DNA of 64,000 nucleotides, taken from Candidatus Aquidulcis sp. Its GTDB lineage: Bacteria; Chloroflexota; Anaerolineae; Anaerolineales; UBA4823. The notes beneath the pieces were generated by a model. The model was not told the DNA's origin. It saw only the letters and a program-made list of their open reading frames with translations, and did no database searches. The stretch is from assembly GCA_020723385.1 (NCBI GenBank), contig DYIZ01000002.1, positions 1 through 64,000 of the forward strand, read 5' to 3'. Below are positions 1 to 64,000 of the stretch, one piece after another (within the stretch, counting starts at the first letter, position 1; each line of letters begins with the position of its first letter). The translations under genes and the position numbers were made by a program.

Positions 1-2953
1 TGGTGAACACCGATCCGCCCGCCAACCCTGGGCTGACGATCCCCGTGATGGTGATAACCCCTGTCTCTCCAGATGAAAGATCATCCACATCCCAGATGAA
101 CTGGCTGTCATCCCGCAGGTGGACGTTTCCGGTGGCAGTATACGCCCAATTGGCAGACAACCCGATGGGCATCACATCGGTGATGACAACGTTGGTCGCA
201 GTCATATCCCCGAAATAGCCGAAATTCAGCGTGTAAGTGACCGCTGATCCGGGGGCAACAGGGACTGCGGGTTGGGCGATTTTGGTCAGATAGAGATTGG
301 GCGTTAGCACAAAAGCCCAAAGCTCATTGCCATAGCTGCCGTCATTGGCAGAGAGGAATATCCGGTTGCCCGATTTGGTCAGATATTTCGGCCAGGAGGG
401 GCCGCCGCCGGGGAAAATATCCCCCGCCAGCCGGGTGCCCTCGGTTGTGCCGTCGCTGCGCCACACTTCAAAGCCATAACCGGGATGATCTATCAGCAGG
501 AATAGCTCGTCATCAATATTTACAATGTCGTACTGTGGATACCAGAAGAGGTTGCTGGCTGAGAAATGCTCGACCACCTGGGTGCCAGCCAGCGTGCCGT
601 CGCTTTTCCAAAAGTCAGTGAAGTGGCTATCATTGGTCGCGAAGAAGTACACCTTATCGTACAATGCGGTTAGGAAGCGCGGTCGTTGGTTGTAGGTGTT
701 GCCGAAAAAGTCTGTCACACGGATCGTGCCGTCGGCGGCGCCGTCGCTCTTCCACAACTCCTGGCCCGTGCTGCCATCGTTGGCTCTGAAGAAGATTTCG
801 CCATCAGCATTCACCAGCTCGCTCGGATATGAGCTGCCGCTGCCGGGATAGATATCCTTGACCAGGTTATTTTCGCCGGTGGTGAGATTCTGCTGCCAAA
901 GTTCGCAGCCGTGGCTGTCCAGGCTGCCGGCAAAATAGCGCCAGTTCCCGATGATCAGGGAGGCAGTGCAGGTGTCATTTACCGATGATGCAGGCTGGCT
1001 GCCGACTTTGACTGTGCCGGCGGCTGTGCCGTCGCTTTTCCAAAGCCCATAGCCGGCGTTATCGTAGGCGTTGAAGTACAACATGCCGTTGGCGTAGGCC
1101 AGATTCTGTGGGTCCGCAGAGGCGCTGCCTGGGCTGATATCGGTAACCCGGATTGTGCCTGTCGGTGTGCCGTCGCTTCGCCACAACTCCCTGCCGCTGC
1201 GGCCATCGTCGGCGGTGAAGAAGAGAGTGCCGCCAACATTGAGCAGATTCTCGGGGGATGAGCTGCCCTCGCCTGCCAGGATGTCCGCGACGCGCACGGT
1301 TCCAGCTTCAGTGCCATCGCTCTTCCACAATTCCCGCCCGTGGATGCCGTCCGCCGCGGAAAAATAGAGGGTATCGTCAACGTTGGTCAACTCCTGTGGG
1401 TCAGCGCCAGCGTTGACTACAAAATCGCCGATCAAAACCGTGCCGGTTAGTGTGCCATCGCTCTTCCATAGTTCTGGCCCAATGGAGCTTCCATCGTCGC
1501 CGTTAAAATACAAAGAACCTTTGAAATTTATCATTACTGGTATATCCACTGAAATCATTTCTGAGTGGATATTCTTGACCACAACAGTTCCCGTCTCGGT
1601 GCCATCGCTTTTCCACAGCTTAAGGCCGTTGCCATCATTGGCCTGGAAGTAGAAAGTGTCACCTACAACAGTATCATAATAACCATGTATCGGATCATCA
1701 ACGGCAAAAGAGGAACCACTGCCTGGGTAGATATCTTTGATAAGCACCGTGCCGGTCGGCGTGCCGTCACTCTTCCACAACTCGTAGCCGCTGACGCCAT
1801 CATTGGCCGCAAAGAAAAGCTCATCGCCCACGGCAGATATGGGGCGCACTTGAAGGTTTTTAACCAGTACCGTTCCCGTTATGGTGCCGTCGCTTCGCCA
1901 CAATCCTCTGATACTAGAAGCTCCTGATGCGGAGAAGTAGAGTAATCCATCCAATTCGGTCATGTAATAAATACCTGTGCTACTGCTTCCAGGATTGATA
2001 TCCTTGACCATTACAGTGCCAGTTAGCGTGCCATCGCTTTGCCATAGTTCGTGACCATTCACACCATTAGATGCATCAAAGAATAACCTATTGTTGAAAG
2101 CTATCGCTTCTGCCGTATCGTAAAGCGAAGAACCGGATGGATTAATGTCGGCGACCTGCACTGTGCCGGTGGGCGTCCCATCGCTTTTCCACAATTCTCG
2201 GTCGTTGCTGCTGTTGACAGCCGAGAAAAACAATATACCGTTCACACCGGCTATTGGATAGGGAGACGAACTGCCTGTCCCTGGAACGATATCCTTGACA
2301 CGTACCGTTCCGGTCAGCGTGCCATCGCTCTTCCATAACTCTCTGCCGCTCACATTGTCACTTGCCCCGAAAAAAAGTATCCCATCAGAATTAAACAGTG
2401 GCACTGGAGAGGAGCCATAAGTCCCAGGGTAAATATCTTTTACCAAATGAGTGCCCGTTACGGTTCCATCGCTGATCCACAACTCTTCGCCATAATAACC
2501 ATTATCAGAACCGACACGAAAAAACAGGTTCGTACCTACTTGGGTCAATAGTTCCACATGCGACCATGATACACCCGGATAAAAGTCTTTGAGTAAAAAA
2601 GTGCCTGTAAGCGTGCCATCGCTGCGCCAAAGCTCCCGCCCCGTTTCGGGCGTCAAACCGACGAAGTACAAGAAATCGCCCGCTACGGTCATATAGTCGG
2701 GATATAAGTCATATCCTGGAGACGTCACCTGATTGATGTCTTTGACCCTGTAGGGACTCGCGCTTGCCGCCTGCGTGGCGCGTGGGCTGATTTTGGTAAC
2801 AGAGTCCACCTCCTCGGCGGCGCTCACCACCACAGTCGAGGCAGCCTTCGCCGCGTCCGTTAATCCCCAGGCGAATGCAAAACCCAGCCCGAGAGCCAGC
2901 GCCAACACCAGCCCGCGGGTGATCACATTGCAGATACGTTGAGTCGTTCGCAT
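1..2953 (-). CDS. Secreted ELWxSDGT-repeat protein with DUF11-like domain (partial, C-terminus off window)
   Basis: The frame is open from the ATG at 2953 to the window edge (at least 984 residues, no stop). The N-terminus has basic residues (MRTTQR) and then a hydrophobic stretch ending FAFAWG, a signal peptide or membrane anchor. From about residue 105 to 880 there are about 16 units of roughly 48 residues, each with ELWKSDGT followed by xxGT, then V.VKDI.PG.GSS and LFF.A.DG. Two units are degenerate (ELWQQNLTTG, FWKSDGT). This is the ELWxxDGT repeat of predicted beta-propeller or extracellular proteins. Residues after about 888 (TPNLYLTKIAQPAVPVAPGS, then VTYTLNFGYFG) resemble a DUF11-type beta-sandwich. 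Probably an envelope or secreted protein; role unknown. The C-terminal anchor is outside the window. Confidence 0.85.
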   Translation of the reverse strand, partial: MRTTQRICNVITRGLVLALALGLGFAFAWGLTDAAKAASTVVVSAAEEVDSVTKISPRATQAASASPYRVKDINQVTSPGYDLYPDYMTVAGDFLYFVGLTPETGRELWRSDGTLTGTFLLKDFYPGVSWSHVELLTQVGTNLFFRVGSDNGYYGEELWISDGTVTGTHLVKDIYPGTYGSSPVPLFNSDGILFFGASDNVSGRELWKSDGTLTGTVRVKDIVPGTGSSSPYPIAGVNGILFFSAVNSSNDRELWKSDGTPTGTVQVADINPSGSSLYDTAEAIAFNNRLFFDASNGVNGHELWQSDGTLTGTVMVKDINPGSSSTGIYYMTELDGLLYFSASGASSIRGLWRSDGTITGTVLVKNLQVRPISAVGDELFFAANDGVSGYELWKSDGTPTGTVLIKDIYPGSGSSFAVDDPIHGYYDTVVGDTFYFQANDGNGLKLWKSDGTETGTVVVKNIHSEMISVDIPVMINFKGSLYFNGDDGSSIGPELWKSDGTLTGTVLIGDFVVNAGADPQELTNVDDTLYFSAADGIHGRELWKSDGTEAGTVRVADILAGEGSSSPENLLNVGGTLFFTADDGRSGRELWRSDGTPTGTIRVTDISPGSASADPQNLAYANGMLYFNAYDNAGYGLWKSDGTAAGTVKVGSQPASSVNDTCTASLIIGNWRYFAGSLDSHGCELWQQNLTTGENNLVKDIYPGSGSSYPSELVNADGEIFFRANDGSTGQELWKSDGAADGTIRVTDFFGNTYNQRPRFLTALYDKVYFFATNDSHFTDFWKSDGTLAGTQVVEHFSASNLFWYPQYDIVNIDDELFLLIDHPGYGFEVWRSDGTTEGTRLAGDIFPGGGPSWPKYLTKSGNRIFLSANDGSYGNELWAFVLTPNLYLTKIAQPAVPVAPGSAVTYTLNFGYFGDMTATNVVITDVMPIGLSANWAYTATGNVHLRDDSQFIWDVDDLSSGETGVITITGIVSPGLAGGSVFT

Positions 2954-3080
2954 GACTTTACCCTCCAAAGCATTGTCTCGCGCCCTCTCACGAGTTGAAT
3001 CTCTCTCCCATATTGAAGTTATTATAGCCATCCCTCCCCAAACGGGCAAGCGCCTGTCCCTGTCCATCGCCTCGCACGCG

Positions 3081-3115
3081 AAGACCTCACAGGTTTTCAA
3101 AACCTGTGAGGTCTT
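3081..3115. repeat. 35-bp palindrome, aagacctcacaggtttt family
   Basis: Two 17-bp arms are perfectly complementary around a single central base. A related but imperfect palindrome of the same design (aagacc...ggtttt/aaaacc...ggtctt) lies inside the methyltransferase gene at 30530-30563, suggesting a dispersed element rather than a gene-specific terminator. Confidence 0.85.
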
Positions 3116-3150
3116 TTCACGGATAGGGGAACACCCGCCCCCCTCCGCCT

Positions 3151-3181
3151 CCCCCCATTTCCAAAGAGCGGAAATGGGGGG
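3151..3181. repeat. Perfect 12-bp-stem hairpin (ccccccatttcc)
   Basis: Arms 3151-3162 and 3170-3181 are perfectly complementary around a 7-base loop. No T-tract follows on either strand, and it lies upstream of both flanking genes, so its role is unknown. Confidence 0.6.
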
Positions 3182-3255
3182 AGAGCCTCGCGCCATCCCC
3201 CACCCTCCACTCATCACCCTCTACCCTCCTCCCTCCACTACCACAGCCCCAGAAG

Positions 3256-3264
3256 TGCTATAAT
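3256..3264 (+). promoter_or_regulatory. Extended -10 promoter for the zinc-ribbon gene
   Basis: TGCTATAAT is a perfect extended -10 element 37 bases before the ATG at 3301. No convincing -35 box is visible at 17 +/- 1 bases upstream, which is normal for extended -10 promoters. Confidence 0.6.
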
Positions 3265-3300
3265 CTCTCCAAGAAAACCGCCTGCGCCGGAGGAAACGCC

Positions 3301-3852
3301 ATGAAATGTCCCGTCTGCCAAACGATTGACATGGAGCCGACTTCCCTGGATAGGGGACTGCCCGCCTTCACCTGCGAAGACTGCGGGGGAATCTGGGTCT
3401 CGTCCACCCAGTATTTCGACTGGCTCGACGAGCACGGTTCCAACCTGCCCGAACGGCCCTACACCGGCCAGCCGCTGCACACGCCCGACCCCAACCAGGC
3501 CAAGATCTGCCCGGACTGCGGCCACTTGCTGCGCCGCTACAAAGTCTGGCCGGACGTCGAATTCAGCCTCGACCATTGCAACACGTGCAACGGCATCTGG
3601 TTCGACGCCAACGAGTGGGAGGTGATCGTTGCCCGCAACCTGCACGACGATCTGCACACCTTCTTCACCAAATCCTGGCAGGAAAAGCTGCGCAAAATCG
3701 AAGCCCGCCACCGAGAGGAGGCCATCTACCTGGCCCGCTTCGGCCCGGACGATTACGCCCGCATCCAGGACATCCGCAAATGGCTGGACGATCACCCTCG
3801 GCGCGCCGCCCTGCTGGCTTTCCTGCAAGCCGAAGACCCCTATCAACCCTGA
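3301..3852 (+). CDS. zf-TFIIB-type zinc-ribbon protein
   Basis: 183 residues; ATG preceded by GGAGG at good spacing. There are two zinc ribbons: MKCPVCQ...CEDCGGIWVS (residues 1-35) and CPDCGHLL...CNTCNGIWFD (about 65-100). Both carry the CxxC...CxxCxGxWxD/S pattern of the bacterial zf-TFIIB domain. The C-terminal 80 residues are charged and probably helical. Partner and substrate are unknown. A 56-residue membrane protein follows 18 bases downstream with its own ribosome-binding site, so the two are probably co-transcribed. Confidence 0.8.
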   Translation: MKCPVCQTIDMEPTSLDRGLPAFTCEDCGGIWVSSTQYFDWLDEHGSNLPERPYTGQPLHTPDPNQAKICPDCGHLLRRYKVWPDVEFSLDHCNTCNGIWFDANEWEVIVARNLHDDLHTFFTKSWQEKLRKIEARHREEAIYLARFGPDDYARIQDIRKWLDDHPRRAALLAFLQAEDPYQP

Positions 3853-3870
3853 CCAAAAGGAGCGGCCCTG

Positions 3871-4041
3871 ATGAAAACCAACCCCCTGGGATATCTGATT
3901 GGCGTCGTCATCGGCGCGATCGGCGGCGTACTCATCGCATTTCTGGCCCTGCGAGTCTTCTCCCGCCTGGCGCCCAAACTGATGCGCCGCATGATGTCAA
4001 AAATGATGTGCGCTGGCGGCCAGATGCTGCCAGAGAACTGA
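3871..4041 (+). CDS. Small single-pass membrane protein (56 aa)
   Basis: The ATG at 3871 follows AAAGGAG with 8 bases of spacing. The 56-residue product starts MKTNPLGYLIGVVIGAIGGV, giving one glycine-rich transmembrane helix (about residues 8-28). A basic, methionine-rich tail follows (SRLAPKLMRRMMSKMM). It lies 18 bases after the zinc-ribbon gene and is probably co-transcribed. No family recognised; I predict a small inner-membrane protein with a cytoplasmic basic tail. Confidence 0.6.
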   Translation: MKTNPLGYLIGVVIGAIGGVLIAFLALRVFSRLAPKLMRRMMSKMMCAGGQMLPEN

Positions 4042-4053
4042 CGCGAAATGATG

Positions 4054-4085
4054 TCGAGCTTCGGTGAAGCTCGCTTCGGTGAAGC
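4054..4085. repeat. Short hairpin and direct repeat (cttcggtgaagc)
   Basis: The word gcttcggtgaagc occurs twice in tandem just after the small membrane-protein gene. Each copy folds as gcttc-ggt-gaagc. It may act as a weak terminator or be a degenerate repeat. Confidence 0.45.
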
Positions 4086-4122
4086 CCGCTCCGAGAACTA
4101 ACTTGCCAATGCTAAAGCTTTT

Positions 4123-4194
4123 ACCACAAAGGCCACAAAGTAACACAAAGGGAAAAACTTTGAAACCTTTGTGACCCTTCGTGCCCTTTGTGGT
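4123..4194. repeat. Palindromic word array, cacaaagg / cctttgtg
   Basis: The left arm carries several copies of (c)cacaaagg. The right arm carries the complement (cctttgtg, ccttcgtg, ccctttgtggt), forming a long imperfect hairpin. The same word family with the same design recurs at 45838-45921. It lies immediately before ftsK and contains an in-frame TTG (4188) that could be mistaken for its start. Confidence 0.85.
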
Positions 4195-4217
4195 TAATTT
4201 TTTTAAACATCCCTTCC

Positions 4218-6662
4218 ATGCCTCGCCAATACGCCAAACCTACCCGTAAATCCAAGACCCCCGCTCGCCGGGCCAAACCGCGCGCCGCGGTCCCCGCCCG
4301 CGGGCGGCTGCTCATCAAGGCCCGCAATTGGCTCACCCAGCAGGTGCGCCACGCCCAAAAGGCCGCCTCCCGCCGGGCTGCCGCCTCCCGCAAGGAATCA
4401 ACCCGCCGCCAGCCCGCCGCGGGCCGCGCCGACAACCGCGCCGCGCCTGACCTATCGCCCGCGCCGCGCGTCGTTGAGCCGGGCATGTCGCTCGATAAAC
4501 GTCTCGATATCCTCGGCATTGTGCTGGTCTTCATCGGGCTGCCGCTGGCCTTGTTGCTGCTCTCTCCCACGAACAGCGCCATCACCGGCGGCGCACTGCT
4601 CGTTCTGCGGCAAACGTTTGGCTGGGGCACTGCACTCTTTCCGTTTGGGCTGGCCGCCATCGGATTATGGCTCATCTTGCGCAAGTTCGAGCGCATTCCA
4701 CAGGTGCAGTTGGAGCGTATCGCCGGCGCCATCCTGCTCTATGGCTGCCTGCTGGTCATTTTTCACTTCGTTACTTTGCCCGTTGACCGCGCCGACGCCT
4801 TCGCCATCGCCAAACTCGCCCGCGGCGGCGGATATTTTGGCGCGTGGTTGTTTGCGGCGCTGTTCGATACCCTGGGTTGGGGCGGCGCGGCGATTGCGCT
4901 GCTCGCCTGGCTGGTCATCTCGCTGGCGCTGACTCTCGATGTGAGCGTGGCTGACCTGTTCCGCTGGGTGTCGCCGCTCGTCGAAAAGGTGCAGGATGCC
5001 TGGGATGACTATCGCACGCGGAAATTTGTGACGCCGGTGAGACCGACCGCAGACCGTGGACCGCAGACCGTGCAGCCGCTTCCGGGACCAATGGGGGTGC
5101 AGACTCCCGCGGGAGCGCCAGCCCCCTTTGGCCCGCGGCCAATTCCCACGGCGGCCGCGCCCGCCCCAGTGTGGGCGCTTCCCCCGCTCGACCAGATTCT
5201 CGACGAGGGCGGCGAAGTCTCCCACGACGACGATGTAGACCGCCAGCGCGCCCACACCATCGAGCAGACGCTGGCTTCCTTCGGCGCGCCGGTCAAAGTC
5301 GTCGAGATCAACCGCGGCCCCACCATCACGCAGTTCGGCGTCGAGCCGGATTTCATCGAGACCCGCAACGGGCGCATGAGGGTGCGCGTGGGCAAGATCA
5401 GCACGTTGGCCGATGACCTGGCGCTGGCGCTGTCGGCGCGCACGATCCGCGTGCAGGCCCCGGTGCCCGGCAAGGGTTTCGTGGGCATCGAAGTGCCCAA
5501 CGACGAGATCGCGCGGGTGGTGCTGCGCGACGTGATCGAGAGCGAGGCATTTAAGCGACTAAAGTCGCCGCTGCGTTTCGCTTTAGGGCAGGATGTGGCG
5601 GGCAACGCGGTGGCGGCTGACCTCTCGGCCATGCCGCACCTGCTCATCGCCGGGGCGACCGGCTCGGGCAAGAGTGTGTGCGTCAACGCCATCATCACCT
5701 GCCTGCTGCTGCACAACACGCCCGACGATTTGCGGTTGATCATGGTGGACCCCAAGCGAGTGGAGCTGACCAATTACAATCACATCCCGCACCTGCTGGC
5801 CCCGGTGGTAGTGGAGATGGAGCGGGTGGTGGGCGCGTTGCAGTGGATCCTGCGCGAGATGGATACGCGTTATCACAAGCTGGCGCAGGCCGGGACGCGC
5901 AACATCGTTGAGTTCAACGCCAAGGTTGAGGCGGGGTCGCTGGCCGGGCAGAAGAAGCTGCCCCGGCTGGTGGTATTCATTGACGAGCTGGCCGACCTGA
6001 TGATGCTGGCCCCCGATGAAACGGAGCGCACCATCACCCGGCTGGCGCAGCTTGCCCGTGCGACCGGTATTCACCTGGTCATCGCCACACAGCGCCCCTC
6101 GGTGGACGTGGTGACGGGTCTCATCAAGGCCAATTTCCCGGCGCGCATCGCCTTCGCGGTCGCAGCCGGGGTGGACAGCCGGGTGATCCTCGACCAGCCG
6201 GGGGCGGAGCGGCTGCTGGGACGCGGCGACATGCTCTTCCAGGCGCCCGATGCGCCCGCCGCGCTGCGCCTGCAAGGGGCGTTCGTGTCGGATACAGAGA
6301 TTCAACGGCTGGTGGATTACTGGCGCGGCTTTGCGGGCACGGCCCCCTCCGCACAGTCTGCGGGCGGCGGAATCGTGGATTCTCTGCCCCCCGGGATTCC
6401 GCTCAAGCAGATGCCGCTGTGGGAGGATATGGCTCCCCAGGAGGAGACCGATCCGCTCTACCCGGAGGCAGTTGATCTCATCCGGCGGCAGGGGCGGGCG
6501 TCCATTTCGATGCTCCAGCGGCGCTTGCGTATCGGCTATACCCGCTCCGCCCGGTTGGTCGAGATGCTGCAAGAGAAGGGGGTTATCGGTAAAGAGGCCG
6601 GTCCGCAGGGCTTCGAGGTGCTAGACTATGGCGCAGCTGCTCCGCCGGTGGAGGAGGGGTAG
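4218..6662 (+). CDS. ftsK: DNA translocase FtsK/SpoIIIE
   Basis: 814 residues from the ATG at 4218, chosen over a TTG at 4188 that lies in the upstream repeat. An N-terminal basic, Ala/Arg-rich tail (about 1-88) is followed by about four membrane helices (95-240), then a Pro/Ala linker to about 335. The RecA-like motor has Walker A GATGSGKS (about 479-486) and Walker B VVFIDELADL (about 585). A winged-helix gamma domain for DNA orientation sequences occupies about 747-814 (LYPEAVDLIRRQGRASIS). It pumps chromosomal DNA at the division septum. The linker contains tandem gaccgcagaccgt words (5041-5075) like the intergenic arrays. Stand-alone gene. Confidence 0.95.
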   Translation: MPRQYAKPTRKSKTPARRAKPRAAVPARGRLLIKARNWLTQQVRHAQKAASRRAAASRKESTRRQPAAGRADNRAAPDLSPAPRVVEPGMSLDKRLDILGIVLVFIGLPLALLLLSPTNSAITGGALLVLRQTFGWGTALFPFGLAAIGLWLILRKFERIPQVQLERIAGAILLYGCLLVIFHFVTLPVDRADAFAIAKLARGGGYFGAWLFAALFDTLGWGGAAIALLAWLVISLALTLDVSVADLFRWVSPLVEKVQDAWDDYRTRKFVTPVRPTADRGPQTVQPLPGPMGVQTPAGAPAPFGPRPIPTAAAPAPVWALPPLDQILDEGGEVSHDDDVDRQRAHTIEQTLASFGAPVKVVEINRGPTITQFGVEPDFIETRNGRMRVRVGKISTLADDLALALSARTIRVQAPVPGKGFVGIEVPNDEIARVVLRDVIESEAFKRLKSPLRFALGQDVAGNAVAADLSAMPHLLIAGATGSGKSVCVNAIITCLLLHNTPDDLRLIMVDPKRVELTNYNHIPHLLAPVVVEMERVVGALQWILREMDTRYHKLAQAGTRNIVEFNAKVEAGSLAGQKKLPRLVVFIDELADLMMLAPDETERTITRLAQLARATGIHLVIATQRPSVDVVTGLIKANFPARIAFAVAAGVDSRVILDQPGAERLLGRGDMLFQAPDAPAALRLQGAFVSDTEIQRLVDYWRGFAGTAPSAQSAGGGIVDSLPPGIPLKQMPLWEDMAPQEETDPLYPEAVDLIRRQGRASISMLQRRLRIGYTRSARLVEMLQEKGVIGKEAGPQGFEVLDYGAAAPPVEEG
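5041..5075 (+). repeat. gaccgcagaccgt word array inside the ftsK linker
   Basis: Three to four copies of gaccg(c/t) and cagaccgt words occur in tandem. They encode PTADRGPQTVQP in the linker between membrane and motor domains. The words resemble those of the intergenic array at 10540-10603 (gaccgttgacggtagaccg). Confidence 0.55.
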
Positions 6663-6665
6663 ACG

Positions 6666-6758
6666 GTAGCCTAGGGCCTTGCGCCCGCTTGCTCGCGCCA
6701 CGCTGTTCTCCAGCGCCACGCTGTTCTCCAGCGTCACGCCCACAAGGGGCTAGGCTAC
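6666..6758. repeat. gtagcctag...ctaggctac inverted repeat, copy 1
   Basis: The left arm gtagcctagggccttgcgcc pairs with the right arm gcccacaaggggctaggctac. Between them an 18-bp unit (cacgctgttctccagcgc) is tandemly duplicated. Other copies are at 16270-16291 (one arm only) and 28386-28442 (two arms). Confidence 0.85.
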
Positions 6759-6782
6759 AGGTTGCCGAGAAGGGAGGCGGTT

Positions 6783-6869
6783 ATGTCCAGGCTTCGGTTG
6801 GGATGCTGGCAGCTCGTGGGGGTGATGCTGCTGTCGGTCACCGATAGCTCGATCCATTTCGGAGTTTAG
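6783..6869 (+). CDS. Possible 28-residue peptide or remnant
   Basis: The ATG at 6783 is preceded by GGGAGGCGGTT, a good Shine-Dalgarno sequence. It encodes MSRLRLGCWQLVGVMLLSVT plus eight residues, with a hydrophobic middle. It may be a small membrane peptide or the truncated start of a lost exported protein. Little beyond the ribosome-binding site supports it. Confidence 0.2.
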   Translation: MSRLRLGCWQLVGVMLLSVTDSSIHFGV

Positions 6870-6951
6870 GCGCACTCGGCAACTTGCCGCCAAGCTCGCC
6901 GCGGATTGCTGAATTCTAAAAAATAAAGGCTCTCCTCAGATTAGTGGGAGA

Positions 6952-7407
6952 CGGCAGTTGAAACTGCACCGACAAATCGCAAAGTCGGCCTTCGCCGACT
7001 GGTTTTCAGCTTGCGGAGGCAGGCTTCGCAATTGTTGCAGTGATTTCACTCGCCGGTTGAGTAGCGTTTTTTGCGTATCGAAACCACGAATTGCCGCCTA
7101 AACGGGTCTCGATTACGGGCAAACAGCGCCTTACGGTTACTCGCCAGATATGGCGGCGCACCACGGCAAATCCCAGAGAGCCAAAATTAACCCGTAATCT
7201 TGTTATCGCCACACGCCGAGGTGTTTACACCCCGGCGCATCGCGAAAGCCCCGTTGAAGCTTGAAGAGAGGATGCTCTAGCGCCCTTTTTCTTGAAGTTG
7301 GTTCTATGGCGAGTGAATTCGCTGCAACTGGTTGCGAAAGCTGCCCTGCGGCGGACTGAAACCCTCGAAGGTGGGATTCGCAATGGGTTGATGCAGTTTC
7401 AACTGTC
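6952..7407. repeat. Candidate non-coding element bounded by an inverted 14-mer
   Basis: cagttgaaactgca near 6953 is repeated inverted as tgcagtttcaactg near 7393. Inside lies the hairpin agtcgg-ccttcg-ccgact (about 6980-6999). Only short random-looking frames are present. It could be a MITE-like element or a decayed repeat. Confidence 0.45.
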
Positions 7408-7460
7408 ACCATAATGATTTTTGAAGTTCTGGGAAACCGCCGATGCCGCCGATAATCCTG

Positions 7461-7489
7461 TTGCGTCATGTTCCGACTTCTGCTACAAT
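7461..7489 (+). promoter_or_regulatory. Promoter of the YGVYG-repeat gene (TTGCGT-N17-TACAAT)
   Basis: The extended -10 TGCTACAAT (7481-7489) lies 17 bases after a weak -35 TTGCGT (7461-7466). Its position argues against translation starting at the in-frame ATG at 7443 and for the ATG at 7569. Confidence 0.55.
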
Positions 7490-7568
7490 CTTCATGGGGA
7501 TATTCATACAGCCCCTTTGCTGTCATTTCTATCCTTTTTCATCGAGAAAGCCAATCAGGAGGTTATCT

Positions 7569-10046
7569 ATGCACGCTCGTCAGTTACTTATCATCATCCT
7601 GGTCATCGTGCTGGCATTCTTCGCTGGCGCTGTGCCGGGCATCGCCGGGAGCCGCGCTCTCGCCCAGAGCAGCCCGATGGCTCTTCTAGGTACAGGATTC
7701 ACCTACCAGGGGCAACTCAAAGACGGTAGCGGTGCCCCCATCACCGCGACCTGTGATTTCCAATTCAGCCTGTGGGACGCGGCTGCGGATGGAACGCAAA
7801 TCGGCGCAGTCAGCGCGGCCGCGGGAGTCAATGTCGCTGGTGGCTACTTCACCGCATCCGTCAACGCTGGCGGCGAGTTCGGTGCGTCGGCCTTCGCCGG
7901 CGAGTCGCGTTGGCTGGAGGTGGCGGTGCAGTGCAGCGGCGACACGGTTTATACCACCCTCGCTCCGCGCCAGGCGCTCACCGTCGCGCCGTATGCCGCA
8001 TATGCCGCCGCCGCGCCGTGGAGCGGGTTGAGCGGCGTCCCGGCGGGTTTCGCCGACAATGTGGACAATAACAACACCTATACTGCAGGGGCTGGGCTGA
8101 GTCTGGCCGGTGCGCAGTTCAGCGTGAATTTTGCCGGCAGCGGCAGCGCCGATACGGTTTCGCACAGCGATCACGATCATTGGGGACAGACCTGGAGCGG
8201 CAGCGGCACCGGCCTGGATCTCTCCGGCGGGACGATTGGGGTGTACGCCCGAGGCAGCACCTACGGCCTGCAGGGCGAAAGCAGCGCCACGGACGGTTAC
8301 GGTGTGTACGGCATCGTCACTGCCGCCAGCGGCGCCACCTACGGCGTGTATGGCGTTACCGCCTCGACGGCCGGGCGGGGTGTGTCGGGGTATGCTACTG
8401 CCACCCTCGGCGTCAACTACGGCGTGTACGGCCGCTCCCGCTCGATGGGCGGATACGGCCTGTACGGCTGGGCCAGCTCCAGTACCGGCGCCAATTATGG
8501 CGTATATGGCCTGTCCGACTCGAATACGGGGTATGGTGTGTTTGGCCTCGTCAGCACCACCAGCGGTACCACATACGGCGTATACGGCCAATCCGCCTCG
8601 ACCAGCGGGCGCGGGGTGTACGGCTATGTCAGCGCCACCACCGGGAACACCTACGGCGTGTATGGCCTGGTTGCTTCGGGAAACGGGCGCGGTGTGTACG
8701 GCTACGTCAGCGCCACCACCGGCACCAACTACGGCGTGTACGGCGAGTCCGCTTCGAATTCCGGGTACGGCGTGTACGGGATGGGCAGCAGGGGCGTGTA
8801 CGGCGAATCCGACTCGACCACCGGAAGGGGGGTATATGGCCGGGCAAATACCTTAACCGGCGTAACCTCCGGCGTGCATGGTATATCCGATTCAACCGAG
8901 GGATATGGGGTGTATGGATGGGGTTACTACGGGGTGTATGGAGAATCCGACATGACCTTCGGAAGGGGGGTGTTTGGCCGGGCAAATGCCTCAACCGGCA
9001 TCACCTACGGCGTGGCAGGTATATCCGATTCAACCGAGGGATATGGGGTGTATGGATGGGGTTACTATGGGGTGTATGGCGAGTCCGACTTAACCTCCGG
9101 AAGGGGGGTGTATGGCCGGGCGGCTGCCACAACCGGCGTAACCTCCGGCGTGTATGGTAAATCCGAATCAACCGAGGGATATGGGGTATATGGATTGGGT
9201 CACTGGGGGGTGTATGGCGAATCCGAAACACCCAACGGAAGGGGGGTGTATGGCCTCGGCAGCTATTACGGTGTGTATGGCCGCGCCAGCGGAACAGTCG
9301 GTTCGAACTATGGTGTGTATGGCCAATCTGATTCGACCAATGGGTACGGGGTGCATGGTTACGTCAATTCTACACTCGGGACGAACTATGGTGTGTACGG
9401 TCGGTCTCTCTCGAGCATCGGGTACGGGGTGTATGGTTATATCAGTGCGACAAGCGGTTCGAATTATGGCGTGGCCGGCCAGGTTGTTTCGAGTGATGGC
9501 TTCGGTGTAGCCGGATACACCGGCAACGGCGTAGGTGTGGGGGCCTGGAGCAATTCCAACAATCTGATCGAAGCTTATGATGGCTCATTCCCCACTGGCA
9601 CGTCCCGCTTCTATGTCGAAAACGACGGCGACGTTTTCGCTGACGGCACTTTCAATTCTTTCAAGATTAGCGCCCTCGACGGCGCGAACCATGTCCTGTC
9701 CTCTATGCAAAGCCCTGAAGTGTGGGTGGAGGATTTCGGCCGCGCCGTACTGGTGGAGGGCCAGGCCGTGGTGACCATCGCCCCCGACTTCGCCGGCGTG
9801 GCCAACCTGTCCGCAGATTACCTAGTTTTCATCACCCTGGAGGGCGACTGCCAGGGGGTGTATATTGCCAACAAAACTCCCACTTCGTTCGAGGTGTACG
9901 AGGTGAACGGCGGCAAGTCGAACGTTGCGTTTGGCTACCGCATCGTGGCCAAACAGACCGGCTCGGAAAGCGTGCGCATGCCCGATGTGATACTCCCCGA
10001 GTCGGCGGTGGAGGATAGCCAGCCGCAGGAGGCAGCGCAGCCATGA
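7569..10046 (+). CDS. Secreted YGVYG-repeat protein
   Basis: 825 residues from the ATG at 7569, chosen because AGGAGG sits at 7558-7563, the promoter lies just upstream, and a clear signal peptide follows (about residues 1-33, ending SRALAQ). A beta-rich N-terminal domain (about 37-160, starting [13 protein letters not shown]) precedes about 435 residues (225-660) of about forty short units centred on YGVYG or RGVYG, separated by Ser/Thr/Gly-rich turns. Such periodic Gly-aromatic units suggest a beta-solenoid or fibre. The last 150 residues form a separate domain ([33 protein letters not shown]). Probably a surface fibre. Its stop overlaps the next gene (ATGA). Confidence 0.85.
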
Positions 10047-10327
10047 AACGCAGAACCCTCTTGCTCGCCGCGCTGGTGGTCATCCTGCTGATGGCAACCA
10101 CTGCTGCAGTAGCCCAGATCGCAGGGTATGATCTATCCTGGTGGACTACCGACGGCGGGGGAGGATCGAGCACTGGCGGGAATTACCAGTTGGGTGGAAC
10201 CGTCGGCCAGCCGGATACGGGCACGCTGACGGGTGGGAATTACCGCCTCGAGGGCGGCTTCTGGGGTGGGGGCGCTGGCGGCGCTCCCCCGCCCTCTTCG
10301 GTGTATCTGCCGTTGGTAAGAAGATGA
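10043..10327 (+). CDS. Small secreted protein with C-terminal VYLPLVRR motif
   Basis: 94 residues. The ATG overlaps the upstream TGA (ATGA), implying translational coupling with the YGVYG-repeat protein. A signal peptide ends near TAAVAQIAG. The core has two similar Gly-rich segments, [18 protein letters not shown] and [17 protein letters not shown]. The protein ends with a short Pro/Ser linker and SVYLPLVRR. From memory, many secreted Chloroflexi proteins end in a YLPLV-type motif; a sorting or anchoring role is inference. It may be a partner or capping subunit of the upstream fibre. Confidence 0.75.
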
Positions 10328-10339
10328 CATTGCCTGCAA

Positions 10340-10370
10340 CTTCCCGGAAGCAAAACAAGCTTCCGGGAAG
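10340..10370 (+). terminator. Perfect 12-bp hairpin after the secreted-protein operon
   Basis: Arms cttcccggaagc (10340-10351) and gcttccgggaag (10359-10370) flank a 7-base A-rich loop, 13 bases after the stop codon. Only a weak T-rich tail follows (ctctt), so termination may be factor-assisted. Confidence 0.6.
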
Positions 10371-10539
10371 CTCTTACATTAGGGCCATTATCCATATCCC
10401 GCCCGTCGTGCGGAAAGGATGAACCGCTAACAACGATCAAGCGCACTCTTAGCAAGAATCGGGTGGCAATCTCGGCCAGAGGGGGTACAATTCAGGCTAA
10501 TTCTGTCTGATTATTTTGCCACAGAGAACTTAGTAAACT

Positions 10540-10603
10540 GACCAATGACCGTTGACGGTAGACCGTGAATAGATGGTCATTGGCCTTCGGTCAACGGTCA
10601 ATT
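10540..10603. repeat. Palindromic word array, gaccgttgac / gtcaacggtc
   Basis: The left arm accaatgaccgttgacggta and the right arm ggtcattggccttcggtcaacggtca form an imperfect hairpin of ggtca/accgt words. Related words occur inside prmA (23202-23232) and ftsK (5041-5075). Confidence 0.8.
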
Positions 10604-10646
10604 TTCTCTGCGGCCAATATCCACCGCATCACACAAGGCTCAGTCT

Positions 10647-11579
10647 ATGATAAAAACCACTTCTCAAACATTGTCTCAACGCGCCGCGGCTAACTGGCCC
10701 GGTATACTGAATTTACTGGTAGTCTACGTAGTCTGGGGGAGCACTTACCTGGCGATCCGCGTGGCGGTGCGCGATGGGGCGGGATTCCCGCCCTTCACGC
10801 TGGCCGCCTCGCGGGTGATCGTGGCTGGCAGCCTGCTGCTGCTGGCCGCGTTCCTGACGAAGCAGCGCATCAAGCCCACCCGTAAGGAATGGCTCGTGCT
10901 GGCAGGCTCTGGCGTGCTGTTGTGGCTGGGCGGCAACGGGCTGGTCTCGCTGGCGGAGCAGCGCATCAACTCGGGGCTGGCGGCGCTCATCATCGGCTCG
11001 ACGCCTATTTGGGTGGCGGTGATCGAGGCGATCCTCGACCGGCGAGTTCCCTCCGCGCTGCTGATCGTGGCGCTGCTGGTGGGATTCGGCGGCATCGGGG
11101 TGCTGTCTGCGCCGCTGCTGCTCTCCGGCGTGCGCGCCGATGCCCTGTCGGTGATCGTCATCCTGGTGGCGACGCTCAGTTGGGGCAGCGGGACGATCCT
11201 TCAGCGGCGCAACCCGGTGTCGCTCTCGCCGACGGTCAGCTCGGCCTACCAGCATCTCTTCGGCGGGGTGGGGCTGACGCTGGCGGCGCTGCTGACGCGT
11301 GAGCCGCTGCCCACCCCAACGCGGGAAGCCTGGCTGGCCTGGGGTTACCTGGTCGTCTTTGGCTCGCTGCTGGCGTTTACGGCTTACGTGCGCGCGCTGC
11401 GCTTGCTGCCGATCAGTATCGTGATGACGTATGCCTACGTCAACCCGGTGATCGCCGTCATCCTGGGGTGGATGATCCTGCGGGAATCCATCACCCTGTG
11501 GACAGTGGCCGGGACGGCGCTCGTGCTGATAGGCGTGGCGGGGGTGTTTCGGGAGAAAATGAGGGAAGGAAAAAAGTAA
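10647..11579 (+). CDS. EamA/DMT-family transporter
   Basis: 310 residues with about ten hydrophobic helices in two EamA halves. The first half begins LLVVYVVWGSTYLAIRVAV (the typical WGS.....R start of drug/metabolite transporters). The second half ends PVIAVILGWMILRESIT followed by a last helix. Members are inner-membrane exporters of amino acids or other metabolites; the substrate cannot be read here. No strong ribosome-binding site precedes the ATG. It is followed at once by a 24-bp-stem terminator and is monocistronic. Confidence 0.85.
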   Translation: MIKTTSQTLSQRAAANWPGILNLLVVYVVWGSTYLAIRVAVRDGAGFPPFTLAASRVIVAGSLLLLAAFLTKQRIKPTRKEWLVLAGSGVLLWLGGNGLVSLAEQRINSGLAALIIGSTPIWVAVIEAILDRRVPSALLIVALLVGFGGIGVLSAPLLLSGVRADALSVIVILVATLSWGSGTILQRRNPVSLSPTVSSAYQHLFGGVGLTLAALLTREPLPTPTREAWLAWGYLVVFGSLLAFTAYVRALRLLPISIVMTYAYVNPVIAVILGWMILRESITLWTVAGTALVLIGVAGVFREKMREGKK

Positions 11580-11580
11580 C

Positions 11581-11632
11581 CGATTTTGAACGAACTTGCT
11601 GCACGTTTGTGCAGCAAGTTCGTTCAAAATCG
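11581..11632. terminator. 24-bp perfect-stem hairpin between convergent genes
   Basis: Arms 11581-11604 and 11609-11632 (cgattttgaacgaacttgct... and complement) pair perfectly around the loop gttt. It starts right after the stop of the EamA gene and ends 10 bases before that of the convergent response-regulator gene, so it probably terminates both. T-rich stretches lie within the arms rather than after them. Confidence 0.75.
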
Positions 11633-11642
11633 GGTCATCAAG

Positions 11643-12293
11643 CTAGCCCGCCAGAATCCCCCGTTGAGCGGCAACCGCAATCGCGGCAGCTCGGGAATCC
11701 ACCCCCAGTTTGTTGTAGATACTGGCCAGATGCGCCTTGACGGTGCGCTCGGTGATGCCCAGGTGCAGGGCGATTTCCTTGCTGCGCTCGCCGCGCGCCA
11801 CCGCCGCCAGCACCTCGCGCTCCCGCTCGGTCAAATCCAGGCCGCCGGAGGGCGCGCCGGAAATCGAAGGAGCCTCCACCCGCGAGAGGAGACGCGCCAT
11901 CGTATCTGGCTTGAGCAACGTCTCGCCGCGCGCCGCGGCGCGGATGGCATTGAACAGCGTCTCACGCGAAGTATCTTTGAGCAGAAAGCCTTTGGCGCCG
12001 GCGCGCAGGCCGCGCAGCATGAGATCGTCTTCGTTGAAGGTGGTGAGGATGACCACGGCGATGTCGGGCTGCTCGCGGCTGAGGCGCTCGATGGCGGTCA
12101 GGCCATCCATGCCGGGCATGCGTAAATCCATCAGCACCACGTCGGGGTGTAAATCAGCGCACAGGCGCAATGCTTCGGCCCCGTCGGCGGCTTCGCCTAC
12201 CAGCTCGAAACCGTCCTCCGTCTCCAGGATGAGGCGCAATCCCTGGCGGATGATGAGATGATCGTCGGCGATGAGGATACGGGTGGGGGGCAT
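11643..12293 (-). CDS. NarL/LuxR-family response regulator
   Basis: 216 residues from the ATG at 12293 (MPPTRILIADDH). An in-frame start further upstream would translate the intergenic repeat, so it is rejected. The receiver domain (about 1-120) has the acidic pocket ADD and phosphoacceptor Asp in VVLMDLRMPGMDG (about residue 54). The LuxR-type helix-turn-helix (about 150-210) has LTEREREVLAAVARG and ERTVKAHLASIYNKLGV. It lies 71 bases downstream of its kinase gene, and probably controls the divergent ABC-2 exporter. Confidence 0.92.
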   Translation of the reverse strand: MPPTRILIADDHLIIRQGLRLILETEDGFELVGEAADGAEALRLCADLHPDVVLMDLRMPGMDGLTAIERLSREQPDIAVVILTTFNEDDLMLRGLRAGAKGFLLKDTSRETLFNAIRAAARGETLLKPDTMARLLSRVEAPSISGAPSGGLDLTEREREVLAAVARGERSKEIALHLGITERTVKAHLASIYNKLGVDSRAAAIAVAAQRGILAG

Positions 12294-12377
12294 ACAAGTT
12301 ACAAGTGGCAAGTTGCAGGTTGAATGTTGAAAGCAGCTAACTTTCAACATTCAACCTGCAACCTTCAACTCTCAACA
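12294..12377. repeat. Palindromic word array, caagttgcaggttgaa / ttcaacctgcaac
   Basis: Left-arm words (acaagt, ggttgaat, gttgaaag) are mirrored by right-arm words (ctttcaac, attcaacc, tgcaacc, ttcaactc). The array fills the gap between the kinase and regulator genes and overlaps the kinase stop codon and last residues. The same words recur at 26909-26998. Confidence 0.85.
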
Positions 12378-13588
12378 TCCATCGTTGAAAGCGGTAATTT
12401 TAAGCGGACTGTCGTCCCATTGGTTGGCTGGCTGGCAATTTCGAGTTTTCCTCCTGCCAGCCGCACGCGCTCGCGCAGGCCAAGCAGGCCAAAATGCCCG
12501 GAGGGGATGTCGTCGGGGTCGAAGCCTACGCCGTTATCGTAAATTTCGACGGTGAGAGAATCATCATCGGTTGACAGCCGGACGCTGGCCTGTGCGGCCT
12601 GGGCGTGGCGGGCGATGTTGGTGAGCGTCTCGGCGACGGCGCGCATCACAGTTTCGCACTGGGGTTCGGGGATCTCAGAGGAGAGGGTGATCGCCAGGTC
12701 GCAGGGGATGCCGGCGGTCTCGGTGAAATGGGCGATCTCGCGGCGCAGAGACTCTTCCAGGTTGGCCGATCCCAACTGGCCAGCGCGCAAATCGCCGATG
12801 GCCTGGCGGGCTTCGGCGAGCGTGGCGCGGGCGCGTTCCATCGCCTGCTGGACGATCCCGCGGGCGCGCTCAAGGCGGGCGTTCGCCAGATGGGCGTCGG
12901 CAGCTTCCAGTTGCAAGATCAGCCCGGCCAGCCCTTGCGAGAGCGTGTCGTGCAACTCACGCGCCATGCGCTGGCGCTCGTTGGCGATGGTCAGATCTTC
13001 AACACGGGCGGCGTACTCGGTGAGCTGGCGGTTGGCGGTTTCGAGATCGGCCAGCAGGGCGCGGGCGCGCAGGTTGGCGTCTGCCTGGCGGTTATAGAGC
13101 GTCACGTACAGGCTGACGAAGAGCACAGTTGGCAGGGTGCCGAGCAGCCACCAGATATAGCCGGCGGGGGTGGTAAAAATGATGAAATTGATCAGCGAGA
13201 GCGCCAGATAGAATCCCGAGGCCAGTAAACCGGACAGCTTCATCCCAAACAAGCCAATGCCTTCGCCGATCAGCGCCATGTAGAGGGCAAACACCATCCC
13301 GATGGTGCCAGACAAGTAAGTAATGACAAACGCCATCCCGCCTTGCGCCAAAACGTAGGCAATGGCCCACCAACGGCGGTTTTGGACATACCCAACGAAC
13401 CAGTGCAAGACGATATGAATATTGATGAGCACGGTGAATAGGATCAAGCGCAGCGGCTGGCGCAATTCGGGAGTGGACGAGACGCACCAGATGTACATTC
13501 CCGCGATGATCAGGGTCATAAACCAGAAAAAGACGCGGTAATCGCGCTCGACGTTGGGGTAACGGGGGGCCGCCGGAGAACTTTTCAT
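12365..13588 (-). CDS. Membrane sensor histidine kinase (HisKA_3/NarX-DesK type)
   Basis: 407 residues from the ATG at 13588; a TTG 18 bases upstream is possible. About five to six membrane helices (about 20-165), a short coiled coil, then a HisKA_3 domain with ERQRMARELHDTLSQGLAG (phospho-His about residue 220) and a HATPase domain (VAETLTNIARHAQA; GVGFD; GLLGLRERV). It autophosphorylates and passes phosphate to the downstream regulator. A TACAAT hexamer lies only 6 bases before the ATG, so the transcript may be leaderless. The last residues (DVES) and stop lie in the 12294-12377 repeat array. Confidence 0.9.
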   Translation of the reverse strand: MKSSPAAPRYPNVERDYRVFFWFMTLIIAGMYIWCVSSTPELRQPLRLILFTVLINIHIVLHWFVGYVQNRRWWAIAYVLAQGGMAFVITYLSGTIGMVFALYMALIGEGIGLFGMKLSGLLASGFYLALSLINFIIFTTPAGYIWWLLGTLPTVLFVSLYVTLYNRQADANLRARALLADLETANRQLTEYAARVEDLTIANERQRMARELHDTLSQGLAGLILQLEAADAHLANARLERARGIVQQAMERARATLAEARQAIGDLRAGQLGSANLEESLRREIAHFTETAGIPCDLAITLSSEIPEPQCETVMRAVAETLTNIARHAQAAQASVRLSTDDDSLTVEIYDNGVGFDPDDIPSGHFGLLGLRERVRLAGGKLEIASQPTNGTTVRLKLPLSTMDVES

Positions 13589-13888
13589 GCTGACATTGTA
13601 GCGCAATTCTTTCGTTTTGCCACCGTCCGAGCGTACACTGTCCGCTTGGACAGGCGCGAACTAACCACTCGCACGATGGCAAGAGTCGCAACCTGTCGTA
13701 CAATGGAAACGTAACCAGAATGATCAGCAATTCTCATATTGCCATTGCGAGGCGGTGCTTTCCCGCCGAAGCAATCTCGTTTGGTCAAAACGGGATTACT
13801 TCGCCCCAGAAAAGCGCTGACGGCTCGCAAGGACAAATAAGCACATAATGGGAATTGCTGAGAATAGCCTTTTCTCGAGGAGATTCTT
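13589..13888. other. Divergent regulatory region, kinase operon / ABC exporter
   Basis: This 300-base divergent gap contains the REP-like element at 13738-13830 and TACAAT hexamers on both strands (minus strand near 13595, plus strand near 13700) that may be -10 boxes. The regulator's binding site is probably here, but no clear inverted operator was identified. Confidence 0.45.
13738..13830. repeat. REP-like palindrome, attgcgagg...gctcgcaa
   Basis: The left segment is gccattgcgaggcggtgctt followed by tcccgccgaagcaatctcg. After a short spacer a partly complementary right segment follows (cgggattacttcgcccc, then gctgacggctcgcaagg). The design matches REP elements of the cattgcgagg/cgaagcaatctc type known in many bacteria. 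It lies upstream of the ABC operon. Confidence 0.65.
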
Positions 13889-14827
13889 ATGCAACCCGCT
13901 ATCGAAGTCCAAAATCTGCACAAATCCTTCGGCGAGCTGAAAGCCGTAGACGGCGCCAGCTTCAACGTCCCGCAGGGCGAGATCTACAGCCTGCTGGGGC
14001 CGAATGGGGCCGGAAAAACGACCACGATTTCCATGCTCTCCACGCTGCTCCGGCCCGACAGCGGCGACGCCCTGGTGATGGGTCATTCCATCCGCAAAGA
14101 CCCGATGGGCGTCAAATCCGTGCTGGGCGTCGTTCCGCAAGACATCGCTCTATACGAAGACCTGTCAGCCCGTGAGAATCTCACCTTCTGGGGCAAGATG
14201 TACGGACTGCGCGGCGCGGCGCTCAAGCAGCGGGTGGACGAGGTGCTGGAAATCATTGGCCTGACCGACCGGCAGAAAGGGCGCGTGAGCAAGTTCTCGG
14301 GCGGGATGAAGCGCCGCGTCAACATCGGCGTGGCCTTGCTGCACAAGCCCAAAGTCATCTACATGGACGAACCCACCGTGGGCATTGACCCGCAATCCCG
14401 CCGCAGCATCCTCGACAGCGTGATAGCGCTCAAGAACGCCGGCATGACTGTGCTCTACACGACCCACTACATGGAAGAAGCCCAGGAACTGTCCGACCAG
14501 ATCACCATCATGGATCACGGCAAGCTGATCGCCAGCGGGACGCACGATGAGCTGGTGAAAATCGTCGGGCAGATGGACCGCATCCGGCTGACGATCAACG
14601 CCGAAGGGGCGCGCGTCGTCACGGCGTGGAAATCTACCCCCGGGGTCAAGCAAGTCACCGCCGAAGACGGCACGCTCAACCTGCTGGTGGACGACTCCAA
14701 CCAGGTGCTGCCGCGCCTTTTCGACGCTGCCACCACCTCCGGGGTGCGCATCACCTCGGTAGACATCCAGTTGCCGAACCTGGAAGCGGTGTTCTTGCAT
14801 TTGACGGGGAGGGCGCTGCGGGACTGA
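13889..14827 (+). CDS. ABC transporter ATP-binding protein (DrrA-like)
   Basis: 312 residues; GAGGAG ribosome-binding site before the ATG. Walker A GPNGAGKTTT (about 39-48), Q-loop VVPQD, signature FSGGMKRRVNI (about 139), Walker B VIYMDEPTVGID, switch His in YTTHYMEEA. The C-terminal 80 residues match the DrrA-type extension. It energises the ABC-2 permeases encoded by the next two genes. Members export drugs, lipids or peptides; substrate unknown. Divergent from the two-component genes, a typical arrangement for stress-responsive exporters. Confidence 0.95.
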   Translation: MQPAIEVQNLHKSFGELKAVDGASFNVPQGEIYSLLGPNGAGKTTTISMLSTLLRPDSGDALVMGHSIRKDPMGVKSVLGVVPQDIALYEDLSARENLTFWGKMYGLRGAALKQRVDEVLEIIGLTDRQKGRVSKFSGGMKRRVNIGVALLHKPKVIYMDEPTVGIDPQSRRSILDSVIALKNAGMTVLYTTHYMEEAQELSDQITIMDHGKLIASGTHDELVKIVGQMDRIRLTINAEGARVVTAWKSTPGVKQVTAEDGTLNLLVDDSNQVLPRLFDAATTSGVRITSVDIQLPNLEAVFLHLTGRALRD

Positions 14828-14831
14828 CGTG

Positions 14832-14896
14832 AAACGTAATGCGTAAAACGTAATCCGTAAAAGTCACCTTACGTTTTACGATTTACGTTTTACGAG
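14832..14896. repeat. Palindromic word array, aaacgtaatgcgt / acgttttacg
   Basis: Left-arm words (gaaacgtaat, gcgtaaaacgtaat, ccgtaaaa) face the right-arm complement (ttacgttttacg, atttacgttttacg). It lies between the ABC ATPase and first permease genes. The same word family recurs at 29841-29901. Confidence 0.85.
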
Positions 14897-14930
14897 TTCC
14901 GCCTCATGCGCCTCCGAAAGGAATCTACCT

Positions 14931-16214
14931 ATGAAAATCCTCGACATTGCCATCAAAGACCTCACCCGCTCATTTCGCAGCCTGTTTGCCGTCATCTTTA
15001 TGTTCGGCGTGCCGTTGCTGGTGACCGGGATGTTCTATCTGATGTTCGGCGGCATGGCCAATAACGACACTGGCTTCAACCTGCCGCAAACCAAAGTTGT
15101 AGTCGCTAATCTCGACGAGGGCGGGGCTGGCTTCCAAATGGACATAACCAGCCTCCCCCAGGGCACCAGCGCCGAATCGCTGGGCAATCTCATCGTGAGC
15201 GTGCTGCAAGGCGAGGGCCTCACCGATCTGATGGTCGTGACCCTGGCCGACAGCGCCGAAGCCGCCCGTCAGGCGGTGGACAGCCAGGAAGCGGGTGTAG
15301 CCGTTATCATTCCTGCTGATTTCTCTCAAACCTTCTCCGCCCTGGAAGGCCAGGCCGTGCTCGAAGTCTACCAGGACCCCACGCTGACCCTCGGCCCGGC
15401 GATCATCCGCTCGGTGCTCGACCAATTCATGGACGGCATCTCCGGGGCCAAGATCACCGTAAACTCGGTGCTGGCGCACAGCCAGAGCAGCGACCCCGCG
15501 CTGATCGGTCAGGCCGTCCAGCAGTACATGGCCGTCTCGGCGCAGGCGCAGTCGCCGGACGCGCTCGTCACAAGCCATGCCCCTGACGCCGCAAAGCAAG
15601 AGACCAGCCTGCTGGAGCAGATTATCGGCCCCATCATGGGCGGGATGATGATCTTCTACGCGTTCTTCACCGGCACATCCACCGCCCAGACTATCCTGAA
15701 AGAGGACGAGGAAGGCACGCTGCCACGCCTGTTCACCACCCCCACGTCGCAGAGCGCTATCCTGAGCGGTAAATTCCTGGCCGTTTTCCTGACCGTGCTG
15801 GTGCAGATGGTGGTGCTGCTCATCCTGGGGCGGCTGATCTTCCAGATTGCCTGGGGCAGCTTGCTCCCGCTGGCTTTAGTGACCGCCGGGATCATCTTCG
15901 CTGCTTCGTCTTGCGGCATTTTCATCAATTCGCTGCTCAAGAGCACCAAACAAGGCGGCGTAGTCTTTGGAGCCGTGTTGACCATGACCGGTATGCTCGG
16001 GATGATCAAAATCTTCACGATGGGCATGGCCACCGGCGCGGCGCTGGAAATCGTGCCGCTGTTCGTGCCACAGGGTTGGGCTATCCGGGGGCTGGTGCAA
16101 TCCATGCAGGGAGCGCCTATTGGGGATGTGCTGCTCACCTCGGTGGCGCTGCTCGCCTGGAGCGCGGCCTTCTTCATTCTCGGCGTGTGGCGCTTCCAGA
16201 AACGCTACGCATAG
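14931..16214 (+). CDS. ABC-2 type permease (first)
   Basis: 427 residues; AAAGGA precedes the ATG. One N-terminal helix (about 20-40), a large extracytoplasmic domain (about 41-225), then about five helices (230-420) with the cytoplasmic motif EDEEGTLPRLFTTPTSQ between the second and third, characteristic of ABC2_membrane_3 permeases. It forms the pore with the following homologous permease, driven by the upstream ATPase. Confidence 0.9.
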   Translation: MKILDIAIKDLTRSFRSLFAVIFMFGVPLLVTGMFYLMFGGMANNDTGFNLPQTKVVVANLDEGGAGFQMDITSLPQGTSAESLGNLIVSVLQGEGLTDLMVVTLADSAEAARQAVDSQEAGVAVIIPADFSQTFSALEGQAVLEVYQDPTLTLGPAIIRSVLDQFMDGISGAKITVNSVLAHSQSSDPALIGQAVQQYMAVSAQAQSPDALVTSHAPDAAKQETSLLEQIIGPIMGGMMIFYAFFTGTSTAQTILKEDEEGTLPRLFTTPTSQSAILSGKFLAVFLTVLVQMVVLLILGRLIFQIAWGSLLPLALVTAGIIFAASSCGIFINSLLKSTKQGGVVFGAVLTMTGMLGMIKIFTMGMATGAALEIVPLFVPQGWAIRGLVQSMQGAPIGDVLLTSVALLAWSAAFFILGVWRFQKRYA

Positions 16215-16269
16215 CGTTTTGGCAAAATAATCCTACTTTGTGCCTGTATACCCTGTTTGCTAACGTTGT

Positions 16270-16291
16270 CGCCCACAAGGGGCTAGGCTAC
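16270..16291. repeat. Single arm of the gtagcctag repeat, copy 2
   Basis: cgcccacaaggggctaggct plus ac is identical over about 20 bases to the right arm of the element at 6666-6758 and to the complement of the left arm at 28386-28442. No partner arm is seen. It lies between the two permease genes. Confidence 0.8.
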
Positions 16292-16336
16292 ACATTTGCT
16301 GTTTTGCTCTTTTGCTGATTTGCCCGGAGTACACTA

Positions 16337-17533
16337 ATGAACCACATTCTCGACATCGCTCTCAATGATCTCGTCCAGATCGTCCGTGACCGCAAAGTTT
16401 TCCTGTTCCTGCTCATCATGCCGATCTGCTTCACCCTGCTGTTTGGCTACGCCTTTGGCGGTTTCAGCAGCGGCGGCGATTCTGATCCCCGCCTGCCAGT
16501 AGCCGTGCTCGACGAAGACGACGGCCGCTTCAGCCAGGAGCTATTCGCTCTGCTGAAAGGTTCGGAAGTCATCCGCATTGAAACCGACCTGGAAAAGTCT
16601 CGATTCGATTACGAGAAAGCCCTTTCCGATGGCGACCTGGCGGGCATCGTCACGATCCCGGCGGGCTACAGCCAGGCTATGCTCGACGGGCAGCCTATCC
16701 CGCTCGACCTGTGGGCCGATCAGGCTTCCACAACCGGCACGACCGTCCAAAACGAAGTGCTGATGGCCGCCAAGCGGCTGGCCAGCGCGGTGTGGACGGC
16801 GCAAATCACTTCTCAGGCGGCGGGCAAAACCGCTGATTTCGATGCCCTGGTCAGCGAAGCTCTGCTGGCCTGGCAAGAGCCGCCCATCCGTATCGAGGCC
16901 ACCTCGGGCGTAGTCGCCGAGGAGGAACCAAGCCAATCGGTCATGTCTATGGCGCACACCGCGCCGGGAATGATCCTGCAATTCGCCATCGCCAGCCTGC
17001 TGACTGCGGCGCAGGTGATCGTCAGCGAGCGCAAATCGCGCTGCCTGCAGCGCCTGCTGACCACTGCGACGCAGCGCGTGCATATCTTGATGGGGCATTT
17101 CCTGTCAATCTTTGCCATGCTCTTCACCCAATTCATGCTGCTGATCGTCTTCGGCCAGTTCATTTTGAAAGTGGATTACCTGCGCCTGCCGGGGGCGACT
17201 CTGCTGGTGGCGGTTGCCTCGGTTCTGTGCATCGCCGCGATGGGATTGCTGATCGGTGTGCTGGCGAAGAGTGAAGAACAGGCGGTCATGTTCTCTCTCA
17301 TCCCGATGTTTGTGCTCTCCGGGTTGGGCGGGGCCTGGGTGCCGCTGGAATTCACCGGCGCAGCCTTCCAGACTATCGGGCACGCCTCGCCGATTGCCTG
17401 GGCGATGGATGGGTTCAAAAATATCATCGTTCGCGGGCTGGGGCTGGAGTCAATCTGGCTGCCGGTGGCTGCGCTGGTTGGGTACGCGGTGGTGTTCTTC
17501 GGGCTGGCTGCCTGGCGCTTCCGCAGCGAGTAA
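16337..17533 (+). CDS. ABC-2 type permease (second)
   Basis: 398 residues; CGGAG precedes the ATG. Same plan as the preceding permease: N-terminal helix (IVRDRKVFLFLLIMPICFTL), extracytoplasmic domain (about 45-210), five C-terminal helices, and the cytoplasmic motif ERKSRCLQRLLTTATQ. Probably a heterodimeric exporter with the first permease. The operon ends at the long hairpin 17544-17600. Confidence 0.9.
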   Translation: MNHILDIALNDLVQIVRDRKVFLFLLIMPICFTLLFGYAFGGFSSGGDSDPRLPVAVLDEDDGRFSQELFALLKGSEVIRIETDLEKSRFDYEKALSDGDLAGIVTIPAGYSQAMLDGQPIPLDLWADQASTTGTTVQNEVLMAAKRLASAVWTAQITSQAAGKTADFDALVSEALLAWQEPPIRIEATSGVVAEEEPSQSVMSMAHTAPGMILQFAIASLLTAAQVIVSERKSRCLQRLLTTATQRVHILMGHFLSIFAMLFTQFMLLIVFGQFILKVDYLRLPGATLLVAVASVLCIAAMGLLIGVLAKSEEQAVMFSLIPMFVLSGLGGAWVPLEFTGAAFQTIGHASPIAWAMDGFKNIIVRGLGLESIWLPVAALVGYAVVFFGLAAWRFRSE

Positions 17534-17543
17534 CGATATAAAA

Positions 17544-17600
17544 AACCAAAAATTTGAAGCGGCTGCGTGCTTCGCACGCAGCCGCTTCAAATTTTTGGTT
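17544..17600. terminator. 27-bp perfect-stem terminator before the heat-shock promoter
   Basis: Arms 17544-17570 and 17574-17600 pair perfectly around the loop ttc; the outer part of the stem is A/T-rich, so T-rich sequence ends each strand. It lies 10 bases after the ABC permease stop and 34 bases before the hrcA -35 box, insulating the heat-shock operon. Confidence 0.8.
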
Positions 17601-17634
17601 CTCTTGCTCAGAATCGAGTCGAAATTTCGTCTCC

Positions 17635-17663
17635 TTGACGTTCTCATCCCAGCGTGGTATCAT
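17635..17663 (+). promoter_or_regulatory. Sigma-70-type promoter of the hrcA operon
   Basis: TTGACG (17635-17640), 17-base spacer, TATCAT (17658-17663). The predicted transcription start lies just before the CIRCE operator, so HrcA bound there would block initiation. Confidence 0.8.
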
Positions 17664-17676
17664 CAAACCCGACGTT

Positions 17677-17703
17677 TTAGCACTCTCGTGACGAGAGTGC
17701 TAA
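17677..17703. promoter_or_regulatory. CIRCE operator (HrcA-binding inverted repeat)
   Basis: TTAGCACTC-N9-GAGTGCTAA matches the CIRCE consensus exactly in both arms. It lies 14 bases before the hrcA ATG and directly after the promoter, so HrcA represses its own operon (hrcA-grpE-dnaK-dnaJ). Confidence 0.97.
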
Positions 17704-17717
17704 AATTTAGGTGAAAT

Positions 17718-18749
17718 ATGGCCGAGTTATCCCAACGTCAAAAATTCATCCTGACCCTGATCATCCACGATTACGTCGAGACTGCCCAGCCGGTGGGATC
17801 GAACCACTTGCTGGAACGTTATCGGCTGGATATCTCGTCGGCGACGGTGCGCAACACCATGGCCGAGCTGACCGAGAACGGTTATTTGCGCCAGCCGCAT
17901 ACCTCGGCCGGGCGCGTGCCCACAGAGGAAGGTTTCCGTTACTTCGTCCGCCAATTAATGGGCCAGACCGACCTGCCGGCCAATACCAAGCGTACCATCA
18001 CCCATCAATTCTCCCAATTGGGCTACGATGTGGAACACTGGATGCGACTGGCGGCATCGGTGCTGGCGCACCAATCGCAGGGTGCGGCGCTGGTCACCTC
18101 TCCACGGCCGGAACAGGCGCGTTTCAAACACCTCGAGCTGATTGCCACCCACGGTCGGCAAGTGCTGATGGTGCTCGTCATGGCGGGCGGCGAAGTGCGC
18201 CAGCAGATGCTGGCTTTGGCCGAGCCGGTACCGCAAGGTCGGCTCAGCGCGACCGCCACCCGTCTCAACCAGCTTTGCCAGGGTTTGGATGTTTCCGGCC
18301 TGGCCAACCTCAACAGCCAGGATTCTCTCGAACAGGATTTGATCAAACTCGTCGGGGATGAAATCACCCGCACCAGCGAAGCGCTGGCCGGCGAAGTTTA
18401 TCGCGATGGTTTGACGAACGTACTGGCCGAGCCGGAATTTGCCGAAGCGCAGATGGCGCGCCGGGCGCTGCGCATTCTCGAAGAGCGGTCGCTGCTCGAA
18501 GATCTGCTCACCCGCACGGTGATGACCGACGAGGTGGGGGGCGTGCAAGTGCTCATCGGCGGCGAAGGTACCTGGGAAGAGCTGCGCGACTGCTCGATGG
18601 TGCTGGCCCGCTACGGGCAGCCCGGCCGGGCGACCGGCGCGGTCGGCGTGCTCGGCCCGATCCGTATGCCTTATGGGCGCACCATTTCCACCGTGCGCTT
18701 CGTTTCGGGATTATTGAGCGATCTGGTCTCGGAGCGATTGTCCGAGTAG
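17718..18749 (+). CDS. hrcA: Heat-inducible transcription repressor HrcA
   Basis: 343 residues, the usual length. The N-terminal winged helix reads LSQRQKFILTLIIHDYVETA, then SSATVRNTMAELTENGYL and QPHTSAGRVPTEEGFRYFV. The dimerisation and GAF-like core follows; the C-terminus has RMPYGRTISTVRFVS. HrcA binds CIRCE, is kept active by GroEL in known systems, and represses chaperone genes. First gene of the operon, directly behind a perfect CIRCE. Confidence 0.97.
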   Translation: MAELSQRQKFILTLIIHDYVETAQPVGSNHLLERYRLDISSATVRNTMAELTENGYLRQPHTSAGRVPTEEGFRYFVRQLMGQTDLPANTKRTITHQFSQLGYDVEHWMRLAASVLAHQSQGAALVTSPRPEQARFKHLELIATHGRQVLMVLVMAGGEVRQQMLALAEPVPQGRLSATATRLNQLCQGLDVSGLANLNSQDSLEQDLIKLVGDEITRTSEALAGEVYRDGLTNVLAEPEFAEAQMARRALRILEERSLLEDLLTRTVMTDEVGGVQVLIGGEGTWEELRDCSMVLARYGQPGRATGAVGVLGPIRMPYGRTISTVRFVSGLLSDLVSERLSE

Positions 18750-18807
18750 TAACGCCTGGCTTTACACCTGTATCATTCGAATTGTTCACAGGAGGTTCAT
18801 TGTAACG

Positions 18808-19422
18808 ATGTCCACACGCAAGCGAAAACAGAATCCCCCAGAGGGCGAATCCAAATCCCCGGGAGATACTCCCCCTTCCAATGGCGAGGGTCAGCCCCCC
18901 GAGGGGCCACCCATCCCCGTCGAGGGAACGCCATTTTGGCGCGAGAAGCCATCTTCCGAAATCGAATCGCTCAAACAGCAGTTGGAAGCAGCGTCAGCCC
19001 AGCGGGACGAATATCGCGACGGCTGGCAGCGGGCGATGGCCGATTTCTCGAATTACAAGCGCCGCGTGGAGCGCGACCAGGTGCAGATGCAGCAAAACGC
19101 CACGGCCAACGCCGTCCGGCGCTATCTCGACGTGCTCGACGATCTGGAGCGCGCCCTGAAGAACCGCCCGCAGGATGGCGAGGGCAGCGCCTGGGCGGGC
19201 GGCATCGAGCTGATCCGGCGCAAGCTGTTTGCCGCGCTGGAAGCCGACGGCGTTAAACCAATGAGCGCCGATGGGCAGTTCTTCGACCCGAATCTGCACG
19301 AGGCGATCACCCAGGAAGACAGCCCCGATCACGAGAGCGGGCAAATCATCGAAGTTGTACAGCCAGGCTTTGTCATGGGCGAGCGGGTGATTCGTCCGGC
19401 AAAAGTCAGGGTAGCAAGATAG
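18808..19422 (+). CDS. grpE: Nucleotide exchange factor GrpE
   Basis: 204 residues. AGGAGG lies 12 bases before the ATG, longer than ideal spacing. The acidic, proline-rich N-terminus (1-45) precedes the long coiled coil with [12 protein letters not shown] (about 78-89) and the beta domain ending [20 protein letters not shown]. It releases ADP from DnaK. The last residues (VAR) and stop codon fall inside the tagcaag word array at 19412-19463. Confidence 0.96.
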
Positions 19423-19463
19423 CAAGCAAATCAGCAAGCAAGCAAACAAGCAAGCAGATAGGC
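19412..19463. repeat. Word array, agcaag, between grpE and dnaK
   Basis: About eight tandem copies of (a)gcaa(g/a) words run in one direction (tagcaagatagcaagcaaat...). No complementary arm is present, unlike most other arrays here. It covers the grpE stop codon. Confidence 0.75.
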
Positions 19464-19490
19464 GACAATAATCATTCAGGAGCAGCAGTC

Positions 19491-21398
19491 ATGGCAAAAA
19501 TCATTGGCATTGATCTCGGCACCACCAACTCTGTCGTGGCTGTCATGGAAGGCGGCGAGCCGGTCGTCATCCCCTCGGCTGAGGGCGAGCGGCTGGTGCC
19601 GTCGGTCGTGGCGGTCAACAAAAATCACGAGCGCCTCATCGGGCGCGTCGCCCGCAACCAGGCCGTGGTCAACCCGGAGAATACCGTTTTCTCCATCAAA
19701 CGCTACATGGGGCGCAAGTTCAACGACGCCGAAGTGCAAAAGGCGCTCTCGCGTGCCCCCTATAAAGTAGCCAAAGCGCCCAACGGGGATGTGCGCGTCG
19801 TGCTGGATGGCAAGGAATACTCACCCCCCGAACTCTCGGCTATGATCCTCGGCAAACTCAAGGCCGACGCGGAAGCCTATCTCGGTGAGACAGTCACCCA
19901 GGCTGTGATCACCGTCCCGGCCTATTTCAACGACGCCCAGCGCAACGCCACCAAAGATGCCGGCAAGATCGCCGGGCTGGAAGTGCTGCGCATCATCAAC
20001 GAGCCAACCGCTTCCTCGCTGGCTTACGGCCTCGACAAGAAAAAGGATGAGGTCATCGCCGTGTACGACCTGGGCGGCGGTACGTTCGATATTTCCATCC
20101 TGGACGTGGGCGACGGCGTTTTCCAGGTGCGCTCCACCAACGGCAACACCTTCCTCGGCGGCGACGATTTCGATTTGCGCATCATTGATTACATCGCCGA
20201 TGAGTTCAAGCGAGACCACGGGATTGACCTGCGCTCGGATCGCCAGTCGCTCCAACGGCTGAGAGAGGCCGGCGAGAAAGCCAAGATCGAGCTGTCCTCG
20301 ATGATGCAGACCGAGATCAACCTGCCCTACATCACCGCCGACGCATCCGGCCCCAAGCATCTCGTGATGACGCTGACGCGTGCCAAGCTGGAACAGCTCA
20401 CCGGCGATCTGGTCGAGGCTTCGCTCGGCCCGGTGCAGCAGGCATTGAAAGACGCCGGGCTAAAACCGGCGGAGATCAAAGAGGTGGTGCTGGTGGGCGG
20501 GATGACGCGTATGCCCGCCGTGCAGGAAGCCGTGCGCAAGCTGTTTGGCAAAGAGCCGCACAAAGGCGTCAACCCCGATGAGGTGGTGGCGGTCGGCGCG
20601 GCCATCCAGGCGGGTGTGTTGGGCGGCGAAGTGAAAGATATTCTGCTGCTCGACGTGACCCCGCTCACCCTCTCGGTGGAGACCCTGGGCAGTGTGGCGA
20701 CGCCCCTCATCGAGCGCAACACCACCATCCCCACCCGCAAAAGCCAGGTTTTCTCGACCGCCAGCGATATGCAATCCCAGGTAGAGATTCACGTGCTGCA
20801 AGGGGAGCGCCCCATGGCGGCAGACAACAAATCCCTGGGTAAATTCATCCTCGACGGGATTCCCCCCGCCCCGCGCGGCATCCCCCAGATCGAGGTGACC
20901 TTTGACATTGACGCCAATGGCATCATCAAGGTCACCGCGCTGGACAAAGCCACCAACCGCAGCCAGCATATCACCATCACCGCTTCATCCGGCCTGCGCG
21001 ACGACGAAGTCGAGCGCATGCGCAAGGAAGCCGAAGAACACGCCGATGAAGACCGCAAGCGCAAGGAGCTGATCGAGGCCCGCAATACCGGCGACAACGC
21101 CTGCTACACAGCCGAGAAAGCCCTCAAAGACCTGGCCGACAAAGTCCCCGCCGACATCAAAAAGAAGGTGGAAGACGAAGTTGCCAAGGTGCGCGGCGTG
21201 CTGGACAGCGACGATGCCGAGACAATCAAGAAAGCCACCGAGGCTTTGTTCGAGGTCGTCCAGCAGATTGGCGCGGCGGCCTACGGGCAGCAGGGCGCTC
21301 CAGCCGCCGGCGGCCCCGAGCAGCCCGGCCCCGGCGGCCCGCAGCAGCCCCCTTCGGGCGACGAGAATGTGGTGGATGGTGAATTTCGGAATGTGTAA
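19491..21398 (+). CDS. dnaK: Chaperone DnaK (Hsp70)
   Basis: 635 residues; AGGAG before the ATG. The ATPase domain has [29 protein letters not shown] and [15 protein letters not shown]. The substrate-binding domain starts about residue 385 ([13 protein letters not shown]). The helical lid is followed by a Gly/Pro/Gln-rich tail ending [10 protein letters not shown], the usual acidic EEVD-like end of bacterial DnaK. It folds proteins with DnaJ and GrpE encoded alongside. Confidence 0.98.
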
Positions 21399-21399
21399 A

Positions 21400-21510
21400 G
21401 GCAAGTATCAAGTAGACAGGTAAACAGGTAGACAGGTTCAAGCCCTGTTTGCCTGTCCCTACTCGTTTACCTGCCTGCTTGTTTACTTGTTTACTTGTCT
21501 ACTTATCTAC
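21400..21510. repeat. Palindromic word array, gtagacaggtaaac / gtttacctg
   Basis: Left-arm words (aagtagacag, gtaaacag, gtagacag) face right-arm words (ctgtttgcctg, cgtttacctgcctgc, ttgtttacttg, tctacttatctac). The array fills the dnaK-dnaJ gap and contains a misleading in-frame TTG (21449) upstream of dnaJ. Confidence 0.85.
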
Positions 21511-21517
21511 TGTACCT

Positions 21518-22645
21518 ATGCCTGCCCAACGCGACTATTACGATGTCCTCGGCGTCCCGAAAGGCGCTCCGCAGGATGAAATCAAATCAGCTTTCCGCCG
21601 CCTGGCGCGCCAGTATCATCCCGATGTCAGCCAGGAGCCGGACGCCGAAGAGCGGTTCAAAGAAGCCAATGAGGCCTACGCCGTTCTCTCCGACGAAGAA
21701 AAACGCGCCGCGTATGACCGCTACGGCCATGCCGGGGTCAAGGGGATGGGCGGCGTCCCGCCCGATTTCTCCGTAGATTTTTCCGATATCTTTGAGGAGT
21801 TCTTCGGAGGGCTGGGCGGGTTTGGGCGCACCTCGCGCCGCTCGCGCAATATGCCCCACCGAGGCGCTGACCTGCAATTGAAAGTCGAGCTGGCCTTCGA
21901 GGAGTCGGTTTTCGGCGTCGAAAAAGAGATCGAGTTCACCCGGGATGAAACATGCGCAACCTGCCAGGGCAGGGGCGCTGAACCGGGAACTTCTCCCACA
22001 CGCTGCACAACCTGCAACGGGCAGGGTGAAGTCCGCCAGGTGCGGCAAACGATCCTCGGCTCGATGGTGCAAGTCGCTACCTGCCCCACCTGCAACGGCG
22101 CTGGGGAGACGATCTCCAGCCCCTGCCACACCTGCGGCGGGCGCGGCGTCGAGCGCAAGTCGCGCAAGAAAGTCATCAATATTCCCGGCGGGGTGGATAA
22201 TGGCACGCAAATCCGCCTGGCGGGTGAAGGCCAGCCGGGGGTCAATGGCGGGCCGAACGGCAATCTTTACCTCGTCATCCAGGTCAAACCGCACAAATAT
22301 TTCCGGCGGCGCGGCGAAGACATCATGCTCGACCTGAACATCAACATTGCCCAGGCCACCCTGGGAGCCGACGTGGAAGTGCCCAGCGTTGACGGCGCGG
22401 AAAAGCTCAAAATCCCGGCGGGCATCCAGCCGGGTAAAGTCTTGCGCCTCCGCAACAAAGGTTTCCCCTATTTACGAGGCACCGGGCGCGGCGACCAGCT
22501 TGTCGTGATCAACATCGAAATCCCCAAGCATCTCACCGGCGAGCAGCGCAAGCTGTTCGAGCAGTTGGCGAAGAGCCTGGGGAGCGAGGTGCGGCCGCAG
22601 GAGCGGAGTTTTCTGGATTGGCTGAAGGAAACGCTGGGAGGATGA
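21518..22645 (+). CDS. dnaJ: Chaperone DnaJ (Hsp40)
   Basis: 375 residues from the ATG at 21518 (MPAQRDYYDVLGV), chosen over a TTG lying in the upstream repeat. J domain (about 1-70) with the HPD motif (ARQYHPDVS); Gly/Phe-rich region with FFGGLGGFG; four CxxCxGxG zinc motifs (CATCQGRG, CTTCNGQG, CPTCNGAG, CHTCGGRG, about 145-215); C-terminal substrate-binding domains. It delivers clients to DnaK and stimulates its ATPase. There is no obvious Shine-Dalgarno sequence. Confidence 0.97.
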   Translation: MPAQRDYYDVLGVPKGAPQDEIKSAFRRLARQYHPDVSQEPDAEERFKEANEAYAVLSDEEKRAAYDRYGHAGVKGMGGVPPDFSVDFSDIFEEFFGGLGGFGRTSRRSRNMPHRGADLQLKVELAFEESVFGVEKEIEFTRDETCATCQGRGAEPGTSPTRCTTCNGQGEVRQVRQTILGSMVQVATCPTCNGAGETISSPCHTCGGRGVERKSRKKVINIPGGVDNGTQIRLAGEGQPGVNGGPNGNLYLVIQVKPHKYFRRRGEDIMLDLNINIAQATLGADVEVPSVDGAEKLKIPAGIQPGKVLRLRNKGFPYLRGTGRGDQLVVINIEIPKHLTGEQRKLFEQLAKSLGSEVRPQERSFLDWLKETLGG

Positions 22646-22647
22646 AA

Positions 22648-22733
22648 CAGTAATCAGTAGTCCGTGATCAGTCATCAGTGAGTTGCAAGAAGCACTGATA
22701 ACTGATCACTGATGACTGATCACTGGTCACTGA
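22648..22733. repeat. Palindromic word array, atcagtgatcag / ctgatcactgat
   Basis: Left-arm cagtaatcagtagtccgtga and tcagtcatcagtga face right-arm cactgataactgatcactga, tgactgatcactgg and tcactgat. It fills the dnaJ-prmA gap up to one base before the prmA ATG, leaving no Shine-Dalgarno sequence. The same words recur at 29125-29219. Confidence 0.85.
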
Positions 22734-22734
22734 T

Positions 22735-23655
22735 ATGAACTGGCTCGAAATCTCCCTTACCGTCAATGGCGAATTGGCCGAAGCTGTGGCCGAGGTGCTG
22801 GCGCGCTTTGCGCCTGGCGGCGTAGCGCTGGAAAGCACCGCCATCCTCCCCGACCCAGAGGGCGAAGGCATCCCCGCTGGCCCGCTGCGGGTGTGCGCCT
22901 ATCTCCCGGTTGATGACCGTCTCGAAGAAACCCGCCAAAAGATCGAGGAGGCCTTGTGGTTCCTGGGGCGCATCAGCCCATTGCCCGCCCCGCAGTACCA
23001 AACGGTCAACGAAGAGGACTGGGCCAACGCCTGGAAAGAACACTATCACCCCATCCCCATCGGCCAGCATCTGATCATCGTCCCGGCCTGGCTGAATGCG
23101 CCGCCCGGCGAACGCATCCCCATCCGCATGGACCCCGGCATGGCCTTCGGCACCGGCACGCATCCTACCACCCAGCTTTGCCTGGAGCTGATCGAATCGC
23201 CGGTCAGCGGTCAACCGTCTACGGTCATTGACGTCGGCTGCGGGTCGGGGATTCTCTCAGCGGCAGCGCTGAAATTGGGGGCGGGATACGCCTTGGGAGT
23301 TGATATTGACCCCAGTGCGGTGGACATCTCCCGCGAGAATGCCGCCGCCAACGGGGTAGCTGAATCCTACCGGGCGGGAACCGGCTCGGTGGCGGAGATC
23401 CGCCGCGGGGATTTCGACATCCGTCAGGCCGACTTGGTCATCGCCAACATCCTGGCCCCGGTGATCATCCATCTCTTCGAGGATGGCCTGGCAGAGCTGG
23501 TCGCCCCTGGCGGGATGCTGATCCTCTCCGGCATCTTAAACGAACAGGCCGCCTCTGTGGTAGAAGCGGCCCGCAAGCATGGCATGGAACTCGTCGAAAC
23601 GCGGCAGTTGGAAGATTGGGTGGCGCTGTGTTTACAGGCTGCTCAATCCAAATAG
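22735..23655 (+). CDS. prmA: Ribosomal protein L11 methyltransferase PrmA
   Basis: 306 residues. The N-terminal ferredoxin-like domain (MNWLEISLTVNGELAEAVAE) recognises L11. The motif MDPGMAFGTGTHPTTQLCLE and the SAM-binding VIDVGCGSGILSAAALKLG are diagnostic; the catalytic-loop motif is VIANILAPVI. It trimethylates L11. It sits after dnaJ, as in many heat-shock operons. A segment between THPTT and VIDVGC (SPVSGQPST) is encoded by ggtcaaccgtctacggtca, a word like that of the intergenic array at 10540. Its 3' end overlaps the convergent phosphoesterase gene by 13 bases. Confidence 0.95.
   Translation: MNWLEISLTVNGELAEAVAEVLARFAPGGVALESTAILPDPEGEGIPAGPLRVCAYLPVDDRLEETRQKIEEALWFLGRISPLPAPQYQTVNEEDWANAWKEHYHPIPIGQHLIIVPAWLNAPPGERIPIRMDPGMAFGTGTHPTTQLCLELIESPVSGQPSTVIDVGCGSGILSAAALKLGAGYALGVDIDPSAVDISRENAAANGVAESYRAGTGSVAEIRRGDFDIRQADLVIANILAPVIIHLFEDGLAELVAPGGMLILSGILNEQAASVVEAARKHGMELVETRQLEDWVALCLQAAQSK
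23202..23232 (+). repeat. ggtcaaccgtctacggtca words inside prmA
   Basis: ggtcagcggtcaaccgtcta followed by cggtcattgac resembles the array at 10540-10603 (tgaccgttgacggtagaccg on the opposite strand). It encodes the loop before the SAM-binding motif. Confidence 0.55.
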
Positions 23656-24185
23656 ACGATCTCACCCGACGCATCACCCCCGGCAAGGGTCAGTAACCCG
23701 ATGCTGGGGGCGATCTTTGTTTCCTCGGGGCAGCACGTCGAGCCAGGGTTGAACAGCAGCTTTCCGGCGTCACGCAGGTTGACCGGGCGGTGTGTGTGCC
23801 CGAAAACGATAACTTGCGCCTGGGGGAAATTCGTCTGAAGACGCGGCCAGTAGCGCTCTAACCGGTAGCCGCGCAGAATCCAATACGCTTTGCCCGCCCA
23901 ATATTCCCAGGCCGAGCCATGCCCGTGCGTTAGCCCGACCGTGACCCCCTCGAAAGTCAGGGTGAGACGCAATGGCAGCTTGGGAAGAAAAACCCAGTCA
24001 CGGTTGCCGCGCACAGCCGAAACTGGGGCAATCTCGCCCAGCCGCGCCAGCACATCGGGCGAGCAGATGTCCCCGGCGTGAAGGATGGCGCTAACTCCCG
24101 CCTCCCGGAAAACAGAGAACACCCGCGGGTTCAGCATCCGCACGCGGTCGGGAATATGGGTGTCGGAAAGAACGCCGAGGATCAT
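23643..24185 (-). CDS. Metallophosphoesterase (YfcE/MJ0936-like)
   Basis: 180 residues. All metal-binding motifs of the calcineurin-like fold are present: LSDTHIPD, LHAGDICS, VRGNRD, LTHGHG and FGHTHRP. Length and motif spacing fit the small YfcE/MJ0936 phosphodiesterases; the natural substrate is unknown. No clear ribosome-binding site. Convergent with prmA. Confidence 0.88.
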   Translation of the reverse strand: MILGVLSDTHIPDRVRMLNPRVFSVFREAGVSAILHAGDICSPDVLARLGEIAPVSAVRGNRDWVFLPKLPLRLTLTFEGVTVGLTHGHGSAWEYWAGKAYWILRGYRLERYWPRLQTNFPQAQVIVFGHTHRPVNLRDAGKLLFNPGSTCCPEETKIAPSIGLLTLAGGDASGEIVYLD

Positions 24186-24195
24186 GGGAAGGATG

Positions 24196-24264
24196 AGTCT
24201 GATAGTCGCTGGACTGATAGATACATCTGACTAGCAACTGTCAGACTATTGACTATCAGACTAT
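24196..24264. repeat. Palindromic word array, agtctgatagtc / gactatcagact
   Basis: Left-arm words (agtctgatagtc, gactgatag) face right-arm words (ctgtcagactattgactatc, agactat). It lies between the phosphoesterase and acetyltransferase genes and includes the acetyltransferase stop codon (24261-24263). Confidence 0.8.
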
Positions 24265-25604
24265 GACACCGGCCACACCAGCGATGCCTGTCTGGGGAAA
24301 AGCGACGAAAGCAGCAAAGCCGTCTCTTCGTTGTTCGTCCAGCAATCCACAAAAGCGTATTTCAATTCGTCAAGCGAGCGATAGCCGAACAGCAGTTGCA
24401 AGAAGGTCAGGTCAGGGAAGGCGGCATCACCAGCGTGCCCGACCGGGGTGGGCTTGTATGGCTCAGCAGCCGTCAGTTTGCCCTGCTCGAAGGCCAGCCG
24501 CAGCCCATCACGATAGAAGGTGATTCTGATCTCGCCGGTATAACCGGGAATGAGCGACTGCGCCAGGCGCTGTTCGAGCACCGGGGCGATGAGCCGCACG
24601 AACGCCGGCAGATCGGGGACACGCACGTAAAAAGCGTATGGCTTGCGCTGGCGCGGCAGCCGGTCGGGGATGGCGTGGTAAACGGGATGCTCGCTGCCAT
24701 GCCAGAAACCGAAGGACTGGAAGGGCTCTTTTTCACCCAATGGCGGCGGGTACACCTCGCCGGTTGATTGCAGGTAGCGGATCACACTGGGGGTCACGGC
24801 TGCCCACGAGACGCCCTCCTTCAGTTCGTATTGCTGGGCAACCATCATCGCGCCCCACACAAAGCCCGGGTGGCCGATGTAGCCCACCGGATTGCCGTCA
24901 GTGGTCTCGATGATACGCAGCTCCATACGGTTGACGTTCGTCTCGCACGCTCCGGTCAGTTCGTATCGCCAGATGGACTCATCGCGCACGCACCGTACGA
25001 GGGAACGCGCCCCCGCTCGTTCGTACACTCCGGCCATGAACGGCAGATCAGCCTCGACCGCCGGGCGAATGCGATACGGTTCGGCCTCGCCGTCTTTCAA
25101 TTTGGGGATGTGCGCCAGGTACCCGGCCCGCCCGCCGCCCAGTTCCAGGCCCATCTCATAGCCGAAGATGCGATAATAATACGGGATGCCGGTGATGGCC
25201 TGCGCCAGCTCGCCGCGTTCGGCGCTCCATTGGTGGATCACTTCGAATTGGGCGCGCACCAGCCCCCGGTTGCGGTATGCCGGGTCGGTGCCCACCAATT
25301 CGGGCCGCCCCACCCCGAAGGGAATGCCCCCATACGACCAGGTTTGCGAGATCAGATTCAGGGACGAGACGATCTTCCCGGTGGCAGTCTCCTCGACAAT
25401 GGTGAAATCGCCGGTGGAAAACGTGGGGTGCGGGCGCGCGATCAAATCCCGCGTCCATGCTCCCACCCGCAGGTCGGGCGTTTCCGGCCCGATATCGCTG
25501 TGGGTCTTCGAGTTGAACTCGACGAGTTTTTCGGTGTCGTCGAGGGTTGCCCGGCGCAGGATCAGCCCGCTGCCGAGGTCGCGCAGAATGTTGTTTGATT
25601 GCAT
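24261..25604 (-). CDS. Eis-like GNAT acetyltransferase with SCP2-like C-terminus
   Basis: 447 residues; GGAG before the ATG. The N-terminal GNAT domain has the acetyl-CoA loop in VGTDPAYRNRGLVRAQFEVI and the signature IPYYYRIFGYEMGLELGGG. A second, more divergent GNAT-like region and a C-terminal SCP2-like segment (QGKLTAAEPYKPT; ATL-like FPDLTFLQLLFGYRS) follow. Length and order match the Eis family, whose members acetylate aminoglycosides or other amines. Substrate here unknown. The stop codon lies in a repeat array. An MFS carrier is encoded about 80 bases upstream on the same strand. Confidence 0.8.
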   Translation of the reverse strand: MQSNNILRDLGSGLILRRATLDDTEKLVEFNSKTHSDIGPETPDLRVGAWTRDLIARPHPTFSTGDFTIVEETATGKIVSSLNLISQTWSYGGIPFGVGRPELVGTDPAYRNRGLVRAQFEVIHQWSAERGELAQAITGIPYYYRIFGYEMGLELGGGRAGYLAHIPKLKDGEAEPYRIRPAVEADLPFMAGVYERAGARSLVRCVRDESIWRYELTGACETNVNRMELRIIETTDGNPVGYIGHPGFVWGAMMVAQQYELKEGVSWAAVTPSVIRYLQSTGEVYPPPLGEKEPFQSFGFWHGSEHPVYHAIPDRLPRQRKPYAFYVRVPDLPAFVRLIAPVLEQRLAQSLIPGYTGEIRITFYRDGLRLAFEQGKLTAAEPYKPTPVGHAGDAAFPDLTFLQLLFGYRSLDELKYAFVDCWTNNEETALLLSSLFPRQASLVWPVS

Positions 25605-25620
25605 GGTTAGCTCCGAATGA

Positions 25621-25670
25621 AAGTTGAAGAGCCTGCCCTGAGCTTGCCGAAGGGTTGCAGGTTGAAGGTT
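25621..25670. repeat. Composite repeat: ccctgagcttgccgaaggg plus caggttgaagg words
   Basis: ccctgagcttgccgaaggg belongs to the widespread ccctgag..cgaaggg motif and recurs as a two-armed element at 60234-60310. It is embedded between gttgaag and caggttgaaggttg words like those at 12294 and 26909. Confidence 0.7.
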
Positions 25671-25682
25671 GTCCGGTTTGGC

Positions 25683-26903
25683 CTATTGGGGGTCAGGTTT
25701 TCTGTTCAGTGAGTGCACACATAATCCTGCGGCGGGTATCAGCAGCAATCCAGAGACAGTGATCGCGGCGCGCACCGACCAGTTGCCGATTGCGCCGACC
25801 ATCGGCCCGCCCGCCACTTGCCCGATGGCATCCACCTGCGCGCTCATCGAGAGCACCGTCGCCCGCACCTGTGAATCGAGGCGATGGTTGACCCAGGCCT
25901 CATACACCGGCCCGGCCACACTGCGCGCCATGCTGATAATCCAAATCAGCGCTGCCGCCAGCGCAAACGTTCTCGACCAGGCAAATAGCGCCAATCCGGC
26001 GATGATCGTCAGCGTCGTGGCGAGCAGCGCCAGCGCCGCGCTGCGCGGGTTGTTGGTATCCACCCGCCGCCGCACCACCTCCACCGCCCCAATAGCGAGC
26101 ACCGTCCCCACGCCGCTCACCAGGCCGAACCATACCACCGGCTGGAAATTGCCCACGGCTGGGAAGGCAATATTGTCCAGCACGAGCTTCGTCCACAGGC
26201 GGTCGTAGCCTTCGCTGTACAGCCCATAGAACAGGCCAATACCCAGGATGGTGACCAGCGCCGGGCGGCGCTGCACCGTGCGCAGGCCCTCCCGGAAGAT
26301 GTGCGCCATGTGCTGCCACGAATTGCGGTCTTCGCGCGGTGTCGGCTTGAACCCGGTTTCGGGCATGATCAGCGCCAGCAGCGCACCCAGCGCCAGAAAA
26401 AGCGCGCCGCCGGCGACGATGGGAATGTTGATGCGCCACGCTCCCAACAGCGTCCCCATAGCGATACCCGGCAGCGAGACGAAACTTCCCACCTGGGATG
26501 AGCGCAGGAAAGCCCTGGCCGCACGGGCCTCGCCGATCTCATCGGTGATCCAGGCCTGGGTGGCCCCGGAGGTGAAAGTATACCCGAGTCCCCAAAGCAC
26601 TTGCGCGACCAGAATAACGGCAAAGATGGGAAACAACCCCTCGACGATGAACGCTATCCCGGTGATACTCACACCGATAATGATCGAAAGCCGCCGGCTG
26701 AAAGCGTCGGCGACGATCCCCGTAGGCACCTCGAACAGAAAAATCGAAACCTCGATGGTGGTGCCGACCAGCACCAGTTGCAGCGGGGTGAGATGCGCCA
26801 GCGTCACCTGGTAAATCGAGCTGGCGGTGAATATCATGCTAAAGAGGAAGGCAGTGCCGCCCTCCAGGAAAAGGTAAACTTTGTAAGGATCCGATTTATT
26901 CAT
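25683..26903 (-). CDS. MFS transporter
   Basis: 406 residues from the ATG at 26903 (MNKSDPYKVYLFLEGG); an upstream in-frame start would translate the repeat array. About twelve hydrophobic helices with a long central loop (about 185-205, TPREDRNSWQHMAHI). The motif DAFSRRLS after helix 2 corresponds to MFS motif A. Probably a proton-coupled exporter. The adjacent Eis-like acetyltransferase gene on the same strand suggests a modify-and-export pair, which is inference. Confidence 0.85.
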   Translation of the reverse strand: MNKSDPYKVYLFLEGGTAFLFSMIFTASSIYQVTLAHLTPLQLVLVGTTIEVSIFLFEVPTGIVADAFSRRLSIIIGVSITGIAFIVEGLFPIFAVILVAQVLWGLGYTFTSGATQAWITDEIGEARAARAFLRSSQVGSFVSLPGIAMGTLLGAWRINIPIVAGGALFLALGALLALIMPETGFKPTPREDRNSWQHMAHIFREGLRTVQRRPALVTILGIGLFYGLYSEGYDRLWTKLVLDNIAFPAVGNFQPVVWFGLVSGVGTVLAIGAVEVVRRRVDTNNPRSAALALLATTLTIIAGLALFAWSRTFALAAALIWIISMARSVAGPVYEAWVNHRLDSQVRATVLSMSAQVDAIGQVAGGPMVGAIGNWSVRAAITVSGLLLIPAAGLCVHSLNRKPDPQ

Positions 26904-26908
26904 ACCAC

Positions 26909-26998
26909 GTGGCAGGTTGCACGATGGGTTGAAGGTTGCAAGTTGAAGGTTTCGACGAACTTTCAACCTGCAACTTTCAACCTTCGACCTTCAACCTG
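26909..26998. repeat. Palindromic word array, ggttgaaggttgca / tgcaactttcaacc
   Basis: Left-arm words (ggcaggttgca, gggttgaaggttgcaagttg) face right-arm words (actttcaacctgcaac, tttcaaccttcgacc, ttcaacctgg). It covers the last codons and stop of the amidase gene, encoding its tail RLKVEG. Confidence 0.88.
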
Positions 26999-28350
26999 GA
27001 TTGCTCATACGTATGTGCCGCCCGTAGCAGCGCCCCCTCCCGCCAATGCCGGGAAACGATCTGCAATCCGATGGGCAGTCCATCGGCGGTGAAACCGCAC
27101 GGAACGGAAAGCGCCGGGAGACCGGTCAAATTGAATGGGGCGGTAAAGCGGGTGAGCTGCCGCGCCCGCGCCACCGCGCTCGTCTCGCCGATGCGCGGTG
27201 CAGCCATCGGGGTGGCGGGGGTGAGCAGGAGATCGTACGTCTCGAAGAACTGCTCGAACCAGCGCGTGACCTGCATCTGCGTGCGGCGCAGGAGGCTATA
27301 CTGGACGGCAGTCAGCGCCGCCCCCTGGCGCAGCCGCTCCAGCACGTCCGCGCCGAAATCATCGGGATGGGATTCCATCCGCTCCCGGTGGAAGGCGGCC
27401 GCGTCGCTGGTGACCAGGCGCACGTTGGCCTGCGCCGCCTCCAGCCCGTTGGGAATCGCCACCCGCTCGACACGCGCCCCCAACCGCTCGAAGACGCCCG
27501 CCGCTTTCTGAACAGCATCCAGCACTTCCGGGTCGGCGTCGCCGAAAAAGTCATCGTCGGCCAGTGCCACCCGCCAGCCGCTCACGCCCGCTTCGATCTT
27601 AGCGGTGTAATCATCCACCGGGATGTTGACCGAATAGGGGTCGTCGGGATCGTATCCAGCGATGGCTTGCAGCAGGATCGCCGCGTCCCGCACGGTGCGC
27701 GCCAGCGGCCCGGCGTGATCGAGATTCCACGAGAGCGGGACCACCCCGCGCAGGCTGACCCGCCCGCGGGTGGGTTTCAACCCGACGACGCCGCACAGCG
27801 CGGCCGGGATGCGGATCGAGCCGCCCGTGTCGGAGCCGAGCGAGCCGAAGATCATCTTCGCCGCCAGCGCCGCGGCGCTCCCGCCGGATGACCCGCCGGT
27901 GATGCGGGTGGTATCCCACGGGTTGTGGCAGTTGCCGAAGTGGGGATTCTCGTTAGTCACCCCCAGAGCAATCTCGTGCATGTTGAGTTTGCCGAGCAGC
28001 ACGGCCCCGGCGGCGCGCAGCTTTTGGACCGCGCAGGCGTCGCCGCTCCCCGGCGGGAGCAGGTCGAACTTCGATCCCGCGGTCGTCGGCATGTCGGCGG
28101 TAGCGTAGAGGTCTTTCAGTGCCAGCGGGATGCCGTGCAGCGGGCCGCGATATTCGCCGCGGGCGATTTCGGCGTCGGCCTGCCGGGCGGCTTGCCGGGC
28201 GCTCTCGGCGGCGAGGGTGATGAAGGCGTTGATGCGCGGTTCCATTTGTTCGATGCGCGCCAGGCAGGCTTCGGTCAACTCGACGGATGATACTTCGCGC
28301 CGCTGGATCAGCGCCGCGGCCTCGGAGAGGGGGAGATCGGTGAGGGTCAT
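26977..28350 (-). CDS. Amidase-signature-family amidase (GatA-like)
   Basis: 457 residues with the full Ser-cisSer-Lys triad at the positions known from S. aureus GatA: Lys79 (PLALKDLY), Ser154 ([10 protein letters not shown]) and Ser178 (SDTGGSIR). It could be the A subunit of Glu-tRNA(Gln) amidotransferase, but IPAALCG replaces the usual QPA motif after GGSIR and no gatB or gatC is near. A general amidase is more likely. The C-terminal residues RLKVEG and the stop are encoded by the repeat array 26909-26998. Confidence 0.85.
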
Positions 28351-28385
28351 GTCTCGGTCCTTGGTTAGTATCTATTAGCAAAATC

Positions 28386-28442
28386 GTAGCCTAGCCCCTT
28401 GTGGGCGATTGCGTGAGAAACGGGCACAAGGCCCTAGGCTAC
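28386..28442. repeat. gtagcctag...ctaggctac inverted repeat, copy 3
   Basis: The left arm gtagcctagccccttgtggg pairs with the right arm gggcacaaggccctaggcta over most positions, with a loop of about 15 bases. Same family as 6666-6758 and 16270-16291. Confidence 0.88.
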
Positions 28443-28475
28443 GCCTGGTATTCATGTCGAAGGTTGCAAGTGGCG

Positions 28476-28526
28476 CCAACTGTCAACTGTCAACTGTCAA
28501 CCGTCAACTATCAACTGTCAACTGTC
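28476..28526. repeat. Tandem 7-mer array, caactgt
   Basis: Seven consecutive heptamers (caactgt with variants caaccgt and caactat) run in one direction without a complementary arm. The array encodes the last residues (QLTVDS) and stop of the adjacent HAD phosphatase gene. Confidence 0.88.
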
Positions 28527-29112
28527 TCATCTCCTGTCGTATCTGCGCCAGATCGTGAAATTGGATGGCGAACAGCCCCGCCGCTTGCGCGCCGGTTACG
28601 TTTCCGGGCATGTCGTCCACGAATACCGCTTCGGAGGGCTGGACTCCAAGCCGGGAGACTGCCAGCTTGTAGATGCGCCGGTCGGGTTTGACCAATCCAA
28701 CTTCCGCCGAGATGATCAGCTCATCAAAAAGATCGTCAATGCCCCAGCGATCGTGCAGCACCTGGCGCAGATCGTCCCAGGCGTTGGATAGCAGGCCGAC
28801 TTTGTAACGCGGTCGCAGGGTGCGGATGAACTCGACCAGCTCTTGATCGAGCGCATCGGCAGCCCAAAAGAGCTGACGAAACTCGGGCAAATCTTCTGGC
28901 GGCAAGCCTAACGCCGCGCTGACTGCTTGCCAGTGCTGCTCGATGGTCAGCTCGCCCAAGGCGGCGCGTTGGGCCGTAAAACTGTCGAAAACCTGGCTGT
29001 AGATGGTCTCCAGCGGGATGCGGTAGCGTTCCGCCAGCTCGCGGCGCGGCGCTTCGTTTTCCATCCGCGCCAGCACACCGCCGAAGTCGAAGAGAATGGC
29101 TTTGATGGTCAA
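28504..29112 (-). CDS. HAD-family phosphatase (HAD-IA, DFGGV type)
   Basis: 202 residues from a TTG at 29112, supported by GGAGACGCCC just upstream. Motif I FDFGGVLAR, motif II LLSNAW, motif III Lys in VKPDRRIYKL, motif IV VFVDDMPGNV. Having Gly rather than Asp two residues after the nucleophile is typical of the YihX-like/epoxide-hydrolase-N-like branch. Probably dephosphorylates a small metabolite. Paralogous to the next gene upstream (29189-29824). The C-terminus QLTVDS is encoded by the caactgt array. Confidence 0.85.
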   Translation of the reverse strand: MTIKAILFDFGGVLARMENEAPRRELAERYRIPLETIYSQVFDSFTAQRAALGELTIEQHWQAVSAALGLPPEDLPEFRQLFWAADALDQELVEFIRTLRPRYKVGLLSNAWDDLRQVLHDRWGIDDLFDELIISAEVGLVKPDRRIYKLAVSRLGVQPSEAVFVDDMPGNVTGAQAAGLFAIQFHDLAQIRQEMRQLTVDS

Positions 29113-29124
29113 GGGCGTCTCCGA

Positions 29125-29219
29125 GTCAGTAATCAGTGATCAGTTATCAGTTATCAGTTATCAGTTATCAGTTATCAGTTATCAGTTATCAGTGATCAGT
29201 CACTGATAACTGATAACTA
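29125..29219. repeat. Tandem heptamer array, atcagtt, with inverted end
   Basis: About ten consecutive copies of atcagtt/atcagtg are followed by a short complementary arm (cactgataactgataact). Words are the same as at 22648-22733. It encodes the C-terminal tail SYQLSVTDH and stop of the HAD gene 29189-29824. Confidence 0.92.
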
Positions 29220-29824
29220 TCCTTTTTCAATATCGCCGTCAAATCCTGCTGGACTTGCTCCCGGCTGATGAACTGAATGGCCTGCATCCCCACTGCCCGC
29301 GCCCCCTCAATGTTGTGGGCGAAATCGTCCACGAACACGGCTTCGGCGGGTTCCACGCCCAGGACAGACAGGGCGAGGTGAAAGATACGGGCGTCGGGTT
29401 TCATGATGCCGACTTCGGCGGAGAAGATCAGCGTGTCGAAAATTTCGCCCATGCCCCAGCGTCCCTCCGCCAACCGGCGTACATCGCTCAAGGCGTTGCT
29501 GATCACACCAGTTTTATAGCGCGGGCGCAGCGAGCGGATGAAATCGAGCAACCCGCCGTCGAGGCTGTCGCCGGTGAAGAATTCAGCTTCCAGCGCCCGC
29601 CAATCGGCCAGCGGCCAGCCAACGGTGCTGCAGACGTGCTCCCACTGCGCCTCGGCGCTGATCTCGCCAAGCTGGGCGCGCCGCCCGCTTTCGCCGCCGA
29701 AAACCAGCTCGGACAGCGCCTCATAGGTCGTCCCCAGCCGGGCGGCGAGCCGCTCGCGGGGCTGGCGGTTGTCGGTGCGTACCAGCACCCCGCCGATGTC
29801 GAAGTAGATGGAGCGAAGGGTCAT
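29189..29824 (-). CDS. HAD-family phosphatase (second paralogue)
   Basis: 211 residues; AGGAAAACCCT before the ATG. Motif I FDIGGVLVR, motif II GVISNALSD, motif III MKPDARIFHL, motif IV VFVDDFAHNI. Closely similar to the neighbouring phosphatase 28504-29112, so probably a tandem duplication. The last nine residues (SYQLSVTDH) are encoded by the atcagtt repeat array, so the natural domain end is probably near AILKK. Confidence 0.85.
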   Translation of the reverse strand: MTLRSIYFDIGGVLVRTDNRQPRERLAARLGTTYEALSELVFGGESGRRAQLGEISAEAQWEHVCSTVGWPLADWRALEAEFFTGDSLDGGLLDFIRSLRPRYKTGVISNALSDVRRLAEGRWGMGEIFDTLIFSAEVGIMKPDARIFHLALSVLGVEPAEAVFVDDFAHNIEGARAVGMQAIQFISREQVQQDLTAILKKDSYQLSVTDH

Positions 29825-29840
29825 AGGGTTTTCCTGAGAA

Positions 29841-29901
29841 CGTGATTCGCAAAACGTAATGCGTAAAACGTAAGGGGCTTTTTACGGATTACGTTTTGCG
29901 G
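29841..29901. repeat. Palindromic word array, aaaacgtaatgcgtaaaacg / attacgttttgcg
   Basis: Left-arm gcaaaacgtaatgcgtaaaa followed by cgtaag faces the right-arm complement tttacggattacgttttgcg around a ggggct loop. Same word family as 14832-14896. It lies between the methyltransferase and HAD genes. Confidence 0.88.
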
Positions 29902-29906
29902 TTGTC

Positions 29907-30773
29907 CTACTTGTAAGCTACCACTCCAAACGCCCGCGGCGCCCGCTCGATGTGGCGGAAACCGGCCTGCTCGAGGCGTTTGATCACCCCGGCGGTCATG
30001 CTGCGCCCCGACTTGCTCTCCGGGTCGCCAATGTAGTGGAACAGCCGCCCGTTGCGGGTAAGGACGCGGGCCAGCTCGCGGTAGAAATCGAGCGAATACA
30101 AGTCGCCCGCCAGGCTGAAATAGGGCGGATCGTGGATGACTCGGGTGAACGCGCCATCCGGGAAATTGGCAACTTCCTCGAAACTGTCGCCGATGAGCTG
30201 GGTGATGTTGCTGGAGTTGAAGAGGGGCTGCGACCAGGGGTTGAGGCAGCAAATCTCGATAGCAGCCGGGTCCAGCTCGATGGTGGTCACCGTTGCAGCG
30301 GTTTTGGCGGCCTCGATGGCGGTGTAACCTAACCCGGTGCAGGTATCCAGCACGTTGCCGACCGGTTTGGCGGCGCGAATTTTCTCCAGCGTGTCTTTAT
30401 GCGGGTCGGTGTCTTTGATGCGGTGCATGGGGAGGCCCGAGACGAGCATGGTCGGCGCGCCGGGGGTGGGGTAGAGGCTGTAGGCGCGCTCGGTCAGCTC
30501 GGAGAATAGCTGGACTTTTTGGGCTTCACAGATCCCTGGGGTTTTTAAAACCTCATGGGTCTTGATGATATAACACCCATTCTCATCCTCAGCAATGGCT
30601 TCGATGGCGTTCCAGGGGAGGCGGCTGCCTTCGGGGAGCAGAATCCCATCTGGTGCGAGGAGCACGGTTTGGCGCGTCAATCCCAGGTCGAGGGAAGTCT
30701 CGGCAATGGACAGTTTATTCCGGCGGCAGTCAAGCAGCGCTGCGGCTTGATAATGGGAGAGCGTTGGAAGCAT
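29907..30773 (-). CDS. SAM-dependent methyltransferase
   Basis: 288 residues from the ATG at 30773 ([14 protein letters not shown]). An ATG at 30845, overlapping the cyclase gene, would add 24 residues that look unlike a domain. The N-terminal ~110 residues form a separate small domain. The Rossmann part has [20 protein letters not shown] (motif I) and [31 protein letters not shown] (motif IV) is typical of N- or O-methyltransferases acting on planar groups. Substrate unknown. An 11-residue stretch, [11 protein letters not shown], is encoded by a palindrome (30530-30563) resembling the intergenic one at 3081. Confidence 0.8.
30530..30563. repeat. aagaccc...ggtttt palindrome inside the methyltransferase gene
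   Basis: On the minus strand it reads aagacccatgaggttttaaa followed by aaccccagggatct, an imperfect palindrome with the layout of 3081-3115. It is in frame and encodes [11 protein letters not shown]. Confidence 0.6.
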
Positions 30774-30823
30774 CGGTGTATATCTTGTCGGTTGCGCGAG
30801 GGGCGTGGCCAGGAAGGATTTCC

Positions 30824-33800
30824 TCACACCTGGCTGTTCTGCCATTCTTTCACAATTTCAGCATGGGCAGCAACGTTGTTCAGGAATGAGCAGCGCAGGC
30901 TTTCATCGCTGATGAGGGATGCTTGCCGCTGCAAGAGCTGATAGGATGTGGTAAGCACCTGGGAAGCGCGGGAGTCCTGGCAGATACGTAGCACCTGGTA
31001 ACAGGTCAACCGCACGCGGAAGGGTTCATCGGCGCCATCGAGTGTGTTGTTGGCTATGTGATCCAGGATTACATCCACTTCTTGACGGGCTTTGACCAGA
31101 TCGCCCTGTGACAGGAAAACCCGCGCCAGTCCAGAGCGAGGCTCCATGGAAGTGGTGATCTCTCCAATTTCCAGATGTAAATCAGCCGCTTGTCTGTACA
31201 AACGGGCAGCATCCAATGGTTTTCCCATCGCTGCCAGCGCGTGGGCGAGATTGGTGTAACCTGCTGCCTGCATGGAGCGATAGCCGATTTCGATGGATAA
31301 TTCGATACCCCGGGTTGCATGCTCACAAGCCGCTTTCTGGTCTCCCAGGTTGTGTGATACCAGGCCAAGGTTGCAGGTGGCGACAGTCTCGCTCCATCGT
31401 TCGCCGGTTTCCTGGCTGTTGCGGATAGATTGCTCGAAGTAATCTTTGGCGCGGGCATAATCACCTTGCTGGCGGGCAATGTCGCCAAGATTGTTGAGGG
31501 CGCTGCCAAACCCGCGCCGGTCACCCATCTCCTGGTAAAGGTTCAATGCCTGCACATAAGGAGCTTGCACATTGGAATAATCTCCCTGGTGGAAGGCGAT
31601 TGCGCCAATGGTACGCCATGCCTGGGCCTGAATAACTTTCAAATCCGAAGCCTGTGCCAGTTCCAGTGCTTGCCGGTTGCGAAGCATTGCTTCGGAGAGG
31701 TTGCCCTGCCGCCAGAGCGCCCGCCCCCACAGCAGGATGCCTTCAGCCTCCTTGGCAACAATTCCCGCCAGGCGGGCCTGCTCGACGGCGTATTGTGCGG
31801 TAGTAATTGCCAGAGGGTAGTCTCCGGTTACTTCGGCATAGTTTGACCAGCGCGCGGCTATCGAAGCCTTGCGACAGGCGCTCTCTTCATCGTGAATAGA
31901 TTCAACCAGGGCTTTCAGAGCGGTCAAATCATGAGTCTGTTCAGTGCGCATTCCCAATAAATCATAGACACGCTCGCGAGCCATCAAGATAGCATATCGC
32001 TCGGCGGCGAAGGATGGCGGCGTCAGGTCGAGAGCGCGGCTGAGAAATTGAACCGCTTCGGCGTTGGCGAATTGCCGGGATGCCCGGTTGCCAGCCTCGA
32101 CCAGGTAGCGGGCAGCATGCTCAGCCTGACCGGCCAATTCCATGTGATCGGCCGCGATACCGATGAACTCCCCGGATCGCTCGCCGCTGTTGGCAATCAG
32201 CCATTCGGCTACCCGAGCATGATAGCCCCGGCGGTCGCGTTTGGAGACGCTTTCATAGGTCACATCGCGCAGCAGGGCGTGTTTGAAAATGTACTCGGTA
32301 ACGCCCGAAAAGGCGCTTGTTTTCCGTTGGAAGATCAGCTCACGATAACAAAGCACTTGCAGGATTTCGGTGAGTTTCTCGGCGTTGACGGGTTGCCCGG
32401 TATCCGATACGGCTGTGCTGAGATAAGCCACGGTACTGTCCCAGAAGATGCGGCCAATGACAGAAGCTTGTTGCAAAATCATGCGCTCCATCGGCGACAG
32501 ACTATCCAGGCGGGCCTGCAGAATGCCTGCCAGGGTTGGGGGTACACGTACTTTCAACAAGCGATCGGGTTCGATATGCCAGCGCTCATCCTCCTTCACG
32601 ATCACGCCGTCGTCAATCAGCATTTTGATCAATTCTTCGACATAGTACGGGTTGCCTTCGGCTCCGCTGACAACCAGCTCGCGCAGCGCCTCAGGAACCT
32701 GAACGGCTTTATGCATAATCTCAGCTACCAGTTGACGGCTGTCATCCCGTGAGAGGGGATTCAGCGTTAGGAAAATGTGCCCCGGCTGGTTGGCCTGCCA
32801 TTGAGGATAACGCTCGAAGAGTGCGGGGCGCGCCAGGCAGGCGATGAACAGGCGTTGATCGGGGAGAATTTGGGCCAGGTTTTCGGCCACAGCCAGAGAG
32901 CGACTGTCTGCCCAGTGGATGTCTTCGAGAAAGATCAAAGTGGGCCGCGCTTCGGTATTGGCCCGGAAAAACTCATTCAAGTAGAGCAGGGCGCGATCAC
33001 GCAGCTGCTGGGCATCCTGCACACCCTGAAGGTAAGGGCTGCTGCTAAAGTCGTAACCCAGCAATTGACCAATAAAGTGGGCGCGCATCTCGATGTCCGA
33101 CTGCAGGTTCTGAATATCCGGTCGGGATTCGACCGGGCTGGACAGGCTGGCTATCTGCCATCCACATTCGGCAATGCCTTGTTCCATTTTACGGCGCACC
33201 TCGGTGACCGGGTCGCTTTCCTGGATGCCGAAACGGCCTGCCAGCAGATCCCGTATCAGCGCGTAAGGCTGGCTCTGCATCTCCGGGCTGGCGCGCCCTT
33301 TGAAGTAACGAAACCTCTCCGGCTGGAGTTCGAGCCAGTTCTCGAGTTCAAACAACAGCCGCGATTTTCCGATCCCTGCTTCGCCCACGATAGTCATGAT
33401 TCGGCGTTTTCCATCCTGAAGCATACTGGTGATGGCATCTTGCAGGCATTTCAGATCGGCATCGCGGCCCACCATGCGGGTGAGAACGCCCTCTAACCCG
33501 CGGGTACCCATACGGAATGTGCGTTTCTTGGCCCTTTGTACCAAATAAACCAGCATTGGCTCGGTTTTACCTTCGATATGAGCCGGCTGTAAGGGCTGTA
33601 CATCGAAAATGCCGCGCACCAGCAGGTAAGTGTCGTGCGAGATGAGCACGTCACCCACCGGAGCCAGATGCTGCAAGCGATTTGTTGTGTTGACTGTGTC
33701 TCCCATGGCTGTATATTCGCTGGTGATGCCCACTTCGCTGAGAAATACGGGGCCGGAGTGAATACCAACGCGTATCTGAATTGGGGAGTTGTTGATCTTG

Positions 33801-34219
33801 AGATGCACTTCAGTCATGGCTTGCTGCATGGCTAAACCGGCACGAACGGCGCGCTCGGCATCGTCTTCGCGGGCGTTTTGCGCGCCCCACAAGGCCATCA
33901 CGGCGTCGCCCATGTGTTTGTCAATGACGCCCCCATAATCCAGGATGACTTTATCGAGTTTGTCCCAAAGTGTGTTGACCGTTTCGGTAATGTCCTCGGC
34001 GTCGGATGTTTCGGACATCAATGTGAAGCCGGAGATGTCGGCAAACAGCACAGTAACCTGTCGGCGCTGCCTCCCCGCGCCGCTTTTGCGATGGAGCGCG
34101 TCTAATCTTTCCTTCATGGGAGCCACACCGACATCCACCACTGCGTCACCCAGGATGGCCCGTTGTGCTTCCAGGGCGGCGATCGCCTGTTCGAGACGTT
34201 CAATCTCATTTGCAGTCAT
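30824..34219 (-). CDS. Adenylate/guanylate cyclase - AAA ATPase - TPR signalling protein
   Basis: 1131 residues from the ATG at 34219 (a GTG 24 bases upstream is possible). A short coiled coil (1-50) precedes a class III cyclase domain (about 55-230) with [11 protein letters not shown] and [13 protein letters not shown], including both metal-binding Asp positions. An AAA/STAND-like ATPase follows (about 255-620; Walker [13 protein letters not shown], Walker [15 protein letters not shown]). About ten TPR-like helical repeats fill the C-terminus ([21 protein letters not shown]). Soluble, with no membrane helices. It probably couples ligand or protein binding to cyclic-nucleotide synthesis. The methyltransferase gene follows on the same strand. 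Confidence 0.9.
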
Positions 34220-34243
34220 GATTTGTACCCCAAATCGTTGCAC

Positions 34244-34488
34244 TAGGCTATTCGTTGTGAAGATTCTACCCCATTCTATAATGGAACAGCAAGACGTTCA
34301 GATTTTGGCTGTCTCCTCGGTGCTTAAAAAATCTGCTTCCACGGCCATTCTTATGGTAGAATAAATAGAACAAAGTTTCGGGTTATGTTTCTCAATTGCG
34401 CATCTATAGTTTATTACCACCAATAACCCATTCGGTTCGAGCGGCTATTGGCCTGGGGTAACCTTTTTTACCAATTGGAAGCCAAGCG
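34244..34488. other. Divergent intergenic region, cyclase / uvrA
   Basis: The 245-base region carries possible -10 boxes: TATAAT at 34277-34282 and extended TGGTAGAAT at 34354-34362 on the plus strand, and TAGAAT near 34262 on the minus strand. No gene and no LexA-type operator were recognised. Confidence 0.4.
34354..34362 (+). promoter_or_regulatory. Extended -10 upstream of the uvrA fusion gene
   Basis: TGGTAGAAT fits the extended -10 pattern and lies 127 bases before the ATG. There is no convincing -35. Confidence 0.35.
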
Positions 34489-37400
34489 ATGAACCAGAAT
34501 CTCGAGTATTACCTCACCCACTCCCCGATCACTGATCCCGGCCCGTTTACCTCGCTCTACGATGATCTGCCGGACGGCATCGAGGCGCTTTTCGCCGTCA
34601 TCCAGGGGGTGATGCTGCACCGCAACGCATCCCAATACTACGGCGTGCAGCGCACGGCGCAGCAGAACACCGAGATGGGCTTGCGCACCATGCAGCAGCG
34701 GCTGGCCCGCATGCAGGAACTCGACCCGTCTCCCCTGACCACAGCGCGTGACCCCTCCGAGCGGCAGATCGGCCTGTGCCGCGATTTTGCCCTCTTCCTG
34801 ACTTCCATCCTACGCCACAAAGGCATCCCCGCCCGCATGAGAGTCGGATTCGCCGCCTACTTTCCCGACTCCCGCTGGTATGGCGACCACTGGATCACCG
34901 AGTATTGGAACGCATCCCTGGGCCGGTGGGTGCTGTGCGATGCCGATATTGGCGGTATGCCTGCAGATGCCTTCAAATCGCCGGTTATGTGCGACCCCAC
35001 TGACATACGCCACGACGAGGAATTCTTCGTCGCTGGCAGCGCCTGGCAGTTGGCCCGCGCCGGCGAGGTGCGCTCCGACCATTTCCGCTACAGCGAGCGC
35101 TGGAAGGGTCTCCCCTGCATCCGCGGTAACCTGCTGCACGACTTCCAATCGCTGAACAAGCTCGAACTGCGCATCTTCGATTACTTCGACGATCTGCACC
35201 GCAAGCCGGAGCACCAGCTCACCGTTGAAGACAAGGCACTGCTCGACCGGATCGCCGCGCTGACCCACGAATCGGATGCCAGTTTCGACGAGATGCGCGC
35301 CCTCTTCGATGAATTGCCGCGCACCCGGCAAATCCTGGCGCAGCTTGGCCTGTCGGGACTCATCCCAGGGGCGGAGCAAGCCGATCCGAATGCGCTCCGG
35401 CCCTCGGGAGCCGAGCAACTGGCCGCGCTGGCCCAACCGGTTGCGCCGCGCTACTTCAGGATGCCCGGCAACGACACGCAGAGCGAATTGGCCGACCTGC
35501 CCTTCGCACCCATGCAGCAGCATGCCGCCGAGCCAATCCCCGGCATGGGCGACATCATCGTGCGCGGGGCGCGCCAGCACAACCTCAAGAACATCACCGT
35601 GCGCATCCCGCGCCACAAGCTGGTGGTCGTCACCGGGGTGTCGGGCAGCGGCAAGTCGTCGCTGGCCTTCGATACGATTTACGCCGAGGGGCAGCGGCGT
35701 TACGTGGAGAGCCTGTCATCCTTCGCCCGGCAGTTCATGGATCAGATGGAGAAGCCGCAGGTGGATCAGATCACCGGCCTCAACCCGGCGATTGCCATCG
35801 AGCAGAAGACCATCACCCGCAACCCGCGCTCGACGGTGGGCACGGTCACCGAGGTGCTGGATTACCTACGGGTGCTCTTCGCCCGGCTGGGCACGCCGCA
35901 TTGCCCGCAGTGCGGGCGGGCGGTGCAGCCCCAGGGGGCGCAGCAGATCGCCAACCAGTTGGCGGCGCTCCCGGCTGGGACGCGCTTCCAACTGCTGGCC
36001 CCGGTTGCCCGCCACCGCAAGGGGACGCACGTCGCCACGCTCAAGGATGCCCTCGGGCAGGGATTCGCACGCGCCCGCGTGGACGGCGAGACGCTGGACA
36101 TCGCCGAAGCGCTGAAAGGCAACAAGCTCCAGCTCGACAAGAACAAGAAACATTCCATCGAACTGGTGGTGGATAGGCTGGTTGTCCCCTCTTCCCACTC
36201 CCCTATCCCTTATCCCCTTTCCCCTGATAATTCCGAAAGGGATAAGGGACAGGGGATAGGGGAGGATGGGGATTTCCGCACCCGCCTGATGGATTCAGTC
36301 GAAACCAGTCTGAAGGCCGGGGATGGCGTGGTGATCGTGGCTGTGCAAGGCGAGAAGGAGATCCTGCTCTCCGAGCACAACGCCTGCCCGGAGTGCAATA
36401 TTAGCTTCTCCGAGCTGCAGCCGCAGTTGTTCAGTTTCAACTCGCCGATGGGCATGTGCGACGAGTGCAACGGGCTGGGCGTGGTCTTGCAGGTGGACCC
36501 CAATCTCATCATCACCCGCCCCGATCTCTCGCTGATGGATGGCGCATCCCGCTGGCATGGCGACCTGCGCAAAAAGGGCGCGCAGGGCTGGCATGTCACC
36601 AATCTGAAAGCTATTGCCGATCATTATGGTGTGGATTTGGAAACGCCATGGAACGATCTGCCCGAGAAGTTCCGCCAGGTGGTGCTCTATGGCTCGGAGG
36701 GCGAACGCGTCCATTTCAAATTCCAATCCGAAAACGACTCGGGAAGCTGGCGCGGCGAGAGCGTGCGTGACGTGAAAGGGGTGATCTATCACGTCAACCG
36801 GCTGTTCCGCCAGACCAAGGCCGAAGGCTCCCGGCGCTGGTACATGAGCTTCATGAGCCAGCTTCCCTGCCCCAAGTGCCATGGCGAGCGGTTGTGCGCC
36901 GAAGCGCGTTTCGCCACGGTCGGCGACAAGCGGCTGCCGGAGCTTTCGGGGCACAGCATCGCCGCGCTGTATGATTGGATCAATGATTTGCCCTCCCGCC
37001 TCGACGCGGAGCAAACCGCCATCGGGGGTGAGCTGCTTAACGAGATTCGCCAGCGATTGGGGTTCCTGCGCAACGTGGGCCTCCATTACCTGACCCTCGA
37101 CCGCCCTGCGCCGACCCTCTCCGGCGGCGAGGGGCAGCGCATCCGGCTGGCCTCGCAGATCGGCAGCGGGCTGGTGGGTGTCCTGTACATTCTGGACGAG
37201 CCATCCATTGGGCTGCACACCCGCGATCACCGCGCCCTGCTGGACACGCTCATCCACCTGCGCGACCTGGGCAACACCGTGCTGATCGTCGAGCACGACG
37301 CGGCGACGATGAAGGCCGCCGATTGGCTGATTGACCTCGGCCCCGGCCCCGGCATCCTGGGCGGCGAATTGATCTCGGCTGGCACGCCCGACGAGGTGAT

Positions 37401-38535
37401 GGCCGATCCCAACTCGCTCACCGGGCAGTATCTCTCGGGCAAGCTGCGGGTTACGGCGCCTAATGGGCAGGCGGCGCCTAACGGACAGGCGGCGCCTAAC
37501 GGACAGGCGGCGCCTAACGGACAGGTGCGCCGCTCGCCTTCCGGCTGGCTGACCATCCACGGGGCGCGGCTGCACAACCTAAAAAACCTGGAGGCGCGCT
37601 TCCCCCTGGGGACGCTGACCTGCATCACCGGGGTCAGCGGCTCCGGCAAGAGCAGCCTCATCGCCCAGACGTTGTACCCCGCCCTGATGCGGTCGCTCCA
37701 TAATTCTCAGGTCTCTCCCGGTCCACACGACAAAATCGAGGGGCTGGATCAACTGGATAAGGTGGTCAATATCACGCAGGAACCCATCGGGCGCAACCCG
37801 CGCTCCAATCCCGGCACCTACGTCGGCGCGCTGGACGAGATTCGCAAGGTGTTCGCCAGCACGCCGGAGGCCAAAGCCTTGGGCTACGGGGCGGGGCGTT
37901 TCAGCTTCAACGTCAAGGGCGGGCGCTGCGAGGCCTGCGTTGGTTACGGCTCCAAGCGGGTGGAGATGCACTTCCTGTCGGATGTGTGGGTCACGTGCAA
38001 GGAATGCGGCGGCAAGCGCTTCAACTATCAGACCTTGAACATCCTCTACAAAGGCAAAACCATCGCCGATGTGCTCGACATGGACGTGCAGCAGGCGATG
38101 GAATTCTTCGCCCCCTACCCGCACATCAACCGCATCCTGCAAACGCTTCACGATGTGGGGCTGGATTATCTCAAGCTCGGGCAGAGCGCCCTGACTCTCA
38201 GCGGCGGCGAAGCCCAACGGGTCAAGCTGGCCAAAGAGTTGAGCGCGGTCGCCACCGGGCGCACGATCTATATCCTCGACGAACCCACCACCGGCCTGCA
38301 TTTCGCCGACATCCAGCGGCTGCTGGATGTGCTTCACCGTTTGACTGACGCGGGGAACACCGTGATCGTGATCGAGCACAACCTGGATGTGATCAAAACC
38401 GCCGATTGGGTGCTCGACCTCGGCCCCGAGGGCGGCGACGCCGGCGGGCGAATCGTGGCCCAGGGGACGCCCGAAGCGGTAGCGCAGGTCGAGGCGAGCT
38501 TTACGGGCAAATATTTGAGAGAAGTGTTACATTAA
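34489..38535 (+). CDS. uvrA: Transglutaminase-like domain fused to excinuclease UvrA
   Basis: 1348 residues in one uninterrupted frame. Residues 1-352 hold a transglutaminase-like/cysteine-protease domain: Cys97 in [20 protein letters not shown], His134 in GDHWITEYW, Asp151 in LCDADIGG, then a helical region. From about 354 ([15 protein letters not shown]) the rest is complete UvrA: two ABC ATPase halves ([14 protein letters not shown] at about 381; [16 protein letters not shown]; a second [29 protein letters not shown]) and three zinc modules, including CEAC...CKEC. UvrA finds bulky DNA lesions with UvrB. An internal ATG at 35545 (codon 353) would give a normal-sized UvrA but has no ribosome-binding site. 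Two repeat insertions lie in the UvrA part (36186-36265, 37456-37527). Confidence 0.93.
36186..36265. repeat. Palindromic word array, cccctatccctta / ataagggataggg, inside uvrA
   Basis: The left arm cccctatcccttatcccctt faces the right arm gggataagggacaggggata around a short loop. It is the same kind of word palindrome as the intergenic arrays but in frame, adding about 25 residues ([20 protein letters not shown]) absent from E. coli UvrA at this site. Confidence 0.88.
37456..37527 (+). repeat. Four 18-bp tandem repeats inside uvrA (APNGQA)
   Basis: gcgcctaa(c/t)gg(a/g)caggcg is repeated four times head to tail, encoding four APNGQA hexapeptides in the linker between the two ATPase halves. 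Near-identity of the last three units suggests recent expansion. Confidence 0.92.
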
Positions 38536-38623
38536 ACTCGGCAAGCCGCCGTAGCGGGATAGTTGGCGCAGTGAGTAAACGCGAGAGCAGCAAATAGCAA
38601 TCAGCGATAAAAAGGAGCAATTC

Positions 38624-39046
38624 ATGACAACTTCAATTCACGGACAGGTACAGCATTTAAATCCTGACGGTCTGTCGAAAAACCCTGCTTTCACCAACGT
38701 GATTGCAGTGACGGGTCAGGTAAAAACGATATACATTGGCGGGCAAGACGCGGTAGACGCTTCTGGAAAAATTGTAGGCAAGGGGAATATCAAGCAACAG
38801 ACCGAGCAAGTTTTTAATAATTTGCTGACCGCTCTGAAAGCGAGCGGCGCTGAACTGGAACACATCGTCAAATGGAATATCTACATAGTTCAAGGGCAAC
38901 CCATTCAGCCTGCTTTTGAAGTTTTCCAAAGCGTCTGGGGACGCAGACCTAATCCGCCTACCATTACCGTGATGTTTGTGTTTGGATTGGCGAACCCTGA
39001 TTTTTTGGTAGAAATGGATGCAATTGCTGTTGTTCCTGAAATATAA
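38624..39046 (+). CDS. RidA/YjgF-family protein
   Basis: 140 residues; AAAGGAG before the ATG. Typical features: NVIAVTGQVKTIYIGGQDAV, the helix KQQTEQVFNNLLTALKASGA, and KWNIYIV. RidA enzymes deaminate reactive enamine/imine intermediates. The arginine that anchors the substrate carboxylate in canonical RidA (near the C-terminal third, usually in RP..R or R....V) is not obvious here (RRPNPPTITVMFV has Arg earlier), so activity is uncertain. Stand-alone gene after uvrA. Confidence 0.85.
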   Translation: MTTSIHGQVQHLNPDGLSKNPAFTNVIAVTGQVKTIYIGGQDAVDASGKIVGKGNIKQQTEQVFNNLLTALKASGAELEHIVKWNIYIVQGQPIQPAFEVFQSVWGRRPNPPTITVMFVFGLANPDFLVEMDAIAVVPEI

Positions 39047-39132
39047 CGATCTAAAATCACAGGGGAAATTCGCCCGTTCGAGTTATTTGCGAAAAGCGCC
39101 CATCGTCGAACTTAACCAACCCCAGGCTGGTA

Positions 39133-39138
39133 TATAAT
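39133..39138 (+). promoter_or_regulatory. -10 box of the tldD operon (TATAAT)
   Basis: A perfect TATAAT lies 59 bases before the tldD ATG; no good -35 is seen at standard spacing. Confidence 0.5.
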
Positions 39139-39196
39139 TCGGCACACACCACCGCACACATTGCAGCCAATCCTAACCCTCAGGAGGAAACCTGAT

Positions 39197-40567
39197 ATGC
39201 AAGATCGTTTGACCGAGGCCCTCAAGGCCCAAGATGTAGAATATGCTGACATCCGGGTGGAAGATACCACCAACACCTGGGTCAATTTCCGCGGCCCCGA
39301 CCTGGACACCATCGGCTCGGCGCGCACCGTGGGCGGCATCGTCCGGGCGCTGTACAAGGGCGGATGGGGCTACGCCACTTTCAACGATTTGGACGATCTG
39401 CCCAAGCGGGTGCGTGAAGCCTGCGAGACCGCTAAACTGGTCGGCAGAGACACAACCTACTTTGCCCCGGCAGAACCGGTGGTGGATGTGATCCCGGCCA
39501 GGCTGGTCAAGGATTTCCGCCAGGTGCCGCTGGCCGAGAAGAAGGCCACCATGGAAGCTTACAACCGCATCGTTCTCGGCTACCACAAGAGCATCCAGGC
39601 CTCTTCCGTCCGCTATGCTGACTACTTCAAGACTGTCCATTACGCCAACTCCGAGGGAACCTACATCGAGGAGGAGATTCCCGATGTCAACATGATTGTG
39701 GCGGCGATTGCCCGCGATGGCGACGTCGTCCAGACCGCTTTCGAAACCGGCGGCGGTGCGGATGGATTTCAAAGCGTCGAAAATTTTCACGAGAAAGCCG
39801 AATCTGCTGCACGCAAGGCGGTCGAGCTGCTCGCTGCCCCGCCGGTGGCTGGCGGAAAATACAGCGTCATCACCAACCAGGTGATGACGGGCGTTTTCAC
39901 CCACGAAGCCTTCGGCCACCTGTCCGAGTCCGACTTCGTTTACGAAAACCCGCGTATGCAGGAATTGATGCAGTTGGGCAAGCGTTTTGGCGGAGACGGG
40001 CTGAACATCCTCGACGACGGCTCACGGCCTGGCGGGTTAGGCACGCACCGCTACGATTACGAGGGAACGACTACTCGGAAGAATTATCTCATCAAGGATG
40101 GCATCCTCGTCGGGCGGCTGCACTCCCGAGAAACTGCGGCGAAGATGGGTGAGCAGATCACCGGGAATTCCCGCGCCGTCTTCTTCCAGCACCCGCCTAT
40201 CGTGCGCATGACCAACACCTACATTGACCAGGGAACGGCGAAATTCGAGGACATGGTCAAGGGCATCGAGCTGGGCGTCTACGCCGTTAACTCCATCGGC
40301 GGGCAAACCGCCATGGAGATGTTCACCTTCAGCGCGGCCTACGGCTTCATGATCCGCAACGGTCAGATCGCCGAATTGGTGCGCGACGTGGTGCTGACCG
40401 GCAATGTCTTCGACACCTTGATGAACATTGATATGATCGGGAACGATCTGGGGTGGGAGCCCCACGGCCCCGGCGGCTGCGGCAAAGGCGGCCAGCACCC
40501 GCTGCGCGTGGGATTGGGCGGGCCGCACATCCGCATTCAGAATTGCGTCGTAGGAGGCCAGCAGTGA
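39197..40567 (+). CDS. tldD: Metalloprotease TldD
   Basis: 456 residues from the ATG at 39197, preceded by AGGAGG; an earlier in-frame ATG has no such site. The zinc motif HEAFGHLSESD (about residue 236) corresponds to the HExxxH signature of TldD. The GSARTVGGIVRALYKGGWGY region is typical. With TldE (next gene, overlapping GTGA) it forms a heterodimeric protease acting on unfolded or small peptides, known for microcin and modified-peptide processing. Confidence 0.9.
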   Translation: MQDRLTEALKAQDVEYADIRVEDTTNTWVNFRGPDLDTIGSARTVGGIVRALYKGGWGYATFNDLDDLPKRVREACETAKLVGRDTTYFAPAEPVVDVIPARLVKDFRQVPLAEKKATMEAYNRIVLGYHKSIQASSVRYADYFKTVHYANSEGTYIEEEIPDVNMIVAAIARDGDVVQTAFETGGGADGFQSVENFHEKAESAARKAVELLAAPPVAGGKYSVITNQVMTGVFTHEAFGHLSESDFVYENPRMQELMQLGKRFGGDGLNILDDGSRPGGLGTHRYDYEGTTTRKNYLIKDGILVGRLHSRETAAKMGEQITGNSRAVFFQHPPIVRMTNTYIDQGTAKFEDMVKGIELGVYAVNSIGGQTAMEMFTFSAAYGFMIRNGQIAELVRDVVLTGNVFDTLMNIDMIGNDLGWEPHGPGGCGKGGQHPLRVGLGGPHIRIQNCVVGGQQ

Positions 40568-41862
40568 TCGTCGAGAAAATCATCGAAAGAGCTATGCGGA
40601 AGGCGCAGGCCGCCCAGGCCATCATGCTGACGCAGGAAACCAGCGAAGTGAACTTCGAGAACGACCGGCTCAAGTCGGCTGAATCATCGCAGCGCACGCA
40701 GATTGACCTGAAAGTGATCGTGAATGGGAAAGTTGGCGTTTCGAGCACCACGGACCCGAACGATGTCGAAGGCGTGGTGAGCCGCGCCCTCGAAGCGGCT
40801 GAGTTCGGCAGTGAGGCGCACTTCGATCTGCCGGACGCCCAATCCCTCGAACCGGTGAAGATCTTCGACCCGGCGCTGCTGCCCCTCGAAAAGCCGGAGA
40901 TGATCCGCATGGGCCAGCAGATGATGGACATGATCAAATCCTACAACCCGGAAATCCTGGCCGGCGCGGGGGTCAACAAAACAGTCTACAAAGTGGCGTA
41001 TGCCAACTCGAAGGGCGCTAATTACACCGCCGATCACACCGAATTCAACGTCGGGGCAGGCGGGGCGCTCGTGCGCGGCACGGATATTCTCTATGCTGGT
41101 CACGGCATCGGACAGAAGAAGCGCGCCGTGGATACCGAGGAGATCGCCGCGCAGGCCATCGAGTATTTCCGACTGGCTGAGACCATCGTTCCCATCGAAT
41201 CGGGCGAGATGCCAGTGATCTTCACCCCCTCCGGGCTGATTGCGCTGCTGCTCTCCTTGGGACTGGCAATTGACGGGAAGAACGTCCACCTGGGGGCCTC
41301 GCCCCTGCGGGACAAACTCGGCCAGCAGATCGCCGATCCGCGGCTGACGCTGGTGGACGATCCGTTTGTCGAGTTCGGCCCGCGTACCAGCGCTTTCGAT
41401 GATGAGGGCACGCCGCGCAAGGTGACCCCATTGATCGAGAAAGGCGTGCTGCGCAACTTTATCTACGATCTGGATACCGCCGGGCGCGCCGGGGTCAAGC
41501 CCACCGGGCACGGCTCCAGCCGCCGCCTGACCAACCTGGTGATCAACGCAGGCGATACCCCTTACGAACAGATGCTGCGCGATATCCCCAATGGTTTGCT
41601 GGTACACGAATACCTGGGGCTGGGTCAGGGCAACCCGATCAACGGCGATTTCTCCGTCAACGTGTTCCTGGGTTATAAGATCGAGAACGGCAAGCTCATG
41701 GGACGTGTGAAAGATGTCATGCTGGCGGGCAACGCCTTCGATGCGCTGAAGAACATTGCCGCCATGAGCAAAGAACGCGAGTGGGTCAGCGGGCCGTTTG
41801 CCTGGTTTTCTGGCCTGATGCCGTATGTCCAGGTTGGCAAGTTGAGCGTGACGGCGAAGTAG
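40564..41862 (+). CDS. TldE/PmbA, partner subunit of TldD
   Basis: 432 residues from a GTG at 40564 that overlaps the tldD stop (GTGA), with AGGAGG at 40552-40557. Typical PmbA features: VSSTTDPNDVEGVVSRALEA, GFTPSGLIALL-like FTPSGLIALLLSLGLAI, and LVINAGDTPYEQML; no HExxxH zinc motif, as expected for this subunit. Translationally coupled with tldD. Confidence 0.9.
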   Translation: MIVEKIIERAMRKAQAAQAIMLTQETSEVNFENDRLKSAESSQRTQIDLKVIVNGKVGVSSTTDPNDVEGVVSRALEAAEFGSEAHFDLPDAQSLEPVKIFDPALLPLEKPEMIRMGQQMMDMIKSYNPEILAGAGVNKTVYKVAYANSKGANYTADHTEFNVGAGGALVRGTDILYAGHGIGQKKRAVDTEEIAAQAIEYFRLAETIVPIESGEMPVIFTPSGLIALLLSLGLAIDGKNVHLGASPLRDKLGQQIADPRLTLVDDPFVEFGPRTSAFDDEGTPRKVTPLIEKGVLRNFIYDLDTAGRAGVKPTGHGSSRRLTNLVINAGDTPYEQMLRDIPNGLLVHEYLGLGQGNPINGDFSVNVFLGYKIENGKLMGRVKDVMLAGNAFDALKNIAAMSKEREWVSGPFAWFSGLMPYVQVGKLSVTAK

Positions 41863-41904
41863 AATTTTGTACAGGAAATTCTTGTTTTGTGCAAGGAAAT
41901 AGAG

Positions 41905-41976
41905 AATCCGCTAATCCTCGCTAATCGGCGCTAATCTTTAAAAATTCGCGAAGATTAGCGAGGATTAGCGGATTTA
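41905..41976. repeat. Palindromic word array, aatccgctaatcctcgctaa / ttagcgaggattagcggatt
   Basis: The left arm has three gctaatc words. The right arm is the near-exact complement (gattagcgaggattagcgga) around an A/T loop. It lies after the tldD-tldE operon. Confidence 0.9.
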
Positions 41977-42011
41977 TGATGTCTTTTTGGGCTTGTCTGG
42001 ATTAAGAAAAT

Positions 42012-43169
42012 ATGACCACTCAACCAAACATCCGCAATTTCACCTATACCCATGCCGTGCTGGAGGGGACTGCCTACGAAGTGGGCAGGCAGCAAGGCGA
42101 GATCATCCAGCGCATCCCGGCGGCGGCGAAATTCTTCACCTCGCCGCTGCCCGAGCGCGGCCCGCTCTCACCGCGGGAGGCCGAGGCTTTTCTGAAATTT
42201 TTCGCCACTTACTGCCCCGGGCTGAACGAGGAAATCGATGGATTTGCTCACGCTCTCGGGGCCTCGCCGGAACAGGTGGTTTATTACGCCTTCACTTACC
42301 AGCCTGGCGGACATTGCAGCCACTTCGCGGCGCTGCCCTCGCTCACCGAGGACGGGCATCTGCTGGTGGGGCGCAACTACGATTTCAACCCGGAGATGTC
42401 CGACCTGCGCCTGGTGACGGTGCGCATCGCCGGGCGGCCGGTGCACACCGGGTTCTCGGAAGTTCTTTTTGGGCGTGACGATGGCATCAACGAGCATGGG
42501 CTGTGCGCTACGATGTCAGCCGGCGCACCCATGGCGCCGACCGAACCCGGCGGGTGCATGTTCTGGGCGGTCATCCGCACCGTGCTCGACCGCTGCGCCA
42601 CGGTGGACGAGGCCATCGAGTTGATCCAGACGATCCCCATCTCGTTCAACTTCAATCTTCTGCTGGCTGACCGCACGGGGCAGGCGGCGCTCATGGAGAT
42701 CGCCAGCTCCCGCCGGGGGGTGAAACGCATCGGCCCCGGAACCCCCGATCAATTCCTGGTTGTCACCAATCATTACAATCTTCCCGAAATGAAACCCTAC
42801 GATCTGGGCCGGATGTGGAACTCGCTGCTGCGCTACCGGGCTGTCCAAAGCCGCTTGCAAGCCGCCGCGCCGCGCATCAATTGTGAGACGATGCGGGGCA
42901 TCCTGTCCGACCCGGTCCCGCAGGGGGTGTGCGGCTATTTCTACACCGAATACCTGGGGACGCTGTGGTCGGAGGTGATTGACGTGACCGCCGGTACGCT
43001 GGAGGTGTGCTTCGGGGCGGCGAGCCACAATCCCTGGCGCTCGTTCGATCTGCACAGCCCGCGGGGCGTGACGGAATACCCGGTGCAGTTACCCGACTTG
43101 CAGGCCCCGCCGGTATTTTGGAAGAAACTGGCGCCGGGCAGTGAACCCGAAACAATCGAGGAGGCATAA
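42012..43169 (+). CDS. C45-family Ntn hydrolase (acyl-transferase/amidase-like)
   Basis: 385 residues. The probable autocatalytic nucleophile is Cys102 in YQPGGHCSHFAAL; GRNYDFNPEM and the Asn-containing VTNHYNLPEM are typical of the peptidase C45/penicillin acyltransferase-like group. Members self-cleave before Cys and hydrolyse linear amides of small molecules. Substrate unknown. The stop overlaps the nitroreductase ATG (TAATG), so the two genes are coupled. Confidence 0.85.
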   Translation: MTTQPNIRNFTYTHAVLEGTAYEVGRQQGEIIQRIPAAAKFFTSPLPERGPLSPREAEAFLKFFATYCPGLNEEIDGFAHALGASPEQVVYYAFTYQPGGHCSHFAALPSLTEDGHLLVGRNYDFNPEMSDLRLVTVRIAGRPVHTGFSEVLFGRDDGINEHGLCATMSAGAPMAPTEPGGCMFWAVIRTVLDRCATVDEAIELIQTIPISFNFNLLLADRTGQAALMEIASSRRGVKRIGPGTPDQFLVVTNHYNLPEMKPYDLGRMWNSLLRYRAVQSRLQAAAPRINCETMRGILSDPVPQGVCGYFYTEYLGTLWSEVIDVTAGTLEVCFGAASHNPWRSFDLHSPRGVTEYPVQLPDLQAPPVFWKKLAPGSEPETIEEA

Positions 43170-43744
43170 TGGACACATTCGAAGCAATTGCCAGCCGGCG
43201 CAGCATCCGCAAATTCAAGAGCGATCCGCTCCCAGATGAGATTCTCCAAAAAATCCTGCTGGCAGCCACCCAGGCGCCCTCCGGCAAGAACCGGCAGCCG
43301 TGGCGCTTTATCGTCGTCCAGGGTGAGAAACGCGCCGAGATGCTCAACATCATGCGCCAGGGGATTGCACACGCAAAAGAGCAGAGGGGTGAGTCAGGCA
43401 GCAGTGAATGGTCAGCTTACGTGATGGAACAGGCGCCGGTGACGGTGTTCGTTTTCAACCCGGATGGCATTCACCCCTGGCTGGCGCATTCGATTGACCA
43501 GAATTTCGATGATCTGGTCAATGTGCAATCGGTCGGGGCGGCAATCCAGAACATGCTGCTGGCCGCACAGGCGCTGGGCGTCGGCTCGCTGTGGATTTGC
43601 GACGTTTTCTACGCCTACGAGGAACTGCTCCACTGGCTGGGCGAAAGCTGCCAAATGGTCGCCGCCGTCTCGCTGGGCTACGCAGATGAGAAACCCGATG
43701 CGCGCTCACGCAAGCCGGTGAGCGAAGTCACGCGTTGGATATAG
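43169..43744 (+). CDS. Nitroreductase-family FMN oxidoreductase
   Basis: 191 residues; GAGGAGG before the ATG, which overlaps the upstream stop. FEAIASRRSIRKFKSDPLPD and APSGKNRQPWRFIVV bind FMN phosphate; GAAIQNMLLAAQALGVGS and the C-terminal VAAVSLGYADEKP are standard. It reduces nitro, quinone or similar compounds with NAD(P)H. Operon with the C45 hydrolase and the Fpg/Nei-like gene downstream. Confidence 0.9.
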   Translation: MDTFEAIASRRSIRKFKSDPLPDEILQKILLAATQAPSGKNRQPWRFIVVQGEKRAEMLNIMRQGIAHAKEQRGESGSSEWSAYVMEQAPVTVFVFNPDGIHPWLAHSIDQNFDDLVNVQSVGAAIQNMLLAAQALGVGSLWICDVFYAYEELLHWLGESCQMVAAVSLGYADEKPDARSRKPVSEVTRWI

Positions 43745-43753
43745 AGGAATGCC

Positions 43754-44596
43754 ATGATCGAAATGCCCGAAGCCGTCACTATCGCCCAGCAGATGAACGA
43801 GACCCTGACCGGGAAAACGATTGCCAGCTTTGCACGCGGCAATCTCATCCATAAATTCCTATGGCTCAACCGGCCCGACGAGGAATACCAGGCTATCCTG
43901 ACTGGCAAAACCGTCAGCGGGGCGAGCAATTTTGGACGCTCGATTTATCTCCATCTGGGACCGGAAACCCGGCTTTGCTGGGGGGATTTCGGCGGGCGAA
44001 TCCTCTACCACGAGGCGGGGCAGCCGCTCCCCAAGAGCTTCCACCTCGTTTGGGAGTTCAGCGACGGTGCGCACCTGACCTATGCGCTGCAAATGTGGGG
44101 CGGCGTGCGCTTGCTCGATTCAACACACATCGCCGAGCAATCCCACCCGGATGACGGCTTCCAGCCGCTCAGCCCGGAGTTCACCCTCGAACGTCTCGAT
44201 GAGATGCTGGACGCTTACCCGGAGAAAACATCGAAGGGCGTCAAGGGTTTCCTGGTCGCCACCGGCTACGTTACGCCCAACCACATTGCCGGGCTGGGCA
44301 ACGCCTACGCACAGGATATTCTCTTCCGGGCGGGGATAGACCCGCGGCGCAAGACTCCCAATCTCTCCGCGGATCACCGCCGCAAGCTGTTCGACGCCAT
44401 CCAGCAGACGATGCAGGATGCAATTGCCCTGAACGGGCGCGATGAAGAGCATGATCTCTTCGACCAGCCGGGGCATTACACCCGGTTGATGGACAGCCGC
44501 AAGGTAGGCCAGCCCTGCCCGGTCTGCGGGACGGCGATTATGAAATTACAATACCTGGGCGGGGCGTGCTACCTGTGTCCAGGCTGCCAGGAGTAA
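43754..44596 (+). CDS. Fpg/Nei-like DNA glycosylase family protein lacking Pro2
   Basis: 280 residues; GAGGAA precedes the ATG at 43754. Fpg/Nei fold features: MIEMPEAVT start aligned to MPELPEV, H2TH region (TPNHIAGLGNAYAQDILFRAGI) and C-terminal four-Cys zinc finger (CPVCGTAI...CYLCPGCQ). The catalytic N-terminal Pro2 is replaced by Ile while Glu3 is kept. Starting at the internal ATG 43763 would restore MPE but shorten the conserved start. Canonical base excision with Schiff-base chemistry is therefore doubtful. Third gene of a probable operon. Confidence 0.85.
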   Translation: MIEMPEAVTIAQQMNETLTGKTIASFARGNLIHKFLWLNRPDEEYQAILTGKTVSGASNFGRSIYLHLGPETRLCWGDFGGRILYHEAGQPLPKSFHLVWEFSDGAHLTYALQMWGGVRLLDSTHIAEQSHPDDGFQPLSPEFTLERLDEMLDAYPEKTSKGVKGFLVATGYVTPNHIAGLGNAYAQDILFRAGIDPRRKTPNLSADHRRKLFDAIQQTMQDAIALNGRDEEHDLFDQPGHYTRLMDSRKVGQPCPVCGTAIMKLQYLGGACYLCPGCQE

Positions 44597-44641
44597 AAAT
44601 GCGGCGTGCGAAGCCCGGAGAACGCTTCGCACGCCATTTTT
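44597..44641 (+). terminator. Rho-independent terminator of the C45-nitroreductase-glycosylase operon
   Basis: ggcgtgcgaagc (44603-44614) pairs with gcttcgcacgcc (44624-44635), flanked by aaaat and attttt, giving a 12-bp GC-rich stem and a T-run directly after it. It begins right at the stop codon. Confidence 0.85.
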
Positions 44642-44661
44642 CTCGCTGCTGGATAAACCCA

Positions 44662-44752
44662 ATCACGAATTTCACGAATGGACGAATGGACGAATGGCAC
44701 GAATTGCTTATAAAATCATTCGTGATATTCGATTATTCGTGGCATTCGTGAT
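44662..44752. repeat. Palindromic word array, cacgaatggacgaatgg / attcgtggcattcgtg
   Basis: Left-arm words (aatcacgaat, ttcacgaatg, gacgaatg twice, gcacgaatt) face right-arm words (atcattcgtg, atattcgattattcgtg, gcattcgtga). It lies between convergent genes. Confidence 0.88.
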
Positions 44753-44780
44753 GAAAAACACATTGCCCGTCGAGAATATC

Positions 44781-45788
44781 TCAAATCGCTTTCTGGTAAA
44801 TCGTAAACTGCTTGACCGTGCGATAGCCCATGCTTTCGTAGAGTTTCGTCGCGCCGGAGATGTTTTGGGCATCCACACCCAGCGCGGCGTGATCCATGCC
44901 TCGCTCTTTGAGCGCCTGCAAGCTGAGAGCGATCAGCGCCTTCGCCAGGCCGCGCTTGCGCCACGGGCGGCGCACGGAAATATTCTCGGTGTAGCCGCGC
45001 TTACGGTTGTACTCTTCATTTTCGGCTTTGTTGATAAAGCTCTGCACCATCCCGGCCACCTGATCCCCTTCCCAGGCGACGCGCCACAGACTGGGGTCGA
45101 AATCGGGGCCTTCGAGCATCTTTTGGAACTCCTCTTCCGGTTCCTCGATGTAGCCCCAATGATCGCGAAATGCCTCATTGGAGGCATCCCAGATCGCGCG
45201 GTAATGCTCCGGCAGCACGGGGCGCACCTCCAGCCCATCGGGCAGCGGCAGGTCGGGGATGTTTTCCAGATCGGGACGCACCATGCTCAGGGCGTAACGA
45301 ACAATCTGGTAACCGGCGCGCTGCATCAAGGCATGGCGGGCTTTTTCGGTCTCAGAAACTTCTTCGTTGGCAAGGTAGCGAGGCGCATCCGGCGATAACT
45401 CGCCGCTCCTCAATTGAGCCGCGGCGATCTCGCCCAAACGGGTCTCGATAAAATCAAGCAGGTTGCGCCCAATGCCTTTGCCGCGCCATTGGGGCTTGAC
45501 GAACCCGAAGTGGAAGCCGAGCCAGTGGCCGTCGCCATCTATTTCCCACCAGCCGCGCGTGTAGCCGACTGTTTCGCCGTTGACTTCGGCGAACAGCATA
45601 TCGCGCTGCGGGTCGCAGTGATGCAGGTGAGCGTATGTACGGGCCACGTCAGCGGGCGTATCGGCGCGTTCGAGCGCATCTGTCTCGTTGCAGGCCATGA
45701 TGATTTTCCAGATTTCGAGATAATCGGTCTCGCCCTGAAAGCTGCGGAAGCGCAGGCCGGGCAGAGGGGTAGGGAGAGTTGTAGTCAT
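44781..45788 (-). CDS. Tandem-GNAT acetyltransferase (MshD-like layout)
   Basis: 335 residues; GAGGA before the ATG. Two GNAT domains: the first has VKPQWRGKGIGRNLLDFI (about 110-127), the second VRRPWRKRGLAKALIALSLQ (about 275), both with the acetyl-CoA R/QxxGxG/A loop. The layout is that of mycothiol synthase, but no other mycothiol genes are present, so the substrate is open. It resembles the 49883-50851 protein closely (both have P.LPLP.GLE.RP.LPEH) and is probably a paralogue. Confidence 0.82.
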   Translation of the reverse strand: MTTTLPTPLPGLRFRSFQGETDYLEIWKIIMACNETDALERADTPADVARTYAHLHHCDPQRDMLFAEVNGETVGYTRGWWEIDGDGHWLGFHFGFVKPQWRGKGIGRNLLDFIETRLGEIAAAQLRSGELSPDAPRYLANEEVSETEKARHALMQRAGYQIVRYALSMVRPDLENIPDLPLPDGLEVRPVLPEHYRAIWDASNEAFRDHWGYIEEPEEEFQKMLEGPDFDPSLWRVAWEGDQVAGMVQSFINKAENEEYNRKRGYTENISVRRPWRKRGLAKALIALSLQALKERGMDHAALGVDAQNISGATKLYESMGYRTVKQFTIYQKAI

Positions 45789-45837
45789 AGAGTCCTCGTC
45801 TTATGGATTTCGGTTGGCGCGCCAAACTGACGCTTTG

Positions 45838-45921
45838 GTTCACACAAAGGATACAAAGGGTTCCACGAAGGACACAAAATATAAAAGCGCCCTTCGTGAT
45901 CCCCTTTGCGACCTTTGTGTT
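45838..45921. repeat. Palindromic word array, cacaaagg / cctttgtg, second locus
   Basis: Left-arm words (cacacaaagg, tacaaagg, ccacgaagg, acacaaa) face the right arm (cgcccttcgtgatccccttt, gcgacctttgtg). Same words as 4123-4194. It is the only long gap within the acetyltransferase array (45789-45934). Confidence 0.88.
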
Positions 45922-45934
45922 TAAAGGATTAACA

Positions 45935-46444
45935 TCAAACCGACTCGAATGCTTTGGGGTAGATCACATTTCCAGTCACGCCGGCCAGCGCGCCGGGGAC
46001 AAGCTCCAGCGCCATCCAGGCCTCGCCGCAATCCCCAAAGGGGCACTTCAGCCCCTGGGCGAGACCGGCTGAAAAGCCGAAACGCGGGTAATAATGGATG
46101 TGACCGAGCACGATCACAATGGCGTGCCCCTGCTCCCGGCACGCATCCAGCCCGGCGCGGACGAGCGCCGAGCCGATGCCGCGCTTTTGGAAATCAGGGT
46201 GTACCGCCATCGGGGCCAGCGACATCGCCGGGAGGCTGCCCCCTTCGGTTTCAATCGTGATCGGGCTGAGAAGGATGTGCCCCACCACGCGGCCATCTTC
46301 ATCGGCCACCAGCGAGATCGCGCCGGGAGAGCGGCGAATCGCATCTACAAGCTGAGGCTCAGCATCGCTCCCATCGAAAGCTAGGCGGTTGATTTCGTAT
46401 ACGCGGGCGTAATCCGCGGGGATTTCATTTCGTAGTGTCAGCAT
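45935..46444 (-). CDS. GNAT acetyltransferase (YhbS-like)
   Basis: 169 residues. The acetyl-CoA loop is in APMAVHPDFQKRGIGSALVR (about 85-104), and GHIHYYPRFGFSAGLAQGLK is typical of the YhbS-type single-domain GNATs. The ATG lies inside the end of the upstream MFS gene (20-base overlap in another frame), suggesting coupled translation. Confidence 0.88.
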   Translation of the reverse strand: MLTLRNEIPADYARVYEINRLAFDGSDAEPQLVDAIRRSPGAISLVADEDGRVVGHILLSPITIETEGGSLPAMSLAPMAVHPDFQKRGIGSALVRAGLDACREQGHAIVIVLGHIHYYPRFGFSAGLAQGLKCPFGDCGEAWMALELVPGALAGVTGNVIYPKAFESV

Positions 46445-47765
46445 TGATTTCTTCTCCGTTGTCCACTTTCTTCTCGATTTTGAACTTCAGCCAGGCCGGG
46501 ATGACGGCGATCAGCGAAACCCAGGCGGTGATGGCGAACGGGAACCACGGGCCGATCTTGTCCCACAGGAATGCGCCGATCATCGGGGCCGGAAGGGATA
46601 CCAAACCCAGGGAAGTGTTGAACAGCCCGAAGGCTGTCCCGCGTACCTTCTTCGGCACCGCTTTGCTGATCAACGACTGGTAAGCGGGCATCATCAGCCC
46701 TACCCCCGTGCCGGCGATGGCCCAGGCCAGGCCAAACAACCAGACGTTGGAAATCGCCTGCCCCAGCCATTTCATCTCATGCTCCATTGCCCAGGCTGCG
46801 CCGGACAGCCAGATGCTGTTGGCGTTGATGAACATCTGCAATGCGACAAAGATCAGCACGAAACCAGAGACGATCCCCACCCGCTCACCTTTCTTATCGG
46901 CCAGCCAGCCGCCGGGGATGACGGTCAACATGGTGAACAACCCGAAAACGCTGTTGAGCAGGCCGATCTGACCCAACGTCAGATGGGCGATGTCTTCCTG
47001 GTAGATGGGCATGAAGTTGAACGACAACGCAAACGAGATATCGCGCACCCCGTCGGTGATGAGGATCCAGGTCACCACGCCGCCGGCGAAGAGCAGCCCA
47101 AACATCGTGCCCAGGTTATCGAGCAGCCCGCGCACCGACAGCTTTTTGGATGCGCCTTCTTCCTCGGTTTGAGATGCCTGGCGGGCCATGGCCACGCGCA
47201 TCAGAGTCGCCACCCCATAGAACGCGGCAGCCACGAGCAGCATCACCCTGAAGCCAAATTTCTCGGCCAAAACGCCGCCCAGCACCGGCCCGGCCACGCT
47301 GACGATCTGGAACAACGCCTGGCTGATGCCGAAGACGCGCGCCCGGTTGTGATCGTCGGAGTGTTCGGCGATGAAGGCGTCGAAGCTGGCCCCCACCAGC
47401 GCTCCGCTGACCGAGCCGAAGGCCATCGTCACCAGCACCCATTCCCAGGATGGGGCCAGTATCAAGGCCACATATCCGCACAGCCCGGCCACGCTGCCGA
47501 AGGCAATCGCCCGCAGGCGGCCCAGCGTATCGGACACCCACCCCCCGAGGATTTGCAGCGACAGCGGGATGATTTGCGACAGCGTGAAGAACAGTCCGAT
47601 CTCGGTCACGTTCGCCCCCAGGCGTTCCAGGTAAAGCGGCATCAGCCCGCCATACATGTTCCCGCCGATGTTGGCGAGGATCATCGCCAGCATGAAGAGC
47701 AGCAACAGAGGCGTGAGCAGGGGAGCTTTCTTGGGTGGAACCGCTGATTGATGAACTGTGCTCAT
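46425..47765 (-). CDS. MFS transporter (12 helices)
   Basis: 446 residues with twelve predicted helices and a central loop rich in charged residues (ARQASQTEEEGASKKL). Helix 2-3 motif GWVSDTLGRLRA is MFS motif A. Similar to the MFS protein of 51682-52926 (both begin LLAMILANI-like and have GLFFTLSQIIPLSLQILGGW or the equivalent), so a paralogue. Likely a drug or metabolite exporter embedded in the acetyltransferase array. Confidence 0.9.
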   Translation of the reverse strand: MSTVHQSAVPPKKAPLLTPLLLLFMLAMILANIGGNMYGGLMPLYLERLGANVTEIGLFFTLSQIIPLSLQILGGWVSDTLGRLRAIAFGSVAGLCGYVALILAPSWEWVLVTMAFGSVSGALVGASFDAFIAEHSDDHNRARVFGISQALFQIVSVAGPVLGGVLAEKFGFRVMLLVAAAFYGVATLMRVAMARQASQTEEEGASKKLSVRGLLDNLGTMFGLLFAGGVVTWILITDGVRDISFALSFNFMPIYQEDIAHLTLGQIGLLNSVFGLFTMLTVIPGGWLADKKGERVGIVSGFVLIFVALQMFINANSIWLSGAAWAMEHEMKWLGQAISNVWLFGLAWAIAGTGVGLMMPAYQSLISKAVPKKVRGTAFGLFNTSLGLVSLPAPMIGAFLWDKIGPWFPFAITAWVSLIAVIPAWLKFKIEKKVDNGEEINADTTK

Positions 47766-47777
47766 TGAATTACCTTG

Positions 47778-48416
47778 CTACCTTTTGTGTTCCTGGATAT
47801 GGGCGTGAATCCGTTCATTGGCAGTCCGAAAACTTGTCAGGCTTTCTTTCCAGGGTGTATCACTTCCAAAAGTCAACCCATCCAGAAAGGCAATCACATC
47901 TTCGAGCTTGCCTTCGATCAGATTCACACCTACCGGGCGGGTAGGGATGTCGGGCAATCCTCGATACGAATAATGGAATTCGTGGATCAATCGGTCAATG
48001 GCAAACATCCTGGCCGATGGAGATGCAGCTTGCCCGTAAGTTTGGATGAACGCCCGAAAAACATCCACTGCACCGCCAGGGTTGAGTTGCTGGCGTTTGA
48101 AGCTGAGGTGATATTCGCCCCAGGTAATCTGCCAGCCGCAAACGGGGCAGGTGAGCAGCACATCGCGGGGATCTCCTTTGCGGCAAGGCCGCTCGATAAA
48201 CGTGACGATGCCTTGCCGGTCGCAGCGAGCGCAGTGGACACAGCCATGCTGGGCATCGTACACTTTCAGGATGTCGCTGCAACGCTGGAGCAGGATAGAG
48301 CCTACTTCGTCGAGCAGTTCTTCGTCCAACAGGCCCTGGGCGTCGGACTCGTACAAGCGGCGCAGCTTCCACTTGGGAACACGCCGCCCCCATTCGATAA
48401 CGTCTCGACCGGTCAT
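47778..48416 (-). CDS. Uncharacterised zinc-ribbon protein
   Basis: 212 residues, no family recognised. Two Cys pairs suggest zinc: CVHCARCDRQG (about 58-68) and CPVCGWQITWGEYH (about 90-103). The C-terminal half is helical (ARMFAIDRLIHEFHYSYRG) and contains several His residues. ATG overlaps the upstream GNAT stop (ATGA); the MFS gene follows 12 bases later. Co-expression with the GNAT array is clear from spacing, but the role is not. Confidence 0.75.
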   Translation of the reverse strand: MTGRDVIEWGRRVPKWKLRRLYESDAQGLLDEELLDEVGSILLQRCSDILKVYDAQHGCVHCARCDRQGIVTFIERPCRKGDPRDVLLTCPVCGWQITWGEYHLSFKRQQLNPGGAVDVFRAFIQTYGQAASPSARMFAIDRLIHEFHYSYRGLPDIPTRPVGVNLIEGKLEDVIAFLDGLTFGSDTPWKESLTSFRTANERIHAHIQEHKR

Positions 48417-48916
48417 GGCGCAGCTTTTTGGGAGTTATCGAACCACTGCACGGGGCCTTTCCAGCGGGCGTCGTCCAGAAAGGTTTCATGGTACTCGCCG
48501 TGCGTGTATCTGTCAATCACCCGCCGCCAGAAGTGGTGCGAGGGCGGGTTGCCATGCTCTTCCTGCACCTCCCACTTGCCGGGGAAGCGGTCGAAAATGG
48601 CGCAGGCTGCCCACCCGCCCACCCCCATACGGCGATATTTGCGCATGACGAAAAATTCGCTGATGGATTGCTCGTTGCCAGGCAGGAAAGCGTGCCGGCT
48701 GACCAGTACGAACCCGGCCAGTTTGCCATCCACCCGGATGAAGAATGGATAGCGTCCGGCTTCCGTCCAGTAGTTGTCGAGATAGGGGTAGCCGAACACG
48801 CCATGCGCATTGATCTCCGCGCCGTCGTATTCCGAGAAGTCGTAGAGGTACAACTCCATCAACCGTTGGAGCACGATTTTGTCATCGTAGGAGACGGGTT
48901 GAATTTCGATGTTCAT
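48413..48916 (-). CDS. GNAT acetyltransferase
   Basis: 167 residues. Single GNAT domain with SEFFVMRKYRRMGVGGWAAC containing the RxxGxG loop (about 96-103); the N-terminal helices contain LMELYLYDFSEYDG, typical of a widespread predicted-acetyltransferase group. The stop overlaps the zinc-ribbon gene start (ATGA) and the start lies 3 bases after the upstream GNAT gene. Confidence 0.85.
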   Translation of the reverse strand: MNIEIQPVSYDDKIVLQRLMELYLYDFSEYDGAEINAHGVFGYPYLDNYWTEAGRYPFFIRVDGKLAGFVLVSRHAFLPGNEQSISEFFVMRKYRRMGVGGWAACAIFDRFPGKWEVQEEHGNPPSHHFWRRVIDRYTHGEYHETFLDDARWKGPVQWFDNSQKAAP

Positions 48917-48919
48917 GGC

Positions 48920-49867
48920 TTATTCGAGCACCTTTTCCATCAAGAAAGTTCCCGGCATCTGGACATAACCCAGCTTGCGGTCAATGGCGATCATCGGCAG
49001 GTTTTTCATGTTGTGATGGGTGTGGACTTTTTGAACCTTCAATACCTCCCGTGCATAGCGCAGCGCCGTCACCTTCACCGCCTGTCCCAACTTGCGCCCG
49101 CGGTAGCGCACATCCACCCCAGTGAACAGGTTATAGGCGTAATCGTTGCCCTCCAGCCGGGTGATGGCGCTCATCGCAGCCCAGTCGCCGGTGGCGGTAT
49201 CAATGACTACCATCTGCCCGCCAGGTTTATACCAAGCCGTCTGGCACACGCTTTTCTGGAAATCCTCGAACGAGACCCAGGGATGTTCACCCTCCGCGCC
49301 GGGCGTGGTGATACATACCGAGTCGTTCAGGAAATACAGCTTGCGCTGGGCATCTTCCGTATTCCCCAAAGCCTCCATCGAGGTGAACTGGAAACCCTCG
49401 CTCTCCAGGCTGGCAATGATCGCGTCATAAGGCCGGTCGTCAAAAGCGTCCAGGTCCAATGCCATCGCGAAATGATGCCTCAGCTCGGTGAAACCGCGCC
49501 GTTCAGCAAAAGCCCGGCATTCCGGGCTGGTGTCCCAAACGCTGACGCGCAGCTTTTTCGCCTGCGCGGCGGTGGCAGCCTGGGTCATAGCCTCGTACAA
49601 CTGGCGGCCTATCCCTTGCCCGCGTTGCTCTGGCCTGACGAACAGATAAACGGACATCCGCTCTGGCTCCACTTTGTTGCGCATGGCCCAATAGAATCCC
49701 CCCTGCTCATCTTCAGCCACTTTCGCGATGATGCGCTGGCGGTATTTCTCGTATTCTTCCTTGAGACCAGGTTCAGTGGTTGGCTCATCCTCCAGGCTGG
49801 AGAACCAGGCGGCGAGTTCGCCAAAATCTCGTTCCGGCTCGGCCGGGCGTAAATGGATTGTTTTCAT
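48920..49867 (-). CDS. Tandem-GNAT acetyltransferase
   Basis: 315 residues. N-terminal GNAT domain with LFVRPEQRGQGIGRQLYEAM (about 75-94) and a second domain with GVDVRYRGRKLGQAVKVTAL (about 250). The second loop has RxxxLG, a weaker match, as often seen in tandem GNATs where one domain is inactive. Part of the contiguous minus-strand array. Confidence 0.83.
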   Translation of the reverse strand: MKTIHLRPAEPERDFGELAAWFSSLEDEPTTEPGLKEEYEKYRQRIIAKVAEDEQGGFYWAMRNKVEPERMSVYLFVRPEQRGQGIGRQLYEAMTQAATAAQAKKLRVSVWDTSPECRAFAERRGFTELRHHFAMALDLDAFDDRPYDAIIASLESEGFQFTSMEALGNTEDAQRKLYFLNDSVCITTPGAEGEHPWVSFEDFQKSVCQTAWYKPGGQMVVIDTATGDWAAMSAITRLEGNDYAYNLFTGVDVRYRGRKLGQAVKVTALRYAREVLKVQKVHTHHNMKNLPMIAIDRKLGYVQMPGTFLMEKVLE

Positions 49868-49882
49868 AGGTTTACCTTGATT

Positions 49883-50851
49883 TCAATCTGGCATCAGTTT
49901 TTCATACACAGTGTCGCGTTTGACTTCCTGGAATCCGCAGCTAACGTAAAGCTTATAGTTATTCAACTTTTCACCGTTGCATACCATCGCCGATTCCGTC
50001 ATGCCAACCGCGCGCTGGGCTTTCAGGCTGCGGGCGATCAGGGCTTTGGCCACCCCGCGCCGCTGCCAGGCCGGCGTGGTGCTGATCCCTTCGGTGTACC
50101 CGCGCCGGATGCCAAGCTGTTTGTTTTCGGCGTGGTTGATATAAGTCATCACGCTGCCCGCCACCTTCCCGGCGCTGACTTCCCAGGCCACCTGCCACAG
50201 CTCAGGCTGGAAGTTCGGATCGTTCTTGAAATCGTCCGGCATCTCGCCGGTGGGCGGGGGGCCGCCTTCCGGCACGTAGGCTTCCTCCATCGCGTGCCAG
50301 ATGGCAGGGAAGTGTTCGGGCAGCGCCGGGCGCAGCTCAAGCCCCTCGGGCAGCGGCGTGTCGGGGATGTCATCCAGGCTGGGGCGGACCATCAGCGCCC
50401 AGCTTTCTTTGATGCCGTAGCCGGCCCGCCGCATCAGCGCGTGCAGCCCGATCTGGTACTGCGTGGCATTGATATGCCAGAAATTGGGGGCCGTGGTGGG
50501 ATGTTCTCCGGCTACTGCCTGGGCGCACGTCTCCAGCCAGGCCAGCAAAGCCCAGCCGATGCCTTTGCGCCGCCACCCTGGGAGGATATAGCCGGTCAGC
50601 CCATAAGTGCGGCGGGAGTCCTCATCCCACCAGCGCACGCGCCCAAAGCCGACCGCCTGCCCATCTACCTCGGCGATGATCAGGTCGCGGAACAGGTCAA
50701 AGCGGGGCGTTGCCCTCAGGTTTTTCGCCAGGTCGGCTGCGGAGACGGTCGCCGGTAGATTGTCTGCATTTTGGCTGGCGGTGAGGATGTCGGCGAGACG
50801 GGGGTAATCGTCGTCGCTGTGGAAAGGACGCAAAGTCAGTTTGTCAGGCAT
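49883..50851 (-). CDS. Tandem-GNAT acetyltransferase (MshD-like layout)
   Basis: 322 residues; AGGAG before the ATG. First domain loop LPGWRRKGIGWALLAWLE, second TPAWQRRGVAKALIARSLKA. Paralogue of 44781-45788, sharing the interdomain motif (D.PDTPLPEGLELRPALPEH). Substrate unknown. Confidence 0.85.
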   Translation of the reverse strand: MPDKLTLRPFHSDDDYPRLADILTASQNADNLPATVSAADLAKNLRATPRFDLFRDLIIAEVDGQAVGFGRVRWWDEDSRRTYGLTGYILPGWRRKGIGWALLAWLETCAQAVAGEHPTTAPNFWHINATQYQIGLHALMRRAGYGIKESWALMVRPSLDDIPDTPLPEGLELRPALPEHFPAIWHAMEEAYVPEGGPPPTGEMPDDFKNDPNFQPELWQVAWEVSAGKVAGSVMTYINHAENKQLGIRRGYTEGISTTPAWQRRGVAKALIARSLKAQRAVGMTESAMVCNGEKLNNYKLYVSCGFQEVKRDTVYEKLMPD

Positions 50852-50860
50852 TATTGGCTC

Positions 50861-51658
50861 CTATTCTTCATCTGGTTCCCAAATGTACCAATCCAGGCCG
50901 CCCAGCTCCTCGAAACCCAATTTTTGGCAAATCGGGGCGGAGGAGGTGCGCACGGCCTGGATGACGGCGGCGCGTGCGCCATCCCGATAGGCATCGGCCA
51001 GGCGGCGGGCGACCAGGCCGGTGTACACCCCCTGGCCGCGCGCCCGTTCGAGCGTGGCGGCGCAGTACAGCTCGACGATGGGCTGGTTGGGGAAATTGAT
51101 CAAGCTGGCATACGCCACCGGGTCGGGATCGTCGGGCAGATAGGCCAGGTAGGCGCGCCGCCGCAGCGGGCTGGGACCGAGCGCCAGCGCTTCGACGGTG
51201 GCGCGTGCGCCCTCGGGGGTGAAGCCGATCGCCTCGGAGAGCAGGGGAACGGCAATCTCCAGGTCGTCCACGCTGACCTCGCGGATCGTGACGGCGGGGT
51301 TCACCGGGATGGGGACATCCAGCCGGGTATTTGCCATCCCCGCCAGTTCGAGGACTTTTTCCATCCCCAGGCGGGATAACCGCTCCCCCAGATCAACCGG
51401 CGTGGTCAGCGGCCCCACGATCCAGCCAAATCCCTGCTTTCGATTGGTATACCGATCGTACACATGCCGGATAACGCCATCGGCGTTTTCGGTCGTCAGG
51501 CGCGCCACCCCCGTCAGGCTGACGAAAGCATCCGAACCGTTGATGCTGCGCCCCTGAATGCCGGGAATGTCGAGCCATTCGACACGCCCAGGCAGCTTGG
51601 GCAGCAAGAACATGCCGCTGTCAACGGCTTCGAGCAGATCGTTTTGTGAGATGGTCAT
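50861..51658 (-). CDS. GNAT acetyltransferase
   Basis: 265 residues; GAGGA before the ATG. The N-terminal 120 residues form a divergent domain; the C-terminal GNAT domain (about 130-255) has LYCAATLERARGQGVYTGLV with the acetyl-CoA loop RARGQG and AVRTSSAPICQKLGFEELG. It lies 24 bases before the MFS gene end in the minus-strand array. Confidence 0.83.
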   Translation of the reverse strand: MTISQNDLLEAVDSGMFLLPKLPGRVEWLDIPGIQGRSINGSDAFVSLTGVARLTTENADGVIRHVYDRYTNRKQGFGWIVGPLTTPVDLGERLSRLGMEKVLELAGMANTRLDVPIPVNPAVTIREVSVDDLEIAVPLLSEAIGFTPEGARATVEALALGPSPLRRRAYLAYLPDDPDPVAYASLINFPNQPIVELYCAATLERARGQGVYTGLVARRLADAYRDGARAAVIQAVRTSSAPICQKLGFEELGGLDWYIWEPDEE

Positions 51659-51681
51659 CGTTTTCCTCGTTTCCTACTTTC

Positions 51682-52926
51682 CTAAGCCAATATCTCTTTA
51701 GCCTCACTTTTCCCCGGCTGGCGGAATTTGAGCCAGGCGATGGGAACCGAGATTGCGCAGGCGGCCACTGTCACCCAGAAAGGCGCCTGGGGGTGGATGC
51801 GCTCCCACAACTGCGCGCCAATCCACGGCATGGGCAGTGACAGGATACCTAGCGAGGTGCCAAACAGGCCATAGGCCAGGCCGCGCCGGTCTTCGGGCAC
51901 AACTTTGGAGATCAGGGAGTCGTAGGCGGGCATCAGGCTGCCAACCCCAAACCCGAAGACGGCCATGGCGGCCGCGAAGACCAGAAAGCTTTCGGCCCGC
52001 AGCAGCAATAACATGCCCAGGGCTTCGATCAAGAAACCGCCAGCGATCACGGCGCGCTCGTTGAGTCTGTCGCTCAACCAGCCTGCCAGGAACGAAGCCA
52101 GGATGACGGCTACGCCCCAGGCGGAATTCACCAACCCGATTTGCTGGACGTTCAGCTTCCCGATGTCGGACAGATAGATGGGGTACAACTGGCCGATCAG
52201 GTTGAATGCCGTATCCCCGATAGCATCGGTGACCCAAATCCAGGTCAGGACACCGCCCGCAAAAAGCAGGGTAAAAATGGCTGCAACCTGGGTTTTGAGT
52301 CCGGCCAGCGACGGCTTTTCGGCGTCTTTTTTGGGCGCAAAACGTTCGGCCGTTCCCATCCAAACCCGCATCGCCGTGGCCAGCGCGTAAAAGACGAAAG
52401 CCACCAGCATCATTGGCCGGAAGCCGAACCGGAACGCCAGAAACCCTGCCAGCGCCGGGCCGATGACGGTGACGGTCATGTAGATGCTCTTCGTCAGGCC
52501 GAAAACCCGCCCGCGCTCTGCCTCGGCAGACTGCTCGGCGATGTAGGCGCTGAAACTCGGCCCCACGACCGAGTTGGAGACATACTCGATGCACAACCCC
52601 AGCATGACCCATTCCCAGGAGGGCGACACGAAGAAGAGCAGGTACCCGAAGACGGAGATGGCGCTGCCCAGAGCGATGACGCGCAGCCGCCCAATGGTGT
52701 CGGACAGCCAGCCACCGAGGATTTGCAAGGCCATCGGGATGAGCGATGCCACAGTGAAAACCAGCCCCACCTGCCCGACGCTGGCTCCCAGGTCAACCAG
52801 GTAGAGCGACAGCATACTGTAAGCCATCTGCCCGGCGATGTTCGCCAGGATCATTGCCAGCAGGAACCAGCGCAGGTTGGCGTTGAGGATGGGGGTTTTC
52901 TTCGGTTTCGAAAGGTTATCGTTCAC
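51682..52926 (-). CDS. MFS transporter
   Basis: 414 residues if started at the GTG 52926, which overlaps the upstream stop as GTGA; a GTG at 52941 is an alternative. Twelve predicted helices; GWLSDTIGRLRVI is MFS motif A; the central loop (ERFAPKKDAEKPSLAG) separates the halves. Paralogue of the MFS protein 46425-47765. Translationally coupled to the GNAT gene upstream. Confidence 0.88.
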   Translation of the reverse strand: MNDNLSKPKKTPILNANLRWFLLAMILANIAGQMAYSMLSLYLVDLGASVGQVGLVFTVASLIPMALQILGGWLSDTIGRLRVIALGSAISVFGYLLFFVSPSWEWVMLGLCIEYVSNSVVGPSFSAYIAEQSAEAERGRVFGLTKSIYMTVTVIGPALAGFLAFRFGFRPMMLVAFVFYALATAMRVWMGTAERFAPKKDAEKPSLAGLKTQVAAIFTLLFAGGVLTWIWVTDAIGDTAFNLIGQLYPIYLSDIGKLNVQQIGLVNSAWGVAVILASFLAGWLSDRLNERAVIAGGFLIEALGMLLLLRAESFLVFAAAMAVFGFGVGSLMPAYDSLISKVVPEDRRGLAYGLFGTSLGILSLPMPWIGAQLWERIHPQAPFWVTVAACAISVPIAWLKFRQPGKSEAKEILA

Positions 52927-53861
52927 CACGCCCGCACCCACGGTTCGCTCAGCTCGTGATCATTGCCCATCACCGATGTATAGAGGGCATTGGCAGCCGG
53001 ACTGTAGCCGCCCACAAAGGCCAGAGTCGCGCCCAAGCGCTGCAAGCGGCGCAACCCGTCGAACATCAGCGCTTTGCCCAGGCCGCGCCGCTGGTGGGCG
53101 GGAACGGTCGCCACTGGCTCGAAGTAGGCGCTGCGGGTGACATCGTCGAACCAGATGGTGCAGAAAGCGGCGATCGCGCCATCCGGGGCGACGGCGACGA
53201 GATCGAGATCGCGGCGGTACAGCGGGGCGGTCTGGATGTTGCGATACCAGGTGGGATCGTCGCGATTCTCGACAGCGATTTTGATATCCCCGTCGTGGAA
53301 ACCCAGCCCGGAGGCGTAGCAGCGCTCGAGGAGTTCCAGCCCGTCCCCCAGGGGGCGGATGGTGTACCCCGGCGGGAGAGTCGCTTCCGGGATGGGGGCA
53401 TCCAATCGGCGGCGGTGCTGGTGTTCGGCATCGCCTTGTTTCGTGTAACCGCGCCGGGCAAGAATCTCCTGGAAACCGACATCCTTCCCAGGCGACCATA
53501 CACACAAATTATGAGTCCCATCGGCCTCTGAAGCGAACAGGCGTTCCTCGGCCACTACAACCATTTCTTCTTGAAGCTGGTTGGTCTGATAGGCTGGATG
53601 AATATTCAGGTGCGCTTCGCCTCGCCCGCCATCGGGCATGAGGAAGGCGGCCAGGTCACCATCCGCGGTCTCCCATAGAAAGGCTACCTCGTTCAGGGTG
53701 ACGTTGGCGCAGTTGAGGCAGGTGTGCCAGCGGGCGTAGTCGAGGCGGGCGACGTGCCAGCTCGTTTCGCGGCAATCATTAGCGACGAAGACGCGGCGCA
53801 GGAATTCGCGCATTCGCCAGAAATCGTCTTCGGCTTGGTAGGGACGTGAAATGAGTTTCAT
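52923..53861 (-). CDS. Tandem-GNAT acetyltransferase, first gene of the array
   Basis: 312 residues; GAGGT before the ATG. The C-terminal GNAT domain has EPVATVPAHQRRGLGKALMF (about 245-265) and YSPAANALYTSVMG; the N-terminal domain is divergent but GNAT-like (HLNIHPAYQTNQLQEEMV). It is the promoter-proximal gene of the minus-strand array. Divergent from the NUDIX gene, with only 28 bases between the two ATGs. Confidence 0.83.
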   Translation of the reverse strand: MKLISRPYQAEDDFWRMREFLRRVFVANDCRETSWHVARLDYARWHTCLNCANVTLNEVAFLWETADGDLAAFLMPDGGRGEAHLNIHPAYQTNQLQEEMVVVAEERLFASEADGTHNLCVWSPGKDVGFQEILARRGYTKQGDAEHQHRRRLDAPIPEATLPPGYTIRPLGDGLELLERCYASGLGFHDGDIKIAVENRDDPTWYRNIQTAPLYRRDLDLVAVAPDGAIAAFCTIWFDDVTRSAYFEPVATVPAHQRRGLGKALMFDGLRRLQRLGATLAFVGGYSPAANALYTSVMGNDHELSEPWVRAW

Positions 53862-53889
53862 AAATGACCTCGTGTGATATGATTTCGGA

Positions 53890-54351
53890 ATGTTACTCGA
53901 TCTTCTTTTTCAACTTTGGCGGCGATTGAGGGGAAGTTGGCAATGGCGGCTGTTGTGGCTGGTGAACGGCAAATTCATGGTCAGCGTGGCAGGCGTGGTT
54001 TTAGACGATGCGAGTCGGGTGCTGCTGCAACGTCACCGCCACTGGGTTCCAGATGTGTGGGGGCTTCCCGGCGGGATCGTACACGGCGGCGAGACGCTCG
54101 AAGCGGCTTTCGCCCGTGAAGTGTGGGAGGAAACCGGGCTGCGGGTGGATGATGTGCAGTTGGTTCAAATATTCAGCGGCTATAAGCTGCGGCTGGAGGC
54201 TTTCTTCAAGGCCAGGCTGGCCGGAGAAGCAGCGATCCGGCTGCAAGCCAGCGAAGTGTTGGAAGCGTGCTTCTTTCCTGTAGATGAGCTGCCTGCCAAT
54301 GTACTGCCGCAGCAGCGGGAAGTGATTCGGGCGGCGGTGAAGAAAGTTTGA
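53890..54351 (+). CDS. NUDIX hydrolase
   Basis: 153 residues. The Nudix box is GGIVHGGETLEAAFAREVWE followed by ETGL (GX5EX7REUXEEXGU, complete). An amphipathic N-terminal helix (LLFQLWRRLRGSWQWRLLWL) precedes it. Hydrolyses a nucleoside diphosphate linked to another group; substrate not predictable. TATGAT sits only 6 bases before the ATG, so the transcript may be leaderless. Confidence 0.9.
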   Translation: MLLDLLFQLWRRLRGSWQWRLLWLVNGKFMVSVAGVVLDDASRVLLQRHRHWVPDVWGLPGGIVHGGETLEAAFAREVWEETGLRVDDVQLVQIFSGYKLRLEAFFKARLAGEAAIRLQASEVLEACFFPVDELPANVLPQQREVIRAAVKKV

Positions 54352-54387
54352 ATGTGCTCCTCCAAACCAGTTGAATCTCCTAATTTA

Positions 54388-54396
54388 TGCTAAAAT
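54388..54396 (+). promoter_or_regulatory. Extended -10 of the DUF4143 ATPase gene
   Basis: TGCTAAAAT matches the extended -10 pattern and lies 34 bases before the ATG at 54431; TTGAAT at 54371 is too close (14-base spacer) to be a good -35. Confidence 0.45.
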
Positions 54397-54430
54397 AGGT
54401 GAGTCGGATCACTTTTTTATGGAGAATTAC

Positions 54431-55552
54431 ATGATTCAATACTCGCGCGCACTTCAGCCTGTCATCGAACAATCTTTGTTCAAGGGGAAGGTGATTGTGA
54501 TTTATGGGGCCAGGCAGGTGGGTAAAACCACGCTGATCCGCACGATCCAGGATCAATACCCTGATCGGTCCCTATACCTGAATTGTGATGAACCGGATAT
54601 TCGCAGCGCCTTGAGCGAGAGGACCTCGACCGAGTTGCGCCTGTTATTAGGCAGCAAAACCCTGATTTTGATTGACGAGGCGCAACGTGTAAAAAACATT
54701 GGCTTGACGTTGAAGCTTCTGGTGGATACTTTTCCTCAAATCCAGGTGATTGCTACCGGATCGTCATCGCTCGATTTGTCGAATGACATTTCTGAACCCC
54801 TGACTGGTCGCAAGGTGGAATTTTATCTCTACCCTCTTTCGGTGGGTGAGCTACTGACGCAACGCACCTCACTCGAAATGCAGCGATCCCTGGATTATCA
54901 CTTGCGCTTTGGCATGTATCCGGGCGTCCTTGCCAGCGATCAGCCTGCTGAGGACCTGTTCGAAATTACAAAAAGCTATTTGTACAAAGACTTGCTGGAA
55001 TTCCAAACGGTGAAAAATCCGGATATACTGCGCAAATTATTGCAGGCGTTGGCGCTGCAAATTGGCAGTGAAGTTTCTCTCAACGAGTTGGGTACTCTCC
55101 TGGGGTTGGATAAGGTTACAGTGGCTCGTTATCTGGCGCTTCTCGAACAGGGGTATGTCATCTTCCATCTGTCCCCATTCAGCCGCAATTTACGCAAAGA
55201 GCTGGGTAAGCAGCGCAAAGTATACTTCTACGATCTGGGCGTGAGGAATGCCCTTATCAACAATTTCAACCCGTTGGAATTACGTCAGGATGTGGGCGGG
55301 TTGTGGGAAAATTTCTTTATCAGTGAGCGGATCAAATTTGTTCACAATCAGCGCAAGCACCCCAACCTATATTTCTGGCGCACGTATGACGGCAAGGAGA
55401 TTGATTATTTGGAAGAAGATGGGGGGCAATTGACCGGTTTCGAGTGCAAATGGGGCAAGGAAACCTGGCGAGCGCCCGCCATTTTCACGGAAACTTATCC
55501 CAACAGTTCCGTGTCTTTGGTGAACCAGTCGAACGTGTTAGAGTATCTATGA
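54431..55552 (+). CDS. AAA ATPase with DUF4143 domain
   Basis: 373 residues from the ATG at 54431, chosen because GGAG lies 6 bases upstream. Walker A YGARQVGKTTLIR (about 27-39), Walker B TLILIDEAQR (about 75), arginine-finger region SSLDLSNDISEPLTGR, then the DUF4143 C-terminal domain (LGTLLGLDKVTVARYLALLE; FYDLGVRNALI; EIDYLEEDGGQLTGFECKW, nuclease-like fold). Such solitary ATPases are common in bacteria and archaea and of unknown role. Lower GC and different codon use than neighbours suggest acquisition. Confidence 0.9.
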   Translation: MIQYSRALQPVIEQSLFKGKVIVIYGARQVGKTTLIRTIQDQYPDRSLYLNCDEPDIRSALSERTSTELRLLLGSKTLILIDEAQRVKNIGLTLKLLVDTFPQIQVIATGSSSLDLSNDISEPLTGRKVEFYLYPLSVGELLTQRTSLEMQRSLDYHLRFGMYPGVLASDQPAEDLFEITKSYLYKDLLEFQTVKNPDILRKLLQALALQIGSEVSLNELGTLLGLDKVTVARYLALLEQGYVIFHLSPFSRNLRKELGKQRKVYFYDLGVRNALINNFNPLELRQDVGGLWENFFISERIKFVHNQRKHPNLYFWRTYDGKEIDYLEEDGGQLTGFECKWGKETWRAPAIFTETYPNSSVSLVNQSNVLEYL

Positions 55553-56422
55553 GTTTATTCGAGTTACCACCCCAATCCATTCGCTCGCCTCGTAATACGA
55601 TTGCCCGATGAGATCGCCCCACAGGCTTTCGATGGCGAAGCCGCCCGCTTCCAGCTCGGCGGTGATTGACTCGGGGGTGTAATCCTGAAACCAGTTGCGA
55701 TAGACTGAAATCTTGCCATCGGCCTCGATGACGATAGCCTGATCGAGCCAGATGGATTGTTCCGGGTAGTCGAATCCCTCTTCGAGCGCCAGGTGCGGAC
55801 CGGGCTTCCAGAAGCCGCTTTCGAGAGCGTACCAGCCGTTGCGGCTGCCGTGTTTTCTGCGGCATTCGCGGGTGGAGACGTCCAACACAAAACGCCCGCC
55901 GGGCTTGAGGGCGCGGCGTACATTGGCGAGCAGGGTAGCGCGCTGGTGAGGGTTGAGCGGGCAATAGTCGCCGAAGATCAGCAGAGCCGCATCGTATTGG
56001 GCCTCGTCGGTTAGCTCCAGGTAGTTTTGGTAGCGGTAGGCGACAGCGAGGCTGTGATCGCGGGCATATCCGGCAGCATAGTCAATCGAGCGGCGGGAGT
56101 AGTCCACCCCGGTGACGGTGAACCCCTTGCGGGCCAGGCGGGAGGTGTACAATCCCGGGCCGCAGCCCAGGTCGAGGATGGCAGCCCCGGCAGGGAGGCC
56201 CAACGTCGAGAGTATCCAATCCACCGAGCGGTCAATCGTCTCGGGGCGGCGGCTGGCCAGGTCTGTAGTGGGATCGAGGTGGGTAGCCAGCATCTGCGCT
56301 GAGATGTGGGGATCATTCCAAAACAGGGCCTCGCCGGGGGTGAAAGGGGCGGGTTTTTCCTGTAAAGCCAGCAAAGCGGGAATATCGAGGGTTTGAGTAT
56401 TGAGAATCAGGTTATGTGTCAT
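55547..56422 (-). CDS. SAM-dependent methyltransferase
   Basis: 291 residues. Motif I AAILDLGCGPGLYTSRLARK (about 79-98), motif II TGVDYSRRSIDYA, post-motif GGRFVLDVSTRE. The C-terminal part (YRNWFQDYTPESITAELEAG) forms the usual substrate lid. Small-molecule methyltransferase; substrate unknown. The ATG overlaps the APH-like kinase stop (ATGA). Its 3' end overlaps the convergent ATPase gene by 6 bases. Confidence 0.88.
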   Translation of the reverse strand: MTHNLILNTQTLDIPALLALQEKPAPFTPGEALFWNDPHISAQMLATHLDPTTDLASRRPETIDRSVDWILSTLGLPAGAAILDLGCGPGLYTSRLARKGFTVTGVDYSRRSIDYAAGYARDHSLAVAYRYQNYLELTDEAQYDAALLIFGDYCPLNPHQRATLLANVRRALKPGGRFVLDVSTRECRRKHGSRNGWYALESGFWKPGPHLALEEGFDYPEQSIWLDQAIVIEADGKISVYRNWFQDYTPESITAELEAGGFAIESLWGDLIGQSYYEASEWIGVVTRINS

Positions 56423-57450
56423 CTTTTGGCAATCCTTGCGGTGATTTGTGCAACCCTGTCCTCCAGGCGCGGCAGGTCGGGCAGGCTGTATTCGATGATG
56501 CCGCCCAAATCTTTGGCGTCTTGTGCGTCATCGGTGTTGTGGTACAAAATGCGCGCCACCCAATCAGTCAGGTCTTCGAGCGTGCGGTGATAGAAGTAGA
56601 ATCCCAAAACGGCGCTATCCAGGCGGGCTGGCCCAAACTCGCGCTCGTACGCCGGTAAAAAAATCTCCCAGAAATCTTCCTCTCCGGCGAAGAAGAACAG
56701 GTCACGCTCCTGGGGGGCGATGTGTGCGCCCTCCCAATCCAGGATGTAGAGATTGTCCTGATCGTCGAGCAGCAGGTTGCCGCCGTGCAGGTCAGCGTGG
56801 CAAAGCACTTGAGCTTTATTGGCAGCCATAGCCTGCACCTGGAATTCTTTGAGGCGGCGCAGCAAGCTCAGGACTTTGTCTTTCCGAGGCAGGAGCAAAT
56901 CCCGCAGGGCGTGTTTTCCCTGGCGGTCGGCGGGGGTAAGATCCTGAAGGATGTCGAAACTGCGCAGCAGAGTGGGTTCGAAAGCCAGGGCATACTGCTC
57001 ACGGAGCGGATTTGGCAGCGAGAGCAGGGGGAGGCTGCGGTGGAGGATGCCCACCAGCCCGGCAACCCGGGGCAAGAGGTCGCGGGTGATCTTGCCAAAA
57101 CCTATCGTCTGGCCTGAAATGTAGTTGGACAGCACCCAGTGAAAGCCATCCAAATTGAGCATCAGCCGCCCGTCGCTTGCCGGGATAGGATAAACAATGT
57201 GGGGGAGAATCCCCTGGGCGTGCAGGGCATGGGTCACAGGCAGGTAAAAGTCAGGGTCGTGGGTAAACGACGCGGTCCAGTCCACCCCCTGGAGCTTGAG
57301 GAAGTAGCGCTCACATCCGGTGCAGGTGACGCGGTAACAATAGGCCATCCAGCCGGTGGGTAAAGGTTCGACCAGTTCTACGGATAATCCATACTCACGC
57401 TGGAGGGTTTCAGCCAGAAAGGTTTTTTCGAGCGGGGATTCGGTTGTCAT
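56419..57450 (-). CDS. APH-family phosphotransferase
   Basis: 343 residues from the ATG at 57450 (a TTG 18 bases upstream is possible). Brenner motif LCHADLHGGNLLLDD with catalytic Asp, then the metal-binding ILDWEGA. N-lobe Lys in RYFLKLQG. This is the aminoglycoside phosphotransferase/homoserine-kinase-like fold; closest in layout to spectinomycin- or choline-type kinases, substrate not assignable. Coupled (ATGA) with the methyltransferase gene. Confidence 0.88.
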   Translation of the reverse strand: MTTESPLEKTFLAETLQREYGLSVELVEPLPTGWMAYCYRVTCTGCERYFLKLQGVDWTASFTHDPDFYLPVTHALHAQGILPHIVYPIPASDGRLMLNLDGFHWVLSNYISGQTIGFGKITRDLLPRVAGLVGILHRSLPLLSLPNPLREQYALAFEPTLLRSFDILQDLTPADRQGKHALRDLLLPRKDKVLSLLRRLKEFQVQAMAANKAQVLCHADLHGGNLLLDDQDNLYILDWEGAHIAPQERDLFFFAGEEDFWEIFLPAYEREFGPARLDSAVLGFYFYHRTLEDLTDWVARILYHNTDDAQDAKDLGGIIEYSLPDLPRLEDRVAQITARIAKR

Positions 57451-57526
57451 GGCTGCTTTCTTGTCCAATGTTGATCGTAGATTTCGGCGACATGCGGCTT
57501 GACATCGTGCCTATTCGGATTTCGGC

Positions 57527-58804
57527 TCATCTTCCCTTCTCGGCGGGTGCAAGCTCGACCGGGGCAGAACTTCTTTGGGAGAGGGTTCCAATTCGATAGG
57601 CCAACCCCGCCCCGGCCGCATACAGAATGATACTCAAAACGAATGGGAAACCTTTGTTGATCGCAGACAGCGTCCCCGCAATCCAGCCGAACGGCGAGGA
57701 GAGCAGAATGATGCCCATGTAAAGGATTGCCAGGATGCGGGCGCGCTCCCTGGCGTCAATGGTCAGCACGGTCAGCTTGTCGAGCAGCGGACCGACCGTG
57801 GCGAAGCTGCAAGCTTCTAAAAAGACGCTCAAGATCAAAAAGAAATAGCTCTGACTGGGCGCAGTGACCAGCAGCACCTGGCTGGCAACGAAACCCAGGA
57901 ATCCGACCGTCAGAGGCAGTTTGAAGTGCAGTTTGTTGATCAGCGGTATCGCCGCGAAAAAGAAGATCAGCATAATGCTGGATTTGACGAATGGGAAGAT
58001 TGCCAGGTATTGATTGGGGACGTGCAATTTCTGGGTAACGATGATAGCCCAGAAACTGCCGTTGATCATCCCCGTGATCTGGATCACGAGCAAGATGGCC
58101 GCGGTGTACAGCGTTTGGGGTGTGCGGAGCAGAGCCTGAAAAACGCCTTTGTACTCGCCCAATACGCTCAAAACGCTCTGGCGGCGCGTCTCTTCCATGC
58201 GAACCATGCCCTGCTTCGTCTCCGTCGTCAGCCAATAGGTGACAAAGGCCTTCAAAGCGAACATAAACGCGGCGAAGAAGTACAGCCCGCGCATGGTGGG
58301 CACCAGGCTGAAAGCGCCGATCAGCACCCCGGCCAGCGGGGCCGCAAACCCCACCAATTGATTGGAAATATAGATCCAGGTATAGATATCCACCAGTTGG
58401 TCTGGCTCGGCGTCTTCAACCAGCAGGCAAGACCACGAGTTAAAGGTTATGCGCCAGATGGTGTTGAACAAACCGGCCGCCAGGAAATACCAGAAGTTCT
58501 GCGCAACCGCAGAGATGAGCGCCGGGACACTCCAGGCCAGGATGTCGAAAATCAGCGTGGTGCGCCGCCTCCCCAGCTTATCGGTCACCACGCCGCTCAA
58601 CAGCATCATGACGATCTGCACACTCCCGGTGATGCTGACGATCAGCCCGATCTGCTGATCCGACAGCCCGAGGGCGATCATGTAAACTGAGATGTACGGA
58701 GCATACAGGTTATAGGGAATGCCCCACAAAGGCTCCGTGTAAACGCAGCCGCGCGGGTTGCCGCGCAGGCTGATGAGGGTGGCGATGAGGGCATGTCGTT
58801 TCAA
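57527..58804 (-). CDS. MFS transporter
   Basis: 425 residues from a TTG at 58804, supported by AGGAG 9 bases upstream. About twelve hydrophobic helices; GVVTDKLGRRRTTL is MFS motif A; central loop EETRRQSVLSVLGEYKGVFQ. Different in sequence from the paralogous pair 46425 and 51682. Substrate unknown. It lies upstream of the APH-like kinase on the same strand, about 75 bases away. Confidence 0.88.
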   Translation of the reverse strand: MKRHALIATLISLRGNPRGCVYTEPLWGIPYNLYAPYISVYMIALGLSDQQIGLIVSITGSVQIVMMLLSGVVTDKLGRRRTTLIFDILAWSVPALISAVAQNFWYFLAAGLFNTIWRITFNSWSCLLVEDAEPDQLVDIYTWIYISNQLVGFAAPLAGVLIGAFSLVPTMRGLYFFAAFMFALKAFVTYWLTTETKQGMVRMEETRRQSVLSVLGEYKGVFQALLRTPQTLYTAAILLVIQITGMINGSFWAIIVTQKLHVPNQYLAIFPFVKSSIMLIFFFAAIPLINKLHFKLPLTVGFLGFVASQVLLVTAPSQSYFFLILSVFLEACSFATVGPLLDKLTVLTIDARERARILAILYMGIILLSSPFGWIAGTLSAINKGFPFVLSIILYAAGAGLAYRIGTLSQRSSAPVELAPAEKGR

Positions 58805-58920
58805 AACCAGAACTCCTGAAGAATTTTTATGATGCCGGGGAAAGGGAAATTGGACGCGGATAAGAGCCTCGAAGCCTTTGGATCGTTAGACATCAATCTT
58901 ACCGCGAAGGAACAAGGGAT

Positions 58921-60207
58921 TTACCCCAATGTGCGAAATTTCTCCCGTGTATCGAGATTCGCATCATAGCGGCATTCTTCAGCCATCCACGCTGGCAGCC
59001 GGTCGAGTTCAAACAGCCGGTCAACTGCAAAGCTGCGGCAAAAGGCGCATGGATCATACTCATAAAGTGCCAGCATCAACCGTTCTTCGCTCTCTGGGTT
59101 GGGATGAGCTTCGCAAAAATCTAATACACCAAGACCTAGCCGATGATAGTCACCCTTTTTTAGAGATTTTGCCAAAAGGCTTTCGAGAATCAGGTGATCG
59201 CCTTCCTGGAAATTGTTGATCAGCAAATCAGGTACCCAGCCTACTTCACCAGATGGCTTTGCGACCAACTCTAATGCGAAGGCTCGCACTTTGGGGTGGA
59301 TGATGTTTTCTAAAGCCCGCATCGCCAGGGCTGCATTTTTAATCTTGGAATTTCGCGCTAACCCAATAAGCGGTTCGATATCCAACGGGAAGCATCTACG
59401 CCTGAAGATCCGCACATAAGCCCGCAATCGCTTCGGGTTAGTTTCGAGCAAGAGATCTGCCGCTGCTTGAGCTAATTCTGTTTCCGAGGCTTGTTTACCC
59501 CACAATACTAATGACATACCTGGCGGATAGCCATTGTGATTGATGATCAATTGCTTGAGTTGTGCATAGCTGATCGTGGCATGATCCAGGTCGGCCTCAG
59601 CGCACTTTTCCTGCTTTGCTCGAACTTCAGCGACGCAATCCATGTAGGCTTTAACTTGCACGTTCTCGGCGGATGCCCGCTTGACTGCCCGACGGGTCTT
59701 AGCCTTTCCACATCGTTCTTCCACCTCCCGATACAGGTATCCATAAACCCAATCATTTTCAGTATTCAGCAGAATTCCCCCGATCTCGTCAGCCGCGAAG
59801 AGAAAACCCGCGATGCCGTCCAACTGAATTATGGCCGTTGCATCCGTACAATCGCCCTTCGAGCAGTTGGATACAAATTTATCATAGATTGCCTGCCGCG
59901 CCTCGACATCACCCTGTTGTGCGAACAGCCGCGCCAGATCGAACAATTGGATAGCGTCGGCCTCGTCCCCAGAATCAGCCAGTGCGGCCAGGATTTGCTC
60001 ACGGTAATAATCCTTTTCGTCGGTCAATTCGATGATGTCGAACATATACTCGGCGCGATTTCCCTCGATTTGGGCGTCGTAAGCCCAATTGTGCAGGCAG
60101 GCGTCGAGAATGGCGTCGCGGTGGGGAGCCGCCGGATGCTCCTGCAAATACAGGATGGCCCGCCCCAAACCAAGCTTCAACGACCGGTCGAATTCTGAAT
60201 CATCCAC
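58921..60207 (-). CDS. Uncharacterised helical-repeat protein
   Basis: 428 residues from a GTG at 60207. No family recognised. Alpha-helical throughout, with HEAT/TPR-like paired helices (LARNSKIKNAALAMRALENI; EGDHLILESLLAKSLKKGDY). No signal peptide or membrane helix; several Cys residues (CSKGDCTD, CAFCRS) are scattered. Possibly a scaffold protein. Base composition is lower in GC than the surroundings. Preceded by the repeat element 60234-60310. Confidence 0.7.
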   Translation of the reverse strand: MDDSEFDRSLKLGLGRAILYLQEHPAAPHRDAILDACLHNWAYDAQIEGNRAEYMFDIIELTDEKDYYREQILAALADSGDEADAIQLFDLARLFAQQGDVEARQAIYDKFVSNCSKGDCTDATAIIQLDGIAGFLFAADEIGGILLNTENDWVYGYLYREVEERCGKAKTRRAVKRASAENVQVKAYMDCVAEVRAKQEKCAEADLDHATISYAQLKQLIINHNGYPPGMSLVLWGKQASETELAQAAADLLLETNPKRLRAYVRIFRRRCFPLDIEPLIGLARNSKIKNAALAMRALENIIHPKVRAFALELVAKPSGEVGWVPDLLINNFQEGDHLILESLLAKSLKKGDYHRLGLGVLDFCEAHPNPESEERLMLALYEYDPCAFCRSFAVDRLFELDRLPAWMAEECRYDANLDTREKFRTLG

Positions 60208-60233
60208 TATCTGCCCTATACTTTTACGAAAAG

Positions 60234-60310
60234 CACCCTGAGCGTAGTCGAAGGGTGCGGCGCATCATCACCATGTGCGTGCTTCGACTACCCCTTCGGC
60301 AAGCTCAGGG
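60234..60310. repeat. Two-armed ccctgag...cgaaggg element
   Basis: The left arm caccctgagcgtagtcgaag followed by ggtgcgg faces the right arm gcttcgactaccccttcggc followed by aagctcaggg. This is a repeat motif widespread in bacteria (ccctgagc..gtcgaaggg). A single arm is at 25621-25670. Confidence 0.85.
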
Positions 60311-60395
60311 CGGCGGCTCAGCATGCCTACCACGGCAATTCCCGGAGAGCCTAATTTTGCTGCCAGGTAAAGAAGAATGGGACTCGGATATAGGA

Positions 60396-60424
60396 TTGTC
60401 CAAACGCTCAAAGCCTTGTATACT
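60396..60424 (+). promoter_or_regulatory. Promoter of the MNT/HEPN pair (TTGTCC-N17-TATACT)
   Basis: -35 TTGTCC (60396-60401), 17-base spacer, -10 TATACT (60419-60424), 54 bases before the ATG at 60478. Confidence 0.65.
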
Positions 60425-60477
60425 GTGGATGTGAGTTTTGGCGCAACTCAATGTATGGTTACAGATTCGGAGCAGCG

Positions 60478-60792
60478 ATGACACTCTCAGAAATACTCCA
60501 AAAATGTAAAACTGCCCTGGCAGACAATTACCAATCCAATTTTACAGGGTTAATCCTGTATGGGTCTTTGGCCCGCAACCAGGGTACTTCTGCCAGCGAT
60601 ATTGATTTGCTCGTCTTGCTCGACCAGCCTTTCGATTATTTTCGGGAGCTGCGCACGATTATCGAACTGCTCTATCCCATTCAATTGGAGTCAGAGCAAT
60701 TGATTTCCGCAAAGCCTGCTCTTTCCAAAGATTTCGAGCGTGGGGCGATGTCGCTTTATCGCAATGCTCTGCGTGAGGGGGTATCGGTATGA
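60478..60792 (+). CDS. MNT-type nucleotidyltransferase (antitoxin-like)
   Basis: 104 residues from the ATG at 60478, preceded by GGAG; an ATG at 60451 would add nine residues. ILYGSLARNQGTSASDIDLL contains the nucleotidyltransferase GSxxR...SDxD motif with both catalytic Asp residues. In MntA/HepT systems this subunit AMPylates and inactivates the HEPN toxin. The stop overlaps the HEPN gene start (ATGA). Confidence 0.88.
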   Translation: MTLSEILQKCKTALADNYQSNFTGLILYGSLARNQGTSASDIDLLVLLDQPFDYFRELRTIIELLYPIQLESEQLISAKPALSKDFERGAMSLYRNALREGVSV

Positions 60793-61172
60793 CAACCTAT
60801 GCGGTTGAAATCTCAGCCAATATGGAACGGGCAGAGCAATCCATCCAGGCGGCGCGTCAACTGGCAGCGGGCGGCTACGATGATTTTGCGGCTTCGCGGG
60901 CTTATTACGCAGTTTTCTATGCAGCCAGCGCGTTGTTGCTGCATGAAGGCCTGGAATTGAGCAAGCACAGCGCGGTGATAGCCTCAATCCATCAAAGATT
61001 CGTAAAAACCAGCAAGCTGGATAAAGAGCAGGGGAGGATGTTGAACTGGCTTTTTGAATTACGCAGCGTTGGCGATTATGGGGGAGCAGCGCACGTCTCT
61101 GCGCAGGAAGCGGGGCGAGCGATTGATGCTGCGGAAGAATTTCTTAAGACCGTTCGGTCATTGTTGATATAG
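60789..61172 (+). CDS. HEPN-domain protein (UPF0332-like)
   Basis: 127 residues, helical, with the typical SRAYYAVFYAASALLLHEGL. This subgroup lacks the RX4-6H RNase motif of HepT toxins: near the C-terminus there is only RSVGDYGGAAH (Arg and His nine residues apart). It forms a coupled pair with the MNT gene. Probably a toxin-antitoxin-like or nucleotide-signalling module. Confidence 0.85.
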   Translation: MTTYAVEISANMERAEQSIQAARQLAAGGYDDFAASRAYYAVFYAASALLLHEGLELSKHSAVIASIHQRFVKTSKLDKEQGRMLNWLFELRSVGDYGGAAHVSAQEAGRAIDAAEEFLKTVRSLLI

Positions 61173-61217
61173 ACGCTGTTCCCCTGACGCCGCTCTGCGG
61201 CGCAATGTCGAGAGAAA

Positions 61218-63305
61218 CTAGCGCCGCGCCACCTTCCCCCTCGACTGCCGCTCGGCGATGATCGCCTCTGCCAGCTTCTCGGGGACGATCTCGTAGCGGC
61301 GAAATTCGAGGGTGAAATCGCCGCGCCCGGAGGTCATGTCGCGCAGGTCGGTGACGTAGCCGCGCACTTCGGCCAGCGGCGCTTCGCCGAGCAGTTGGCG
61401 CGAGCCGCCACGTACCTGCAAATCGCGGATGTCGCCGCGCCGCCGGGTGAAATCGGCCATCACCGTCCCGATGTAGGGGTCGCCCACCCGGATGTCGGCG
61501 GCCATCACCGGTTCGAGCAGCGCCGGGCGGGCCAGCTTCAACGCCTGCCGCACCGCCATCGAGCCGGCGATGTGAAAGTCCATTGGGCCAGAGTCCACCT
61601 CGTGGTAGCGCCCGCCGGTGATCGTCACGCGCACATCGGTCACCGGGTAGCAGGCCAGCGCCCCTTTTGCCAGCGCCTCGCGGATGCCGCCCTGGGCGTG
61701 GCGGGCAAAGCTTTCGGGCACTTCCACCGGCGAGGCTTTGTTCTCGATCTCCACGCCCTGGCCGCGCTCCAATGGCTGCACGCGCACCCGCACGACAGCG
61801 AAATGCCCGTGCCCGCCGCTCTGTTTGCGGTAATCGCCGGTGGCCACGGCTTTTTGGCGCACCGTCTCACGGTAGGCCACCTGCGGCGGGCTGGATTTGG
61901 CGGCGATGCCGAACTCGGTGCGCATGCGGTCCACCGTGATTTCCAGGTGCAACTCGCCCATGCCGGAGAGAGTCTCCTCTTCCGTTTCGGAGTCGTAACC
62001 GGCCAGCAGGGTGGGGTCTTCGGCGCACAGCCGGTTGATCGCCTGGCGCAGCTTCTCGCGCTCGTCGGGGGTGGCGGGCGACAGCGCCACGGTAATGACC
62101 GGCTCAGGGAAGGTGAATGGCTCCAGCTCGATGGGGTTGTCCGGGTCGCACAGCGTATCGCCGGTGGCGGCGGTTTTGACGCCCACCAGCGCCATCACGT
62201 CGCCAGCCTGCATCTGGTTGACCAGCTCGCGGCGGTTGGCGTGGATGCGATAGATGCGGTCAATGCGCTCTTTGGCGTCGGTACGCGGGTTGTACACCCA
62301 CTGGCTGGTCTTCAGGCTGCCAGAGAAAGCCCGCACCCAGGTGAGATGCCCCACGTGCGGGTCGGAGACGATCTTGAAAGCCGCCGCGCAGAATGGCGCG
62401 GCCGGGTCGGGCAGGCGCTCGGCGATTTCGCCCCCGGCAACTCCACCCAGCACCGCCAGGCGATCCGATGGAGCAGGCAGGTAGGCGACGATGGCGTCGA
62501 GCAAGGGCTGGATGCCGAGGTGGTCTTTGGCTGAGCCGCACAGCACCGGGACGAGCTTCCCAGAAATGACCGCGCGGCGCAAAGCGGATTGGTAATCGGC
62601 CAGGGATGGCTCGTCGCCATCGAGACGCCGCCTCAGCAGGGATTCGTCCGTCTCGCAGATCGAATCGAGCAGCGCGGAGCGGGCCTGCGCCGACTGGGAT
62701 TGCGCTTCCGGCGGGATTGGCGACTCCCGGGGTTCGATGCTCCCCTCCGGCCACAGCAGGGCGCGGCCCCGCAGTAGATCCACCACACCTCGAAAAGAAA
62801 CCTCGCTCCCGATGGGAAGTTGCAGCGCCGCGGCGCGCCGGGTCAGTTTCTGGCGAATCTCGCCCAACACCTGCTCGAAATCCGCCCCCGCCCGGTCGAG
62901 CTTGTTGACGAACAGGATACGCGGCAGGCTTTCGCGCTCGGCGTGCCGCCAGACGGTCTCGGTCTGCGTTTCCACGCCGCCCACGCCGCACAGCACGATG
63001 ACCGCGCCGTCAATCACGCGGATCGAGCGCACCACTTCGGCGGTGAAATCAATGTGACCGGGCGTGTCAATCAGGTTGAGATGGCAGCCCTGCCACTCGC
63101 AGGTGGTTGCGGCGGCGGTGATGGTGATGCCGCGCGCCCGCTCCTGCTCCATCCAGTCGAGGGCGGCGCTGCCTTCATCCACGCTGCCCAGGCGATGGAT
63201 GCGGCCTGTGTCGTACAGGATGGCCTCGGAGGTGGTGGTTTTTCCGGCGTCTATGTGGGCGAAGATGCCGAAGACGCGGGTGTGGGAGATAAGGTCTGGG
63301 TTCAT
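61218..63305 (-). CDS. Elongation factor G paralogue
   Basis: 695 residues, full-length EF-G with all GTPase motifs: G1 AHIDAGKTTTS, G2 Thr in RGITITAA, G3 DTPGHID, G4 NKLD, G5 GSA. Domains II-V are present (domain IV VAYRETVRQKAVATGDY with GGHGHFA). There are no tuf, rpsL or rpsG genes nearby, so it is probably a second EF-G (EF-G2 or a ribosome-protection/recycling paralogue) rather than the main fusA. No clear ribosome-binding site. Confidence 0.9.
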   Translation of the reverse strand: MNPDLISHTRVFGIFAHIDAGKTTTSEAILYDTGRIHRLGSVDEGSAALDWMEQERARGITITAAATTCEWQGCHLNLIDTPGHIDFTAEVVRSIRVIDGAVIVLCGVGGVETQTETVWRHAERESLPRILFVNKLDRAGADFEQVLGEIRQKLTRRAAALQLPIGSEVSFRGVVDLLRGRALLWPEGSIEPRESPIPPEAQSQSAQARSALLDSICETDESLLRRRLDGDEPSLADYQSALRRAVISGKLVPVLCGSAKDHLGIQPLLDAIVAYLPAPSDRLAVLGGVAGGEIAERLPDPAAPFCAAAFKIVSDPHVGHLTWVRAFSGSLKTSQWVYNPRTDAKERIDRIYRIHANRRELVNQMQAGDVMALVGVKTAATGDTLCDPDNPIELEPFTFPEPVITVALSPATPDEREKLRQAINRLCAEDPTLLAGYDSETEEETLSGMGELHLEITVDRMRTEFGIAAKSSPPQVAYRETVRQKAVATGDYRKQSGGHGHFAVVRVRVQPLERGQGVEIENKASPVEVPESFARHAQGGIREALAKGALACYPVTDVRVTITGGRYHEVDSGPMDFHIAGSMAVRQALKLARPALLEPVMAADIRVGDPYIGTVMADFTRRRGDIRDLQVRGGSRQLLGEAPLAEVRGYVTDLRDMTSGRGDFTLEFRRYEIVPEKLAEAIIAERQSRGKVARR

Positions 63306-63378
63306 GGGCTATTGGTGATACATGATGAGGAATGCGTAATGGGTTGTCCCAATCGTGTCTCAATAGGCTTTTAGAGCT

Positions 63379-63406
63379 TTTACACGGATGAATATTATGC
63401 TATGCT
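63379..63406 (+). promoter_or_regulatory. Possible promoter (TTTACA-N16-TATGCT)
   Basis: TTTACA (63379-63384) and TATGCT (63401-63406) with a 16-base spacer lie 33 bases before the regulator ATG; the -10 is within a tatgc tandem. Confidence 0.4.
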
Positions 63407-63438
63407 ATGAAAGAGAGCGTTCTCGCGCAGGCTGTGTG

Positions 63439-64000
63439 ATGAAAACAAAACTTTCCGGGCAACTCGATTTTTATTTCAGGAAGGCAGGGCTTCCCTTACG
63501 GCGGATTGCCCGCCAGGCGGGTATTCCCCACCAGACGCTGTTCAACTGGCTGAGGGGAACGCAGCCACGTTGGTATCCTGCTTTGCCGAACGATTTTCAA
63601 CGCCTGGGGGCTGCCCTGGGCCTTGCCGATGATGAGATCAAACTATTGTTACGATTGGCCGGGTGCATCTCGGTGCGGTCGCTATCGTTCGAGTCCCAGG
63701 AGGCTCCGATGGAAAATTCTTTCTGTATCCCCAAAGGCTGGTTCGTCACGGGCGACGCCCCGGACAAGTATGAGATGGGATTAGATCCCGCCGTCACCCA
63801 TGAAAATCGCCCCTGTGTCACCATCAAAGCGCTCCCAGAGCCTACTGCGTTTGCAGGGTTAGCTCAGACTTTCAAAGCGAATGTCTATCGCGGCAAACGC
63901 CTGCGTTTCTCGGCCGCAGTACGCTCGGTGGATGTAGATAATTGCGCCGCCTTATTTATGCGGGTAGGCGGGGCCAACGGAAAATCGCTTGCTTTTGACA
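63439..64000 (+). CDS. Helix-turn-helix regulator with C-terminal sensor domain (partial)
   Basis: The frame is open from the ATG at 63439 to the window edge (187 codons). The N-terminal lambda-repressor-like helix-turn-helix is PLRRIARQAGIPHQTLFNWL (about 18-37). After about residue 90 a beta-rich domain begins (FCIPKGWFVTGDAPDKYEMG; FKANVYRGKRLRFSAAVRSV), similar to a sugar-binding-like domain I recall as the C-terminal sensor of AraC-type and related regulators. Ligand unknown; the gene continues to the right. Confidence 0.75.
   Translation, partial: MKTKLSGQLDFYFRKAGLPLRRIARQAGIPHQTLFNWLRGTQPRWYPALPNDFQRLGAALGLADDEIKLLLRLAGCISVRSLSFESQEAPMENSFCIPKGWFVTGDAPDKYEMGLDPAVTHENRPCVTIKALPEPTAFAGLAQTFKANVYRGKRLRFSAAVRSVDVDNCAALFMRVGGANGKSLAFD

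Follow-up and report, generated by a model that had tools for sequence, protein, structure and literature searches.

An overlapping pair of genes in Candidatus Aquidulcis sp. encodes a long exported repeat protein (ORF1, the fibre) and a small exported protein (ORF2, the partner), and genes of the same two types were found linked in three phyla, where the partner keeps a conserved core and its C-terminal tail differs by phylum. It is this fibre–partner pairing that is new. We consider it rather more likely than not that a small adaptor, whose tail is specific to the lineage, takes hold of the N-domain of a fibre like the Bdellovibrio mosaic adhesive trimer (MAT) fibres and so keeps that fibre on the cell surface.

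The DNA analysed (hereafter the window) comprises 64,000 nucleotides, positions 1 to 64,000 of the forward strand of contig DYIZ01000002.1 in assembly GCA_020723385.1, and its source is placed in Chloroflexota; Anaerolineae; Anaerolineales; UBA4823 (GTDB). The features of the locus are as follows.

7569..10046, + strand: ORF1, fibre coding sequence, ATG at 7569 and TGA at 10044-10046, 825 aa (ORF listing, translation)
7569..7667, + strand: ORF1 putative signal peptide, about 33 residues ending ALAQ (hydrophobic stretch after basic residues, read by eye)
7689..8006, + strand: ORF1 conserved N-domain, MAT-N-like, about 105 aa (profile match, NF053851, AlphaFold2 pLDDT)
8301..9545, + strand: ORF1 predicted beta-helix stalk, 34 G-[VLI]-[YFHAS]-G turns (sequence count, AlphaFold2, fold search)
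8796..9255, + strand: ORF1 138-bp super-unit, 3.3 copies, recent tandem expansion (TRF, identities)
9705..9953, + strand: ORF1 predicted C-terminal tip domain, similar to the R2-pyocin fibre tip (AlphaFold2 pLDDT about 90, match to 6cl6)
10043..10327, + strand: ORF2, partner coding sequence, ATG at 10043 and TGA at 10325-10327, 94 aa (ORF listing)
10043..10046, + strand: ATGA overlap of ORF1 and ORF2 (sequence)
10043..10117, + strand: ORF2 putative signal peptide, about 25 residues (read by eye from the sequence)
10124..10264, + strand: ORF2 conserved core, 47 aa, W..DGGG..GQPDxG..GGFW (profile match, conservation in three phyla)
10298..10324, + strand: ORF2 YLP-box, C-terminal VYLPLVRR (above the NF053834/NF050076 cut-offs)

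The original prediction described two genes joined by an ATGA overlap, both encoding exported proteins, the second of 94 residues with SVYLPLVRR at its C-terminus. The overlap and the ORF2 product were borne out by the coordinates above, and the signal-peptide-like starts of both ORFs point to export. Behind its start, ORF2 runs from the 47-residue core through a linker to the YLP-box.

Fibre repeats, predicted fold and relation to MAT fibres

The 34 turns of ORF1 span residues 245-659, and the motifs GVYG and YGVYG occur in total 25 and 17 times. The predicted figure of about forty YGVYG units was thus somewhat high. The turns are spaced by 14 and 12 residues in alternation, giving a period of 26 aa or 78 bp, and the expanded part contains five turns of 8 or 9 residues. 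The super-unit of 138 bp corresponds to 46 aa or four turns, and its three full copies share 83-88% DNA identity, which confirmed the recent expansion proposed for the region around 8800-9250. The TRF scores of the ORF1 arrays (314 and 659) are far from chance. Other tandem repeats in the window are the heptamers TCAGTTA (10.7 copies, 29126-29200) and CAACTGT (7.1 copies, 28477-28526) and an 18-bp unit at 37454-37525 (4 copies, 96% matches).

Structure prediction of the YGVYG repeats, which the original prediction had proposed, was run with AlphaFold2 on a 28-row alignment (mean pLDDT 63; N-domain mostly 92-97, part of the stalk about 80, tip about 90). In the resulting model, which is of moderate confidence, the stalk is a right-handed beta-helix similar to trimeric phage tailspikes. 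Foldseek matched it to 7eea (E = 3e-4; Z = 13.9 in a second structural comparison), and tailspikes scored Z = 11-14, including that of 9NA (Z = 12.5, rmsd 4.5 over 305 residues). The predicted tip matched the tip of the R2-pyocin fibre (6cl6) with Z = 7.2 and rmsd 2.7 over 76 residues, a score in the range where a common arrangement is possible. Weaker matches among viral models included the phage-tail beta-sandwich family LtfC/p132/Gp6. As a fibre, ORF1 would probably be trimeric. The partner modelled alone gave two hairpins at a poor pLDDT of 52.

The likeness of ORF1 to trimeric phage tailspikes (Pam1, Sf6, HK620, 9NA) and to the R2-pyocin fibre thus concerns the stalk and the tip fold as modelled; unlike the tailspikes, ORF1 is a bacterial gene with a signal peptide. 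A phage or prophage origin of the fibre was unsupported, as the N-domain had no match in 50,697 phage records and the partner was absent from viral contigs. Pfam returned no match for ORF1 or ORF2, and sequence searches of the PDB yielded weak matches at best when the whole fibre was the query and no match with the N-domain profile or with the tip.

As judged from profile matches, the fibre N-domain is distantly related to the MAT N-domain of Bdellovibrio. In an NCBIfam scan, 48 of 70 N-domains matched Bdello_MAT_N (NF053851; best E = 1.7e-10), compared with 3 of 70 for the next family, and all six weak Bdello_MAT_N matches in the own genome sit on these fibre N-domains. ORF1 itself scored 17-23 bits, under the curated cut-off of 60 bits, and is accordingly not filed in that subfamily. 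The MAT fibres of Bdellovibrio bacteriovorus, in the portions of the MAT paper considered here, have a signal peptide, a conserved beta-rich N-domain, a beta-helix body, exchangeable tips with and without S74, and many paralogues per genome (PMC10769870). ORF1 likewise has a predicted beta-rich N-domain straight after the signal peptide, where the MAT domain is about 130 aa (AlphaFold2 beta domain, NF053851 matches), and the fibres have a predicted beta-helix body and exchangeable tips of S74 and non-S74 kinds, S74 being found in an ORF1 paralogue. By its architecture of N-domain, beta-helix and exchangeable tip, ORF1 would resemble a MAT fibre, and as far as those portions go the two fibre types agree in part order and in having many paralogues per genome, and their N-domains are remotely homologous. 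They differ in phylum, and the same portions make no mention of a small tailed partner (PMC10769870).

Linkage of fibre and partner genes

Profile searches of the own genome identified 15 fibre N-domains in 11 clusters, and each cluster also contains a single partner (11 in all). Ten clusters open with a fibre gene and one (C132) with the partner; the partner is usually the last gene, and the distance between fibre and partner ranges from overlap to about 90 bp. Fibres of different clusters have little in common beyond the N-domain: their stalks and tips vary (beta-helix VYG, YadA-like rolls, S74 chaperone with a C-terminal transmembrane helix, IGKAL-type tip and others), while the partner type is constant. 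Because the partner type does not change with the tip, its target should be the N-domain. The distances of N-domain and core were correlated over the 11 paralogue pairs (r = 0.72, 13 of 5000 permutations), a pattern also expected from duplication of the pair as one operon.

Related small proteins of 88 and 108 aa are encoded upstream of fibre clusters, beside large regulator-like genes (L017:5857-6123 and L019:3739-4065). At four loci (L017:734-2737, L149:6902-8974, L071 and L108), the fibre C-terminus consists of a coiled coil, a transmembrane helix and a basic end. In L017:734-2737 an S74 chaperone domain precedes this end, and cleavage by S74, if it takes place, would leave the chaperone part in the membrane and set the fibre free.

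A scan with the partner yielded 80 named loci. A same-strand fibre lay within 3 kb of the partner in 42/51 cases in Chloroflexota, 13/18 in Planctomycetota and 15/20 in Armatimonadota, and 12 of the 19 partners lacking such a fibre are at contig ends. Overlaps of 4 bp between the two genes were seen in all three phyla, and no ORF among the relatives' loci fuses the N-domain with the core. Linkage of the two genes in relatives, on which the original prediction depended, therefore holds in three phyla. Across 21 genomes (the own genome and 20 relatives), the fibre was found in 8 and the partner in 8, with 7 in common; the fibre-only genome (G001) and the partner-only genome (G012) each have a divergent counterpart next door, that of G001 being weak (E = 0.011). 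Among 81 genomes of the phylum, some of which are not independent lineages, the fibre occurred in 10, and the partner occurred in exactly these 10, apart from one partial match of 18 residues. Within the stretches examined, some fibres have no partner (L151, L152, L154, L155, L156, L160) and some partners have no fibre (L162, L164, L169); these would need to act at a distance.

The pair is also present in a cultured organism. Herpetosiphon aurantiacus DSM 785 carries, on plasmid pHAU01, a fibre of the ORF1 type (Haur_5099) with a partner ORF directly behind it (L149, 8971-9258). This ORF has its start in an ATGA overlap and its product ends FLPAAIRGD; it is absent from the portion of the PLSDB gene table for pHAU01 considered here. 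The next gene, Haur_5100, has a YLP-type end (AYLPLTTRGE). In Fimbriimonadales, the fibre gene is separated from the partner gene by a third conserved gene (L095:6302-7861, L113:6261-7820, L131:3781-5403), the product of which is about 520-540 aa long and has the C-terminus MRIEACGG.VRIGAP or a similar one.

Partner tails in three phyla

The 47-aa core is conserved over the three phyla, and the tail that follows it differs between them. When tail classes were assigned by regular expression, YLP tails were found on 48/51 partners in Chloroflexota and dockerin-like tails on 15/18 in Planctomycetota and 19/20 in Armatimonadota, with no crossing. The dockerin type I family (Dockerin_1, PF00404), which is absent from ORF2, matched the tail of a Planctomycetota homologue above the cut-off (L083); other partner tails matched below it (L086, L095, L112, L100), those of Armatimonadota being under the cut-off, and two gave no match (L142, L107). 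Neither kind of tail was found on any fibre (0/86 examined). Complementarity, in which partnerless fibres would bear a tail of their own, was tested among the fibres examined and not found. The distribution of the tails suggests that the YLP-box and the dockerin-like tail may do equivalent jobs.

The dockerin-like tail of Fimbriimonadales is generic, as the YLP-box is in the own genome: this 54-aa tail was counted 92, 79 and 63 times in the three genomes G021, G022 and G023 (the genomes of L086, L097 and L117). Cohesin had no match in these three Armatimonadota genomes and five matches in one planctomycete.

In ORF2, VYLPLVRR lies at the extreme C-terminus, up to the stop codon, and scored above both NCBIfam cut-offs (16 vs 10 bits and 15.7 vs 15 bits; NF053834/NF050076). 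The ending itself is not new, since NCBIfam already lists the YLP-box as a putative sorting motif; the entry names the motif only. The term 'YLP-box' was not found in the literature searched, and no description was found of its link to a fibre–partner module or of its replacement by dockerin-like tails. In the stretches of the own genome examined, which were picked for holding YLP sites, 55 genes end in YLP, and a signal-peptide-like start, scored by a simple hydrophobicity rule, was present in 42/55 of these, compared with 84/195 neighbour genes (P = 1.4e-5). Nine of the remaining 13 are cut by the stretch edge. The expected enrichment of YLP-type ends among exported proteins therefore holds.

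Possible role of the partner

In the arrangement that we propose, ORF1 would be a surface fibre with its N-domain next to the cell and a C-terminal tip that can be exchanged, the two joined by a beta-helix stalk of G-V-Y-G turns. ORF2, exported together with it, would be a surface adaptor, the 47-residue core of which binds the conserved N-domain, and which is fixed to the cell surface by its own C-terminal tail, a putative anchor (here the YLP-box). In the partners of Planctomycetota and Armatimonadota, dockerin-like domains would be the surface-fixing tail, and adhesion may be the purpose of the whole. Fixation of the fibre to the cell by the partner is the simplest account because the fibres are tailless, the partner pairs with them regardless of tip, and the tail is the one common in the lineage. 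We are more tentative, at a little under even chances, about the wider proposal of a fibre-display system common to three or more phyla. In such a system, a conserved adaptor of 47 residues would dock the MAT-type N-domain, and the anchor would vary with the lineage.

The original prediction of a fibre plus anchor or cap is supported in its first alternative, which best fits the three-phylum linkage, the tail swap and the 0/86 tailed fibres. A partner that caps or decorates the distal fibre end might be expected to be small and encoded beside the fibre's C-terminus, as ORF2 is; however, the tips are unrelated among fibres with one partner type and only the N-domain is common to them, so that we regard a cap as very improbable. 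The same constancy bears on an assembly factor or chaperone for the fibre, such as the products of the small genes that follow phage tail-fibre and R-pyocin fibre genes. Here the gene order is alike, a large fibre gene followed straight downstream by a small and often overlapping one, and the stalk and tip are phage-like in the model. Phage fibre chaperones are cytoplasmic and work on the C-terminal tip, whereas ORF2, unlike the tail-fibre assembly (Tfa) chaperones, appears from its signal-peptide-like start to be exported and is independent of tip type; a lineage-specific C-terminal tail would also be needless for such a factor. We therefore consider this reading unlikely. Of nearly the same standing, if slightly less improbable, is a secreted surface or matrix protein independent of the fibre, with which it would have only the operon and its regulation in common. 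The partner does stand alone at some loci (L162, L164, L169), its core also opens a larger protein of 682 aa (L023), and the genome encodes many other exported proteins, unrelated to one another, with the same YLP end, but the co-occurrence in 81 genomes, the one-to-one clusters and the three-phylum linkage exceed the usual effect of common regulation.

If the partner is indeed the adaptor that holds the fibre, it would be a candidate for the element on the cell surface to which MAT N-domains attach, and the YLP-box would gain a function. The binding target of the N-domain on the cell is left open in the portions of the MAT paper considered here (PMC10769870), and the linkage to the partner makes this question directly testable. 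The presence of the pair in the cultured Herpetosiphon aurantiacus DSM 785 provides an organism in which the proposal can be tested.

Follow-up and report, generated by a model that had tools for sequence, protein, structure and literature searches.

The ten genes between positions 44781 and 53861 are probably the 3' end of a chromosomal locus for intrinsic resistance, that is, for xenobiotic defence, one that seems directed mainly at translation inhibitors. The window, the whole stretch of 64,000 nucleotides analysed here, covers the opening 64 kb of a contig of 100 kb, in a genome of 6.4 Mb. An earlier note had treated the ten genes as a unit of 9 kb. Instead, the run extends past 53861, on the same contig and beyond the window, to ~90085. 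The true size of the unit is 45-66 kb, as against the 9 kb of the array.

What does the array itself contain? An ORF check places seven GNATs, two MFS carriers and one CxxC protein, all on the minus strand, where the earlier note had put them. All seven GNATs reach or exceed the Pfam cut-off for a GNAT domain (G2 only just, its weak score being equal to the cut-off) and both carriers match MFS_1. Four GNATs had been described as tandem; Pfam finds two GNAT stretches in G3, G4 and G7, but no fourth such protein. In G1 it detects a C-terminal GNAT domain only, yet an alignment of this protein with G10, which is of similar size, spans nearly all of it. The 'zinc-ribbon' protein has the paired cysteine motifs but is without a Pfam match. 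The tight packing from 53861 to 45935 is borne out by intergenic gaps of -20 to +23 bases, and G7 is set apart from its array neighbour by 146 bases. Paralogy within the array is likewise real, at 40% identity for G3-G7 and 44% for MFSA-MFSB. These 9 kb hold nine of the 65 GNAT-domain matches of the genome, where 0.09 would be expected.

Table 1. Positions in the window, strands and basis of assignment for the genes of the array, its continuation and the outlying backbone.
Feature	Position	Strand	Basis
Eis-like GNAT (Acetyltransf_9), outlying backbone	24261..25604	-	relatives near G7 in 6-7 loci
MFS carrier, outlying backbone	25683..26966	-	orthologue (481 bits) in compact G022 locus
Amidase (AtzE/GatA-like), outlying backbone	26977..28350	-	adjoins HAD, on its far side, at G7 in relatives
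HAD hydrolase a, outlying backbone	28504..29112	-	HAD genes follow G7 in relatives
HAD hydrolase b, outlying backbone	29189..29824	-	HAD genes follow G7 in relatives
Putative methyltransferase (Cons_hypoth95)	29907..30845	-	flanked by HAD and amidase in G003
G7: tandem GNAT, backbone anchor	44781..45788	-	two Pfam GNAT stretches, orthologues, AF2 model
G6: single GNAT (Acetyltransf_9)	45935..46444	-	Pfam
MFSB: MFS efflux-type carrier, backbone	46425..47765	-	Pfam; orthologues adjoin G7 in relatives
CxxC ('zinc-ribbon') protein, lineage-specific	47778..48416	-	without Pfam match
G5: single GNAT	48413..48916	-	Pfam; relatives near G7 in 4-5 other loci
G4: tandem GNAT	48920..49867	-	Pfam
G3: tandem GNAT, deep paralogue of G7	49883..50851	-	Pfam, tree, identities
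G2: weak GNAT	50861..51658	-	at Pfam cut-off
MFSA: MFS carrier, paralogue of MFSB	51682..52941	-	Pfam, tree
G1: GNAT of G8/G10/G11 type	52923..53861	-	Pfam, tree, identities
Interruption: NUDIX and AAA14/DUF4143 genes	53890..55552	+	
MT1: class I methyltransferase	55547..56422	-	Pfam scan; adjoins G7 in L072/L202
APH1: APH-type kinase	56419..57468	-	NCBIfam match and motifs
MFSC: MFS carrier	57527..58804	-	Pfam scan
unkA: protein within island	58921..60207	-	without Pfam match
Interruption: nucleotidyltransferase/HEPN pair (MNT-HEPN type)	60451..61172	+	
Second full-length EF-G	61218..63305	-	TIGR00484, over cut-off

The array forms the 3' end of a locus of ~45 kb that reaches ~90.1 kb on the contig. 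Between 44781 and 90085 lie 44 genes, 39 of them on the minus strand; by family assignment the stretch comprises about 40 genes predicted to be mostly of resistance-type families. Beyond 53861 the order is methyltransferase, APH, MFS, a protein of unknown type, second EF-G, APH, AadA-type enzyme and APH. There follow an ANT(4')-type/GNAT fusion, methyltransferase, GNAT, M55 peptidase, methyltransferase, MFS, APH and methyltransferase; then two ABC exporter subunits, DUF4037, MFS, GNAT and a CPT-type/GNAT fusion; and finally GNAT, VOC, ABC-F, a protein without a Pfam match and three GNATs, to 90085. The locus thus encodes four APH-type kinases and two nucleotidyltransferases, one AadA-type and one ANT(4')-type. 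From 44.8 to 90.1 kb we count 17 of the 65 GNAT matches of the genome (0.46 expected, a 37-fold excess) and four of its 25 APH matches (0.18 expected, ~23-fold).

Since many genes of one strand abut or overlap, co-transcription in long blocks is likely, to judge from spacing and strand. The run is interrupted by five short-to-medium genes of the opposite strand (NUDIX, AAA14/DUF4143, MNT, HEPN and one without assignment) and is therefore a series of blocks, not a single operon. Promoter and terminator scans gave no clear excess over shuffled sequence, Rfam yielded no regulatory RNAs, and no WhiB7-type regulator was seen at the locus.

Is the grouping conserved? Full-length orthologues of G7 (41-63% identity) occur in 18 of 40 relatives, one further orthologue being split in two, and a profile of G7 finds it in 60 of 150 further genomes from the order. 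Among the named relatives, the closest are in MAGs of the Anaerolineales and other Anaerolineae (Chloroflexota). In one relative (G022) some 9 kb read ABC ATPase, G13-type, two G12-type, ABC-2 permease-type, G10, G7, HAD, amidase, MFS. In another (G003) the order is G13, G12, G12, permease-type, ABC-F, G10, MT3, MFSB, G7 and, past G7, HAD, HAD, methyltransferase, amidase. There is, then, a conserved Anaerolineae backbone of ABC-2 exporter, short and tandem GNATs, MFS, HADs and amidase, often with ABC-F, and in the present lineage it is enlarged by some 25-30 genes, most of resistance-type families.

The genes of these compact loci keep their order in the present genome, but are strung out from 90 kb to 25.7 kb. 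On the strength of this shared order the HAD, amidase, MFS and Eis-like genes at 24.3-29.8 kb are members of the locus. Its two halves are split by a block of UvrA, TldD/PmbA, Ntn-type acyltransferase, nitroreductase and Fpg-type genes. The present run is without the ABC-2 exporter genes; genes of ABC-2 type come closest to it at 13.9-17.5 kb, where they lie on the plus strand.

Around G7 the island families number 134 genes in 1.06 Mb (80 named loci), or 126 per Mb, as against nine genes in 0.78 Mb of control DNA (39 stretches from relatives), or 11.5 per Mb; this ~11-fold higher density is from a count that excludes G7 and G3 and sets 80 mutually related loci against a control of modest size. 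The grouping of island families around G7 is non-random. As regards the array, conserved grouping holds in part: G7, the MFSB/MFSA family, G5 and the G1-type GNATs have a conserved partner set, whereas for G2, G4, G6 and the CxxC protein the 80 G7 loci yield no relative at 100 bits or above. The CxxC protein has a single relative in 151 genomes (45%, in G009). Nor is the cargo wholly conserved at the locus, since CPT-type genes in most other genomes sit away from it.

The latter genes, together with the lineage-specific part of the cargo, would suit a neutral origin, in which a permissive site collects unrelated genes and GNATs duplicate in tandem, with no shared function. We regard this as most unlikely, for the paralogues of the island are only 27-45% identical (same-type GNATs ~27-40%, the MFS pair 44%) and several have orthologues of their own in relatives. 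In trees G7, G8, G10, G11 and MFSB each cluster with genes of other genomes and not with one another, while G1 clusters with a GNAT of a second mixed island on another contig (C143) of the same genome. Low identity and separate orthologues mean that these are not recent duplicates; trees and identities rule out a recent tandem duplication, and the GNAT and MFS paralogues are old. The family mix is also strongly biased and gene order is conserved, neither of which fits neutral accumulation.

A second genus of the same family (G009) carries island genes on small contigs in similar blocks: APH2-EFG-KNT/GNAT, MT3-G9-CPT-ABCF (with CPT unfused), ABCa-ABCb-G12-G13 and G7-MT1. These blocks also argue against an artefact of assembly or binning. 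The second EF-G has its island orthologue there (77%). The KNT-GNAT fusion is found in two other genomes (77% and 69%) and the CPT-GNAT fusion only in the present one among those searched; the plasmid collection has no full-length match to either, and we know of no precedent for an ANT(4')-type/GNAT or a CPT-type/GNAT fusion. The anatomy of the locus, its conservation, its shared cargo and the age of its paralogues are matters of direct observation.

How specific are the individual assignments? The ABC-F protein (84691-86721 on the contig, beyond the window) passes the ribosomal-protection-like model NF000355 with 436 bits against a cut-off of 380, and the second EF-G passes TIGR00484 with 776 bits. 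A Tet(M)/Tet(O)-like identity for the latter was rejected (409 bits; the NF012153 cut-off is 775). It is a true EF-G paralogue, 47% identical to the housekeeping fusA, which lies beside rpsL on another contig (C230). The best NCBIfam match of APH1, to APH(9)-Ia at 80 bits, is below cut-off; its motifs HADLHGGN and LDWE are present. The CPT-type kinase fails NF033114 (95 against 250 bits) and passes the broader Pfam CPT family (165 against 22 bits). The ANT(4')-type enzyme fails NF033061 (53 against 350 bits) and carries the active-site-like motif ASYARGEDIAYSDLE. The APHs, both nucleotidyltransferases and most GNATs have intact catalytic motifs, and the P-loop of the CPT-type kinase is likewise intact. 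Because ABC-F and EF-G alone, among the locus proteins run, pass named NCBIfam models, we attach no individual drug names to the enzymes. GNAT, APH, HAD and MFS are broad families, and it is at family level that several drug-modification, target-protection and efflux families are encoded together in the locus.

This breadth admits a metabolic or repair role, which remains the strongest rival: the backbone would handle a normal metabolite of the cell (an amino sugar, say, or a polyamine, a peptide fragment or a thiol), with the look of resistance being due to broad families. The AF2 model of G7 (pLDDT 92) has as its best PDB match MAB_4324 (7q3a; TM 0.86, 28-29% identity) and next a Sphaerobacter GNAT (3tt2), with a glucosamine N-acetyltransferase and mycothiol synthase among the following matches. 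Several APHs resemble homoserine or fructosamine kinases, and there are compact loci that have backbone members but no APH or ANT genes. All of this would fit such a role. However, AadA-, ANT(4')- and CPT-type enzymes, ABC-F and a second EF-G are hard to place in one pathway. A mycothiol synthase (MshD) identity for the tandem GNATs was rejected on score, G7 reaching 49 bits, far below the TIGR03448 cut-off of 163. On balance a metabolic role seems improbable.

Might the genes instead guard their host from its own natural product, as an immunity module separated from its biosynthetic cluster? Producers typically use GNATs, APHs, ABC-F proteins and exporters for immunity, and one locus of the genome, on contig C199 and the only one of PKS/NRPS type found, has its only condensation domain and its strongest ketosynthase match, the latter in a long frame. 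Yet the earlier statement that no biosynthetic genes are visible holds for the contig: no core genes were found among ~65 scanned proteins. Elsewhere in Anaerolineae the backbone is met repeatedly with no biosynthetic partner in sight (its neighbours there are mostly unannotated), and the locus has too many enzyme types for unrelated drug classes to serve one product. Self-protection, one of the two purposes first proposed, is thus disfavoured and in our judgement very unlikely.

An integron or mobile resistance island was also considered and rejected. Pfam scans of the locus showed no recombinase, integrase or transposase families, no attC-like or other repeated elements were seen there, and the 40-99 kb part of the contig has no tRNA. 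The chromosomal neighbours are dnaK-dnaJ-prmA and uvrA.

The reading that we prefer, an intrinsic-resistance locus, retains from the earlier note the combination of modification and efflux, which was the right kind of reading for families of several mechanisms whose grouping is conserved for part of the array. Its 'related set of compounds' does not go far enough, since the locus has types of enzyme for several drug classes that are unrelated to one another. We infer drug substrates, co-expression and joint function from sequence. Incoming drugs would be inactivated by GNATs through acetylation (using AcCoA), by APHs and the CPT-type kinase through phosphorylation (ATP/GTP) and by the nucleotidyltransferases through nucleotidylation (NTP). 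The ABC-F protein and the second EF-G may keep ribosomes running under translation inhibitors, while the MFS, ABC-2 and ABC exporters would expel drug or modified drug.

Tentatively, and with a good deal of reserve, we suggest something more general for the Anaerolineales: a conserved chromosomal site that gathers resistance genes of many classes, fuses them (ANT-GNAT, CPT-GNAT) and expresses them in blocks, vertically inherited and non-mobile, a clustered counterpart of the dispersed WhiB7 regulon from which resistance genes might also originate. Were this so, the locus would be an ordered catalogue of candidate drug-modifying enzymes in a class with few cultured members, and it would show how a conserved gene group can grow into a resistance set. 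Its conserved gene order allows tests block by block. A literature search for clusters of GNATs or for resistance loci in Chloroflexota yielded nothing direct; one paper describes a sulfonamide-resistance gene from Chloroflexi, and a second counts Chloroflexi among the phyla with aminoglycoside-modifying enzymes.

As a rule, genes for intrinsic resistance lie dispersed or travel on mobile elements. The present locus resembles mobile multi-resistance islands and integrons in its dense run of diverse resistance-type genes. It differs from them in that its backbone is common to an order, in that no recombinase, transposase or attC-like repeats were seen, and in that the two fusions tested are without a full-length plasmid match. 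The bifunctional aminoglycoside enzyme AAC(6')-Ie/APH(2'') likewise joins two drug-modifying domains in one protein; the pairs here are ANT(4')-type with GNAT and CPT-type with GNAT.

The closest likeness in content is with the WhiB7 regulon of Mycobacterium abscessus, which has a like mix of the tandem GNAT MAB_4324c, other GNATs, APH, ABC-F, MFS and methyltransferases, and whose genes respond to ribosome-targeting drugs (PMC10727445). MAB_4324c and the Sphaerobacter GNAT share the fold of the predicted G7 model. MAB_4324c is induced by WhiB7, acetylates amikacin mildly in vitro and gives partial complementation of a whiB7 mutant that is sensitive to amikacin; its share in resistance is minor (PMC10727445). 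The regulon genes are dispersed and joined by one regulator (PMC10727445), whereas the present locus is contiguous, chromosomal and in a Chloroflexota host. By analogy, it may work as the M. abscessus regulon does, with the parts in one place.

What role might be played by the full-length second EF-G that lies within the resistance-type island? Its close orthologue was found, among the 151 genomes searched, only in a genome of another genus of the same family (G009). It is possibly a target-protection or drug-tolerant EF-G. Also inserted inside the island, on the strand opposite to that of the island genes, is an MNT-type nucleotidyltransferase–HEPN pair of toxin–antitoxin type.

In two island proteins beyond the window, GNAT is joined to another drug-modifying-type domain. 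A second mixed island, on contig C143 of the same genome, contains an ABC exporter pair, three APH-type kinases, four GNATs, M1-type peptidases and three PF00144 beta-lactamase-type proteins, one of them fused to WD40 repeats.

The outlying backbone genes have a candidate regulator upstream of them, a protein of guanylate cyclase–AAA16–TPR make-up. Elsewhere in the window, a single 1348-residue frame joins an N-terminal transglutaminase-like domain to UvrA; it has a long homologue (1050 bits) in another genome (G121, stretch L194).

Coordinates of the features, in the window or in other DNA stretches (L handles)
Feature	Location	Coordinates
Second EF-G	window	61218-63305
MNT–HEPN pair	window	60451-61172
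CPT-type kinase–GNAT fusion	L002	3220-4272
ANT(4')-type nucleotidyltransferase–GNAT fusion	L001	7012-8289
C143 island	L004; L005	8204-20000; 1-15437
Cyclase–AAA16–TPR protein	window	30824-34243
Long UvrA	window	34489-38535
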